This document shows positions 1 through 64,000 of a stretch of 64,000 bases of DNA, in pieces. Each line of letters begins with the position of its first letter. Positions within the stretch are counted from its first letter, which is position 1. A program made the translations under genes and the position numbers. The stretch comes from Sipunculus nudus (Eukaryota > Annelida > Sipuncula > Golfingiida > Sipunculidae): NCBI GenBank assembly GCA_026874595.1, contig CM049316.1, positions 66,984,676 to 67,048,675 of the forward strand, in the 5' to 3' direction. The notes beneath the pieces are model-generated. The model searched no databases. It saw nothing but the letters and a program-made list of their open reading frames with translations, and was not told where the DNA came from.

Positions 1-260
1 CAATATAATGTAAGGCTAAGCAGGTGGTGCCACAAAATGCTTAATCCACATTTGATGTGTGACTGACTTTTGCGTAAAATTTTGGGATGCTAGCTCCCGC
101 TATTCTGAGCAATCATGGGTTAACGTACTGATGACCAATAACCCCAGGACAGAAAAGGTCAATGCAGATGGCGCCACCAAGACCTCAATTTCAAATATGA
201 CTCATGTGACCATCATTGGCATAAACATTGGTGATACTGTTTTTTAAATAGTATGGGTTA
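1..260. repeat. Dispersed repeat with GGTGGTGCCAC / ATGGCGCCAC boxes (copy 1)
   Basis: This stretch aligns by eye with 10240-10480: both run from a GGTGGTGCCACAAAA box through a shared segment ending in TTTTGGGATGCT, then a GACAGAAAAGGT box and a GCGCCA box followed by ATATGA(C/A)TCATGTGACC. It is therefore a dispersed repeat, probably part of a larger unit cut by the window edge. A 62-codon open frame at 59-247 is inside the repeat and is not credible as a gene. Confidence 0.7.
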
Positions 261-512
261 ACATACGAACGACAGATGATTACACTTCCCACACTAATTA
301 ACTGTTAACAGTAGCCACAGTAAAAAGGCATCAGTATAGTTTTGACAATATTTTATTTTTTGGGTCTCCTTACTAAAAAGCATATAAAAATTTGCTGCAA
401 TGATTTTTATTCTATATTTCAGGCATATGCTTTCCAGGGAATGAATGCACATTTCCCCAATATGTTCCAGCACCAAACCAGGCAAATATTATCTGTTTAG
501 ATATTACCCACA

Positions 513-738
513 GGTGCTTGAATTCCTATCTAAAATAAAGATGTTATTATAAATAGGGATTCAAGTTCCTGTGATATATATATATACAGAAAAGATAGAG
601 GGAGAGTGAAAGTGGGTAACAAAAATGGTGCTTGAATTCCTATCTAAAATAAAGATGTTATTATAAATAGGGATTCAAGTTCCTGTGATATATATATACA
701 GAAAAGATAGAGGGAGAGTGAAAGTGGGTAACAAAAAT
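513..738. repeat. Tandem duplication of a 114/112-bp unit with a stem-loop
   Basis: Two adjacent copies begin at 513 and 627 and differ by one TA dinucleotide in an internal (TA)n tract. Each unit contains an imperfect inverted repeat: CTTGAATTCCTAT pairs with ATAGGGATTCAAG about 25 bp later. The right half of this stem (ATAGGGATTCAAG plus CCTGTGAT) recurs at 2280-2301, so the unit includes a dispersed short element as well as a local duplication. Confidence 0.85.
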
Positions 739-833
739 GAAATGTAAAAAAAAAAATCTCCTGTCACCGTGAAATTTTGTTGTTTCTCTTGAGCAATCCT
801 AGGACCTCCCTGGATGTTAAGTATTGTATTTTA

Positions 834-876
834 GGTCCAACAGTTATGATCTGTGCCCTGCTAACAGCCAGCTGGA
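834..876. repeat. Short dispersed repeat (GTGCCCTGCTAACAGCCAG)
   Basis: A stretch of about 43 bp containing GTGCCCTGCTAACAGCCAG recurs at 35755-35795 and in its duplicate near 43440-43481, in each case preceded by AGGTCCA and TATGAT or AATGAT. It looks like the end of a dispersed element. Confidence 0.65.
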
Positions 877-885
877 CAGAAGGAC

Positions 886-1655
886 AGAGGGCCCAGGGCA
901 AAATGGCTTCCAGAAACTGTTTACAGAGCAGTTAAGTAATCTGAGTAGTCTGGAGCACTGAACCCTCCACACTGAAGCCTTTATATATTTCTTAAATTAA
1001 AACTTATTAGGTATAACATTGTCACATTTAATGTTCCATGTATATACTTGTACCTTACACAGGTTATCAATTTCTTAAGATTTCCATTGATTGTTTTCTT
1101 TGCAGAAAGGGATACTTGTACACTGCAGGTGTATATTCACATCATTTATTCAAATTATGCATAATTATTCATACTACTTGTACTTTACATATGTAATGAA
1201 AGCATTCAATGAATGAAAACACTATGGAGCTCTTTAAATACTTGACATGCTTATAACTTACTTCATAATAGTCCTTTCACATGGTGTGTAATAATCAAGC
1301 CGAACACATATTTTATCACATGCTTTATCATTTATTCTCAGACTCATGGGTAATCGCACTGTAAATCAAACTGTGCAAACAGAGCCTCCTCTTTCACTGC
1401 CCATTCTGCCATTTGTGAGCAGGCAGTCATTTGATAACAAGCCCTTAGGTTTTCTGTCTTGGACATTCCAAGCTAAGGGCACTATGTATGCCATGGTAGC
1501 ACTTCAGCCCCTTGTCTCGGCCTTAATCACTTTTAAAGTTAATTTACATTTACAACATACAAATGGTACTGATAAGCCCTGTACATAAGCCCACACATAA
1601 TCCATCCTAAGATAATGCTATATTTTTGGAATTGCTCACATATTTAAATGGAAAG
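886..1655. other. AT-rich stretch without recognisable gene
   Basis: No conserved protein, RNA or repeat structure is visible. The 80-codon frame at 1346-1588 has no recognisable family motif and no supporting splice context. Confidence 0.5.
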
Positions 1656-1660
1656 TTTAC

Positions 1661-1774
1661 AGACCTTAACAGAACAGTCTTTCCTGTGCCACACTGGCCT
1701 GTGACAATCAGGCTGTGCCCTGAATAACAGGCTTCAGCCACCCCCCTCTGCTCATCGTTGAGCTTCAGCTCCAT
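1661..1774 (-). CDS. First coding exon of a probable PIF1-like helicase (partial)
   Basis: Read on the minus strand from the ATG at 1774 (an in-frame TGA lies three codons upstream), the sequence encodes LNDEQRGVAEAC followed by a hydrophobic strand and GQCGTGKT. This matches the LN-x-EQ Q-motif-like start and Walker A P-loop typical of PIF1/RecD-type superfamily 1 helicases. The exon could end at TCT|GTAAAC (exon end 1661) or AG|GTCTGT (exon end 1665). Later exons are not recognised and would lie to the left, at or beyond the window edge. It could alternatively be a captured helicase fragment. The P-loop is seen; the family is inferred. Confidence 0.55.
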
Positions 1775-2130
1775 CTTGCATCACAACACATGGTGTTACG
1801 AAAAATAAAGTTTCATAAAACTTACCTGCGATCTACCTTATTCAATGGCAGACAATTGACAGCAGTGATGAATCTACATTTCTTCTTGCAAAAGTCCGGT
1901 ATTCTTTGAAGGGATGTTTGCAGCTCTCTTCGTCTTTTATAATATCAAAGAAATTGATTCAACCGCTAGGAAACGAAGCGGAACGAACGATCAGCTGATC
2001 GCGAAGATACACGTGGACCGGTTTGTTATGTAAACAACTGGTAAACGTGACACCTCTGAACGCAAGTCTCCCTAGACCAATCACAGGGAGGAAAAATATT
2101 CGGTGTAGGATCAGGCAATTTATCTGGAAT
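1775..2130 (-). promoter_or_regulatory. Probable 5' region of the helicase-like gene
   Basis: Upstream of the minus-strand P-loop exon the DNA is richer in CpG than its surroundings. It contains a 14-bp perfect palindrome CGATCAGCTGATCG at 1988-2001 and a CCAAT box (CCAATCAC) at 2077-2084. A strong minus-strand donor-like GCAG|GTAAGT lies near 1825, which may close a 5' UTR exon, although the space to the coding exon (about 50 bp) is short for an intron. No TATA box can be assigned with confidence. Confidence 0.35.
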
Positions 2131-2261
2131 GGCCACCGTCGAAAGTGTTTTTGCCGAGTTACCTACCTTGAGTCATAATATAATAGATAGTATGGTATGA
2201 CCGTTTTTTATTGGTTCTTTTGAACTGATTCTTTCGTTGTATTTTTAAGAACACTGAGGAT

Positions 2262-2301
2262 ATGAAGACTTTATTACAAATAGGGATTCAAGCGCCTGTG
2301 A
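2262..2301. repeat. Partial copy of the stem element seen at 513-738
   Basis: ATAGGGATTCAAG followed by CGCCTGTGAT matches the right half of the inverted repeat in the 513-738 units. Only this half is recognisable here. Confidence 0.6.
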
Positions 2302-2344
2302 TCAAAACAAAGTGTTCTGGCATACCTAAGCTTAACTGCATTAA

Positions 2345-2380
2345 ATGCGGCGGTATCCAGGACCCTGGATACCGCCGCAT
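2345..2380. repeat. Perfect 17-bp inverted repeat with a 2-base spacer
   Basis: ATGCGGCGGTATCCAGG is followed by AC and then by its exact reverse complement, giving a 36-bp dyad that is much more GC-rich than its neighbours. Transcribed, it would form a very stable hairpin. No surrounding tract or terminator context explains it. Confidence 0.95.
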
Positions 2381-2474
2381 AAAAAGGTTCAGAGTAAACT
2401 TGCGAACTTCAAACCCTTGTCGGAAAAAAAATCGTGTAAATTCAAATAGTGCGTTTATGACAAGGAAACTTTAA

Positions 2475-3085
2475 GTAATTTAAGGGAGATATAGTACTTT
2501 AATTGAATGACCAAGAAATTCAGCTAAATATTATGTTTTAGTATGTAAACAAGACTCGCTTTTAAAACTTTGCAACCCTTGCGCTTGAAACTGTCTCAGA
2601 ATCTGAAACAATGAACTGCGTGACCTTTGCTCGCTGAGCCAACACGGCCCGTTACCACTGGTTACACAGGCGGCTGCCGGCCAGCCGTGGCTGGGGAAAA
2701 ACCCAGAGCAGACATCGTTCCCCGTGTATCACCGTTACATATTCTTCCAATCAACATTTAAAGTGGACAAACACTGTCTAATTGGTATGTTATATGCGTA
2801 TTTGATAAGATATCTTTATTTCTTAACGAATACGACACTTTCAGACGAAGTATAAGAATTTAATTGTCATGTGGAATGTCTCCAGTTTCGTCAAATCATC
2901 TTCTAGGGCTCTCGCACAGCGTAGCGTAGTAAGAGAGGACGGGTGCTAGGGCTAACCTAAGCTCCGCTTACAGCTTTTGAGGTAAAAGAATACCGTATTC
3001 TGCTATATTACGTTCTACTGTCGTCCACAAAGTTAAACGAAATTATGTTATTTACCATGTACTGTTAGTTACAGATTATTTTCTC
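2475..3085. other. Intergenic stretch without recognisable feature
   Basis: No gene, RNA or repeat family is recognised. The sequence has a GC-richer patch near 2620-2710. Confidence 0.4.
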
Positions 3086-3088
3086 TTT

Positions 3089-3927
3089 TTATAAAATAAA
3101 AGTCTGCATGGGTTCACCAGAACCCTTTTCACCCGGTCTATATCTTAACACCCTGGGCACCGACCAGGGGATGTATGCGTACCACCCTTTTGCCCGAAAT
3201 TCTTTCATCTTTTCGACCAGCTTTTTGTGTTCGATGCGCGTTTCAGGATGTACATCGTCCGATACAAATATTTTCTGTCCTTTTATGGAATAGTCTTTCA
3301 GTTTCTTAGGGGCTGCCTGCAAAACCATGTCTCTCTGTTCTTCATATTTAAATCTTGCATGAATCAGACATGGCTTTCCCTTGTCTTGTCTGTGCGAGGT
3401 TTTAGAGGATTTAGAACGATGGTCCACTTCAACTTCAACCTCCAGTCCAAAAGTATCAGAGGTTAGCTTCTGCACGAAAATCGTACAGTCATTGTATTCA
3501 TCTTCCACTCTTTCTGGGACATTCTGAATAACAATGTTTTTTCTTCTCATTCTATTGCTAATATCAACAAATTCCCTTTCCATAATGTCAATATCTGATT
3601 TATCTACAGAATTACACTTAATATCTTCTATAGTGTTTTCTGAATTTCTACCTGTTCCTCAAGAAAGCTTGTGCCATCATGCTGGTCTTTAAACTGATCT
3701 TCAATGCACTTAATTGAAGTTTCTACTTTACTCACTCGCACATCAAGGTTTGCAACACTGACGTCGAGTCGGTCCAGCGAATTAACCTTTTGCCAGATCA
3801 TTTCTAACAGCTGTCTATCAGAAATCCCCGTGGGGATTGGCGTGACGGTTATTTGACTTGAAGTTGACATGGTTATAATAGAGAGAGGGGTTTTCCGACG
3901 TTTCAGGCCTATTGTCAAACAATTCAA
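3089..3927 (-). pseudogene. LINE ORF1-like protein remnant (RNA-binding, coiled coil plus RRM-like)
   Basis: On the minus strand, 3927-3628 encodes an N-terminal part with a heptad-like coiled-coil segment (LLEMIWQKVNSLDRLDV and following). 3583-3089 encodes RRKNIVIQNVPE, KPCLIHARFKYEEQRDMVLQ and a basic C-terminal block. This order resembles ORF1 proteins of L1-type and related non-LTR retrotransposons, which bind element RNA as trimers. The two parts are in different frames; a single-base change in an A-run near 3640-3650 would separate them, so the gene is broken. ORF2 is not found downstream (below 3089), so the element is also truncated. Family assignment is by motif only. Confidence 0.65.
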
Positions 3928-3929
3928 TG

Positions 3930-4635
3930 GAAGAACTCACTGAGGTGAGACGGGCGGACAGGTGTGTGTCAAATATGGACATCAAGAATTGGCGGTCAGT
4001 TACAGTGAAATTATTTACCTTCCAATTTATGCTTTACCCGTCTGTTCGTGTGGCCTGTTAAGGGGTTCCGACTGACGTAGAAGGAATCATATGTCCATAC
4101 ACACTTCCTTGTATGATGACCGACGCCGTTTTTTGTCTAAATTCCGGAATTATATTACACCGTCTTTCAAGCGGCTGTCACTCAGTAGCCATCGTGACCT
4201 TGACACCCTTAGATTTTAATCTATATCACATCGTGATAAAGCCAGTGAGTACTGTAGTTGAATTAATACCAGCGGGGCTGTATTTTAAATTTTTCAGAAT
4301 TTCATGAGTTCCTTTTTCGTGGTCAATCATTGGTATGTATAGTACATTATAATATTATAAGCCAAAACCAAGTCAAGACGACTAACGAGCTAGTCAAGAT
4401 CTGAAAACCCACCCTGTGACTAAAAGACCGTGAAATCAGTTTATTTTAGAGAGAGTGCCTTGATAAGAGGGTACCTGGAGATCTCGGTTGTTTTCTATTT
4501 CGGCCCACACGAAGTCGGACTACTTCATATAAGACGACTACGATTTACAATCAAGGGGCCGAAGATCTCGGACCACTTTAGTTCTGGCTACTACGATCTC
4601 GCACCATTATCGGACACCATATTCAAACAACCTTA
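3930..4635. other. Stretch between two LINE remnants, no gene recognised
   Basis: The first part may be 5' untranslated sequence of the minus-strand ORF1 element. The open frames at 4113-4307 and 4430-4636 show no family motifs. The right part may hold decayed endonuclease N-terminal sequence of the plus-strand LINE, which I cannot align. Confidence 0.35.
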
Positions 4636-4639
4636 GAGC

Positions 4640-6106
4640 TACATTTTTCAGTGAATTTCCGGACCTCGTACCAAATCTGCTCCGGGACTTCCAGAATATT
4701 AACATTGTTGGAGACTTTAATATATATTACAATAAAATAACTGATGTGTTTAATGGAAGAAGCGCAAATCTATGGATTGAAACAACATGTATGTTCACCG
4801 ACACATATAGGAATCACCAGTTGACTTATCCATGGATGCCAATTTTGACTTATTTCTTTAGTGACCACTGTTCTCTGAGTACGAGACTGTCTGTATCTTA
4901 ACCTGGTCCAGTTAGAATCGAATTAAAACTAGAAACATGAAGTCGATAGACCTTGGTTTATTCATTAAATCTTTACAACAGGTGGCGACTAATGATCTTG
5001 TTACAAGTAACATCAGTGATTCAGTGGATATATATCACCAAGGGTGAACACGGGCACTAAATGAATATGCGCCCATCAGGAATAAAACCGTTACCATTAG
5101 TAATCGGGTACCATGGTTTACCACTGATCAGAACAAGCTGAGGTCATTAGAAAGGAAGGCCATAAAGCTAAGAATTTGTAGTATGTTAGGTGGGCTAAAA
5201 GAAATTGCATAAATGACTTGATACTCAATGGGGAAGGTGTCACAAGAAAACTGTCCTCCACCCTGGAAAATTGGCTGGGATGACTATACGTTTGCTGACA
5301 AGGGTAAAACTGGAGACAATGACGCTGAGTTACATACATTGGACAAACTAGAAAAAATGTGATTGAATTTTCAACATTGGATGAGTTGAAATGGATTGAA
5401 AATAATTGATACAAAAACAGAGCTTATATATTTTGGTTTTGCAGAATAAATGGATAAGAATGTGGTCAATATTATATATGTTGATGACTCAATGACTCAG
5501 CGGTCTAAGTGCATAAGTCTACTTGAATTTACATTGGACAGAGAACATTTTCTTGCGGAACATATCAAGAAAATTGCGATGGAGCTTTGTGTAACATCAG
5601 CAGAAGCCGGATATTTCTAGATATATAATTCTGGAATCTGGAACAATCCTAGAGACGGCCATAGTGCTGTCACATTTTGAATATGAAAACAGTCTTTTTC
5701 ACGGGATCACCTGATAACACTCTAAGACCCATGCAGCTTCTTCAGAAATATGCGGCCAAAGTTATTACAAACAACAAGAAATTTGACAGTGTAAGTGAAG
5801 CCTTGAAACGACAACACTCGGTTCAAGACCCTACTTCTTGCTTACAAGTCCCTTCAAACATGACCCCATAGTACTTGAGTGAATTATTGAACTTTAAAAA
5901 GATAACATATCGAAAGAGAAAATCAGTTGATAATTTACTATCGGAAGTTCTGGAATTTACCAAGAAAAGAACTTTTTAGGACCGTAGTTTCACTGTATTA
6001 GCATCCAAATTGTGGAACAATCTTTCATGTGATGTCCGGTCTTCAAGCAGTGTCAATGCTTTTAAACGGTACTTGAAAACAAATATGTTTAAAAAAGCTT
6101 TTAACT
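4640..6106 (+). pseudogene. Decayed LINE ORF2: endonuclease C-terminus and RT tail, RT core deleted
   Basis: Plus-strand translation in shifting frames gives successive landmarks of a jockey/CR1-like ORF2. These are the endonuclease motif GDFN at 4710-4721 and, in the same frame, SDH at 4860-4868; then a linker with LNEYAPIRNK and PWFTTDQNK near 5055-5150; then KTELIYFGF near 5417 and a HIKKIAMEL-like segment near 5560. The tail has LQKYAAKVITNNKK near 5740 and LASKLWNNLS near 6000, ending about 6106. Only about 130 bp separate the linker from the KTE region, where roughly 600 bp of RT palm and its YADD box should be, so the catalytic core is deleted. Many stops and frameshifts show it is dead. 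Confidence 0.75.
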
Positions 6107-6319
6107 AACGCAACTGAGTCTTGGTTAATATTTATTCATTAGTAAATTGTATCTCCTGAATGTTTTGTGAAGTGCGCCATTAAAAGTTTTTATTTCTGTA
6201 ATGAGCGCTATATAATTGTGAATGTAATGTAATATATCATTTGTGTCAAACGCCGTTAACCGGTATGCATTGCCAATAAGGAATTCTATTGGTTGATTGG
6301 ATAGTGGATTTCTAATGAA

Positions 6320-6322
<3 letters not shown>

Positions 6323-6379
<57 letters not shown>
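6323..6379. repeat. (AT)n microsatellite
   Basis: About 57 bp of uninterrupted TA/AT repeats. Confidence 0.95.
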
Positions 6380-6384
<5 letters not shown>

Positions 6385-6473
6385 GAAGGTAGTGTTACCC
6401 TCCGATGTAAAGTGCTCTATGGCCTACAGGCTAGGCCAGAGCGGTATAACTCTGGAGAAAAACAACACTGTAA

Positions 6474-6521
6474 ATTCACTACAGTCTGTTTCACGGGATG
6501 CGACCCGATCATCAGGTGAAT
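6474..6521 (-). ncRNA. Candidate minimal type I hammerhead ribozyme
   Basis: On the minus strand the order is ATTCAC (stem I), CTGATGA (conserved core, 6509-6515), CGGG loop CCCG (stem II), GAAAC, a 3-bp stem III (ACA/TGT with a GAC loop), GTA as the cleavage triplet, then GTGAAT (stem I partner). This matches the type I hammerhead with very short stem III described from Penelope-like and related invertebrate retroelements, where dimers are needed for cleavage. A weak point is a U-U pair at positions 10.1/11.1, normally G-C, which may reduce activity. Core and pairing are seen; activity is inferred. Confidence 0.5.
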
Positions 6522-6546
6522 GTTGTTAGAACAACATTCCAACAAC

Positions 6547-6594
6547 ATTCACCTGATAATCGGGTCGCATCCCGTGAAACAGACTGTAGTGAAT
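6547..6594 (+). ncRNA. Hammerhead-like copy with a mutated core
   Basis: The right arm read on the plus strand has the same ATTCAC / GTGAAT stem I, the same stem II and GAAAC, but the core reads CTGATAA instead of CTGATGA. Loss of the catalytic G at position 8 would be expected to abolish cleavage, so this is the decayed partner of the minus-strand copy. Confidence 0.45.
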
Positions 6595-6621
6595 TTACAG
6601 TGTTGTTTTTCTCCAGAGTTA

Positions 6622-6686
6622 TATATATTTGTATATATATAATATATGTATGTATGTATATATGTATGTATGTATGTATGTATGTA
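6622..6686. repeat. (TA)n / (TATG)n microsatellite
   Basis: Mixed TA and ATGT tetranucleotide repeats directly follow the right arm of the foldback. Confidence 0.9.
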
Positions 6687-6715
6687 CAAAGTGGATGAAT
6701 ACGCATAGTAGCTGG

Positions 6716-6785
6716 GGTTCTCTGATTGCTCAGCCGACCGGAAATCAGAAGGTCATGTGTTCGATTCACATTCGGAGTGAACCGA
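6716..6785 (+). repeat. tRNA-like sequence, probably a SINE head or tRNA relic
   Basis: TTGCTCAGCCGACCGG resembles a pol III A box and GTTCGATTCAC a B box at tRNA-like spacing. A perfect 5-bp T stem (ATGTG / CACAT) encloses TTCGATT. GGTTCTC and GTGAACC can pair as an acceptor-like stem, but extra bases between the T stem and the acceptor make a functional tRNA unlikely. Confidence 0.45.
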
Positions 6786-6789
6786 CTTC

Positions 6790-7240
6790 CCTGTGTATTC
6801 ATGTTCCAACACTATATACATAGAACGAGCGTTTCTTTTCCTAAACTAGTACATACACACGTATGAACCCACCAACAGTGATTTCTCTGACAGATATAGC
6901 CTTTTTGTACCGGGGTTACGTACATATATATATATAACAGATCACACTTACAAGTTGAGTGCGGCTCATCATAATTAGGCCTACATATAGGCTGGAGACA
7001 AAGCAAAATTAAACCTAAAGTCCCTAAAGTCCAAGTATTATAATCAATACTTCATCTGCCGCTCAGCAAGGAGTGTATTTGAGGCTGACTAGTGATTACT
7101 TACATCCAAGGGCTTCTTATTTGTTCATGATACCGTTACCATGGAGTCAGGTGATATGTGGATATTATTTTACTGTCAGAAATGTCACATCCTCAGATAT
7201 TAATGAGAAACTCATCCTTAATACAATATCCTTGATCACT
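6790..7240. other. No gene recognised
   Basis: Short TA and GTACATA runs only; no conserved motif seen. Confidence 0.4.
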
Positions 7241-7345
7241 GTCTGGGGCATAGCGCAGTGGTTATACATTAAAGTCCTTTCTGATATCCTTTGCTTTGAC
7301 CGCTGCCAGTGGCAGATCCAGTATTCGAGTACCGGGGGGGGGCGT
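7240..7345 (+). repeat. Possible tRNA-derived SINE fragment
   Basis: GCATAGCGCAGTGGTTA resembles an A box, and ATTCGAGTACC about 75 bp later resembles a B box. The sequence also contains GGCAGATCCAG before a G-run, similar to the start of the MITE at 10996. Assignment is tentative. Confidence 0.35.
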
Positions 7346-7418
7346 TAATACTGGGTTTAAGGTTTATGGGTATTAAGAAAAATAAGATCTTAAATTGTAC
7401 ATATAATACTTTGTTTTA

Positions 7419-7419
7419 A

Positions 7420-7490
<71 letters not shown>
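7419..7490. repeat. (TA)n microsatellite
   Basis: About 70 bp of TA repeats with a single GTATA interruption near 7443. Confidence 0.95.
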
Positions 7491-7492
<2 letters not shown>

Positions 7493-7499
7493 ATCGTAT

Positions 7500-9400
7500 A
7501 CAGTAAGTTTTACCTCATGTACTACAGAACTTTTACATCTGTACAGCTTTAGGCCGGCTCTCTCTTCAGATACAAACAGAAAAGATCAGATACGTGATAT
7601 ATTTTCAGCCTGTGAATTAAAAATATTTCTTTTATAAACCTAGAATGCCTTTTTTGTAAAAGTACTCACAGAAACACGGGGATGATATGGGAAGGGGTAC
7701 CCCTCCCATATTGAGAATAATTTTAAATGTGCAGTGTACATTTTGAGACACCTTTAAAAAATAAGAGGATTTTCTGTTCCTCAACTACTATTCTCTTGAA
7801 TGTTTTATATACCGTTGTCAAACTTTAAGGGGTGGGGCTTTTTACGTGTGACCGGCCTTAATATATATATATGTATCTTTAAAAGTTGAGTATGACCGGA
7901 TATCAAATATTGGATTATGGGTGTCAAGAATGAAGACCAAGGTTAGCTTTGACACTTAAATGTACAAGATGGAACTTGATACTTTGTTACTTTCAATGTC
8001 CTTGATGCAAGCCCCGCCTGCGTGCACCTAAAGAATGTGATATATTTCACTTACCATTAAGCAGATCAGGGTCAGCTGCGACACTGAAACTAACAAGCAC
8101 ACCTGGACGTACTTGAAATCCTGGCTGTCATTGTTTCTCATTAAATCGAACGCTTTTCATTTTCTCTTTTTTTTTTCTTTTATACTTAAGCTATTTGTTT
8201 ACATTGTCACGTGCACGTTATTTTTGTTTTTGTTTAACACGTTTTACAAGATAGATAAAAAGATACGTATTGGGCCATAATGACAGAGCCTTTATTACCC
8301 AGTTTTGGGCCACGTAAAAGACCCTAGGTCATCGCGATGCCTAAATTACCCATTCATTGTTAAAAGTACTTCAAAACGGCGTTCTCAAAACTTGACCCTA
8401 GAACCAGTCTATGTTAACGTGCAAAGTGGTTTTAAAAAAATATTTAGACAGAGGTTAGTGCTTTGACATATGGCTTACAGGCATTACTGAACCATTTCCC
8501 AAAAAATTCAATTCCCAGTCCATCATACCTCATGCACTGCCCGCTGCACTGATCACTGTACGAATGACCGCTATGGTCACCGGTAACGCCGGCCAAGGCG
8601 AGCAACAAGCGTATCTACTTTATGAAAAGCGGTTTGATCAGAATACATCCATTATTAAACACAAAAAGTTTCTGATTAAAATCTGCCGTAAGCTTATTAG
8701 AACGAATTCTGGATATCTGAACATTGAGAAAGGTGGGCATAAATTCGTTTGCAAACAGACGATATATTTGTCCAAATCATGAATAATCTTGACAGTGTTT
8801 GAATCTTTTAAGCGGAGGGTAAGGTATGTTGGCATATGCGTTTGTTCAAATTCACATTTTTTATTGTGAGTTGTACCTTTTTACCGAACCTCGTGGATAT
8901 ACAGAGCTCGCCTGATCTGAAGAAAGCAAAGTACGTCAGTGTCATAGCTGCCAACAACATGACATGATTATACTTGTGATCTACCACTAGTAAATCTCAC
9001 AAAAGGACATCAATCATAGAAATTGGCTGTCTTTGTCCAGTGGGTCCATCGTATAATCTGACACCTGCTAATGCGCACTTTAATCTTTTGCAGTCATTAG
9101 GCAGATTTCTATAGCCCTGTTCAATATGTGACGAGCGGATAGCTGCTAGGTACACTGATATTGCTTCAAAGAAACTATATTCAAATAAGCCATATACAAT
9201 AGAAAAGTCTCTTCTGATGCTGGTAAGGGCTCCCTTCCAACAAGCGTGCAGGAAGAGATGAACTGTCGCTGTGCCGAGCTGTAAGTTCGTCAACTGCCAA
9301 CTTGAGCCCCCGATCAACAAGCGTCATAGCTTCTTTAAACAACTAGCTTTAGGTGAGAAAGGGAGTTGTCCCAAGTGATCCGGAACGAATTTCTAGCTCC
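7500..9400. other. Long stretch without a supported gene
   Basis: The longest frame (8997-9320, minus strand, 107 codons, containing RNLPNDCKRLKCALAGVRLYDG) has no family I recognise. A second minus frame opens in part of the same DNA. It may be a decayed exon or transposon piece. Otherwise AT-rich sequence with poly-T near 8165. Confidence 0.4.
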
Positions 9401-9406
9401 AGCTAC

Positions 9407-9498
9407 TGCACTGAGTGAACTCTTGACCTGCACCTGCCTGCAATGGGTGAATACTTGACCTGTACCTGGCTGCACTGAGTGAACTCTTGACCTGTTCC
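9407..9498. repeat. Minisatellite, about three 32-bp units
   Basis: Units of the type TGCACTGAGTGAACTCTTGA followed by CCTGNACCTGNC start at 9407, 9439 and 9471; the third is incomplete. Confidence 0.8.
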
Positions 9499-9939
9499 AT
9501 GATCTGACACAGTTGGTAGTCTTCTAAAGCTATAAATATATCCAGACTGACCTTTAGCCTGTTGCCAAATCTGAAATAGTTTGCAGTCTGCCAAGCTTGT
9601 TATAGCTACAGACTTAATCTTGGCCTGTAGGAAAATCTGTTTACACATACTGAAAGTCTTTCGCTAAAATATTTTTTTATAATTTTTAAAATATTGAGAT
9701 ATCCATAAGATTTTTTTATCAAAATGTTTAGAATAATACAATGTGAAGTACTTTCATTGTTAGCGGTCAATAATTCTGCCGACGATCATTTAAGTAAACT
9801 TGAACAATTGCCTCCTAGGAATCATTTTTGTTCAATGTTACTGAAGATGGAACAACGGTTTTGCAGAAGAAAACTATTGCAATCCTCAGTTTGAAATAAG
9901 CTTACTAAAATTATTAGGTTTTAGTCTGTTGAAAAAAAA

Positions 9940-10790
9940 AAAACAGGTCGATGCAGGTGGCACCACAAAAACTGCATTTTCAAATATGAGTCATGTGACC
10001 AACATTTGCACAAAATTTTAAGATAATAGCTCCTGTCGTTTTGAGATTATTATGTCAGTGTGCTTACTTGGCCAAATGACTAAGTTGAAATTCCTGTAAC
10101 TCTGCCAAAATTCATCAAACCCAAACCATTTGAACAAACCTGAAAGAACTTCTCTGGGATTATTTTTGTGAAATATTGAACAATTTGGCCGATTAATTTC
10201 AGAGAAAAAGATTTTCTTATTTTTTAGCTTCCCCCACGTAAAATGTAAGTTAATGTAGGTGGTGCCACAAAACGCTCAATCCCACAATATTTGATATGTG
10301 ACAGATTTTGCATAACATTTTGGGATGCTGGCTCCTGCTATTCCTGAGAAATTATGGGTTAATGTACTGATGACCGATTGCCCTCGTACAGAAAAGGTTG
10401 ATGCAGGTGGCGGCGCCAATGCCTCAATTAATATATGAATCATGTGACCAATATTTGCATAAAATTTGGTGAAGATAGCTCCAGTTGTTTCTGATATTGT
10501 AATTTTAGTATTCTTTTAGGCCAAATGACTAAGTTTAGCTTCCTGTAACTAGGCCAAAATTCACCGAACAAAAAACCATTCGAACAAACTTGAGAGAGAT
10601 TGTTTCAGAGATTATTCCTGTGAAATATTGAACAATTTGACTGGACAATTTCGGAGATGGCAAAATCCGAGTTTTTTAGATGACTGATTTTTGCGTAACA
10701 TTTGGTGATGCTAGCTCCTGCCGTTTTTAAGATAGTATGGATTAAGGTACTGCCGACGGACGACGGGACGACGCCACACCATCTCATTAG
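9940..10790. repeat. Dispersed repeat array, two diverged units of about 450 bp
   Basis: Both halves (near 9940-10240 and 10390-10680) contain in order a GATGCAGGTGGC-type box, CATGTGACCAA, ATTTGCA, AAAATT, TAGCTCC, GGCCAAATGACTAAGTT, CCTGTAACT, AAAATTCA, CATT(T/C)GAACAAAC and GTGAAATATTGAACAATTTG. The middle (10240-10480) matches the repeat at the window start. The end has ACGACGGGACGACGCCACACC followed by AGCTCACAGGTTCGC, a typical decayed-element terminus. Confidence 0.8.
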
Positions 10791-10955
10791 CTCACAGGTT
10801 CGCTAAAAAACAATGGCGGTACAGTCTTCATCATTAAAGGAGCACTTTTTTCCCGCGAATTGAGCGCCCAATGTGGCGGCCGTTTTCGTTACCGCGTAAA
10901 GTTTCCGACAGGCATTTATCTTTGATGCATACTTGTTTCCGTTCGCCAGGGATTA

Positions 10956-11973
10956 CAGTGAAGTCTCGTTATAATAAACAGGTTTGAATCGCTGGCGCAG
11001 AAGCGGATCCAGGGGAGGGGTCCAGGGGATCCCAACCCCCCCCCCCCCCCCTTTCATCCGCTGCAAGCTTTTTTTTAAGGGTTTTGGGCAACATTTTGCG
11101 ATCTGGACCCCCTTTTCAAGACCAGGTGATCTTTTTTTAGGTTTTCAATAGTCTTTCGTTGGACCCCCCCCCCCCCCACCACAACTTTTCCTTAATCCTG
11201 GATCAGCCCCTGTGGCGACACTTGACCACTTGTCTACTGCCCTCAGAAAATGGTTGATGATGGTCTCAATAGTAGCCTTCTGATGTATTATTTTGTACTG
11301 GCAATCTTCAGCTTTTTGTGCAGCAGAAATTACAAGACGACGTCTCTTTGCTGGCGATTGATTCATCCTGAATATCGTAGCGCGATCCGTGTTGCGAGTC
11401 TAACAGTCTGAAGAGTCATCGGAGCTGATCCTATCATATTGACACCTAGTTTTACAAAGCTGCATTGTTCGGATAACGATGGCATGATTGTTTGGTTAAA
11501 CGTACCTATGGTATCTTTTTATTCTCAATTAATGAAGTATTTCACAAAGTTATTTACCCAACAATTTGACATCGATCTCACTAACTAATCAAGGAATGCG
11601 CGAGGTGTGAACACGGGTGCGCTCAAACAAAATGGGAAGTAAACGGCTGTGACATAGCCACTCGACCATGGCCAGCCTGGGTGTTAAAACCTGCATTGTG
11701 ATGTATTAATTAGCCGGCCATTGTCGGCTGGATTTAACAAAGATCAAACAATTTTGGAAACTCAGACCTGACCGCCGCCACTCTAGTTTGTAATAACGAT
11801 TCTGAGTATAGGAGCGAGGTTCATTTTGTTTCATGTAAGTCCATTCGTTTCCGGAACTCGAGTTTTCCGTTATATCGAAACCAATTTTAACTTTCTCTCG
11901 TACGTTCCCATGAGATTTGTCCGTAACTCGAGTCTTCCGTTGTGACGGACCCCGTTGTAACGAGACCCCACTG
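10956..11973. mobile_element. Pogo/Tigger-like TIR element, non-autonomous
   Basis: The left end CAGTGAAGTCTCGTTATAA follows TA at 10954-10955. The right end, read in reverse complement from 11973, is CAGTGGGGTCTCGTTACAA. The two match at about 16 of 19 positions and resemble pogo/Tigger termini. Near the right end the box ACTCGAGT(T/C)TTCCGTT occurs twice (near 11854 and 11926), a subterminal repeat. No transposase is recognised inside; a MITE has inserted near the left end. TA is not preserved at the right border, so the boundary is approximate. Confidence 0.6.
10996..11213. mobile_element. MITE copy 1 (GATCCAGG family)
   Basis: Begins with GCAGAAGCGGATCCAGG and ends with TCCTGGATCAGCCCCTG, which form imperfect terminal inverted repeats. 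Internal order (G-run, C-run, CTTTTTTTAGGTTTTCA, GTTGGACCCCCC) matches the copy at 12238-12416. Confidence 0.7.
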
Positions 11974-12237
11974 AATTCGTATACCCATGCATTGGCCGCA
12001 GATCGCCACGAATCCGTGGTCTCAAGCATCGGACCACAGGTGCGAAGCCGCGCTTTGTGTATGGTTTCAATCGTAAAAGACACTGACCCCGTTCCTTTTG
12101 GGTAGGTATGCGATCCATCATTGAATATCCGCTCGAGCTATTATCTGTTCAATCTGGTCCTGTGTTGTAAATAACTAAGCTTTTTTGACAAATCTACAAA
12201 ATCTTCTCGTATAAAAAGCTTGCACACTTTGGAAAAA
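11214..12237. other. Interior of TIR element and flank, no supported gene
   Basis: A minus-strand frame near 11366-11220 starts with MNQSPAKRRRLVISAA, a basic start, but continues into the MITE and has no recognisable transposase core. The other frames (11706-12121) lie across the right TIR and are not credible. Confidence 0.4.
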
Positions 12238-12416
12238 GCCAATCCAAGGGGGGTCCAGGGGGTCCCTGTTTTTTAAGGTTGTTGACAAAATTGTTTGGGT
12301 TGCCCCCCCCCCCCTTTCCCCTTTTCAGGACTGAGGAAACTTTTTTGGGCTTTTCATTAGTCCTCCTGGGTTGGACCCCCCCCCACCTTTTTCCTATATC
12401 CTGGATCCTCCCCTGA
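12238..12416. mobile_element. MITE copy 2 (GATCCAGG family)
   Basis: Same internal landmarks as 10996-11213: CCAATCCAAGGGGGGTCCAGG at the start, a poly-C block, CTTTTCAGGACTGAGG, TTTTTTGGGCTTTTCATTAG, GGTTGGACCCCCCC and TCCTGGATCCTCCCCTG at the end. Confidence 0.7.
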
Positions 12417-12550
12417 TATGGAAATCAGTTTTCCTGCCAGTGTTAATCACTGGCGTTAAGAGCATTTTCTTTTACATCTCCAGCGTTTTAGTTCTCCCAT
12501 TATAACACTTAGCCAACCTCAGTTGTTTCAGAGTCAATGCCCGTTGACCC

Positions 12551-12572
12551 GGGGGGGGGGGGGGGGGGGGGG
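12551..12572. repeat. Poly-G run (22 bases)
   Basis: Uninterrupted G homopolymer after GACCC; could adopt G-quadruplex structure on the plus strand. Confidence 0.9.
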
Positions 12573-12687
12573 TGGCTGCACAGTGAGGCCCACCATCTCA
12601 TAATACTTTAACTAATTCATTATCAAGGTTTTGCTACACTTTATGGAATATACTCTACATAATAACTTTGAAATGTCTAAAACTCCA

Positions 12688-12815
12688 TGACGGGGCCCAG
12701 CGGTTGGAGCTGTCTGTTAAACACTGCAAGAAAAGTAAATTAAGAATGTAAGAGGAAGGGTTTGAACCCCCCCCCCCCTCGGGCCCGCTCAGCTTACTGA
12801 TCACGCAGTCACAGG
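12688..12815. repeat. Possible tRNA-derived SINE
   Basis: GGCCCAGCGGTTGGAGC resembles a pol III A box and GGGTTTGAACCCC a B box, followed by GCCCGCTCAGCTTACTGATC. The long gap between boxes (about 60 bp) suggests a SINE rather than a tRNA gene. Confidence 0.4.
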
Positions 12816-13467
12816 ATGTGTATAGTGTATTCTGGGAGACAAAAACACATTGAAGTTGGAAGTGCACTTTCAAAATATATTGACTCAACAGACTACACCT
12901 GTTTACATGAAATAATATACATTATATATCTTTTTCACAAAACAAAACCTGTTTCACATTTTGCACTAAAGGATAGGGGTAATTCCGCATTTGTAGCCGC
13001 ATTTGTATGTTTTGATCGAGGCATTCCATAATTACTCCCAAATGTCCACAGTATTTCTCTAAAACTATCGTACCACAGAAATTGACTGTGTTATCTAAAA
13101 ATGTCAACAGGTATTTAATATATATATAATTCCAAATTGCCTCAATTAATAATACACTTCAATTATCTTTCTAACACTATTGCTTAAAATTTAATGTAAA
13201 TGCATTTTTCAAAATACATATGAATTTGTTTAATATTGATTTTTATGTTTAAAAAGGGTATTGATATGTTTTGAAAGGGCAAAATGTAATTTAATGAGAC
13301 GTTGATGCGTGGGGGTTGGATCTGAACGTGGTACCCTTGGTGTCGTGTCTCTTGGGTCCAATGTAACATGCTATGTGCCACTTTGGCTTGTGTTTATAAT
13401 GGTTGTTTAAACTGAAATGAAGTTTATGTCAGAGGTCATTTGATGAACTGCACCTACATTTAATTAC

Positions 13468-13552
13468 GTTTTATCTACATTCATAGACAAAGATACATCA
13501 AGAATGGACCGTCTTCATTCTTGATAAAGGTATTGCTCTATATAGATAAAAC
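13468..13552. repeat. Nested foldback hairpin
   Basis: Outer arms GTTTTATCTA (13468-13477) and TAGATAAAAC (13543-13552) are exact reverse complements. Inner arms ATCAAGAATG (13497-13506) and CATTCTTGAT (13516-13525) are also exact, around a 9-nt loop. Confidence 0.85.
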
Positions 13553-13559
13553 ATTGTTT

Positions 13560-15030
13560 TGTTAGTAATTTATATATTATTTAATTAATATTTCCTCTAT
13601 TTATTATTTACCAATATTCAATGCTTACATTATTTACATTGTATTTGCAAATATATTCATGATTTGTTACATAATTTATTTGCAAATATTAATGATCTGG
13701 GCCCAACATAACTCCGCGTCACTGTGCATAAATACATTGTTCCATTATCCCAGACATGTAAATGAGCATAAGTTACACTCGAGGGGATATTAAGAAACCG
13801 CAAACTTAGCGAGTGTTTGCTCCCTCTTTAAAATGTGGGTTTTTTTTTAATTTTTGTCAGGCCTTATTTCCACTTCTCCTTGGGCGTGTTAATATTAAAA
13901 GTGATAGTAATCATTACTCCCCCTTATTATAAAGATTAGAACAATCCGACATTTTAAAAATGTCATTTTTGAAAGGTCTTTATATATTATAAACAAGTTA
14001 TTTTTTTCTGCTTACAAAATCCCATCTTATATACCATAAGGGTAGTATGGACACATAATTATACTTTTATGTTCTTTGACTTTGTGTTCAGTTTTTTATT
14101 GGAAATTTTTTCCAAAGTCAATATTATTAATATATGGAACGTCTGAAACATTTATGACGAGAGTGACACTCTACATCTGGGTTTAATTTATAGTTGTGAA
14201 CTTCCAAAGTCAAGATTAATAAATAGTAAACATCTTAAACATTTTGATAGACCACAGTTAAACCCTACAACTAGATTTGATTTATATCTGAGAATATTTT
14301 ACACCCTTTGATAAAATTACGTTTTTTTTATTCGACAGGGAAGTAATATTAAATATAATCAAGACCATCGGAAACGTTCCTTTAAAAAAATAACAATTTC
14401 GCATAAGAATAAGTGTTGTTTACACGAAAGAAATATTGCTTTACCTGTACATTTGATGTGTATGTCCTAACATGTGATACAATACATTAAAGTTACATAA
14501 ATATTTGTTATAATATGCTTATTTTCTCACGCTATCAATTCATTCTAGCTGAATACAACAGATTCCCAACAAATCCATCCTGACATATTCTCCCCAAATC
14601 AATTGTTTATACGTGGAACATTTCTGTGTGTGGGTAACGTTACACACAGTCCACGTTTGTCTGATTATTATATGAAGACTCCACGATCTTGCGTATGCGC
14701 CAAGACTCCCAATCAAGTAGAAAAAAAACAAGCAACTAGAAATACAGAAAAAAACACAGTTTGGGAGCTTAAAAAATTCTTTCTTTTGTGAAGTTGTGGA
14801 ATGATTGCAGATAACATAATATTTTAGGAAGAAAACACTTTAAAACGAATCGTCAAGCACAAGGTCAGCACACAGTGATTAGAACTTAAGGCATGTCAAT
14901 CAAAAATAACTATTTCTATACTATTTACTCATCTATTTGGACATCCATATGAAAACGTATGAATACTTTTCTTGTTCTTCTGTAGAGATAATTGCCGCCC
15001 AAGTGATGCCCATGGATAGCAAAGCCGTTG
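13560..15030. other. AT-rich flank downstream of the GPCR, no gene recognised
   Basis: Homopolymer and A/T-rich runs. This lies 3' of the minus-strand GPCR and may contain its 3' UTR; no other structure is recognised. Confidence 0.4.
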
Positions 15031-15035
15031 CTTTA

Positions 15036-16001
15036 TCAGCAGTTCCATTGAGCGCCGTACCTCCCAAAGGTGATCATATATACAGCTTCGTTTCGAAAGG
15101 CGGTACTTCCTACACAGTAAAGTATTATGTTTGCCGAATATGACAACAGATACCAACACTTGGTAAGCATCATAGTCAGGTAAATCCCATCCCACGATAC
15201 GTGTTTGTAGTAGACAATGAACACAGATGCGTACGGCACATGCGTGATCACATAAAACAGAGCGATGAGTAGCAAAAATCGCGTCACCCGACGGTCTTCC
15301 CGCATTCTTCTGGTTTCCTGTGGTGAACTTGCTGATGAGTGAAGTACGGCTCTTATAGTTAAAAGTGAGAGAACAAAAATTATAACACTAAAGGTGAGGA
15401 ACGTTATTACAGCGTACATAATGATCGCATAAGTAAAGTACATATTACTGTATCTTTTTGTAATGCAACAACCATACGTACAACTGTCAGTAGTTAACAC
15501 TGATACCGAGAATGCAGTACCTGCACATAATGTTACCATTGCAGATACTAAAATTAAGACATTTCTATAATTAGAAATCCAGACCGAGCGCAGAGGGAAA
15601 GCTATGACGATATAGCGACTGATGCTTATTAGCAGGACAATGAAACTTGATGTGTATAGAGTAGTTCCATTAAGACCGCAAAATATAACACACTGCGCAC
15701 GACCGGTGCCAAAATCACATAAGCAATAACCAAGCAAACTTAATGTATCTGATGCAGTTAAAGATATGACTAGAAGTCCATGAACGCTTGTCCTTGCTCT
15801 CTTGGAGTACAACAATACTGTCAGAGCAAAAATGTTCCCAATACATCCACTAATAATGGACACACGCGAGAAATACTTGTAGGTTGTATCTGCAAGACGC
15901 AGCATGTAGTCATCATCGGTTGGTGAAGTCGCCGAAATATTGCTGCTCTGATTTGAGGTCGTCATAGTAACACTGGATATGACGTCAGGAGTTGAATTCA
16001 T
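15036..16001 (-). CDS. Rhodopsin-family (class A) G-protein-coupled receptor, orphan
   Basis: An intact 321-residue frame, starting at the ATG at 16001 (MNSTPD). Seven hydrophobic segments lie near residues 44-66, 77-98, 104-135, 147-169, 189-216, 241-263 and 276-298. Class A landmarks: GN at 55-56 (TM1), LTASD with D85 (TM2), Cys104 with Cys in loop 2 (174-179), SRY at 128-130 in place of DRY, THVPY at 253-257 (TM6), and NIILY at 291-295 in place of NPxxY. N-glycosylation sites at N2, N17 and N21 fit an extracellular N-terminus. A good acceptor (TTTTTGCAG) ends at 16023, so a 5' UTR exon lies upstream. It probably couples a peptide or small ligand to G proteins at the plasma membrane; the ligand cannot be told. 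Confidence 0.85.
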   Translation of the reverse strand: MNSTPDVISSVTMTTSNQSSNISATSPTDDDYMLRLADTTYKYFSRVSIISGCIGNIFALTVLLYSKRARTSVHGLLVISLTASDTLSLLGYCLCDFGTGRAQCVIFCGLNGTTLYTSSFIVLLISISRYIVIAFPLRSVWISNYRNVLILVSAMVTLCAGTAFSVSVLTTDSCTYGCCITKRYSNMYFTYAIIMYAVITFLTFSVIIFVLSLLTIRAVLHSSASSPQETRRMREDRRVTRFLLLIALFYVITHVPYASVFIVYYKHVSWDGIYLTMMLTKCWYLLSYSANIILYCVGSTAFRNEAVYMITFGRYGAQWNC

Positions 16002-16023
16002 TTGAAACGTGGCCACCAAACCT

Positions 16024-16900
16024 GCAAAAAGTACACAATTTTATCCACAGTAGTTTGCATTCAAGCCAGATAAAAAAAATAATGTGTTCTAACTATAAAT
16101 GAAGCGAACAGGCTCAGTTTATAGTATATACTGAGATATCTTGCTAACACGACCATCTGCGGGACAAGTCAAAGCGATCATGTTAGCGAGAGGGTTATAT
16201 TGAACAATCAGTTTCTCGACTGGGCGATAAAATGAATTTTTTAACAAATAATAGTTTAATAATAACGTTTATTAAAGTTCACACGTAGCATGTAATTCAT
16301 ATGTTCATTTACAAGGGAACAAATTATTAGGATTAACATGGTATAATACGGATCAGGTCCATTGTACAGATTGCGTTACGCGGGGCGAAATCTATCGTGA
16401 ACTGTTTCTTCAAGTATTTTGATTCTTCAGCACTTTGATATGAAGATTATCTTCATTCGACTACCATAATCAAAACGGGGGGAAACGTATGTGTACATAT
16501 ACATATCTTTATCAAATCCCTTCATATAAAATTTTACCTGTGAGTATATATGTAATTTAAGCATGTTATGTCTATAAGGCATATACTTTCATGATATGTT
16601 CAAGTACTTTGTTTATGTCAACATGTATGTGTTATGTAATTGTATGCGTTTCATGTTTGTGACTGTTTACAAGATGTATTGTTATTGTTTCAATAAAAAG
16701 AATTTGTAGGGTCCTGTCAGGTAGTCAATCCGGCAACTTCTCAACCATCTTGGATGCCGTCTTGTCATGTATGATCCTTGTCAATGGCCACGTACGCTTC
16801 GGGGTATATTAATGAGGTTGATAATCACAATTTTTCTCATTAGGAAGGGCAAGTATACGGAAAAAAAGGAGAATGATCCTCATTTGTTGTTATATGACGG
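16024..16900. other. Upstream intron/flank of the GPCR, no gene recognised
   Basis: Likely holds the intron before the GPCR coding exon. AATAAAAAG at about 16691 is a polyadenylation-like signal on the plus strand, without an identified gene. Confidence 0.35.
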
Positions 16901-16914
16901 GGACTTGAGGTACA

Positions 16915-17300
16915 CAAAGCAGTTACGAGATCTGCAACAGTTCTCCACAGTGGATGGTTTGTTTTAAATATTCGCTGGTGTCTAACACTGACACGCAGGC
17001 AACATCTGCGGCAGTGTCCATACGGGTCAGCATGTTGCGTAACACGAACTTTCTGCATCCACGTTTTACTGCCTCGATGATCCCTCGATTAAGTGCAAAA
17101 CAGATGTAGAATTGGGCGGTATAAAGTTGATTAAGATCACATCTGACAAGCCGAAATCCTTCTGAAGCACACAGGCGTTATCCTGTATCAGTGCCACATG
17201 TCGATCTAGACACCTATTCCCACCATTGAATGATAACGCTAATTCCTCGAAGAGAGAACCTGTCATTCAGGTCTTTTTGTTCCATCTGTAAGTCACAGGC
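16915..17300 (-). pseudogene. Tigger/pogo-like DDE transposase remnant
   Basis: Minus-strand translation shows the C-terminal half of a pogo/Tigger (CENP-B/JRK-type) DDE domain. In order: a KKT-stop-MTGSLFEE segment where the stop replaces the usual Trp; HVALIQDNAC, the second catalytic Asp region; INFIPPNSTSVLHLIEG, matching the family's PPNTTS-QP-D-G motif; then, after a frameshift near 17080, IIEAVKRGCRKFVLR and SVLDTSEYLKQTI. It ends at a stop near 16916. Stop and frameshift make it dead. It could be the transposase source for TIR elements such as 10956-11973, but no direct link is shown. Confidence 0.75.
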
Positions 17301-17409
17301 AGATTGTGTGCCCTGATGTTCTTGAAACATCTAAGCTTCTCTGAGTAACATGTAAATTATGTTCGCCCGATGCCCCTACAGCATTGTCACACAGTGACAT
17401 GGTCTGGAC

Positions 17410-17600
17410 AATCGAGGGTGTAAAACGCTCGGCTCTCTCCGATTGCGACCAGGGTTTCATCCCCGGTGTGGCTATGTGAGTGGGTTGTGGTTGTAGTCCA
17501 AGGTCGGTGGTTTTCTCTGGGTTCTCCGGTTTCCATATCTCCTACAGACTACCGGACGCATTCATCCAAGCCATGGAGAGTGCTTTTTTTTAGTTAAAGT
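17410..17600 (+). repeat. tRNA-derived SINE
   Basis: AACGCTCGGCTCTCTCCGAT is followed by GACCAGGGTTTCATCCCCGG, a B-box-like segment. A body with GGTGTGGCTATGTGAGTGGG and TTTTCTCTGGGTTCTCCGG follows, a layout common to invertebrate tRNA-derived SINEs. Confidence 0.6.
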
Positions 17601-17639
17601 AACTATTTGTACAATCCATGTAAAATAAAAAAGTTTATT

Positions 17640-17905
17640 TATTTTAATAATTATATACACAGTGGCTACTACACATTTCACCCTCTCCCCTCATGGTCTT
17701 ATCGGTCAGGGCGCGAAAGAAAATCCATGTTGTTGACGTTCATCGGTGTGAAAGAGTTGATAACTTTTCCTTCCATTCAGTCACACCGGTCATGTTCATC
17801 AGATATCTCGCCAAAAGTGAAGTTATGTCGCTCCCGGAAAGTGACCACCCATATGACGCTTTGAAATCCGTATTATCGAGTCTTTGCGCATGGCAAGCAT
17901 GGCAA
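17640..17905. other. No supported gene
   Basis: Overlapping frames on both strands (17607-17911 and 17740-18039) without recognisable motifs. Confidence 0.35.
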
Positions 17906-17910
17906 GCTTG

Positions 17911-18075
17911 ACTCACTCGAGTCTGAGAAACACTCGTGTGCGGGTACCTGAAAATATAAAAGACAAATGTTGTATACTCGAATATGTTACTATCCATATC
18001 TAAAAATGATTGAAATACCAAAATTAATAAAGCAAGCATTGAAATGATGTACGAAACGTTAGCTAATCTAGAAAA
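17911..18075. repeat. Dispersed repeat, copy 1 of a pair
   Basis: ACTCGAGTC, ACACTCGTGTGC, GGTACCTG, AAATAT and AAAGACAAATGTT, then TATACTCGAATAT and ATGTACGAAAC, occur in the same order at 19362-19520. Confidence 0.8.
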
Positions 18076-18299
18076 CGGGCAGTTGACAAGCGACTACGTT
18101 TATCTGCCAAATCACAGAAGCATTGGTTAAGTAAGGCTTTGAATGTTCCTGACATGACATGACGCCAAATTTTTGGCATCAGTGATGCCATTTAAGCTCA
18201 TCATATATGTGCATTTTTCACCAAAAACAGATCTACAGATGGATACACAATGCAAAATTTCAGGCCGCGACACCAATACACTACCGAGAAAAAGTGCAC

Positions 18300-19345
18300 A
18301 AAATATAATATAAAAACAGTACAGTAGGTGGCGCCACCTGTCTGATCTACATCAAAGCTATTCAAGTCGGAAAAACATGCAAAGTTTTAGGCTGATGCAT
18401 CCATCCACTCCTGAGATATGAACAATTTTACCCAAAGCAAACAGACAGGTGGACACCACGCAAAAACTATTGCAGATGGCGCCACCATTCTTGAATACAA
18501 GTGGGAGGTATCCAAGGTCTATGGATATACACACTTTCAGGCCAATCCGGCTAACCACTCCGGAGGAAGGACATAAGTGTATACTACAAAAACGGGAAGG
18601 TATGTGTCGCCTTCTGTCTGGTCACGAGATTACTCTTCATGATGAATGAACATGCCGAATTGTTTAACCTCTCCTGAGATGTTGAGCAATTTTCACAAAT
18701 GGCGCCATAGGTCTTGAGTACGAAATGGAGGTATCCAAGATCTATGGACATGCATATTTCAGGCCAATACAGCAAACTACTCCTGAAAAAGGCATCAATG
18801 TATTCTACGAAAATAGGAAAGTAGGTGGTGCCACCTCTCTGGTCATGAGAGAAAGCAAACGTACGGATGGACACCACGCAAAAACGATTGCAGATGGCGC
18901 CACTAGTCTTGGGTACAAGATGGAGGTATCCAGGATCGATGGACATGCACAGTTTCAGCCCGATACATTGAACCAATCACTAATACGAAAAATCGACAAA
19001 CGCATGGATGGATGCCACGCAAAAAAAATCATCGTAGGTGGCTCCAACAGGCTGAAGTACGAGATGGAGAGATCCAAGATCTATGAACATGCAAAATTTC
19101 AGCGCAATACATTGAACCACTCCTGAGATATGGGCTGTTATCAGTAAAACACCAAGATTCACACTGCACAAAAAATGCAGATGGAATTGATACGCACAAC
19201 TACATAGGTGAGCGAATAATTTTGCCGGGTTTCGGAGAGATCGGTTCAAGGGTATCAGAGGAGTTCTCCGGAAACGAACGCGGCGGCGGCGGAACCCGCG
19301 TTATAAACATAGTATCCGCAAAACTCTGTTTTTGCGGATGTTATT
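18300..19345 (-). mobile_element. Degenerate, inverted copy of the GGCGCC-dyad element
   Basis: Reverse complement of this region aligns with 59162-60600. The right end has a terminal stem of GTATCCGCAAAAC and TTTTTGCGGAT (19312-19341), a CGGCGGCGGCGG block beside CGTTCG/CGAACG and GGAGTTCTCCGGAAACG. Inside are repeated ATGGCGCCAC and GGTGGCGCCACCT boxes near 18325, 18475, 18706, 18822 and 18893, separated by segments with CCACTCCTGAGATATG. The left terminus is not recognisable, so this is a truncated copy. Confidence 0.7.
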
Positions 19346-19361
19346 ACCTTGTTGATTTTCC

Positions 19362-19520
19362 TTACTCGAGTCCAAGACACACTCGTGTGCTGGTACCTGG
19401 AAATATTAAAGACAAATGTTTTATACTCGAATATATAACTATTCAATTTGAAAATGATGGAAACACCATAATAAATAAAATAAAGATTAAAATAATGTAC
19501 GAAACTTCAGCTAATTTACC
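19362..19520. repeat. Dispersed repeat, copy 2 of a pair
   Basis: Diverged copy of 17911-18075 with the same succession of boxes, directly beyond the end of the GGCGCC-dyad element. Confidence 0.8.
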
Positions 19521-19679
19521 TTTTCCTCGTAAATGGCCATGAAGCAGCATTTCGTTTCAGAATGACTTGAATTTGTGTCTTACGCCGCCGAACGAGTGAC
19601 GAGTTTCTTCTGACTGGTCCTAGGTACGCTCTGACCACAGCGCGTGATCTCCCGGTGACCTTCCACTCACATAGCGAAT

Positions 19680-19716
19680 AGTTAGGCATAGCATAACCGC
19701 TGCTTATGGAGCGTAT
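19680..19716. repeat. Short dispersed repeat (CATAGC-TAACC-CTGCTTATGGAG)
   Basis: GCATAGCATAACCGCTGCTTATGGAGCGTA matches GCATAGCGTAACCACTGCTTATGGAGTGTA at 55132-55161. Confidence 0.6.
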
Positions 19717-19719
19717 GCT

Positions 19720-21195
19720 GAGTCTCCGATTTCATGATGGGGAAGAGCTCCTTCGGCTTTCGACGCCATGATAAACCAATGGATCTAACATGCAGAACGA
19801 ACAGGTAAAACAATTGGGACCTTTCATACGTTCGGCCATCGGTAAATTGAGTTAAAGTTTGTCACGGTTTTATTGAACTGGGAATCCTCTGTGAGCGGCG
19901 GCAGTAGTGTTTAAAAAACATGTCTGATCAGCGGGGTCAGTGCCAGACTGGTGGTTGTAATTAATTTATAGAGCACCAAACTCACTGTTATATGTTCTAA
20001 GGCTCTTTACATAATACTAAGAAACTATAAAAGAAGATTTAAAAAAAAGGTTGCGTTGAAACCTTTCAAACTTACTAAAAAAATAGTTAAAAAGTACTAC
20101 AGTAAAAAAGAACAATAGATATTTAAGTATCAGTCAATAAGAATAACATTCAAACCAATTAATTAAAAAAATAAATGGATAATCAACGAAGTAATATTGT
20201 CAAAATAAATAACTTAATCCTCTATTTAAGGTTTCAAGCCAAATAAGTCGGAGCAATCAGTTAAACTTTAAGTTATCATTCCGAGTAAAAATGTCTTACC
20301 TGTAACGATCAACAGAGTATTTTTTGTCTCAGTACACTGTGGTCGACTTCGTACAGGTCTTCTCAGACTCTTCTCGCTTAGCCTGCCCACTATGCAATAA
20401 ACGTGGGAATCGTAGGTATGAAGTAAACCTTCATAGCTTTTTTGTCTGGCAAGAGCTCGGCTTATTACGAGGTATGATTAATGAGTGGTTCAGGCGCCAG
20501 TGCCATTGTTACCGTTCTTGGACGGGATCCATGTTTTTCCCAGCTGTTTTTCAGTCATTCTGTGCTAAAGCATCGTTCGTCCGGCAGTCCGTTAGCAAGC
20601 AAAGATCGTAAAAGTTGGACCTTAAATTTCTTTAAATAAGTTTGTAAACCATGAAACAAGTACAAATATTACATACATACATAACAAACATGAATTGTAC
20701 AGATACATAGAATTACATATATATAACAATACACAAAATGTAAACAGACATATCACTAGCTATTTAGTCACATTTAACCAAATTATCACTTCATCACAAA
20801 CATATTGACCCTGGGCAGGCAGAATTAAACGTATCAAATAAGATCCTTGCACAAAAAGCTACCAACAACACAGAACAAGTGTTCATAAATGTATCAGTCA
20901 GTCAAACTGCTGATGCTTAATATAGCTATATCAGATGAATTTCTATGGAAGTTAAACTAAGCTGTTCAAATGCGACATGTAATTTGGTGTTATTTATCTT
21001 TCCTCTTTTAGTTGCAATATTAAATTATATTATATTTTTTTAGTGTACATACCGAATCCATGAATCTTAGGTTTCTTCTTACAGCATGTTCTATAATAGC
21101 CTTGCCTGGGCTTTAATATTTATTTTTGCTACTAAAATGCCTAAAATGAAACGTGAATCCATGTACCGATAGGCATACCTCAGTGCTTATCACTA
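19720..21195. other. AT-rich stretch, no supported gene
   Basis: The 95-codon frame at 20324-20611 has a CPLCNKRG knuckle-like piece, but no family is recognisable and no splice context supports it. Confidence 0.4.
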
Positions 21196-21837
21196 TGAAA
21201 TGGTCGCACAGAGAGCCGTAATTTAGTTATGTAATTGCCGCGAGGTTGTAGCGCCTGTTCTTAGCGTTGCAACACAGCAAGCGTAAGTTTCATGACTCTG
21301 GTAGTGGGAGGAATTATGTTTAAACCATTGCATCGACTGGGCCAGTCTAGTTCTCTAAGCGAACTTCTTTATTGATAAATGTTATAATAGATCTCTGAGA
21401 TCTTGACCACTTAGTGTACTCTGAATACCTGCCCATAGCAAGACTGTGAGAGAACATTCCCCATATAAATAAATTAGTTCCTCTTCCATTTTGCAAAAAG
21501 TATATTTACTTGAATTAATAATAATGAATGTACAGAAGTGGATTCAAAGTCACTTTACTGTGTGGAATGTAATATTGAAATATACGTAGCTTTGCTGATA
21601 TTGTAGTGAATTAAGTCTTAGAGAATCCCTCCTATAAAAATATCCTTTTAAACTTAAAATTAGGTCACTATGACCTATATTCTCCGAGTTATTTGCGTGT
21701 TTTACACACGACAACAAAATAAAATTTTGTAAGAAAATATATTGCAATAAAAAGCTCCAGAATCCCAATAATTAACACATGGATTGTCATGAATCTTGCT
21801 GGTTTCAGGACTGGTTTCGTTGAATGCTAAAGACTGT
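21196..21837. repeat. 642-bp tandem duplication, copy 1
   Basis: Copy 1 begins at TGAAATGGTCGCACAGAG and is followed directly by copy 2 at 21838. By eye the copies differ only by a C/T change (GAATACCTGCCC versus GAATACTTGCCC). A 72-codon minus frame is duplicated in both but has no recognisable motif. Confidence 0.97.
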
Positions 21838-22479
21838 TGAAATGGTCGCACAGAGAGCCGTAATTTAGTTATGTAATTGCCGCGAGGTTGTAGCGCCTGT
21901 TCTTAGCGTTGCAACACAGCAAGCGTAAGTTTCATGACTCTGGTAGTGGGAGGAATTATGTTTAAACCATTGCATCGACTGGGCCAGTCTAGTTCTCTAA
22001 GCGAACTTCTTTATTGATAAATGTTATAATAGATCTCTGAGATCTTGACCACTTAGTGTACTCTGAATACTTGCCCATAGCAAGACTGTGAGAGAACATT
22101 CCCCATATAAATAAATTAGTTCCTCTTCCATTTTGCAAAAAGTATATTTACTTGAATTAATAATAATGAATGTACAGAAGTGGATTCAAAGTCACTTTAC
22201 TGTGTGGAATGTAATATTGAAATATACGTAGCTTTGCTGATATTGTAGTGAATTAAGTCTTAGAGAATCCCTCCTATAAAAATATCCTTTTAAACTTAAA
22301 ATTAGGTCACTATGACCTATATTCTCCGAGTTATTTGCGTGTTTTACACACGACAACAAAATAAAATTTTGTAAGAAAATATATTGCAATAAAAAGCTCC
22401 AGAATCCCAATAATTAACACATGGATTGTCATGAATCTTGCTGGTTTCAGGACTGGTTTCGTTGAATGCTAAAGACTGT
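21838..22479. repeat. 642-bp tandem duplication, copy 2
   Basis: Second copy, in direct orientation with no spacer. Near-identity implies very recent duplication or an assembly artefact. Confidence 0.97.
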
Positions 22480-22619
22480 TGAAATTTCCTGTATTCTTTT
22501 CATTTTTTATTTGCATTTCAACTGTAGTTTTGAAACAGCCAAATTACAATAGTTGCATCATTTAATTAGCTGAAGGTCAATCTAATGGCATAAGATCTAG
22601 AATGCTTATTGATAATGAC

Positions 22620-22915
22620 TCGTTTCACCAGTTATTGAAGAGATGTGGCGCCACTTGTATATCCCCTTATTTTCAACCAGTTTTCTTTCGCTCTATTTTG
22701 AGTCCTGTCGTTTTTTTTATTGATCATGATCAGTTTTATCTGCTGAAGACTGATTTTCACACAATTCTTCTTGTATTTCCGAGATAATCAAATGACTATA
22801 CTTGCATATCTTTCTCAACTGTGCTTTTATATAGTGTCTTGAAACCTCTGTTTACATTGATGACTAGTGTCATCAGTTCCTGAAGACGGATGGCGCCACC
22901 TGTATTTTTTTCTAT
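22620..22915. repeat. Two GGCGCC-dyad repeat units about 248 bp apart
   Basis: CAGTTATTGAAGAGATGTGGCGCCAC (near 22629) and CAGTTCCTGAAGACGGATGGCGCCACC (near 22875) are diverged copies of one unit, again centred on a GGCGCC dyad. Confidence 0.6.
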
Positions 22916-22919
22916 TTAA

Positions 22920-25715
22920 CACAGATCTTTTAGACCATCAAATGAGAGCAATAGTAACCTAACCCCTCCCTATAGATCCACATTAGATCCATAACCTCGT
23001 GCTAGTCAGCGGAGCGACAGTGGAGTTTCAGTTATATTTTACATAACATTAAACATTATGGGTGAATACAGATAATTTAAGATCAATAAAAAGTTTTTGA
23101 GCCCTAATACTTGGCTTATAAGCCAAATAAGTGGCTAACAGGGGGGACTGCAGGTACTCTAATGGAGTTCGGTATTGTATGGGCACAGAATGAATAAGAT
23201 ATAGTGAATAATTATGGATGATAATGATCTAGCGATGTGCTTTCCTTGATTTTAAGATACGCCCTAAAAAGACAAGTAAATCATAAAAAAACTATAAATA
23301 TGCATCCGTGAGAATGCAGGCCTCCGCCGTGTGGGTGGTCCTTAATGTGGGGAATACCGCAACCCGTGTTTTCACTCATTCAGTCAATATTCCCATGTTC
23401 AACTTGGCATATGTGACTGCATATTTCTGGAAGTCCTTCCTAGGTCCGGAGCATGAGCCGGACCCACACCAAAATCTAATCCATTCTTCAATGGTCTATT
23501 CCCGAAGTGCCCTGAAAATGTCATGGGATTCCGCTCAAGATTGCATGAGTTATGCATGCTGTGAACAAACACACACACACTTACGGTAATAAATGCATAC
23601 CCTTCTGGTGGAAGCAATTTAGTATTCTAAGTGTAAGTACATGTTGTACACCAGAGCTATCAGTCAAATGATCCCGTATTCTCAGTAAATCAGAGCCGCA
23701 AGTGAATAGTTGTGACGTAATGGTGTGTGTGCTGGGCTCGTGACAGCATGTTTAGGTCATCACATATATCAACCTATAACCCCCTTACCTTACTTAGATT
23801 GGAGGAATCCCCTGGTCTCAGAGACACAATAGTTGGTAATTTACAATGAGTTTTCATTAGTGCCAGATAATATTGAGTAATTACCCGTATAAAATATTAA
23901 ACCCCTAAATAATGTCTGACGGGGAACCTTTTAATTAAACTTGATATATAGAAACTGTTGTCTGGGATACACAACTTATTGCCGTATTTACGTCAAATTG
24001 TGGTCTGAGATAATTCAGGTATTGCAATATTCCAAGATTAATGAACTCGCTACCGGCCTTTATTGACGATGAATGGTGATGACGGATAGGGCCGTGGATC
24101 AGGTGCGACCGTAAAACTGATGCAGATATCCTAATACAACAAGGGACACGTGTTACATTTCCCTCGTTGGCTCATATTTGGTTCCATCCCAGGAATGCCC
24201 TTGGCCCAAGATACACGGCTAGGCAGTATACAATATCAAAATGTGGCAGACATCTGTATAACATAAAGATAATTTATTAAGCGTACCTGTGTTCTTCAGT
24301 ACCTATATACATGTTACCCAGTGACTATAGTGTTGGTTTGATATTCGCGAGTTATTTATTATTTTTTTTTTTTTTTGCGATTTTAATTTTCGTGGTCTTA
24401 CCATGTAGTACCCTGTACATAGCTATATCGGTCATATCAGGGATTACATCAAAAGCGCGCTAAATCCTCGTCTGGATATAGTCCCCAAGAGCAAAGTACT
24501 ATGAAAGATCTGATATTAATGTCAATGAATATATGATTTACAGGTAACATAACATATACGTCATAATTTATATAACATATAAAACGTACAGGTGTATAGT
24601 TGCCAGGAATACAAATATACATAAAATGCAAATGAGGATAGATTATATATGACCGTTCACCTGTGTATATGAGGTATATCATTTTCAGGAAGGTTTCGTT
24701 TTCGCGACAATTTCCCTATCGCAAATATCCCGAATTAAAACCCCTCGCGAATATGAAGCCAATCACAACATTTCCCAATTCGCGACGAAACCTAAATATA
24801 CTCTAAAGGCCACGACGCTGCTGTTTAGGGACTGCGTTTTAACAAAAATCATTTCCCCATATACACATAAATTGTTTTATTATAAGGGTTCATTGAATTA
24901 TAATATGCATTTTCAACGTCTGAAGTCCACAACGTAACAATTATTGTCAAAGGGAATTAATTGCCCCTACCTGAACCGTCAAGTCTGTTCATTTTGCCTC
25001 ACTAACAATCACTAATTGTTATATTTTTAATCTTAATGCCAGTGTCTGTAACTGTTCTGTTATTACACACAAATCATGTATATTTAAGGAATACAGGTTC
25101 CGGGGAACTCAGGTATTGAGGAACATATCTGACACTAAAATCGAACACAGATTTTGGTTTATCTTTTATTTAATGTGCGGGTACAAGCTTGTAACAAGAA
25201 TTTCAATGGGAATCCAAAATAAACCGAAAAAGTGGTAAGGCATATATTTGGCCTTATCGCCTCCGACACTCCTGATAAAGCGTGGCGTACCCTGTTGGTG
25301 CAGAGTTCTACTTAATCGACAAAGCCAGCAGTGTATAGGTTATTTTTTTAAATATGGGAATCCTTATACGGTCCTATTTCGTGTGTTTGGGGGGGGGTAG
25401 GGTAAGAAGACATTTTTCGGAAGTGGGGGACACAGTACCTTTGTCCCACTCAATATTTATGGATTTATAACACAATAAAATTCGAGATAATTCCATCCAA
25501 CTTTTTTTGGTTTCGTGATATTTAACTGAGTAATATTTCGATTATGCTTTTCGTATTGAGAGAAATTGGTTTATTGTTTGTCAACTGCCTCATTAAATTG
25601 ACGTAAATGTTAGCCCATGATACATTACGTTTATAAATGTATGTTATGTAAGTTATGAATAATGTACATGTTATAATGCATATTTTATTATATAAATTAT
25701 TAATAAATACAAGGC
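22920..25715. other. AT-rich stretch, no supported gene
   Basis: Contains a short AC repeat near 23570, a poly-T near 24362 and a G-run near 25390. Open frames at 23308-23617, 24449-24682 and 25522-25860 show no recognisable family. Confidence 0.4.
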
Positions 25716-25720
25716 AAATA

Positions 25721-27952
25721 CAGTAGAGCGCCATTTTTCCGAAAGTGTCGGGGGACAAGCTTTTTGTTCGTAAATACGAACTTTCGGAAGAGTGGACAAG
25801 GGTCTCGCGGAAAGTTCGTAGGCAGGGTTGGCAAGTTTTAGGCATGAAGGTTTTAACCATAGGTTATAATCTGGTTAAAACCGCCCCGCCTAAAACAGGT
25901 TTTAGGCAGGTTTTAGGCACCAAAAGTGCCCAAAACCTATATTTGTTTACATTTTTTACTTAAAGATCTGTAAAACTACCATACTGGCTGGGGTGAAGCA
26001 GTCACAAGGCTTTGCTGGGCTTCTGGAAGCTATCAAGTATTAGAAATGCATGATTTCCTGTTGGCTGGTACCATGCAGTCTTCAAAGAGCCTGTATAGGT
26101 GTCTGAACATGAGACCATGTTTGTGTGGCACATAGTTTTATTGGCCAAAGTAATGACATTATCAGGACCTTTTGGGTTTCCTGATGAGTGCCCAGCTACC
26201 TTGAATGATGTAATACAGCCTCCAGTTTGCCCTTGTAAGACAGGGTATCACTATCAGAGGGGAGGACTACTTGATTAGACAAGTTAATTACAATTTATCA
26301 GGGTGATGGGGTCATAAGACCCAATGGTCATAAGTCCTACTACTGTGTCCTAATAGATGTTCATGTCAACTTTCATACATGACTAGGAGGATGCAATCAA
26401 AGCCCTTGCCCTGAAGACTGTTCTTGAGCAAACATTTTACTGAGTGATGCAGTCAGTGCCCCTCAGGCCTTCAGGTTTAACACAGCCCCTGAGTAATTAT
26501 GAATATTCTGTGGTTTGCAACATATTCATTGCAAAATATTTTCACATTTTCAGTTTTATACTAATTATAGTGTTTAATGAGGGTTCCATTTTTACAATTT
26601 CATCATACAATTAACAGAGTATATCCATCATTATATAGAAGATACGTATGTGCACAAAATCTTAAAATTTGACAAGGGATGACCTAGCTAAGGGAATAAA
26701 CAAATAGTGGAAATTCTTGTTCATTATCAGATATTATCATATTTTTAGTTTTATGGCTAGCATAAAAGATATGTAATAATTTATAAATCCAATCCAATGC
26801 TTTTTGCCATTGAAGCTACAGGCATACAAAATAAACATGTTATGTTAGTGAAGCTACAGTATAAAGAACTATTCATCAGTGTAAATGGAACAACATTTTA
26901 AATCCAGGAAAACTTCTTTTCCATTTATCACAAAATTTAATCCCTTGTGATCAAAAAGCCAATAAAAGATTCTGGTTATAAGCTTAAAGTAAGAGCATTT
27001 TTTTATAAATTGGCAGTAATGGAGGTAGGAGAGTCGGAGAACTGTGTTCATAAGGAAATCCCTGAAGTAGTGTTGAATTCATTTGTTGCTTTTTTTTGTG
27101 TCATGGTTTAATTTGTTTAGTTTGAATAAAATGATCCTCAATTATAATTTGTTGAGCATATTTCTTTAATGCATTTAGATGTTTAACAATAAAACATAGT
27201 TAAACTAAAAGTCATAGGTAAGGGTAAATAAGGTTTTAGGCAGTTAAAGGCAGTTTTAGGCAGGTTATAACCTATTTTAGGCAGTTAAAGGCATGTTTTA
27301 GGCTCTGCCCTGCCGAAAACAGGTTTTGGGCAGCCTAAAACCCAACCCTGTTCGTAGGTCAGTTAATCATTAACTTAATGCCACTTTACCCGCGGAAAAC
27401 GGTGTTTCTGTTCGATCTACGTAAATGAAGACCGGGACATATAAAAGATATTGGATTCATTGCTGAGCATATTTGCTAAAGATCTGTCTAACCTGCTTTT
27501 TTATGATGCGTGCGTGCCCTCTTTCCATCAAATTAACCGGAGGGAAAGGTCAAATGACATCGCCATTTGTAAAACTGCTCAGTTATTTGGCCTGACATCC
27601 TATCCCAAGCCGATGAACGATTCTTGTTTGAGTACAAACGAGATGTGGTTGATAACACACAAGTGCTCTTACATAAACTGCTCAGTCGCTTGCTAAGGGT
27701 ACAGGGAGTCGAGCGTTGCGGGGCTATCTGTAATTTTCACACCTTTGTCCCGGCGACAACATCCGCCCGAACTTATTAATTAGGGTCAGCACTGGGCTTA
27801 AACACATGACTGCAAGCCTTCTGACTCGTAATAACAAATATTCATTGTAGGTATATACATACTTGAAATATATTTCGGAAATACAAATAAATTTTCCGTA
27901 CCCCATTTTAATTTTCGGAAAAACGAATTTCCGGAAATTCGGCGCTCTACTG
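25721..27952. mobile_element. TIR element with TA target duplication (outer element)
   Basis: The left end CAGTAGAGCGCCATTTTTCC is matched by the right end, whose reverse complement is CAGTAGAGCGCCGAATTTCC. TA flanks both sides (25719-25720 and 27953-27954). This fits a Tc1/mariner/pogo-type cut-and-paste element. Outside the nested hAT only about 0.7 kb remains, with no transposase; the 81-codon frame at 27451-27696 is unrecognised. Confidence 0.8.
25823..27350. mobile_element. Nested hAT-type element with perfect 8-bp target duplication
   Basis: Starts CAGGGTTGGCAAGTTTTAGGC and ends GCCTAAAACCCAACCCTG. Direct repeats TTCGTAGG flank it exactly (25815-25822 and 27351-27358). hAT termini often begin CAGGGTTG and make 8-bp duplications. 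Both ends carry clustered GTTTTAGGCAG subterminal repeats. No hAT transposase is seen in its 1.5 kb, so it is non-autonomous. Confidence 0.9.
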
Positions 27953-27959
27953 TATGTCC

Positions 27960-28716
27960 GTGTACTTAGATTAATACGCGAAGGGCGAGAAGAAAATTAT
28001 GAATTTCCTAGAAGGATTTTGTTCTGGGTGTCATAACGTGAAAAGGGGAGTACGTGTACTCATTTGTATGTTTTAGATTCCGTGGTCCTTTACGTGCATG
28101 AGGAGTGGTGATCAATAACAGGATTAGTATTGACGATGATGACGACTACTGTGTCGATGATAATGGTAGTAGTAGTTGGTAGTAGTAGTGGTAGTAGTAG
28201 TAGTATGGTCATTTATCCCCAGCACAAATTGCTGATACGGGAGCTGAGTCCAGGAGAAGAATGGCCTGAGATAGCTGCAAGGAGAATGACGAACAGTGAC
28301 AATCGACCTGTGTAGTGCCGCCATCTAGTAGCTGTGGTATGCACCAAAAGTAATGATAACACCCTTTTTCATGTCGCAAGCTGTCTTTTGACTAATAATA
28401 ATAATAATAATAATAATAGCAATAACAATATTACTATTATTGTTATTACTATTTGTAGTAGCAGAAGCAGTAATAGTGGCAGAGTAATAGTAATATCTCC
28501 CATTGGAAATAGTTTGATTTTTATTTTGCTTATTAGAAATACTTAATAATTATAATGATGTTATAATTTCATTTTTCTCTTCTTAGTAATCAGTAAAGCA
28601 TATATGAAAATTACAACGTGTACAAAAAGGTCATGGAAAACAAATGGATAAACAGAGTTTGTCAATTTAAAACCCTCGAGGGTCATGTGCAAATTCTGCT
28701 TTCTGGTAGAATATTT

Positions 28717-28763
<47 letters not shown>

Positions 28764-28785
28764 CAAATATATAAAATGGTATTTC
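27960..28785. repeat. Microsatellite-rich stretch
   Basis: (GTA)n-like tracts at 28163-28206, (TAA)n at 28391-28418 followed by related AAT/ATT runs, and (TA)n at 28722-28760. No gene is supported; frames here translate the simple repeats. Confidence 0.8.
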
Positions 28786-28788
28786 CAA

Positions 28789-29320
28789 AATAAGATAAGA
28801 TAAGATAACATTTATTAGCCTTCAGTTCCGGGAATTTGTCGTTGACTTGCAATTCATTACATAAAAATAAATAAGTAAATAGATAGATACATAAAATAAT
28901 ACATAAAAATATATAAAAATAACACATAACATACTGACTATGCATGTAAAAATAAGCATGTAAAAACGATAAAACAGATAATTCTGCAGGTTAAACACAT
29001 AATTCAAAACATTAAATAGGCCTATCTAAGACGGTTGCAAGTTAAAAAGTTTAATACTGTATGGCACGAGAGATTTTTTAAAACGAGTTGTTCTGCAGAA
29101 TATTGTATATAGGCGTTTACCTGAAGGTAAAAAACGGAACTCTGAACGTAGGGGATGTGTTGTGTCATTCATGACCTTTGATATGAAGGCCATTGTTTTG
29201 GTTTTACAGATTTCCTGGTGTGTGGCAAGAGAAGTACTAGTTATTCTTCAATTCTCTTCCTCGAATTATTTAACTGTTTCTTTAGCTTATCAGATATATT
29301 TGTAAACCATGTTGATTAAA
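28789..29320 (-). pseudogene. LINE 3' end: ORF2 C-terminus, 3' UTR and (TTATC)n tail
   Basis: On the minus strand, about 29320-29026 encodes the end of a CR1/L2-like ORF2. It includes FISKVMNDTTHPLRSEFRFL, PSGKRLYTIFCRTTRFKKS and LVPYSIKLFNL, then a stop at 29028-29026. About 220 bp of AT-rich 3' UTR and a terminal (TTATC)n tail at 28789-28808 follow. The upstream part decays within about 100 bp into other frames, so this is a 5'-truncated, dead copy. Confidence 0.75.
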
Positions 29321-29760
29321 AGGTGCATATCATGTTCAGGTGTTAGGTTAAAATAAAGGGATAATCACGCACACAATAATGTGAAGAATATTTAACCGTC
29401 TGAAAAAAAAACATATAGTCTTCAATGTGATGTGTCGAGGTTTAAAAATAAACGGCACGTTTTATGACAATTGACTACTACCAAGTGAATGTCGAAAGCA
29501 GGCGTCATGTGAAGCCACGGCTTGACCTTTCATGGGCTCCAGTCAGGTTACTGCAATAATATAATGGAAAATCGTTTACCACTACAGGGGCTCAGGTCGG
29601 AAACAACACCAACATGAAACAGACAATGATGGCCCATATGTAGGTATAATACAAGTATATTAAATTTAGACCAAAGACCCAGTTAATTTCGCCTATGTAC
29701 AGTGACAATAATTTGCAGAAAACCCAGTTGGGCCTCCCGAAACACCCCGCAATTATTGCC
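29320..29760. other. Intergenic, no feature recognised
   Basis: AT-rich sequence between a LINE remnant and the putative CTCF promoter. Confidence 0.4.
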
Positions 29761-30440
29761 CACGCATGCGCAGTGGCACTTTGACGCAATCCAGCAACGC
29801 CATCCTGTGTCGAAATCTGCAACTCAGGTAGGCCAAGTGCCTCTATATTTAAATATTAAAACTAAATCTAGTTCACATCTTAAACTAGCAAAGCTTGCAA
29901 AAGTCTTTTTCCAGATTTAATAGGCTGATAATTCTGAAAACCGGGCTTGACATCGCTTAGAATAAAAATATGTCTTTCCCGGGTTGGCCATTCATTGTTC
30001 CGTGTTTAGCCGGGGCCGGCCATTTCTCAAAAAGTCTTTTCACTTTGAAGGAAATTTCCTGCAAAACCTCGCAGGAAATAGCGTAAATATCCAAAGGCTT
30101 TAACAATTGAGTACTGTAGTCGAGTTCAGGTGAGTAAATTCAGTGCTGACGTTGGCAGATTTGAACAGAAATCCTCTCGCAAATCGGGAAGGTTTATGGG
30201 CGCGTGTTTCCTCAACCTCAAGTTATGGCTGCCAAGTGGGGACAGGGGGCGCACGTTGAAATTGGCCATGGGGGCGCCAGTGCCGACATATTCACCAGTG
30301 ACACCTGGGGTCTTTTTATTGCACATCATTCTTCCCACCAAATGCTGCAACCCTGGACCGAAATCCCTAGGGGTCGGGAATTGGGCGATATGTGGCCCCT
30401 GGGTACGGGAATAGGGCGGCTTTCACAAAATGGCGGATAC
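29760..30440 (+). promoter_or_regulatory. CTCF: Putative CTCF promoter and non-coding first exon (copy A)
   Basis: CACGCATGCGCA at 29761-29772 matches the NRF1 consensus at 11 of 12 positions. GC and CpG content rise through 30000-30480 relative to flanks. A strong donor CAG|GTGAGT lies at 30129/30130 and could end a 5' UTR exon spliced to the acceptor at 51153, just before the CTCF ATG. AAAATGGCGGA at 30427-30437 resembles a YY1 site, common downstream of animal housekeeping promoters. The open frames here begin at non-ATG codons and look spurious. Assignment to CTCF is inference from order and orientation. Confidence 0.4.
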
Positions 30441-32975
30441 AGAGCCTTGCATTCGATCGACATGTTGGGTCACGCTGTCTGGCTCACACCATCATAGACA
30501 AATGGGTCGGTGTGGCTTCAGCCAGTTCCAATTTATTTTACTCAGTACATTTGTTGTGTTTTTATTTAAACTTATTTTTTTCTCTGAATAAAATAATATT
30601 ATTTTGTTTTAAAATATATTTAACCTATTTGTATATTATTTTAGTTTAGCTTCATGTGTCTAAGCCAGGCCAACAGACCCCCTGTTTTCTTTCCTCTTTA
30701 TTAAAATTAGAGAAAAGATTGTATTTTTCTATCATTGCATATTATTTCATATTATTTTTTTTTTTTAATATTTTTAAACACTGTCATATAGAGATATGTA
30801 GTTTTTTAAAATGAACCAGGCCAGCACAAAGACGTATATTGAACTGCTATATTGAACTCAGAAATTATAATATTTCATTTAATTTGTTAACCATTATCTG
30901 GTAAATTAAAAAATAAATCAGTATTTTAGAATTTGAGAATATAGTGTCATAGTCATTCTATATGAAAATAAATCTTTTCAATTACTAATAATATTGTAGA
31001 AATAATTTAACTAAGTAGAAACATTTCTGTTTAGTACATTTTTGTTTCATATTAGTTTTCTTGTTATTGAAAATATTCCAACTGGCCTTCCACCACTGAG
31101 ACTGCATTAGATTTGAAAATATTCACATTTCTGTTGTAAGTTGTATACAAATAGGAGATTCACACTAAGTAGATGTGACACTGACAGATCTAATAATTAA
31201 AGTTTAAACAACCACCAAGTTTTCACAGAACATTTCAAGTTGCATCATTTTTTTATATATATATATATATATATTAAAGGCAGTACCGCCTTATTTATCC
31301 TTTAAATTTTAATGTATGAGCTGTCACAATCTCCTACAAAGGCTCAATTAGGAACAGGTTTGGAGGTTTAAAATATTTTATCAATTTCTAGCTTGGTTGA
31401 CAAAATAATTTGATTTATATTTAATTTATAGATATAATACAATATTTTGAATGAAAAAGGCCATTTATTGTATCTTATTCTTCAATTTCAAAATTTAAAT
31501 GGTCACTGAAGTTTGTGAAATTTTGCAGGGATTATATATTTAAGTTAAATGTTAGTAAACCTTTTTTACCATCTTACACATGTTTAAAAGCAATCATAAG
31601 TCTGGCAAATAAATAAAAAAATAACATATATAATGTATGGCATTTTAATGCTGCACAGTCTTGTGTAAGTGGCGCAATATGGGATTCAGATTCTTTTTTT
31701 CATCTTGGATATAATTAAGTAGCCTATGTTGAGTTTGGTAGATGAGTAATTGAAAAATTGAAATTCCTAGATTGTGATGACATTCATGCTATCTTCATTT
31801 TGAACAGGATTTCAAATATTTAAAAGGTGACTGAGGAATACATTAAAATATCAAAACAATTATTCCTTGATTGTGATTACTTTCACACTATAGTTATTTA
31901 GAATGTAGCATTTCATTTTGAAAGATGGGCGACTCAACAAAAATAGTATAACCTAAAATTATGACAGCCAATGGCACCAATGGTTGCAATGGTTCTCTGG
32001 GATATGAGTCTAAGTGAGGAGTCCAAGCTAACTAGGGTCTAACAACAGTCTGTCTGTTATGCTGTATGTGCTTGGTGACCGCTGTTTGGCTGGTCATTTG
32101 CTTTTAGTTTTAAGTTTTGTTAAGTTTTCCACCTGTTACATGGTAACACACAATCCATTTTGTGAAATTTTATTCAGCAATATTACAGTAAATTGAAGTC
32201 AAGCTGAAAAAAAGTCAGAATTTTATTACCAAGCCTGTCTGGAAAGTCAACTTACATTATAATGAATTATGATTAATATTATGACTTTGTTGTTTTAATG
32301 TAATGATAGATTTTTTTCTATATTTTCACTAAACAGATTTATAAATAATAATCAGTATCCATTGGTCAACCAAATGAATTCAAAATTTTAGTTTTAAAAT
32401 TGTAGATGGATATTTAGGATAACTCAATGCTCATGGATGTAATTATTGGCAGGCCCTATAAAAAAAAAAGTATGGAACCTGGATGCAAACATTGCTGCTC
32501 TGGTCTTGCCATCAGTGCACTGTACCCGCTTGATCCGTTTGTCTCCAGGCACTACACCTGGTTAGATAAAGTTAAATTGGTATGTAGTGACCTTATAATC
32601 AAGGTCCAGGTCAAACGTTGGCCCGACCAAAGTCATTGCCTGCAAAATGGAAAAACAAGGTGCCCACTATAAATTTTCAGGTTTAAGTATTTTATATGAA
32701 AAGCAGTTGAATGGTACCATGAAAAAAGTGCTGGTTAAATTGAGATTGTAGGAAGGCTAGATTTCGCTGCATTATTTTATAAGATTTTGTTTTCAAACAT
32801 CCGTAATACTTTCAATTTTGGGAAACAGAGAGTGTACAGACATGATTTGATCACAGAAATCTTACATGTTTACTCTCAGGAGAAATTTGAGGAAATCAAA
32901 GAATTTCAGTTTCAGTAATATTTACTTATTTTTACCTCCATTCACTCATATTCTTGCATATATTAATATTATACT
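30440..32975. other. AT-rich intron/intergenic sequence (in both copies), no gene
   Basis: Low-complexity A/T-rich sequence with a (TA)n tract near 31253. The frame at 32427-32672 (81 codons) has no recognisable domain. Probably part of the first CTCF intron. Confidence 0.45.
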
Positions 32976-33462
32976 TGAAACCAGTTGGGCAATTCCACTG
33001 TGACGGACGTTACATTCAGAGAGACTTTTACCCATTTAAGTCACTCTCACAGTTAAAGCTGTCATTCAAGGAGCCTAAACTTATGTGTGTTAATAGCTCA
33101 GATCTGAGGCTGTATGATACAGGAAAGAAATGTGTCCAGATATATATGTGTCTTTCACCTACGACAAATGTCAGAATGTGACGGACGTTACATAAAAAAG
33201 ACACTGAAAAAATTCATCTGAATTTATTTCAAAATTCTCTGAATCTAAACAGTGGCACAAATTGATCTTTACCCCAGTATTAAAGGGGAACTATGTCACT
33301 TTATAAACAAATTAAAATATACCTTAAAATAATAGCCTGTTAGCAGGCAGCTTTAACACAGTTCAAAATTCTGTGTGACGGACGTTACGTGATGGACGTT
33401 ACATTTTGTCCAAAGGATGCAAGTGAAACTTCTATCAAAACTGTATTCTGAAAAAAAGGTTT

Positions 33463-33960
33463 AAGCACACTTTTTGATGACTTTGCCTTGTCTAGTAATT
33501 AATGTTTTGGATGCCAAGTTGGCATCTTCATCACAAACCTATCAAAATGATATATAAATTATATATTGCAAAGACTGCATTTAGAAGGTTTGTGATGAAG
33601 ATGCCAACATGGCATCCGAAACATTACTAGACATGGCAAAATCCCTTGTAATTCACAGGTTCACAATTTAATGCAGTAAAAAACACTAAATATCTAAGAA
33701 AATCCCAAATTTGAATGTCCTGATGATTCAAATCTGCTTTGAAGCATATTATACAAGGACAGCAAGGGAAAGACATCTCCAACCTAGTTTATGTTTAAGC
33801 ACACTTGTTGATGACTGCAGATTATTCAGTCTTTGCAATATATACATTTTATATCATTTTGATAAGTTTGTGATGAAGATGCAAACTTGGCATCCCATAA
33901 CATTACTTGATACTGCAAAATCCCTCGTAATTCACAGGTTCACAATTTAATACAGTAAAA
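33463..33960. repeat. Inverted and direct repeats inside the iteron element
   Basis: An inverted repeat pairs GGATGCCAAGTTGGCATCTT (near 33510) and CATCACAAACCT with AGGTTTGTGATGAAGATGCC (near 33586) and its continuation. The right arm and about 170 bp after it recur in direct orientation about 285 bp downstream (near 33870-33990), including AATTCACAGGTTCACAATTT and CCTGATGATTCAAA. Copy B carries the same at about +7685. Confidence 0.8.
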
Positions 33961-35389
33961 AACAACACTTAATATCTAAGAAATTCCAAAATTTGGATAT
34001 CCTGATGATTCAAACCAACTTAGAAGCCTATTACACATAGACAATAACAAACTAGATGACCAAGGTCGAGCGCTTGCCGGAAGTTGTAAGAGAAATAGGT
34101 GAAGGTCAGATTATTCTTTTAAATTATGTTTTATGAACAGGAGACTAAAATTAGCAACTGTTTATGTGGATGTGACCATTTATAAACAAATTATGAAGAA
34201 AATAAGCCACTGAGGTTTGTTTGTGGCCTTGACATTTGACCTTTGACCCAATTTTGAATAAAAAACAAGTTGGTCTGTTGTTAATAGATATTTACCGACG
34301 GTATAAGTTTCAGAGCGATTGCATTAAACTGTGGCCTGTACCAGATATAGAAATATTTGAATATTTCCAAGATCGATAAGTTTTACCCAAAATTAGGTCA
34401 ACATCAATATGTCAGAATATGGCCAAATCTCCACCGGAATAAGGCCATATTTTCTAATTTTCAGATGCAGTAATGAAAATTATTATAACATCATTTATAG
34501 TCTTTGAGATATGACACAATAATGATATATTGCAGTGTTGTCAGTGCAGCATTCCCTGGATGTCATATTACCGTAAAACATAAAATTATGAATGGCATAC
34601 TGTAAAGGAGCAAATGATAAAGTGAAATCAGAACCAGAATGGTATAAAAGTAAAAAAATTTAGTTAAACTAACCCCCCCCCTTCAAATTATCATTCATAA
34701 ACACAGCTGTCCCACCATTAAAACAAGGGAGCGTTGGGCCACATACAGATCTAAGCTGGAATTATCTATTTATAAGATTATAACTGCATAGAATCACAGA
34801 AGTTTGAAAAAAGGTTTAAGTTAATTTGTAAGGTCTGGTATATATATTTTCTATAAATAAACTTTACTGCTGGGAGGTGGATGGGGTTCAATCTTTATTT
34901 TCACACAGGCTGCATACCAACCATACAGGCCACTGAAAGCTACCATTTGATGCATCAGAATCTTAAATAATTGTGCAATACATGTACAGTAAATAATCTT
35001 TATTTCAACTATAGTCATGAGTTGTAAGCACCTCATGAAATATGAAACTTTTAATTTTGCTATTTTTCATAACCTTGTTTGCTTCTGTATAAGCAAATGT
35101 GGCTCAATCATAGAGCCAAGCTCTGACTTGGCCAAGTGCTTCTGTCAAATCTCTCATTTTCACACAAGTAACTGTAACCCATGGGTCATGACACTCAGCT
35201 GGTTGCCTGGTTGGTATTGGCTATAATGTGACACTAGATACATTTATGTGTTTGATACTGGTTTTCATAAGGATACTGTACAGAAGCCTGTTATTTATCA
35301 AAATAAGGTCATGCAATGAATCATGCCAGAAACTGATTAAACATTCGATGATCAATGTGTATGTCAAGAATCATGGTAATCAATGCATT

Positions 35390-35800
35390 AGTTATTCACA
35401 CACTGGAGCTTTTGTATCAATTTTTTTATATATACTTGGGGGGGGGGGGGGGTTATTACGAGCCCCTATAGCTTGGAGAATATGGGTAATAGAGACCTAA
35501 TTTCAAATTTTCAAGGAGGTTTTTCATGGAACTCCTGGATGTAAAGTTAAAATATTCTAGATCCAACAGTGACTATTTGTGTCCTGTAAAAAGATGACTG
35601 CTTCTATTGAAGGTCTCAAAAATAGAGCCTTCAGTGCATTACTTATTCAGATACTGGAGCTATTGTATCAAAATTTTAATTATTTGGGGGGGGGGGAGGA
35701 ACTAACAAGCCCTATAGCTTGTAGGACCTAATTTCAGGTTTCCAAGGAGTTTCCAGGTCCAGCCATAATGATTTGTGCCCTGCTAACAGCCAGACGGTAT
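35390..35800. repeat. Diverged direct repeat of about 256 bp with G-runs
   Basis: CACACTGGAGCTTTTGTATCAA with a G-run (13 G in copy A, 14 in copy B near 43123) and CCTATAGCTTG recurs as AGATACTGGAGCTATTGTATC, a second G-run and CCCTATAGCTTG. The second unit ends in the GTGCCCTGCTAACAGCC repeat also seen at 834-876. Confidence 0.75.
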
Positions 35801-35976
35801 GACGAAGGTTGACGGTCAAAGACCCATCACTACAGCTCAGTTGATTTTCTGTCAGCTGAGCTAGAAACCTTTATTGTGACTAACCTGATATCTTATAATA
35901 ATTTGCTATTCAATATTTATTCACTTAATTATTCAGCAGAGGTTACTGGATACATACCTTACTGTACACTCTTTAC

Positions 35977-36022
35977 ACAGCGCTTTACCTATAGGCCTGC
36001 TACCTATATCGTAAGCGCTGTT
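35977..36022. repeat. Imperfect inverted repeat
   Basis: ACAGCGCTTTAC and GTAAGCGCTGT flank a 22-bp centre with partial pairing. Duplicated near 43662 in copy B. Confidence 0.6.
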
Positions 36023-37466
36023 TGTTTTGACCTCGTATTCTGAATCGCTACACTAGAGGGGAGCACTGTATTTTGGTCCGATCAGATGAAACCCTGTGCT
36101 GGAAGACACAACCTCTATGGTTGGCTGATATGGTCCCATGATTAATAAATAGCAAATATAAATGCTGTTGGCAATTTTTTAGGGGTTGAAGAGGTCATTG
36201 TGTAAGAGCTATACCACAAACTTATTCAATAAATAGTTGTGGTCCTCTTCACTGCGTGTAAACAATTGGGATGCCCGATATGCGACACACAACTGATGCG
36301 ACAAGGTATCTACATAACTATAAGGCAGTGTTGCCAGCAAAGACGGTTAACCAGCCAGTTGAAGTATACACGAAGCAACTGTTGTTTTATTTGTCTTGAG
36401 TGACAGCTCATCGCCCTAGCAACCGTTTGAGCAGGCCACAGTCTGTACGTGGCACAGGGTCAGACAGAATGGCCCAACACGTGGTTTGCACTCGTCCGTG
36501 AATGTGCACATAGGATGCCCCGCCGGTGAGCTGTAATTCAAACCAAATTTTACAACACTGGCTACGTTTTGCTGGCAAATGGATACATGGTTACGCTAAC
36601 ATAGTCTTAATGTCATAATTGACCAGTTGATGATGCAACAAAGCAGAGGGAGCAATTCAAATTAGACTATTTTTACTTGAGTGCACCTAAGCGCACTTGA
36701 AGTGCAGCTATTGGCAGAGCCATGATGCCTGTCGAGTGTTTGTTAACTGGCATTTGGTTGGCTGCAAGACAAGGACACACCTCCTGGTGTATCATAAACG
36801 GTCACACCCAGCAGCAGGAAAATTTCTGCTGCCTCGGGAGGGTAACCTTACTGAGAATGCGGCTGTTTCACTAAAAATCATGAAATATAAAAAGTTGTCT
36901 TCTTGACCTTGGAAATGACAGGAAGTACCAGTGCATTGTGGGTAAATTTTGCCATGCTGCAGCTCCACCTATATTTGATTTAAGGAACTATCCTTTGTTC
37001 TAGAAAATTGAAAGAGGATAAAACAGCTGATGATTTCTTGATTCTTTGGGTGCGTGACGGATGTTACAAGACCCCAATTTTCCCGTGACGGACGTTACAT
37101 GTGACGGACATTACAGTTTTTTATCGCCTGCTGTATCAAACTTGTCATACTTTCCAGCAGACTCTTAATATTATTCACCTTCTCTTGACAAGACCTAAGA
37201 AAATTAAAAAGGTTATTTCAGAATTCTATCTAATTTTTCTACAATAAAAATAGTTTGACATTAATGTGACGGACGTTACATGACCCATGAAGATAAAAGT
37301 CACCCCTGACTTTCTGACCAGTCACTTCAACAGTTGGGCTGAAGCTTCTTTCTGCCTAAAATTCATTCTCTAGTGATTACAAAGTGAATGATATGAAGAG
37401 TAATACCCATTTAGTTTCTAGAAAATAAAGGAGTTCATTATAACCTGTTTTTGAGCAAATTTCATT

Positions 37467-37475
37467 TTCAAATTT
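37467..37475. other. Nine-base filler at the tandem duplication junction
   Basis: TTCAAATTT lies between the end of copy A and the start of copy B and is absent from the corresponding position at 45153 and from 29783-29791. Its CAAATTT resembles the adjacent GCAAATTTCA, so it may be a templated insertion. Confidence 0.6.
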
Positions 37476-40400
37476 CAGCAACGCCATCCTGTGTCGAAAT
37501 CTGCAACTCAGGTAGGCCAAGTGCCTCTATATTTAAATATTAAAACTAAATCTAGTTCACATCTTAAACTAGCAAAGCTTGCAAAAGTCTTTTTCCAGAT
37601 TTAATAGGCTGATAATTCTGAAAACCGGGCTTGACATCGCTTAGAATAAAAATATGTCTTTCCCGGGTTGGCCATTCATTGTTCCGTGTTTAGCCGGGGC
37701 CGGCCATTTCTCAAAAAGTCTTTTCACTTTGAAGGAAATTTCCTGCAAAACCTCGCAGGAAATAGCGTAAATATCCAAAGGCTTTAACAATTGAGTACTG
37801 TAGTCGAGTTCAGGTGAGTAAATTCAGTGCTGACGTTGGCAGATTTGAACAGAAATCCTCTCGCAAATCGGGAAGGTTTACGGGCGCGTGTTTCCTCAAC
37901 CTCAAGTTATGGCTGCCAAGTGGGGACAGGGGGCGCACGTTGAAATTGGCCATGGGGGCGCCAGTGCCGACATATTCACCAGTGACACCTGGGGTCTTTT
38001 TATTGCACATCATTCTTCCCACCAAATGCTGCAACCCTGGACCGAAATCCCTAGGGGTCGGGAATTGGGCGATATGTGGCCCCTGGGTACGGGAATAGGG
38101 CGGCTTTCACAAAATGGCGGATACAGAGCCTTGCATTCGATCGACATGTTGGGTCACGCTGTCTGGCTCACACCATCATAGACAAATGGGTCGGTGTGGC
38201 TTCAGCCAGTTCCAATTTATTTTACTCAGTACATTTGTTGTGTTTTTATTTAAACTTATTTTTTTCTCTGAATAAAATAATATTATTTTGTTTTAAAATA
38301 TATTTAACCTATTTGTATATTATTTTAGTTTAGCTTCATGTGTCTAAGCCAGGCCAACAGACCCCCTGTTTTCTTTCCTCTTTATTAAAATTAGAGAAAA
38401 GATTGTATTTTTCTATCATTGCATATTATTTCATATTATTTTTTTTTTTTAATATTTTTAAACACTGTCATATAGAGATATGTAGTTTTTTAAAATGAAC
38501 CAGGCCAGCACAAAGACGTATATTGAACTGCTATATTGAACTCAGAAATTATAATATTTCATTTAATTTGTTAACCATTATCTGGTAAATTAAAAAATAA
38601 ATCAGTATTTTAGAATTTGAGAATATAGTGTCATAGTCATTCTATATGAAAATAAATCTTTTCAATTACTAATAATATTGTAGAAATAATTTAACTAAGT
38701 AGAAACATTTCTGTTTAGTACATTTTTGTTTCATATTAGTTTTCTTGTTATTGAAAATATTCCAACTGGCCTTCCACCACTGAGACTGCATTAGATTTGA
38801 AAATATTCACATTTCTGTTGTAAGTTGTATACAAATAGGAGATTCACACTAAGTAGATGTGACACTGACAGATCTAATAATTAAAGTTTAAACAACCACC
38901 AAGTTTTCACAGAACATTTCAAGTTGCATCATTTTTTTATATATATATATATATATATTAAAGGCAGTACCGCCTTATTTATCCTTTAAATTTTAATGTA
39001 TGAGCTGTCACAATCTCCTACAAAGGCTCAATTAGGAACAGGTTTGGAGGTTTAAAATATTTTATCAATTTCTAGCTTGGTTGACAAAATAATTTGATTT
39101 ATATTTAATTTATAGATATAATACAATATTTTGAATGAAAAAGGCCATTTATTGTATCTTATTCTTCAATTTCAAAATTTAAATGGTCACTGAAGTTTGT
39201 GAAATTTTGCAGGGATTATATATTTAAGTTAAATGTTAGTAAACCTTTTTTACCATCTTACACATGTTTAAAAGCAATCATAAGTCTGGCAAATAAATAA
39301 AAAAATAACATATATAATGTATGGCATTTTAATGCTGCACAGTCTTGTGTAAGTGGCGCAATATGGGATTCAGATTCTTTTTTTCATCTTGGATATAATT
39401 AAGTAGCCTATGTTGAGTTTGGTAGATGAGTAATTGAAAAATTGAAATTCCTAGATTGTGATGACATTCATGCTATCTTCATTTTGAACAGGATTTCAAA
39501 TATTTAAAAGGTGACTGAGGAATACATTAAAATATCAAAACAATTATTCCTTGATTGTGATTACTTTCACACTATAGTTATTTAGAATGTAGCATTTCAT
39601 TTTGAAAGATGGGCGACTCAACAAAAATAGTATAACCTAAAATTATGACAGCCAATGGCACCAATGGTTGCAATGGTTCTCTGGGATATGAGTCTAAGTG
39701 AGGAGTCCAAGCTAACTAGGGTCTAACAACAGTCTGTCTGTTATGCTGTATGTGCTTGGTGACCGCTGTTTGGCTGGTCATTTGCTTTTAGTTTTAAGTT
39801 TTGTTAAGTTTTCCACCTGTTACATGGTAACACACAATCCATTTTGTGAAATTTTATTCAGCAATATTACAGTAAATTGAAGTCAAGCTGAAAAAAAAGT
39901 CAGAATTTTATTACCAAGCCTGTCTGGAAAGTCAACTTACATTATAATGAATTATGATTAATATTATGACTTTGTTGTTTTAATGTAATGATAGATTTTT
40001 TTCTATATTTTCACTAAACAGATTTATAAATAATAATCAGTATCCATTGGTCAACCAAATGAATTCAAAATTTTAGTTTTAAAATTGTAGATGGATATTT
40101 AGGATAACTCAATGCTCATGGATGTAATTATTGGCAGGCCCTATAAAAAAAAAAGTATGGAACCTGGATGCAAACATTGCTGCTCTGGTCTTGCCATCAG
40201 TGCACTGTACCCGCTTGATCCGTTTGTCTCCAGGCACTACACCTGGTTAGATAAAGTTAAATTGGTATGTAGTGACCTTATAATCAAGGTCCAGGTCAAA
40301 CGTTGGCCCGACCAAAGTCATTGCCTGCAAAATGGAAAAACAAGGTGCCCACTATAAATTTTCAGGTTTAAGTATTTTATATGAAAAGCAGTTGAATGGT

Positions 40401-43400
40401 ACCATGAAAAAAGTGCTGGTTAAATTGAGATTGTAGGAAGGCTAGATTTCGCTGCATTATTTTATAAGATTTTGTTTTCAAACATCCGTAATACTTTCAA
40501 TTTTGGGAAACAGAGAGTGTACAGACATGATTTGATCACAGAAATCTTACATGTTTACTCTCAGGAGAAATTTGAGGAAATCAAAGAATTTCAGTTTCAG
40601 TAATATTTACTTATTTTTACCTCCATTCACTCATATTCTTGCATATATTAATATTATACTTGAAACCAGTTGGGCAATTCCACTGTGACGGACGTTACAT
40701 TCAGAGAGACTTTTACCCATTTAAGTCACTCTCACAGTTAAAGCTGTCATTCAAGGAGCCTAAACTTATGTGTGTTAATAGCTCAGATCTGAGGCTGTAT
40801 GATACAGGAAAGAAATGTGTCCAGATATATATGTGTCTTTCACCTACGACAAATGTCAGAATGTGACGGACGTTACATAAAAAAGACACTGAAAAAATTC
40901 ATCTGAATTTATTTCAAAATTCTCTGAATCTAAACAGTGGCACAAATTGATCTTTACCCCAGTATTAAAGGGGAACTATGTCACTTTATAAACAAATTAA
41001 AATATACCTTAAAATAATAGCCTGTTAGCAGGCAGCTTTAACACAGTTCAAAATTCTGTGTGACGGACGTTACGTGATGGACGTTACATTTTGTCCAAAG
41101 GATGCAAGTGAAACTTCTATCAAAACTGTATTCTGAAAAAAAGGTTTAAGCACACTTTTTGATGACTTTGCCTTGTCTAGTAATTAATGTTTTGGATGCC
41201 AAGTTGGCATCTTCATCACAAACCTATCAAAATGATATATAAATTATATATTGCAAAGACTGCATTTAGAAGGTTTGTGATGAAGATGCCAACATGGCAT
41301 CCGAAACATTACTAGACATGGCAAAATCCCTTGTAATTCACAGGTTCACAATTTAATGCAGTAAAAAACACTAAATATCTAAGAAAATCCCAAATTTGAA
41401 TGTCCTGATGATTCAAATCTGCTTTGAAGCATATTATACAAGGACAGCAAGGGAAAGACATCTCCAACCTAGTTTATGTTTAAGCACACTTGTTGATGAC
41501 TGCAGATTATTCAGTCTTTGCAATATATACATTTTATATCATTTTGATAAGTTTGTGATGAAGATGCAAACTTGGCATCCCATAACATTACTTGATACTG
41601 CAAAATCCCTCGTAATTCACAGGTTCACAATTTAATACAGTAAAAAACAACACTTAATATCTAAGAAATTCCAAAATTTGGATATCCTGATGATTCAAAC
41701 CAACTTAGAAGCCTATTACACATAGACAATAACAAACTAGATGACCAAGGTCGAGCGCTTGCCGGAAGTTGTAAGAGAAATAGGTGAAGGTCAGATTATT
41801 CTTTTAAATTATGTTTTATGAACAGGAGACTAAAATTAGCAACTGTTTATGTGGATGTGACCATTTATAAACAAATTATGAAGAAAATAAGCCACTGAGG
41901 TTTGTTTGTGGCCTTGACATTTGACCTTTGACCCAATTTTGAATAAAAAACAAGTTGGTCTGTTGTTAATAGATATTTACCGACGGTATAAGTTTCAGAG
42001 CGATTGCATTAAACTGTGGCCTGTACCAGATATAGAAATATTTGAATATTTCCAAGATCGATAAGTTTTACCCAAAATTAGGTCAACATCAATATGTCAG
42101 AATATGGCCAAATCTCCACCGGAATAAGGCCATATTTTCTAATTTTCAGATGCAGTAATGAAAATTATTATAACATCATTTATAGTCTTTGAGATATGAC
42201 ACAATAATGATATATTGCAGTGTTGTCAGTGCAGCATTCCCTGGATGTCATATTACCGTAAAACATAAAATTATGAATGGCATACTGTAAAGGAGCAAAT
42301 GATAAAGTGAAATCAGAACCAGAATGGTATAAAAGTAAAAAAATTTAGTTAAACTAACCCCCCCCCTTCAAATTATCATTCATAAACACAGCTGTCCCAC
42401 CATTAAAACAAGGGAGCGTTGGGCCACATACAGATCTAAGCTGGAATTATCTATTTATAAGATTATAACTGCATAGAATCACAGAAGTTTGAAAAAAGGT
42501 TTAAGTTAATTTGTAAGGTCTGGTATATATATTTTCTATAAATAAACTTTACTGCTGGGAGGTGGATGGGGTTCAATCTTTATTTTCACACAGGCTGCAT
42601 ACCAACCATACAGGCCACTGAAAGCTACCATTTGATGCATCAGAATCTTAAATAATTGTGCAATACATGTACAGTAAATAATCTTTATTTCAACTATAGT
42701 CATGAGTTGTAAGCACCTCATGAAATATGAAACTTTTAATTTTGCTATTTTTCATAACCTTGTTTGCTTCTGTATAAGCAAATGTGGCTCAATCATAGAG
42801 CCAAGCTCTGACTTGGCCAAGTGCTTCTGTCAAATCTCTCATTTTCACACAAGTAACTGTAACCCATGGGTCATGACACTCAGCTGGTTGCCTGGTTGGT
42901 ATTGGCTATAATGTGACACTAGATACATTTATGTGTTTGATACTGGTTTTCATAAGGATACTGTACAGAAGCCTGTTATTTATCAAAATAAGGTCATGCA
43001 ATGAATCATGCCAGAAACTGATTAAACATTCGATGATCAATGTGTATGTCAAGAATCATGGTAATCAATGCATTAGTTATTCACACACTGGAGCTTTTGT
43101 ATCAATTTTTTTATATATACTTGGGGGGGGGGGGGGGGTTATTACGAGCCCCTATAGCTTGGAGAATATGGGTAATAGAGACCTAATTTCAAATTTTCAA
43201 GGAGGTTTTTCATGGAACTCCTGGATGTAAAGTTAAAATATTCTAGATCCAACAGTGACTATTTGTGTCCTGTAAAAAGATGACTGCTTCTATTGAAGGT
43301 CTCAAAAATAGAGCCTTCAGTGCATTACTTATTCAGATACTGGAGCTATTGTATCAAAATTTTAATTATTTGGGGGGGGGGGAGGAACTAACAAGCCCTA

Positions 43401-45152
43401 TAGCTTGTAGGACCTAATTTCAGGTTTCCAAGGAGTTTCCAGGTCCAGCCATAATGATTTGTGCCCTGCTAACAGCCAGACGGTATGACGAAGATTGACG
43501 GTCAAAGACCCATCACTACAGCTCAGTTGATTTTCTGTCAGCTGAGCTAGAAACCTTTATTGTGACTAACCTGATATCTTATAATAATTTGCTATTCAAT
43601 ATTTATTCACTTAATTATTCAGCAGAGGTTACTGGATACATACCTTACTGTACACTCTTTACACAGCGCTTTACCTATAGGCCTGCTACCTATATCGTAA
43701 GCGCTGTTTGTTTTGACCTCGTATTCTGAATCGCTACACTAGAGGGGAGCACTGTATTTTGGTCCGATCAGATGAAACCCTGTGCTGGAAGACACAACCT
43801 CTATGGTTGGCTGATATGGTCCCATGATTAATAAATAGCAAATATAAATGCTGTTGGCAATTTTTTAGGGGTTGAAGAGGTCATTGTGTAAGAGCTATAC
43901 CACAAACTTATTCAATAAATAGTTGTGGTCCTCTTCACTGCGTGTAAACAATTGGGATGCCCGATATGCGACACACAACTGATGCGACAAGGTATCTACA
44001 TAACTATAAGGCAGTGTTGCCAGCAAAGACGGTTAACCAGCCAGTTGAAGTATACACGAAGCAACTGTTGTTTTATTTGTCTTGAGTGACAGCTCATCGC
44101 CCTAGCAACCGTTTGAGCAGGCCACAGTCTGTACGTGGCACAGGGTCAGACAGAATGGCCCAACACGTGGTTTGCACTCGTCCGTGAATGTGCACATAGG
44201 ATGCCCCGCCGGTGAGCTGTAATTCAAACCAAATTTTACAACACTGGCTACGTTTTGCTGGCAAATGGATACATGGTTACGCTAACATAGTCTTAATGTC
44301 ATAATTGACCAGTTGATGATGCAACAAAGCAGAGGGAGCAATTCAAATTAGACTATTTTTACTTGAGTGCACCTAAGCGCACTTGAAGTGCAGCTATTGG
44401 CAGAGCCATGATGCCTGTCGAGTGTTTGTTAACTGGCATTTGGTTGGCTGCAAGACAAGGACACACCTCCTGGTGTATCATAAACGGTCACACCCAGCAG
44501 CAGGAAAATTTCTGCTGCCTCGGGAGGGTAACCTTACTGAGAATGCGGCTGTTTCACTAAAAATCATGAAATATAAAAAGTTGTCTTCTTGACCTTGGAA
44601 ATGACAGGAAGTACCAGTGCATTGTGGGTAAATTTTGCCATGCTGCAGCTCCACCTATATTTGATTTAAGGAACTATCCTTTGTTCTAGAAAATTGAAAG
44701 AGGATAAAACAGCTGATGATTTCTTGATTCTTTGGGTGCGTGACGGATGTTACAAGACCCCAATTTTCCCGTGACGGACGTTACATGTGACGGACATTAC
44801 AGTTTTTTATCGCCTGCTGTATCAAACTTGTCATACTTTCCAGCAGACTCTTAATATTATTCACCTTCTCTTGACAAGACCTAAGAAAATTAAAAAGGTT
44901 ATTTCAGAATTCTATCTAATTTTTCTACAATAAAAATAGTTTGACATTAATGTGACGGACGTTACATGACCCATGAAGATAAAAGTCACCCCTGACTTTC
45001 TGACCAGTCACTTCAACAGTTGGGCTGAAGCTTCTTTCTGCCTAAAATTCATTCTCTAGTGATTACAAAGTGAATGATATGAAGAGTAATACCCATTTAG
45101 TTTCTAGAAAATAAAGGAGTTCATTATAACCTGTTTTTGAGCAAATTTCATT
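37476..45152. repeat. 7.68-kb tandem duplication, copy B
   Basis: Direct repeat of 29792-37466. Beyond 45152 the sequence is unique and continues the iteron element to its right TIR, so the right breakpoint of the duplication lies inside that element. Confidence 0.98.
37634..38124 (+). promoter_or_regulatory. CTCF: Duplicate of putative CTCF first exon and donor (copy B)
   Basis: The donor CAG|GTGAGT at 37813/37814 and the YY1-like AAAATGGCGGA at 38111-38121 are duplicated. The NRF1-like site at 29761 is outside the duplicated unit, so copy B lacks it. If functional, it would be an alternative first exon. Confidence 0.35.
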
Positions 45153-45334
45153 GTTAAATTTAGCCATTTTTACGGGTGCAAAATTCTTGCAGACAGAGTA
45201 TGTTTCAACCATAAATTTATTTAGTTTCATAAAGTTAGGGGTCATATGGTCAGATTAAAGCCCTTTGCTGGATGCAAAACACAAATTAATTTTTTGCTCA
45301 TCATGTCCCTATTTTCATGGAATTGCCCAGTTGG
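40666..45334 (+). mobile_element. Iteron-bearing TIR element, complete copy B
   Basis: Left TIR CCAGTTGGGCAATTCCA (40666-40682) and right TIR TGGAATTGCCCAGTTGG (45318-45334) match at 15 of 17 positions in inverse orientation. Eight direct GTGACGGACGTTACAT-type motifs start at 40685, 40863, 41060, 41074, 44740, 44771, 44787 and 44952, four near each end. The last motif is 366 bp from the right TIR. Target duplication is not evident. No protein-coding gene is recognised in its 4.67 kb. Confidence 0.7.
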
Positions 45335-45339
45335 GCCCC

Positions 45340-45760
45340 CACTTATTTTCAGGAAATTTTACTATGATCCCTTCTCATTCTTGTTTCATAATTTTTTTTT
45401 TTTTATATTTGTCTGCAAACTGGAAATTACTTGTGATTTTTAGGTTTGATTGACTTGTTGTGACTTGAAGTGTCAGTAGTTTACAAAAAAAAAATATTGA
45501 AATTGGAACCCTGTAATATAAAAACAATTACTTAATTTGTGTATTGATTACTCCAATCATTGAATGTCCCCAATTCTGTAATGACAAGTTTGGAAATAAA
45601 CCTCTGTAAGATGGTGGAGGTATTGTGTTTTTGATACGGTTAGTTGGTTAGTTAGGAACTTACTAGCTTAACTCCTAAAATACTTGAGAGACAAAATTTT
45701 GAAAATCTTTTGGAACATTCATGAACTGCCATATAAGATAGCCATGTTCACCATTATTAT
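45340..45760. other. Spacer between the two iteron elements, no gene
   Basis: AT-rich with a poly-T near 45392 and a poly-A near 45485. The overlapping frames at 45246-45453 cross the right TIR and are spurious. Confidence 0.45.
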
Positions 45761-45911
45761 ATAACTGGGCCTTTCCACTGTGACTCGGATTACATTTTTA
45801 CTTGGTTCCCCTGTTTATTGTGCTATTAAACTAAGTGTAATTCATTTAAGTTAATCTTTTATCAGCTGACAGTTACTGAGATTGACCATAAAAAATAAAA
45901 GCCAAACAAAT

Positions 45912-45999
45912 GTTTTGATAAAACGTATTAATTGAACATACACAGCTAAAAGTGTGTTTTGATAAAACATATTAATTGAACATACACAGCTAAAAGTGT
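45912..45999. repeat. 44-bp tandem duplication in element C
   Basis: GTTTTGATAAAAC(G/A)TATTA and its continuation through CACAGCTAAAAGTGT occurs at 45912 and 45956. Removing one copy makes the first iteron spacing 174 bp, close to 178 bp in copies A and B. Confidence 0.9.
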
Positions 46000-47108
46000 G
46001 ACTCGCGTTACATTCTAGGGACATCTGTAATCTCCATATCTTTTCTGTTTCAATTTCTCCTCAGATTATGAACAATAAAAAAAGATAACTTGTCTAGTTG
46101 ATTTTGTCACATATTCAGCTGCAAGAACATATAAGATTGTAATCAGCTGTTTGCTTAATTTTAAAGAAAAATTTCTTAATGTGTGTGACTCATGTTACCG
46201 TGACTCGCGTTACAGAGTGTCCTTTCTATATCTCCAGTTTCAAAATTCAACTTCTAAAGGTACCAAACTTATTTATGATGCCAACCAGGTGAACTTTTGT
46301 AAAGATGAAAACAATAATTATTGTAAACAGTTTAACATGGATTATAATACTGATTTATCAAGCTGTAAGTGGTAATTCATACTTTCCAATAACACACCTG
46401 CTTTATTCAAAATTCATGCTTAGAGCTGACTCAGTTGAAAAGATTGGAAATAGATGCAGTGAGAACACCTTATTAGACATTTCATTATCATGTCATCATC
46501 ACTGATTTATTTATTGACAAATAACTTGTGAAATTATTTAGAGAAAATATTATGAGATATCAGCAATCATTACATGAAATAATATTAAATGATGTACACA
46601 GGGTACAAACAGACAATTTTACTGGTCAAACACATAGAAAATAATGTTATTTTACACAAAGTAATTCAAAAACATGTGAGGTTTTGCAATAAAAAATGAA
46701 GAAAGACTCCCTGCCAAACGATATAAATTGTTCTAAGTGTAAAAGCTGGTTATATTTAAGAATCCTCAAAGTTGAAGTGGCCTCGGTTATTAACAGTGAA
46801 TTGTGGTCTCAACAGGTTAAGTTCTTGTTTTAAATAAAAGATATCATCTGGATTTGTTTGCCATTTCAGTTTTAACCAATTGGCACCGTCACAGACTCTT
46901 GGTATTCCTCAGACTCCATTTATATCACCTCTCAAGGATACACAATTTCATCATAATCTTTGCAGCACCAGTCCCCTACTGAGATACAGTGTAGGTAATG
47001 ATCAAATGCATTAGTAGCATCTGCGGTGTGACATCACTGGATTTTGAAATATACACCTTAATTATTACAAAATTTTTACCTTATAATTCAAATTTACACA
47101 GACTCAAA

Positions 47109-48362
47109 CAGGGTTGGGTTTTATCCGGATAAAACTTGTTTAATCCAGGACATTGGATAAAACTGGGTTTTGTCCGGTTTAATCCAGTTTTATCTGGATA
47201 ATACAGAATTAAACTGGATTAAACTAAGAATCACCCTTTAAAATTTAATTAAATTAACAAAAATGATAATCTGGATAATTAAGTTCAGAAGGTTTATTAA
47301 TATATTAACATTATATAAGTTTTATAGCCAATTGGCAATTTCCTCCAGGTTCATGTTTCACTGTTGTCAGCATCCACTATTAGCTTATGCTCAACACACG
47401 AGATTGACGAGCTGTCCCTTTGTCTTTAATGTTACTTTTCTGGCTGGTAGTCAGTTTCCCAATAGGATATATCATCCTTATTGCATCATCCTCGATCAGC
47501 CATCAAATATATACTCATAGTGACAGTGCAAGCTTATAGGGTGACTTTTGTAGCCCAAACTAATTATAGAGACTCTATGGAGGTGGATGCCTGAATGACT
47601 TTGATCCAATGGAGGTATTTTCCTCTCAGGCTGTCATGACTGGATGAATGTGAAATGGTAGCTCACTGTGGCAGCTTGTATAAACATGCCTTTCCAGTGG
47701 TCAAGTACTACACTACAACCCAAAATTCAGAGAAACCAACTTGGGCAAGATAGCTTTTCAAGTATTTATCCCTTGCTTTTGAAAGGTCTTCCCCACAAAA
47801 TTATTGACATAGTGACTGATGTCACTGTATATATTAAGTCATTTAAGCAATAAATGAGTTGCTTATGTACATCTCTCTCAGATGTAAGAATAGATGCTTA
47901 TCTGTGTATATATGGTATTCTATAGTACAACTGATTGTGGAGTTAAACTAAACATGTGTGAACTGCAGTTGTTTAGCTTTCTTATAGTGTAATGTAAAAA
48001 ATATGTGATTATGCTTTAATAAGTCATACTTGAACTGACCTCGCTTCAGAAGAGAAATAATTTAAAGTTTCAAAATTATTATTAAAATCATGGTATGACT
48101 ATCTTTGACAAAAACAATGAGTTTTTTGTATAAATATATAGTCCCATAATAATTCAGTTGACTAGACATAAATTTTCCTTATAAGAACTGTATTTTTTTA
48201 CAGTGGAAAGCTAAACTTAATATAAAATGTCTACTTCACAGACAGTATACACCCAAATTTCGGATAAAACTGGATAAAACCTGTTTTATCTGATCCGGAT
48301 TTACTGGATTTATCCAGTGGGTTAAACAGACTGCGGATAAAATGATTAAACTGCCAACCCTG
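47109..48362. mobile_element. hAT-type element inside iteron element C
   Basis: Begins CAGGGTTGGGTTTTATCC and ends ACTGCCAACCCTG. GACTCAAA is duplicated exactly at 47101-47108 and 48363-48370. Subterminal GGATAAAAC and GGTTTTATCC-type repeats cluster at both ends. No transposase; 1.25 kb, non-autonomous. Confidence 0.92.
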
Positions 48363-48744
48363 GACTCAAACAATCCTCATGACTGATTTAAAAATGTTCC
48401 TCAGCCTGCTTTACTGTATATTTTACATGTGTTAACAATTTACCTCTTATCAATATTCATGTAAAAGGCTATTAATATTTTCTTGTAAATATAAATTATT
48501 TATATATATAAGACCTGCACTTCTCCATGTGTTTTCAGTTAAACCAGGGTGGATTCACCATGTTATTAAGATTTTAGTACATTATGTTATTTTTATAGGA
48601 AATAGCCGTCGGACACCTTCATGTATATCAGAATCCATATACTAATGTTACATGTCTGTTTTCCACATATTTATATAAAACACGTTTGTGGTAAAAACAT
48701 AACATTCTAAAAGTTTTACTACATTTCTGACAAAGATTTTTTAG

Positions 48745-48865
48745 TTCAGGTGACTTAAAGGAGCTATAGAAATGGTCCTTTGTTTGTTGTCCGGCCGGAC
48801 ATCAGTTATCAAGGCATGTACTGAAACTGTTGGACCTACGAATCCAAAATTCTACATGTATACTG
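48745..48865. repeat. Dispersed repeat (GTTGGACCTACGAATC family), copy 1
   Basis: GGTGACTTAAAGGAGCTATAG, a TCCTTTGTTTGTTGTCCG block and TTGGACCTACGAATCCAAAATT match in order with 57415-57565. Confidence 0.65.
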
Positions 48866-49969
48866 TAATGTAGTTAAATATCCAAAAGTTCTTCTACCCA
48901 ACTTAAAGCTTTTAATATCGTCAAATAACAAAATTTCCTCTCAGATTTTCAAATGCTGATATATATATATATATATATATACAAGTACAATTTACATTTG
49001 CTAAAGTTTTACAGAGTTCAGCTGTGCGCCATAACACACGGGTCCATCTCTGGTTGCAAATCTCTGGTTGCAAATACCTTCAGTCTGGATTTAAATTCAG
49101 ATTTCATTTGCAAAACTTGGATTTGAATTTTTAACAGGATATCAAGAGCATTAATGGATTGATGTTTAGGTGTTGCCCCTATGCAATGAGTCAAGGACTC
49201 ATTAATAATATATGATAAGAGCTAAATTAATCATATCAAATTAAATTTATCATAATAAAAAGACTGGACCAAGCTGTTGTTCTCTTTGAAAGTCAGACAT
49301 ATATCTATTACAGTAACTTATTTTATAATGAAAATGATAGCTCACCCTGTAATGCACCAGCTTAATTTTAGCGTGACTCGCGTTACATTACCCCATCCTT
49401 TGTGACTCACGTTACATGTGATTCGCGTTACCAGTGTTTAGTTTGCTGTTTCACACCAAAAGGAGCTGTGACACTTGAATAGTTGGTACCATCAAATGAG
49501 AATTAAAAGTCTGGAGGAAACTTTTAAACAGCCTCTTCAACTTGTAACGTATAGAAAGTATAGAGAAAATTCACTGTTTTTGTTACTCGCGTTATATCTT
49601 CATTGATGCTCATGGTAAGGAGAGGGTTCATAAAAATTTTCAATGAGAGAAGGAATTTTAACCATTGCACAATGTAAAGTCATATGTTCATATTATGGCT
49701 GCAGTATGGAAGCCTTTGAAATATTTAATTAACAGGAGATATAATCAGGATAAATTTGTGCTTTTATGACCCAAAAATAGCAGTTTACACTTATGTCACT
49801 TATACTTTGTGACAGTGAAAGAGTTTAGAGAGAAACCACATTTAATTATTATATTCCAGAAACTTCAAGACACATGCTATCATCAAAAGTACAACTTTTC
49901 TAAATTTAACACATTTAATTTTTTTCAACTTTGTCCCTCAAATCATGGAAATGCCCAACTTGTTATTCT

Positions 49970-51150
49970 CTGCTAGTAGTGTATAAAAAACAGGTCATGG
50001 ATGCTTATTGACATGAAAGTATTAAATTTGAAACCAACCAGAAAAGAACCTTGATGTAATGTTCCCATCCCCCCCTCCCCCCCCCCCCTGAAAAAAAATC
50101 ATCTACCCCATAAAAAACATTTTGTGTGTGCTTGCAGTTTACCAAAGCACAAAATTCCACAGAGACAGATGTACATGTATGTGAACTTAAGCTCTATTTT
50201 GTGACCTGAATTTTTTAAGAGACCAAAGCTGTATTTCAGATTACCGGTACATCTGAAGGATGCCTTTGAAAAAAGGAGTCCTAGACTCTGAGAGGGAGTT
50301 AGATTTATACCAAATGACGTCCAATGTCAGCCCGTCCACATACAAACCTCTATAACTTTTGCAAAAATGCCTGAAATAAGTGTCATGTACCACATTAGGT
50401 ATCTTATTTGTGAGACTGAATTTTATGATATTCTCTTTTCACCGAAAAGTCCCATTTTCCAAATAGTATCATTTTTACAATCACACTAGAAGGATATATT
50501 TGATATATATAAGTTCATAAAAATAAATTCTGATACAATATGATACATTTCTTCATTATTTTTACTCAAATATGATACATTTCTTCATATATTACTCAAT
50601 AGTGTAACCACAGTATTTAACCACATAACTCCTTATCATTTGTACAGTAATTTATGCTTGATTTCCTGGGCTGGTGATAATGTCCTGCACAGAGCAGTTC
50701 GCTGAAGTGTGGAAAGTGGTTCATGAAAAACTTGTTCACCTGACAACACAGATATGACAACTCTTTGGGCATTTGAATAATGAAGTGCTCAGCTCTGGGA
50801 TTGTTTTATTCATAAAGGTTTTGTTTTTACAAGTGTATGATTATAACCCTTTCACAAATATTATGAATTGAAACCCCTGATTATTTTGAAGCAAACCATA
50901 GTAGTGAAACCTTTAAAAAAATACTCAAATTCTTGGTTTGTCATATATTAATTTATGACATAAAATTTTGTTTACCTGCCATATTCTTGTAATCATTATC
51001 AGATAACTTCAGGATAACTCTTGTATTTGTACATTATTGAGCAGGATTTGCTTTGTAGCCAAAATATTTTCTTGAAGACCACTGGGGGGAATAAGGTGTT
51101 CTATGCCCATGGTGATATCCTTGGTGCTAATCCATATTTTTTTTACTTTC
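49970..51150. other. Intron sequence upstream of the CTCF coding exon
   Basis: AT-rich; a C-run at about 50069-50088 is the only marked feature. A polypyrimidine tract and TAG at 51137-51153 form the acceptor for the CTCF coding exon. Confidence 0.5.
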
Positions 51151-51159
51151 TAGATAACC

Positions 51160-54054
51160 ATGGAAGGTCAAGGTCAGGCAGGGCCCGCTGGAGGGCCCTT
51201 GCAGGACATTCAGAGCTATCTGACAGATTTCAATAAAGAAATCGCGGATAACGGGAGTCAGCAACAGTTTCAGGCTGCTGAGGCACCTGCCGAGCAGTCA
51301 GACCTGTATGATGTCGCTCTCACCGAACCAACTACTGGCGGGAATCAGATCAACGGGGAACAAGAAATTCAGGAAGAGCAAACTCAAGAAACTGTGACAG
51401 TTTCACAAATTCAAGAGACACAGATTGTTGTTCCAGAGAGTCAGGAAGCCACGCAGGACATGTCACAAGTTACCACTGTCCCAGAGACACAGGAGATACC
51501 ACAAGGGCAAGACGAAACTCAGTCAGATGTGCAGATATCAGTAGAAGGAACTCTGGTGGAACAGCATATTGTGACCTCAGAAACTGGTCAAGTTCTTGCA
51601 CAGGTTGCTTCAGAAAGTCATGGGGCTGCCGTGGTGCTTGGTGACCTAGGAGTACAGCAGTTAGCAGTACAGTCTGCAGCTGGTCAGACACAACAGCAAG
51701 TACAAGTAGAACAAGCCATGAGCCAGCCAGAAATTGTCCATCTGCAACAGCCTGAACAGCAGGTGTTAGATGCTGGTTTGGCTGGACAAGTCCACCTGGT
51801 CAACGCCAACCAAACAATACCGCAGACGATTGTTATCCAACAACCAGTTGTGGAGAATATTGTACAACATCATACACTGGAGGGGCAGGATATTGCCCAG
51901 GTAGCAGCTGCTGTAAGCCAGACAATGCCAGCACTGCAGGGGGCGCAGGTAGTCACTGACCAGCAGATGCAGATGCAAATGCAGCAGACTGAGCAAGGTA
52001 CAATCTACATACAGCAGGAGGTGCCAGGGCAGCAGGCTACGGAATACGTCACCCAAGCAGCTCTGGGCCAGCAAGGTATTACTGTAGTGTCCCTGCCACA
52101 GGGTATGTCAGTAAGCCAGAGTAACGCTGCAATATTGGACGCAGTAGCGCAGCACACTGTTGGTGTACCGGTTCCACATGAGCACACACAGCTAGTGACC
52201 GTATCCCAGGTAGCTCACCATCATGTACCAGAACAGCAGCAGGAGCTAGTTGATACTGAAACACCAGAAACACAGCAAGTAACTGTATCAGTAACGGAGA
52301 CAACCTTACCACAGCCTGTAGTGAAAGATCCTCAAGTAGCCCTGAAAACTACAACAGGGCAGCAAAAAGATTCTGTGCAGGCATCCTTGGAACCGATACA
52401 AATCAAACCGCAAGATTCTGAGAAGGCCGAGAGGGAGACAACTAAGGCAGAGGTCCTGGCACAGATAAGTGTGCAAAACACAGAGGAAGAGCAAGAAGAA
52501 GAAGATGCTGTGAAGCAGAAACAAGAGAAGACCACGCAGGAAGAGGAGCAACAACCTGCACAGGCTGAGGAGGGAACTGATGAGCAGCAAGCAGAGGAAG
52601 AAGGGGAGGAGGCTGCTGAAGAAGAAGCTCCTCAAGAAGGCCAAGGAGATGGGCAGAATTTCCAGACTGTCACGTTGGTGCCATCTGATGTAAATCAGGG
52701 TGGAGAGGTCAGCTATGTGCTTATTGTCTCTCAGGGTGAAGATGGCGATAAGGGAGATGGTAAGATGGATATGTCTGTGTATGACTTCAAGGAAGAAGGT
52801 AGAATTATCACCACTGAAGAACAGACAACAACAGATGCACAGGGCAGGAAGATCATCAAAGTAACGCCCAAAAAGAATCCTCAGACAAGCAGTGGGCAGT
52901 TGATGTGTAACTACTGTAATTACACCAGCACCAAGCGATACTTGCTGACTCGGCACATGAAGACCCATTCTGAGGAACGACCTCACAAGTGTAACATTTG
53001 TGACCGTGCGTTTAAAACAATTGTGTCGCTCACCAATCACATAAACACCCACACTGGCACTCGCCCACACAGGTGCAAGGAATGTGACGCAGCTTTTACA
53101 ACCTCTGGTGAGTTAGTGCGTCATGTTCGCTACCGCCATACTTTTGAGAAACCTCATAAATGCCCCGAGTGTGACTATTCCAGCGTTGAACTGAGCAAGT
53201 TGAAACGCCACATCAGATCACACACCGGCGAACGCCCATACCAGTGCCCGCATTGTTCCTACGCAAGCCCTGACACCTACAAACTGAAGCGCCATCTGCG
53301 GGTCCACACAGGAGAAAAGCCTTATGAATGTGAATTCTGTCATGCCCGATTCACTCAGAGCAATAGCCTCAAAGCTCACAAGCTGATCCATAGTGGATCC
53401 AAGCCTGTCTACCAGTGTGAGCTTTGTCCCACCACATGTGGTCGCAAGACAGATCTTAAGATCCATATTCAGAAACTCCATACAAGTGACAAACCATTGA
53501 TGTGCAAAAAATGTGGTAAATCTTTCCCCGATCGCTATACATACAAGCTTCATGTAAAGACCCACGAGGGAGAAAAATGTTTCCGCTGCGAGCTGTGTCC
53601 CTACGCAGCCCTCTCACAGCGCCACCTGGAGAGCCATATCCTCACTCATACAGGTGAGAAGCCATTCCAGTGTAACGAATGTGACCAGTCATTCCGTCAG
53701 AAGCAGCTCCTGAAACGTCACAAGAATCTGTACCACACTCCCGATTACGTTCCACCGGCTCCAAAAGATAAAGCGTACGAGTGCACCGAGTGTCAGAAGA
53801 CGTTTGCCCATAAGGGTAACTTGCTTCGTCATCTCATGCACCATGACCCTGATCTCCAGCTCAGCAAAGAAATGTTAGACTCCAGCCTCCAGGAGGTTAT
53901 CATCACTGATAACACGGATCAAAACACGATACTGGTGTCACAGGCAGATGATACGCCAAGAACAATTTCTACTACCACGGTCCGTAGACGTGCAAAGACT
54001 GGCCCAGCCACAACAGCCTTGGAAATACCAGTCCAGACTGTACAGCTGGTGCAA
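51160..54054 (+). CDS. CTCF: CTCF, main coding exon: N-terminus and all 11 zinc fingers
   Basis: The exon starts after TTTACTTTCTAG at 51153; ATG at 51160 is the first in-frame. 965 codons to the donor at 54055 (CAA|GTGGGT, phase 0). Residues 1-540 are Gln/Glu/Val-rich, with an acidic block near 425-510. YDF occurs at 541-543. Eleven C2H2 fingers run from Cys583 to His895 with CTCF signatures: TSGELVRH in finger 3, SKLKRHIRSHTGERP in 4, DTYKLKRH in 5, FTQSNSLKAH in 6 and RQKQLL with a YVP linker in 10. CTCF is a nuclear DNA-binding protein that blocks cohesin loop extrusion and insulates enhancers. Human CTCF is 727 aa with fingers from about 266, so the N-terminus here is roughly twice as long. 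Confidence 0.97.
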
Positions 54055-54627
54055 GTGGGTGCATTTAACTCTTTCTATTTGATCACAGTTTTGTATATAA
54101 CCACTCAATTCTTGTTGCTATGAAGCAAGAGCTATCAGCTTCCTGTGGCTGTCCATAAACATATATATAGCAACCGTATGATGCCAAGATGAATATTATA
54201 TGCAGTGTTAGCATATATGTAGACCAAATAATGATTAAATATTCTTATATATTGCTGTGCTAACATTTGATCGAGGATATAATGTAACGTTCCATGTTTA
54301 AACAATAGTTCATTAATACATTATTCATTATTATAGCCCTGGTCTGTAAGTTAAACCAAGATGGTATAATATTATAATATTTCACCAAGTTTTTATGAAA
54401 GCCTACAGATTGGCCATTCTCCAATATAATTTTTGCAGAACACAAACTTAAGAAATACACCCTTTAATCATATAATTTACAAGCCAGAGCTGTTAAATTG
54501 GTAAAAATAATGACATGAATATTAAATTTGTCATAAATGATTAGTACTCGTCCATTTTGTTTTGTAGTAAATAAGTTAATGTGGAAATTCTTCTTAACAT
54601 ATCTTTATTTAATTTATTTTCTCTCAG
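54055..54627. other. CTCF: CTCF intron after the zinc-finger exon
   Basis: GT at 54055 and ACAG-type acceptor (TTTTCTCTCAG) at 54627. Reading through the donor would add 22 codons ending FLLL and a stop at 54121-54123, a possible intron-retention form lacking the tail. Confidence 0.8.
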
Positions 54628-54933
54628 GTGGTTGATGAGAGTGGACAAAATACCACTCAGATCCTGCTACAGATGGAGGACGGCTCGACTCCAGTCGTAG
54701 CTGGCACCACCAGCCGAGCGGCTTTCAGAGAGATTGAAGTTGAGGAAGGTGAAGAGGAAGTGATGGAGAAGCAGGAGATGGAAGAAGAGGAGGAGGATGA
54801 ACCCATCATACCAAAAAAAGAAGAGCCAGTGGCAGAAACAGCCACTCCCAAAAAGCGGGGCCGAGGACGTCCTCCCAAACGACAAATCCAGGTCGAAGAG
54901 GCCCAGGAGGAAGATGAGGAGGATAAACTACAG
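54628..54933 (+). CDS. CTCF: CTCF exon: acidic segment with AT hook
   Basis: Acceptor TTTTCTCTCAG and donor CTACAG|GTAAAA; 306 bp, phase 0 on both sides. It encodes VVDESGQNTTQILLQ, then a Glu-rich run and an AT hook (KKRGRGRPPK, about residues 1040-1049 of the joined frame). The reading joins smoothly to the main exon. AT hooks bind AT-rich minor groove; human CTCF has a comparable basic, RGRPP-bearing C-terminal tail. Confidence 0.9.
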
Positions 54934-55376
54934 GTAAAATTAACATAAATTAGTGGAAGAAATACATATGGAAATCACAATCAGTGATTGAAAAATAAAA
55001 ATGACTGATGATCAAATATTAATTGATTATTTTATGTACTTTCTGTATTACCTTGAAATCTGCTGTATACTCGTAACAAAAATATTGACCCCAGTAAGGC
55101 TGACATGTATATAGTATGTAGAATAGTTGAGCATAGCGTAACCACTGCTTATGGAGTGTACAGTTTCTTGTACCCCTCCATTATAAGGAAAAACTACATT
55201 TCTGAAAAAAAAAATACCTGTACCCTGGTAAAAGGTCACAAGTGACAAGTTTGTCACTCCTTAATTATTCAGGTTCAGATACTTTGTATTATACTTTGAT
55301 ACTGTCAACCAGTGTGATAGTTATCTCTTATTCATATGTTAAATTATTTATTAAATTTTCTTAATTTTTTTAATAG
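54934..55376. other. CTCF: CTCF intron with a short dispersed repeat
   Basis: Contains GCATAGCGTAACCACTGCTTATGGAG at 55132 onwards, shared with 19680-19716. Acceptor TTTTTTTAATAG ends at 55376. Confidence 0.75.
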
Positions 55377-55633
55377 GAAAAGAAGGAAGATGAAGGTGAA
55401 GAAGAGGAAGAAGAAGGCACGGCTACCGCAGGTCGGAGGTCACCTCGCACCCGTGGCATTGTGAAAACCCAAGCCACACCAACCAAGACTGCCACCGCTA
55501 AGTCACCAGCACGTCGTGGACGAGGTCGACCTCCAGCAGCAGCGGCCGCTCCTCCACCCGAGCCGGAGGAGGAAGAAGAGGTGCAGGAGGAGGAAGTGAT
55601 GCAGGAATCCCCCGCTACACCCAAATCCAGAGG
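55377..55633 (+). CDS. CTCF: CTCF exon: acidic/basic tail with second AT hook
   Basis: Starts phase 0 with EKKEDEGEEEEEEG and includes ARRGRGRPPAAAAAPPPEPE, a second AT-hook-like element. The probable donor is AGAGG|GTCAGT (exon end 55633, phase 2), which joins to A-AGG at 61004 to continue RGRKRKAASP. Donor choice is the least certain of the chain because several G residues precede the GT. Confidence 0.8.
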
Positions 55634-55656
55634 GTCAGTAATAAAGCATTTGCTGA

Positions 55657-55700
<44 letters not shown>
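55657..55700. repeat. (AC)n(AT)n microsatellite
   Basis: (AC)8 followed by (AT)14, starting 24 bp after the CTCF exon donor. Confidence 0.95.
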
Positions 55701-55704
<4 letters not shown>

Positions 55705-58700
55705 TTATTTAAAAGTATATTATATCGACAATTATGTGGTTGCACTGGCTAGACCTAAATCATGAAACACCTGTGTGCCAACGCCCCTGAAAGGACTGTT
55801 TTTGATCTTGATGTGTCTGGAATGATGCAGATTGTGTCCTTATTAATTTTCCATATATTCACTTGCATCTTGAGAAATTAGATTTTATTGGCGAAGGGGC
55901 AGTCACAGCACCATCTGTCAGAAACTAAACAAGTGTATCCACAGACCTGTGAATGAACTTATAGCACCATCTATCAGTTCAGAATGAAACTAGATTGGTC
56001 TGATTGGTCTCTAAGTGCAAAATTATAATTTTACAGTGTACATGAAGTAGTAAAATGTACCAGCACAAACCAGTCAGTCAACACTGCTAGAAGCCAGAGA
56101 GCCAAGTGACCAAGTAGACCAAGTGATTATTTTTATTATGGCATATCAAGTACTTGATTAAATCAGCAGAAACATGTATCCCAACTCCTAAACATTGGTC
56201 CTTTTTAAACACTTAATAAATGTTCAATGTTAATTCCTGGTTGTATGCTGACGTTTCATTGCAGAGGATGGCCATCACTAGAGGTCACAGCTAGATACAA
56301 TTGTGGCGTTATATGTGGTAGTTAAATTGTGAAACCCTCAGTACTACTATAAGGCCTGTGAATTGCTAAGGGGTCTTTGGTTCAATTCAGTTATTGATAA
56401 TTGCCTTTTCATTCAATTCTCAATTCGATTATTGTATATAGTCTCAATATTCTATCAGAGACGCATATCTACAAAAACGTTTTCATCCCATATAATTCCC
56501 ATAAGATTAAGATTATTATATACCTGAGAATTTATGCAGACCAGGTAATATTTAAATCTTCTCAGCTATTATTGTGCTAACATCTAATGAAAGATATAAG
56601 GTGACTTTCTTTGTTAAATAACAGTGCTGCTTTATCAGGTTTGCGGTTCATCTGTTCCTAGATAAGAACTAGAGACCAAAAAGGTATGAAAATGAATGTA
56701 CATACAATAATTGAAATTAATCAGTTATTTCATACCTGATTTGATTATTGATTAATGACTGGCTTCGATTCAGTGCATCCATTATTCTATGCATTGTTAT
56801 AGCCCTAACTTCTATAATGCCACCTAGGCTAAAGTTTGACCTGGCATAATACTCTACAGGACCATCCGTACCAAAGAAATATAGCATTCCATACCTAAAG
56901 GTTAATAAAAATTTGTCACTTAAGACAAGCTGTCGGTCTCATCAGCATTTATCCCTTTCCATCCTCTCGTGACCTTGAATATTTTTCTTTGCTATTATCA
57001 ACAACTCCATGTGGATTATTTTACCAAACAGTCATGATATTCCCTGGATGTTGGAGTGTTTTACCTTTGCCAGCTTTTATTGACTGCTTGGTGGTGAGGG
57101 TTTAAATTTGTGGTTATGACCTTGGCCAGTGGTGTTGATAGTTTTGAAAACTGTCTAATCAGGACCACAACCCCTGAGTGACAAGTGCCATGTGACTTAA
57201 CTACTGTGGTGGACTTTTATTTTGAGTTATTGCGAAAGGGGAATTATCGCAAAAATAAAAACTTTGTGAATAAGAGGTCCCATCATCTTAAGTAAAGTTG
57301 AAAAGTGAAAAGTTCACATTATGATTTAAAATATATTGTGTATGTTGAAAGACTGATATTTTTAATGCAAATCAGATCTTTCAAATGGTCTGCCATGAAT
57401 GACTAGTTTTTTAGCTCAGCTGACTATAAGTCATCTGAGCTATAGTCGTGGTCCATTGTCCGTCCTCCGTCTGTCTGTCTGTCCTTCCGTCTTTCCAGAT
57501 GTCCGTCCGTAAGACCGGCACGTTTCGAGACCATTGGACCTACGAATCTGAAATTTGCCATACAGTTGGATGTCCCCAAAATCTCCTACAATGCCGAAAA
57601 TTGGGTCAATAGGTCTTCGTTCCTTCCAGATATTAAAGACCGAGTGCCACTATAAATACCAGGGGGCGTTACTGGGCAACATGGAGTTTAACATAATATC
57701 TGCAACTGTCCACTTGGGCTCTGACTGTAATCTGAATATTAGCTGGGAAGGAAGATGTTACTAGAGCTGGATTTTGGCAAACATGTTCCTAGTATTGCAA
57801 GTAACTGAAATAAATTATCATTTCTTGGTCAATTTATGTGGTTTCTGAAGGAAAATGAATTATATGTGCCCATGCTAGTCCCAGTTCAAATTTAGCGGGG
57901 GAGGTGCACAGCAACAGCAGGAGCCAATCAGTTAGCAGCCATGATGTGTATAAACAACAGCACGTGGCTTTGTGCGCAAGCCGACATGCCATGTCATATA
58001 TATAGTCAGTGACTGTCTTTGTTCCAAATACTGGTACTCACCAGAACAAGCTCTGCTGAAACTCCATTTACTATACAAATCCATATTGGCTTTTAAATGT
58101 TAACTTTATAAGCCCAGTTTAAATCAAGCTTTGTTAGAAATTACACCTTGATGAACAGGATGAGGGAACACACTACACAGTAACATGAACCTGTTCACCA
58201 AGTTTCTGAGTAAAGCTGTGGCTTGGCTGAATAAAAATTCTGGGACAGTTTATTGCTAGGCCATGGACAGGAAACATGAACCACATTGGGTTACTTCAAT
58301 AATGTTAGGAATTTCTCATTTACATAGGGAAACAGACAGCAACTTGAGATGAAGCTTAAGTATTTTAAAGCCTGTATGAAGGTGAGAAAAACCTTATTTG
58401 GAGTTATTGTTAACAAAAGAAAACTAAAATTAATAGCAGGCAAAATGAATTGGAAAATTAAATATGCATGAAAAATACATTTAACCACATAATTTTCTCG
58501 TGATGCCTCTGAAACATGCTCTCCAGATTCAAGCTTGTATACGTCTTTCAATCAAGCCATTAATCTTGATTTACCCTTTGAGTTCTGAGCTAGCAAGGTG
58601 ACAGGCACAGGGGGATTTTTTTTTGCAATGTGCAATGTCACATATACACAGGCTGTGTACGGGCAACCTCAGTAAGAGGGTATCTGTTGGTATCTGTTCA

Positions 58701-59160
58701 TTACTAACATCTTCCTCAGGTTACTCAAAAGCATATATATGATAAAACAGGGTTCATATTTATGTAATGTCCCATGTCATTACTGAATTGATAATACATT
58801 TATGGGGACCCAGGGAGACATGAAGATATTTACTGATTCACACTCATACACGGCTAACCAGCACAGAAGGATACACTACATGTGTACATGTCAGCAGTAA
58901 GCCACGTGCTCAGGCTGATGTCTGTGTATGATAAGCTTGCCTCTGGCTGTCAGTCACAGTCACATGACTCGAAACTGAACCGGATGGTTCGAGAACTCGG
59001 CCTTTAAGGAAAAACCTCAATTTTTTTATTAGAAATCTATTTTCACACTTCAGGACAGCCTAATATCAAAACCACTCATCTGGTTTTCTTCATATTTACC
59101 ATAAATATTCCTCTATATAGTTCCTATGTACATGCCAGAAATTAGGTCAGTATTATTTAA
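55701..59160. other. CTCF: CTCF intron, mostly unique AT-rich sequence
   Basis: No gene recognised. Holds the dispersed repeat at 57410-57570 and a poly-T near 58616. The frames at 57555-57764 and 58291-58551 have no recognisable domain. Confidence 0.5.
57410..57570. repeat. Dispersed repeat (GTTGGACCTACGAATC family), copy 2
   Basis: TTAGCTCAGCTGACTATAAG, a CTGTCTGTCTGTCC tract and CATTGGACCTACGAATCTGA correspond in order to 48745-48865. The first part, AGCTCAGCTGA, is a near palindrome. Confidence 0.65.
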
Positions 59161-59161
59161 T

Positions 59162-60600
59162 TGTATCCGCCAAAACGAAGTTTTGCGGATACTATGTTTT
59201 TGACCGGGTTCCGCCGCCGCCGCCGCCGCGTTCGTTTCCGGAGAACTCCTCTGAGACTACTGGACAGATTTTTCCGAAACTTACACAAATTATCGGGTCA
59301 CATGTGAACTGGTGCCTAACCAAGTGACCTTGACCTCTGACCTTTCGTCTCTGCCCAGCGTCCGTTTGTGCGTCTGTTTACACACATAAACCCATATATC
59401 TCGGGAACCGTTTGACCGATCCGGAAAATTTTTTTACACAAATGTAGCCCTGGGATAGCTTTATAACATACACAACAAAAGGTGGCGCCACCTGCAACCA
59501 TGTTTGCACAGTGTCCATCTGTTCATCTGCCTGGGGTTAAAATCACTCATATCTCTGCAGTGGTTTGACTAATTCACCTAAAATTCGGCATGCATATACA
59601 TCCTAGATAGCTTTCTCAATTTTATGACAGGTGGCGCCACCTACATTCACGGTAACGCTCCACACATAAACCCATATATCTCGGGAACCGTTTGACGGAT
59701 CCGGAAAAAATTTTTACACAAATGTAGCCCTGGGATAGCTTTATAACATACACAACAAAAGGTGGCGCCACCTGCAACCATGTTTGCACGGTGTCCATTT
59801 GTTCATCTGCCTGGGGTTAAAATCACTCATATCTCTGCAGTGGTTTGACTAATTCACCTAAAAATCGGCATGCATATACATCCTAGATAGCTTTCTTGAT
59901 TTTATGACAGGTGGCGCCACCTACATTCACGTTAACGCTCTACACATAAACCCATATATCTCGGGAACCGTTTGACCGATCCGGAAAAAAATTTTACACA
60001 AATGTAGCCCTGGGATAGCTTTATAACATACACAACAAAAGATGGCGCCACCTGCAACCATGTTTGCACAGTGTCCATTTGTTCATCTGCCTGGGGTTAA
60101 AATCACTCATATCTCTGCAATGGTTTGACTAATTCACCTAAAATTCGGCATGCGTATACATCCTAGATAGCTTCCTTGATTTTATGACAGGTGGCGCCAC
60201 CTACATTCATGTTAACGCTGCAGACATCCAAGCTCATATCTCGGGAACCGTTTGACCGATCCGGAAAAAAATTTTACACAAATGTAGCCCTGGGATAGCT
60301 TTATAACATACACAACAAAAGGTGGCGCCACCTGCAACCATGTTTGCACAGCGTCCATCTGTTTGTCTGCTGTGGGATAAAATCACTCATATCTCTGCAG
60401 TGGTTTGACTTTTCCACTTGAAATTTTGCATGTGTATATATCTTGGATAGTTTCAAGTTCAAATAACAGGTGGCGCCACCTACAATCATGTTTATGTGGC
60501 AGAGATCCAATACTAATATTTTACATATGTAACTCTATATCCCCTTGCCACTCAATCCATGCCTCACTTCACCCGTCCTTCTCTGATTTTGGCGGATACA
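59162..60600. mobile_element. GGCGCC-dyad element with perfect 14-bp TIRs, inside a CTCF intron
   Basis: TGTATCCGCCAAAA (59162-59175) and its exact reverse complement (60587-60600) bound the element. The left end also folds on itself (GTATCCGC-CAAAAC / GTTTTG-CGGATAC), followed by a (CCG)n block near 59208 and CGTTCGTTTCCGGAGAACTC. The core is four tandem 280-bp units. The inverted, decayed copy at 18300-19345 shows this is a family. No transposase; target duplication not evident. Confidence 0.85.
59381..60500. repeat. Four tandem 280-bp units, each with two GGTGGCGCCACCT dyads
   Basis: Units begin at 59381, 59661, 59941 and 60221. Dyads (GGTGGCGCCACCT, one variant GATGGCGCCACCT) start at 59481, 59630, 59761, 59910, 60041, 60190, 60321 and 60470, alternating 149 and 131 bp apart. 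The first three units are nearly identical; the fourth is more diverged. Confidence 0.95.
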
Positions 60601-61003
60601 CGTAGTCGCTTGTCGACTACCCGTATTCTAGTTTATCATATATAACAGCTGAGTGCCGTGACCCATGGGTGGTCCCTTGTTTGTCAATAAGATTTTGTAA
60701 TTAATTCACATATTAATGGTTATACTCTGTGTATAGGTCTTTTGTATTATCAATTAACTAAAAATGGAACCCTTGAGAAACACTGAAAAGGTGAAAATCG
60801 TGATATTTTAAGACCACCAATATGAAGGCAACCACAGTATTTTAAACAATAGGCTTAATTTCTACTTTAAAATTCCACCTTTGAAGAACTAAACATTTTC
60901 TTATATCATATGAAGCATAATATAGACATCATCATATTTCATCACTTCCGTTTATCAGTCTTTGAAGATTTAAACATTTTCTTGTATTGTATAAATGTTT
61001 CAG

Positions 61004-61146
61004 AAGGAAACGTAAGGCTGCATCTCCTGAGGATGAAGAAGCTGAGGTTGAGGAGGAAGGAGACGATGAGGAGATGGAATCTCCCATGAAAAAGTTACGT
61101 CGTCAGCAACGCAAGACTCCACAGAAGGGCAAGAGGAGCGTACAAG
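61004..61146 (+). CDS. CTCF: CTCF exon: basic nuclear-localisation-like segment
   Basis: Acceptor AAATGTTTCAG ends at 61003; donor CAAG|GTAGGT at 61146/61147. In the joined frame it encodes RKRKAASPEDEEAE, an acidic run, and PMKKLRRQQRKTPQKGKRS. Basic clusters resemble bipartite nuclear localisation signals. Enters in phase 2 and exits in phase 1, consistent with both neighbours. Confidence 0.85.
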
Positions 61147-61907
61147 GTAGGTCACATGACCACCCATGCTGCAGTTACAGTAGCAGGTTCTTACGCTGTG
61201 CAATATAATTACTTCTGCCAAGGAAGTCATGTCTCCACCCATGTCTGTTTGCTTGTTTGTCTGTTAAAAGGATCATGCTTATGCTGATGAATAAGTTTCT
61301 GTGAAACTTTGTCCAGGGGTGAGACATTTGCCAGTGAAAATCTCTTTAAAATTTCTATGTGGTTTCAGATACAGGGGTTTATCCTGTGGCAGTAAGAGTG
61401 TTTTGCCTTGGTGGAGGTTCGCACTCTACTGAGTGCCATCTTGTTTTATAATTTATATCTAAACTGGAGTGATTAAATCAAATATATATCAAGCTGAACT
61501 TGACCAAACTGTGATCATAATAATTCATTCTGTATCCCAGCTGTTATTGCAGGGGGCAGAGCGTAATTAAGGTAACTGTTATATACATTAAAACTTCTAA
61601 AATAAATTTAAAAAAATGAAATATGCAGCATCATATTGAGATGGTTGTGTCAGAAGGGAATATGCACTAAAAATTACTTTAATTGCATTTGCATCACTTG
61701 TTATGAATAGACCTTTTTATCCAACTGTTACAATGAAAAATTCATACCCATGTTGTCTTCATCAAATTAGCTATTTAAGCCATCAAAATTGTTTGTTATG
61801 TGGTATGCAGAGCAGTTAGTTTAATGTAGCTTGCATGACGATGAGTTCTGCTTAATATCTTTGAGATCACAACTATGTACAGGGGTCTGTGTTATTCATG
61901 TTTTCAG
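61147..61907. other. CTCF: CTCF intron, no other feature
   Basis: AT-rich; GT at 61147 and acceptor CATGTTTTCAG at 61907. Confidence 0.75.
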
Positions 61908-62155
61908 TGGATTCTAACCCCACCATCACTGATACAAATGGTCCGGACAGCTTACCAGCAGCTGTTCGGGCTTTCATTGATGACTTCATTCAGTCGCTGG
62001 CTGGTACACGGTGCATATACCCTGTTCCATATACCCTTGCCACCAGTAACAGCAAGATAATTTTGGATATGTTTTTCAGCACAATATATACCTTACTTTG
62101 TTATCAGGAAATTCCATTGGTTATACTTCATTTTAAAATTAAAAGGGTAAATTAA
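61908..62155 (+). CDS. CTCF: CTCF, probable last exon in the window
   Basis: Acceptor CATGTTTTCAG then TG completing a Val codon from the previous exon. Encodes DSNPTITDTNGPDSLPAAVR and further to a stop at 62153-62155, giving about 1282 residues for the whole chain. The last 50 codons (FFSTIYTLLCYQEIPLVILH and so on) are hydrophobic and unlike a CTCF tail. An internal donor such as GCTG|GTACAC near 62008 is therefore possible, with more exons to the right of the window. Confidence 0.6.
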
Positions 62156-62569
62156 AATTATTTGACTGTCTTGATAACTGTGTAAAACTGATTCAGGCCC
62201 TGGCAGACTTGTGTGACTCTTGAAGACCTTTCAGATCTGGTATCTAAAAATCAAAACTCTGACGACTTCAAACATTACTGGAAGATTTAAAAACTTTCCA
62301 AAAGAAAGTAGGGGAAAGGGAAGGGGGGGGGGGACATTTCCTGATTTTAATATTTGGTAGATAATTATAAACATACAAAACATATAGAAACAAAATGAAC
62401 ATTTTACTTAAAGCGTAAATACTGTAACATGGCTAAGTGTAGAGCTCATGAAATAATTCTGTATACTTTTGATTCTTATAAAATAATATGGTATTCAAGT
62501 GGGTCCTCACCTTTTTATACACCGTCTAATGCTGGATGTATTAAGGTATACCTACCATCTGTCTGTCTG
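62156..62569. other. CTCF 3' UTR or intron, no other feature
   Basis: AT-rich, with a short G-run near 62325 and a CTGTCTGTCTGTCC tract near 62560. Confidence 0.4.
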
Positions 62570-63290
62570 TCTGTCCGATAACTTTTAGTGTCGCCACAAT
62601 AACTTGCCAGGGATATGATGGATTTTCAAGAAACTCATCATAACTTCTTACCAATAGAATGTCTTGCACAAGTTTAATTACAGGCAAAATTCACACAATC
62701 AGGGCTCGACATTAACTTTTAAAAATACTTGCCCTGTCAGGCAAGTAAAATATATCTTTTACTTTCCCCTCATGAATTTTTACTTGCCCTACAAATATTG
62801 TTAATTGTATTCAAGAACACAAAGAACCCTTTTCAAACCTTTATTGTTGGACCCACTTGCCCAGTCGGGCAAGTAGGAGGAGAATTCTAGTTGCCCTTCC
62901 ACTATTTTCTTGAACCTTCACTTGCCCCGGGCAAGCGGTTAACTGTTTATGTCGAACCTTGGCATATTTAATCAGATTAGAGGTCATACAGCTACTTTTT
63001 GGTGTCACTGCGATAACTTACCAGCAATATGAAGCTTTTTGATGAAACTCAAGAGAAAAATTAACCAATATAATATCTTGTCTAAGTTCGATTCCTGCCA
63101 AAATCTATGCATATTTAATGAGGTCAGAGGTCACCAGACTTAGTGGCATCGTAATGACTTGCCAAAAATCTTATGGATTTTCATGAAACTCATAAATAAT
63201 AACCAATATAGTTTTCACCTGAATTAAATTCTTGGTGAAACTTGTGCATATTTAATGAGGTCAGAAGTCACAAAATAAACAAAGAGCATA
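62570..63290. repeat. Tandem repeat of about three diverged ~140-bp units
   Basis: Units share GTGTC(A)C-AATAACTTGCCAG, GATTTTCA-GAAACTCA, AACCAATA, and TGCATATTTAATGAGGTCAGAGGTCA. The first unit is split by the MITE at 62700-62961. Confidence 0.7.
62700..62961. mobile_element. hAT-like MITE
   Basis: Left end CAGGGCTCGACATTAAC and right end, reverse-complemented, CAAGGTTCGACATAAAC match at 14 of 17 positions. Inside, CTTGCCC and GGGCAAG alternate several times as short inverted repeats. The expected 8-bp target duplication is not visible. It sits within the ~140-bp tandem repeat, proving insertion. Confidence 0.65.
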
Positions 63291-63299
63291 TTAGTACTT

Positions 63300-64000
63300 G
63301 TTTAGTATGTGGTGTTTCTGAGCAGCCCCCTCTCCCATACACGGCCCAGATTTTCCCAAATTTGTGAAATGTTATCCCTTACTTGAACATCTGGCCATCC
63401 CATTGATGTTGGGAAAGATTTCCATCCAACGATGTCACTTCCCTTGAAATATATATTATTGTGTGGCCGTTTCATGTAAAATATGACCACTTTGGAATGC
63501 CAGCAATAAAATATTTGTCCATGACCACAAAATTGTTGGGGGGGGGCGTTAAATAAGGGGAAGGGTATTTAATTTAGTAGGTTAAATATGGTCTATATGT
63601 ATATATAGTATGAAGTCACAAATTTAACCAGTATGGTAGGTTAATTGCAAAATAAATGTTATCATTGGTCTTGTAATTGGGCATCAGTCCCTGGAAATTT
63701 TTGTTCTGAGTGTGAAAGTTTCAGTTTCACAACAAGAATTTGAATTTTAAAGTTAAAATACGGACAACTCCAAATATCCTGGCTGTAAACCTGGTGAGAA
63801 GGTGTGTGGAATGGTACATCAGGCTGTTAAGAATGTTTATTATTTATAATTATCTCTCAAATGTTGGCGTTTCTGCTAGTTTTGTCATGTTTGGTTTGAC
63901 ATTAAATGTTTCTGTTGTCTCTGGCAGCATTTTCGAGTTGCAGATTTGACGATGGATGTTAAATGATGATTTTTACTTGTTTCTAAGTATAAGATAAATA
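63300..64000. other. No supported gene
   Basis: AT-rich with a G-run at 63537-63546. Frames at 63302-63490 and 63740-63949 show no recognisable domain. Confidence 0.4.

Follow-up and report, generated by a model that had tools for sequence, protein, structure and literature searches.

Sister families of non-autonomous, candidate Sola-like transposons in Sipunculus nudus share a four-plus-four array of subterminal motifs

Why should two neighbouring but diverged elements carry the same eight short motifs at nearly the same distances? In the window, a 64,000-nucleotide stretch of the Sipunculus nudus genome, the elements that we call B and C both have this layout and a partial element, A, lies upstream of them (Table 1). 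We asked what kind of elements these are and what reads their motifs.

The window contains 17 occurrences of the pattern GTGACNNNNGTTAC, always on the plus strand and always within A, B or C; 100 dinucleotide shuffles of the window averaged 0.05 and never exceeded 2. This confirms the observation, made earlier in a sequence-only reading of this DNA, that B and C each hold eight direct motifs in a fixed arrangement of four plus four. The spacings proposed then were also reproduced from the motif starts: 178/197/14, then 31/16/165 in B, and 174+44/187/15, then 29/16/164 in C. The 44 bp are a duplication that had been subtracted before the spacings were compared; it was seen in the window's C copy alone, and 16/16 other C-family left ends have motif 2 at 185–192. 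The motif itself stood, but not its proposed length of 16 bp, as A, B and C together contain only 11 exact copies of the 16-mer with its final AT and the constant part is the 14-bp GTGAC-N4-GTTAC. With any core allowed, deviations from GTGACNNNNGTTAC are found in two B motifs out of eight (a single mismatch in both) and in three C motifs out of eight (one, one and two mismatches). The direct orientation had been considered unusual. It was observed, but is less telling because GTNAC is a palindrome and the 14-mer is nearly self-complementary in its half-sites (8 of 10 positions match its own reverse complement); the same sites were recovered on both strands when two mismatches were allowed, and the right-end sites of a distant relative are of mixed orientation (see below).

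Table 1. Positions of the elements, their termini and their motifs in the window.
Feature	Position	Strand	Sequence	Basis or remark
A, duplicate of B without right end	32987..37479	+		7.69-kb tandem duplication
B, non-autonomous internal-deletion derivative, 4657 bp	40672..45328	+		TIRs and piecewise alignment to L084
B left TSD	40668..40671	.	AGTT	identical to 45329-45332
B left TIR, 11 bp	40672..40682	+	GGGCAATTCCA	
B motif 1	40685..40698	+	GTGACGGACGTTAC	
B motif 2	40863..40876	+	GTGACGGACGTTAC	
B motif 3	41060..41073	+	GTGACGGACGTTAC	paired with motif 4
B motif 4	41074..41087	+	GTGATGGACGTTAC	paired with motif 3
B motif 5	44740..44753	+	GTGACGGATGTTAC	
B motif 6	44771..44784	+	GTGACGGACGTTAC	paired with motif 7
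B motif 7	44787..44800	+	GTGACGGACATTAC	paired with motif 6
B motif 8	44952..44965	+	GTGACGGACGTTAC	
B right TIR	45318..45328	-	TGGAATTGCCC	
B right TSD	45329..45332	.	AGTT	
C, non-autonomous, 4190 bp	45767..49956	+		ends GGGCCTTTCCA / TGGAAATGCCC; C-family matches
C left TSD	45763..45766	.	AACT	identical to 49957-49960
C motif 1	45780..45793	+	GTGACTCGGATTAC	
C motif 2	45998..46011	+	GTGACTCGCGTTAC	
C motif 3	46185..46198	+	GTGACTCATGTTAC	paired with motif 4
C motif 4	46200..46213	+	GTGACTCGCGTTAC	paired with motif 3
C likely transposase C-terminal remnant	46783..46985	-		tblastn with L084 C-terminal piece
C motif 5	49373..49386	+	GTGACTCGCGTTAC	
C motif 6	49402..49415	+	GTGACTCACGTTAC	paired with motif 7
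C motif 7	49418..49431	+	GTGATTCGCGTTAC	paired with motif 6
C motif 8	49582..49595	+	GTTACTCGCGTTAT	
C right TSD	49957..49960	.	AACT	

A had been taken for a third, truncated element. It is instead a copy of B, made by a 7.69-kb tandem duplication (29792-37479 versus 37476-45164; 99.9% identity over 7690 bp) and not by an independent insertion, and its right end is absent because the duplication breakpoint removes it. By contrast, B and C inserted separately and belong to two non-autonomous cut-and-paste transposon families that are dispersed in the genome and have 11-bp terminal inverted repeats (TIRs). Both had been recognised as TIR elements; the limits given for them, 40666-45334 and 45763-49962, are replaced by those in Table 1, which leave out the target-site duplications (TSDs).

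Genome-wide, the left and right ends of B gave 28 match rows (20 of them at 94–100% identity) and 34 match rows, and the two ends of C gave 24 and 21, where a single copy may contribute several split rows. Exact 4-bp TSDs flank 17 of the 19 other B-family copies and 12 of the 16 C copies; they are missing from two and four copies, respectively, and three of these four have no recognisable right end. Mobility is thus directly established by dispersed copies with TSDs. The TSDs of both families are varied 4-mers. Of the 31 TSDs compared, 20 have A at position 1 and 24 have T at position 4, a tendency and not a rule.

The array and its recurrence can be observed just as directly. The left TIR of B together with motif 1 (up to two mismatches) had 47 genome matches versus 0 for a reversed control, and the adjacent motif pair 68 versus 0. 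Four sites were present in 25 of 27 B-family left ends (up to three mismatches; A and B counted), the remaining two being partial; the offsets were 13/191/386–388/400–402 in 17 of the 25, with some sites displaced by up to 35 bp in the other eight. Among C-family left ends (up to four mismatches), 14/16 had four sites, at 13, 185–192, 352–381 and 367–396, as did all 12 right ends examined at the same threshold, at 572–590, 543–561, 527–545 and 361–378. A third family, with core TCAT, includes two copies (L082 and L108) with about 200 additional bp separating motif 8 from the right TIR, so this distance is perhaps not strict, although the two share flanking letters and are perhaps not independent insertions. 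A satellite at C1:24.19 Mb repeats the B 14-mer every 197 bp; we hold this for coincidence, because its unit consists of three 66-bp repeats and only the 14-mer region is common with B.

The longer transposase-encoding relative that the sequence-only reading had proposed to look for exists. Longer relatives of the B, C and TCAT families carry broken fragments, in antisense, of a single transposase family, and a more distant relative, L086, has an open 734-aa frame. The transposase of L083, L084 and L085 is interrupted by stop codons or frame shifts, and none of the candidates scored (150/577 and 150/436) held an open transposase frame belonging to the B, C or TCAT family. B aligns to L084 in pieces that flank the transposase zone, and the zone itself is missing from B. 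The likely remnant in C comprises stretches of 37 and 29 aa with 41% identity (E 4.7e-5; tblastn, L084 C-terminal query). No transposase-like ORF was present in B, C or the hybrid copy L061, in which the longest stop-free stretches are 117, 98 and 124 codons. The coding copies L083 and L085 have four left sites each, one of those in L085 weak (4 mismatches), and two and one recognisable right sites, respectively. Three aspartates, D388, D474 and D515, are invariant in four long open frames and present in the L083 and L084 pieces, and would be the putative catalytic residues.

Searches of the transposase against Pfam, NCBIfam and PDB sequences gave no significant match, and no relatives were confirmed in viral contigs, prokaryote genome contigs or plasmids. 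The layout had earlier been matched to no named superfamily. This is now resolved in part, as there are coding relatives whose AT-rich 4-bp TSDs and DDD-like pattern fit the printed description of Sola. The literature surveyed consisted of passages of PMC10741241, PMC3627910, PMC4455052, PMC2613891, PMC10294476, PMC9783078, PMC11071193 and PMC9033089. In the passages concerned, Sola has a DDD transposase, 4-bp TSDs, TIRs of 11–1124 bp and a size of mostly 2–9 kb (PMC10741241), and Sola2 cases have AT-rich TSDs such as AWWT, ATAT, AAAT and ATTT (PMC3627910). Here, 4-bp TSDs occur in the B and C families and in L086 (ATAA), as well as in L106, whose ATAT is weak because it lies within an AT repeat; the elements fall into the 2–9 kb range; the 11-bp TIR of B is at the lower limit of the Sola range; the three invariant aspartates give a DDD-like pattern; and the TSD tendency resembles that of Sola2. 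The best reading is therefore that the transposons are Sola-like, a label that comes from printed Sola features and not from a sequence match. The surveyed Sola passages describe no subterminal site array.

Further superfamilies also produce 4-bp TSDs, namely Ginger, Chapaev and some Academ. That the same elements depend on a transposase from one of these, or from an unnamed superfamily, is a serious possibility, given that no profile matched and that Sola was compared by printed description only, but the combined match in TSD length and composition, DDD-like pattern, size and TIR length makes it the less probable reading. piggyBac and Kolobok, which target TTAA, are ruled out by the varied 4-mers, and Helitrons, which have neither TSD nor TIR, by the presence of both. 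hAT elements have 8-bp TSDs and a TIR unlike this one, and no hAT profile matched the transposase; B is nevertheless similar to a Ds-type internal-deletion derivative with subterminal sites, as described in a passage on Ac/Ds (PMC3260210).

Sister families share their five-base half-sites, whereas the four-base core is near-constant within a family and different between families. B and one C copy agree at 77/80 half-site positions and 7/32 core positions, with spacers near chance (z 0.9 to 2.5); for B and the window's own C the values are 74/80 and 7/32. Not every pairing shows a free core, since 18/32 core positions are equal between C and the TCAT family, and some weak similarity remains in the spacers (z up to 3.0). 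The earlier claim that spacing and motifs were kept while the intervening DNA diverged therefore holds. A gap-permissive segment comparison was set aside, as it failed to pick up the C right end and gave shuffled segments scores close to those of the real ones. On these sequence comparisons, the core could serve as a family-specific identity mark.

L086 has the TIR GGGGCATTTCAC and eight copies of a different motif. Starting its TIR at GGGC gave no TSD, and starting one base earlier, at GGGGC, gave ATAA on both sides. Its left offsets, 23/192/380/403, parallel those of the TCAT family (13/193/379/403), whereas its right end differs (545/526/359/193, mixed orientation). The exact L086 14-mer at C17:5720356-5720749 repeats the 169/188/23 spacing; L106 carries nine sites, arranged differently. 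The recurrence of the left layout despite a different motif suggests that the transposase may read layout as well as letters, and the best reading for these Sola-like DDD transposons is that left-end site geometry would outlast motif sequence.

Taken together, B and C are probably sister-family non-autonomous cut-and-paste transposons mobilised in trans by a Sola-like DDD-type transposase, with the motifs most likely its multimer sites. The transposase, from a family spread through the genome, would be supplied in trans and would cut at the mark set by the 11-bp TIR. Its multimers would occupy the eight 14-bp motifs, four per end, and the single sites about 165–200 bp apart, together with one adjacent pair per end, would shape the synaptic complex. 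The core may restrict assembly to the right family, and the excised element would insert into AT-rich DNA cut with a 4-bp stagger. We infer motif binding, core specificity and synapsis, like the catalytic role of the aspartates, from sequence.

It is unlikely that the motifs are instead sites of a host protein, such as a zinc-finger, bZIP or chromatin protein, that serve expression or chromatin placement while the transposase reads the TIRs only. The single sites are indeed spaced roughly like nucleosomes, C has a large C2H2 zinc-finger ORF beside it (51160-54123) and motif binding by the transposase is itself a deduction; yet one constant motif would be expected of a host factor, whereas here the core varies by family with the half-sites kept and a distant family has another motif at near-equal left offsets. 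Nor is the bare motif enriched genome-wide over the reversed control (1492+1282 versus 2011+2112).

Very unlikely, in our view, is a second transposon-encoded, TNPA-like protein that reads the motifs while the DDD protein cuts. En/Spm (CACTA) elements operate in this way and, like the elements here, have short repeated subterminal sites, a motif that differs by family and non-autonomous deletion derivatives, as described in PMC2613891. However, L086, L087, L105 and L106 each have a single standout long ORF, the next longest listed being at most 176 aa (a count of ORFs, not of multi-exon proteins). Membership in En/Spm is ruled out by the GGGC terminus and 4-bp TSD, as opposed to a CACTA TIR and 3-bp TSD, and the repeats of a soybean CACTA element are dense (4 in 159 bp and 24 in 732 bp, in both orientations; same source), unlike the two sets of four spread over long fixed distances here. 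Finally, the null named in the sequence-only reading was an old local duplication whose likeness is kept by chance. A and B are a local tandem duplication, but for B and C this null is refuted: run genome-wide, the search for further copies found many, scattered over numerous contigs, with TSDs of their own and with layout and spacing kept.

How the ends of large transposons with short TIRs are assembled, and how related families avoid cross-mobilisation, is poorly known. We tentatively propose that the left end may be read by geometry first, through a ruler of sites at about 13–23, 192, 380 and 403 bp whose letters are rewritten between families. The ruler is kept between transposase groups that are only 36–45% identical in the catalytic region, while the letters changed, in the core between sister families and in a whole half-site between more distant groups; it is perhaps set by DNA that wraps a single nucleosome between sites. 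If true, this would be a two-part end code of ruler and password, of which we found no description for eukaryotic transposons in the literature passages surveyed. The sister families have equal half-sites, near-equal distances and different cores, and include recent copies at 97–100% identity; together with distant relatives in which a 734-aa transposase frame is open, they form a clean natural data set for both questions.

B and C, two neighbouring elements with terminal inverted repeats (TIRs) in the window, belong to two real, dispersed non-autonomous families. Their motif GTGACNNNNGTTAC, a 14-mer in which two 5-base half-sites flank a 4-bp core, occurs 17 times in the window compared with 0.05 expected from shuffles, and always inside stretches A, B or C. 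The sequence-only reading took A for a third element, which was not borne out: A and B go back to a single insertion, of which a 7.69-kb tandem duplication (99.9% identity) made a second copy, and the breakpoint of that duplication cost A its right end. This duplication occupies 29792-45164 and is either recent or an assembly effect. Recounting from the site positions gave the same motif spacings as that reading; its description of the motifs as 'direct' calls for caution, since GTNAC is a palindrome and reverse complementation leaves 8 of the 10 half-site positions of the 14-mer unchanged. The window also holds a 987-amino-acid open reading frame with many C2H2 zinc fingers (51160-54123, plus strand), directly after element C, and a 327-amino-acid rhodopsin-like GPCR frame (15036-16019, minus strand).

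Boundaries and target-site duplications (TSDs) of the two elements in the window
Element	Position	TSD, both sides
B	40672-45328	AGTT
C	45767-49956	AACT

Across the 1.43-Gb genome, in which the window lies on contig C11, the left 500 bp of B gave at least 28 match rows, A and B included (20 at 94-100% identity), its right end at least 34 and the C-family ends at least 24 and at least 21, all lower bounds in which split pieces of single copies count as separate rows. Exact 4-bp TSDs abutted GGGCAATTCC and GGAATTGCCC in 17 of the 19 B-family copies with both ends; in the remaining two, both from a cluster on contig C16, the two TSDs differed at one base. Exact TSDs were also present in 12 of 16 paired C-family copies, the other four comprising three without a recognisable right end and one with a TSD differing at two bases. 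Among 31 TSDs (29 tabulated and those of B and C), A came first in 20 and T last in 24. The alternative raised by the sequence-only reading, an old local duplication, did not hold for B and C: copies of both lie scattered through the genome with 4-bp TSDs of their own. The mobility and anatomy of these elements are matters of observation, and the B family has been recently mobile. In the C16 cluster (C16:52915852-53473082), seven left ends of the B family (85-92% identity) lie with one C-family copy; one left flank is common to three copies and another to two, so this group spread partly by segmental duplication.

The fixed spacing noticed in the window is kept in further copies. Four sites (up to three mismatches) were present in 25 of 27 B-family left-end loci, the other two being partial, and 17 of the 25 have them at 13, 191, 386-388 and 400-402; some inner sites are displaced by up to 35 bp in the C1:85.38 copy and the seven C16-cluster copies. 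All four left sites (up to four mismatches) were found in 14 of 16 C-family left ends, at 13, 185-192, 352-381 and 367-396, with the first two sites only in the remaining two, and all 12 examined C right ends have four, at 572-590, 543-561, 527-545 and 361-378 from the end. A genome search with the adjacent-motif pattern returned 68 matches compared with none for the reversed control. By position, 64 of these fall in B- or C-family copies found by end and TIR-plus-site searches, and four lie outside them (two at C6:77.86 Mb, the others at C16:39953654 and C16:39976979). The TIR with the first site gave 47 matches compared with none for its reversed control. The lone 14-mer was no commoner genome-wide than its own reversed control, so these elements are marked by the arrangement of sites and not by the motif as such. 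Sites of the GTGACATCAGTTAC type form two pairs at C6:77856381-77856457, with paired sites 18 bp apart and 45 bp separating the pairs. A satellite at C1:24191382-24196358 (locus L107 in part), made of 197-bp units of three 66-bp repeats, carries GTGACGGACGTTAC once in most units; the spacing equals that of B sites 2-3, and the satellite is otherwise unrelated to B.

DNA between the motifs has diverged while motifs and spacing have been kept, as had been noticed from the sequence. Comparing B with C16:53.47, a C-family copy without the private duplication of the window's C, half-sites were identical at 77 of 80 positions and the core at 7 of 32, which is the chance level; the five segments outside the sites scored z 0.9 to 2.5 against shuffles, leaving little similarity. 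The four segments that lie between two sites or between a site and a TIR measured 164/164, 183/172, 151/152 and 350/349 (B/C16:53.47). With the window's own C, B agreed at 74/80 half-site and 7/32 core positions, and with a third family, named TCAT by its core (copy L108), at 76/80 and 9/32, with segment z of -0.5 to 3.0. The cores of C and TCAT agreed at 18/32, because TCGC and TCAT have two letters in common. Core letters hardly vary inside a family. The one exception is tied to position: at site 3 in the C family (window 46185), most copies have TCAT and the other sites TCGC or near, a position-specific core.

Long relatives with pieces of a transposase gene, of the kind sought by the sequence-only reading, were found. 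L083, a TCAT-family copy, encodes protein pieces with the strings DFSENY, SDG and HGKGPVDGIGG, and a genome search with this protein located relatives inside L084, a 6.4-kb B-family copy on C12, and L085, a C-family copy on C2. The genes of these three copies all lie antisense relative to B and contain stops or frame shifts. All eight sites are retained in L084, one with three mismatches; L083 and L085 each have four left sites, with two and one recognisable right sites, respectively. The alignment of B to L084 is broken into pieces, some within 1-1440 and others at 1603-2979 and at 3860-4657, and B lacks the transposase stretch of L084, indicating that B is an internal-deletion derivative, and C appears to retain a remnant of the transposase C-terminal region at 46783-46985. 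The transposase family gave 71 genome match rows, and frames open over 700-970 codons were present in several of them. Three aspartates (388, 474 and 515 in L086, a more distant relative on C2) and a Cys/His set are common to four long open frames. Pfam, NCBIfam and PDB held no entry matching the transposase.

L086 carries an open frame of 734 amino acids, is bounded by the TIR GGGGCATTTCAC with ATAA as its TSD, and contains GTCACGGACRGGAC eight times; in the catalytic region its protein shares 36-45% identity with the B-family piece. Its sites lie at 23, 192, 380 and 403 from the left end, compared with 13, 193, 379 and 403 in the TCAT family, and at 545, 526, 359 and 193 from the right end, where their orientation is mixed and the layout departs from that of B and C. 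The exact L086 14-mer had 45 genome matches compared with 18 for its reversed control; the 169/188/23 spacing of the L086 left end is found again at C17:5720356-5720749, and a copy at C16:40261555 has 185/23. In L087, a further relative, six sites of a variant motif were found, those at the end matching the L086 right end lying at 177/342/510/529 (179/345/512/531 in L086, same counting); its other end was not found. The more distant L106 has the TIR GGGTATTTCTAC, the TSD ATAT within an AT repeat and nine CTCGACACCGTTAC-type sites, arranged differently. As far as shown, the left ruler of site offsets extends over four groups, those of B, C, TCAT and L086. In the best reading, site geometry at the left end thus outlasts the site letters. 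A further reading, in which the transposon end would be recognised by this geometry first and the letters rewritten between families, is rather unlikely, and the likeness of the C and TCAT cores made it less probable.

In the simplest account, for which we infer binding, synapsis and the specificity of the putative sites, the transposase or its multimer would bind the near-palindromic 14-mers and the adjacent pair would nucleate a higher-order complex. Sites 165-200 bp apart would be drawn together, possibly around a nucleosome, and cleavage and joining of the TIR, staggered by 4 bp, would follow.

The B and C families are most likely Sola-like, by described features rather than by sequence match; the Sola superfamily was reportedly defined by Bao and colleagues in 2009. 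In published accounts, Sola elements have a DDD transposase, 4-bp TSDs, lengths of mostly 2-9 kb and TIRs from 11 bp (PMC10741241), and Sola2 has AT-rich TSDs (PMC3627910); the TSDs, lengths and TIRs seen here fit these descriptions, and the three common aspartates are a candidate DDD motif. The literature searched, which included few subscription papers, described no subterminal sites in fixed array for Sola, and within it the end architecture of B and C appears undescribed. That architecture is well suited to experiment.
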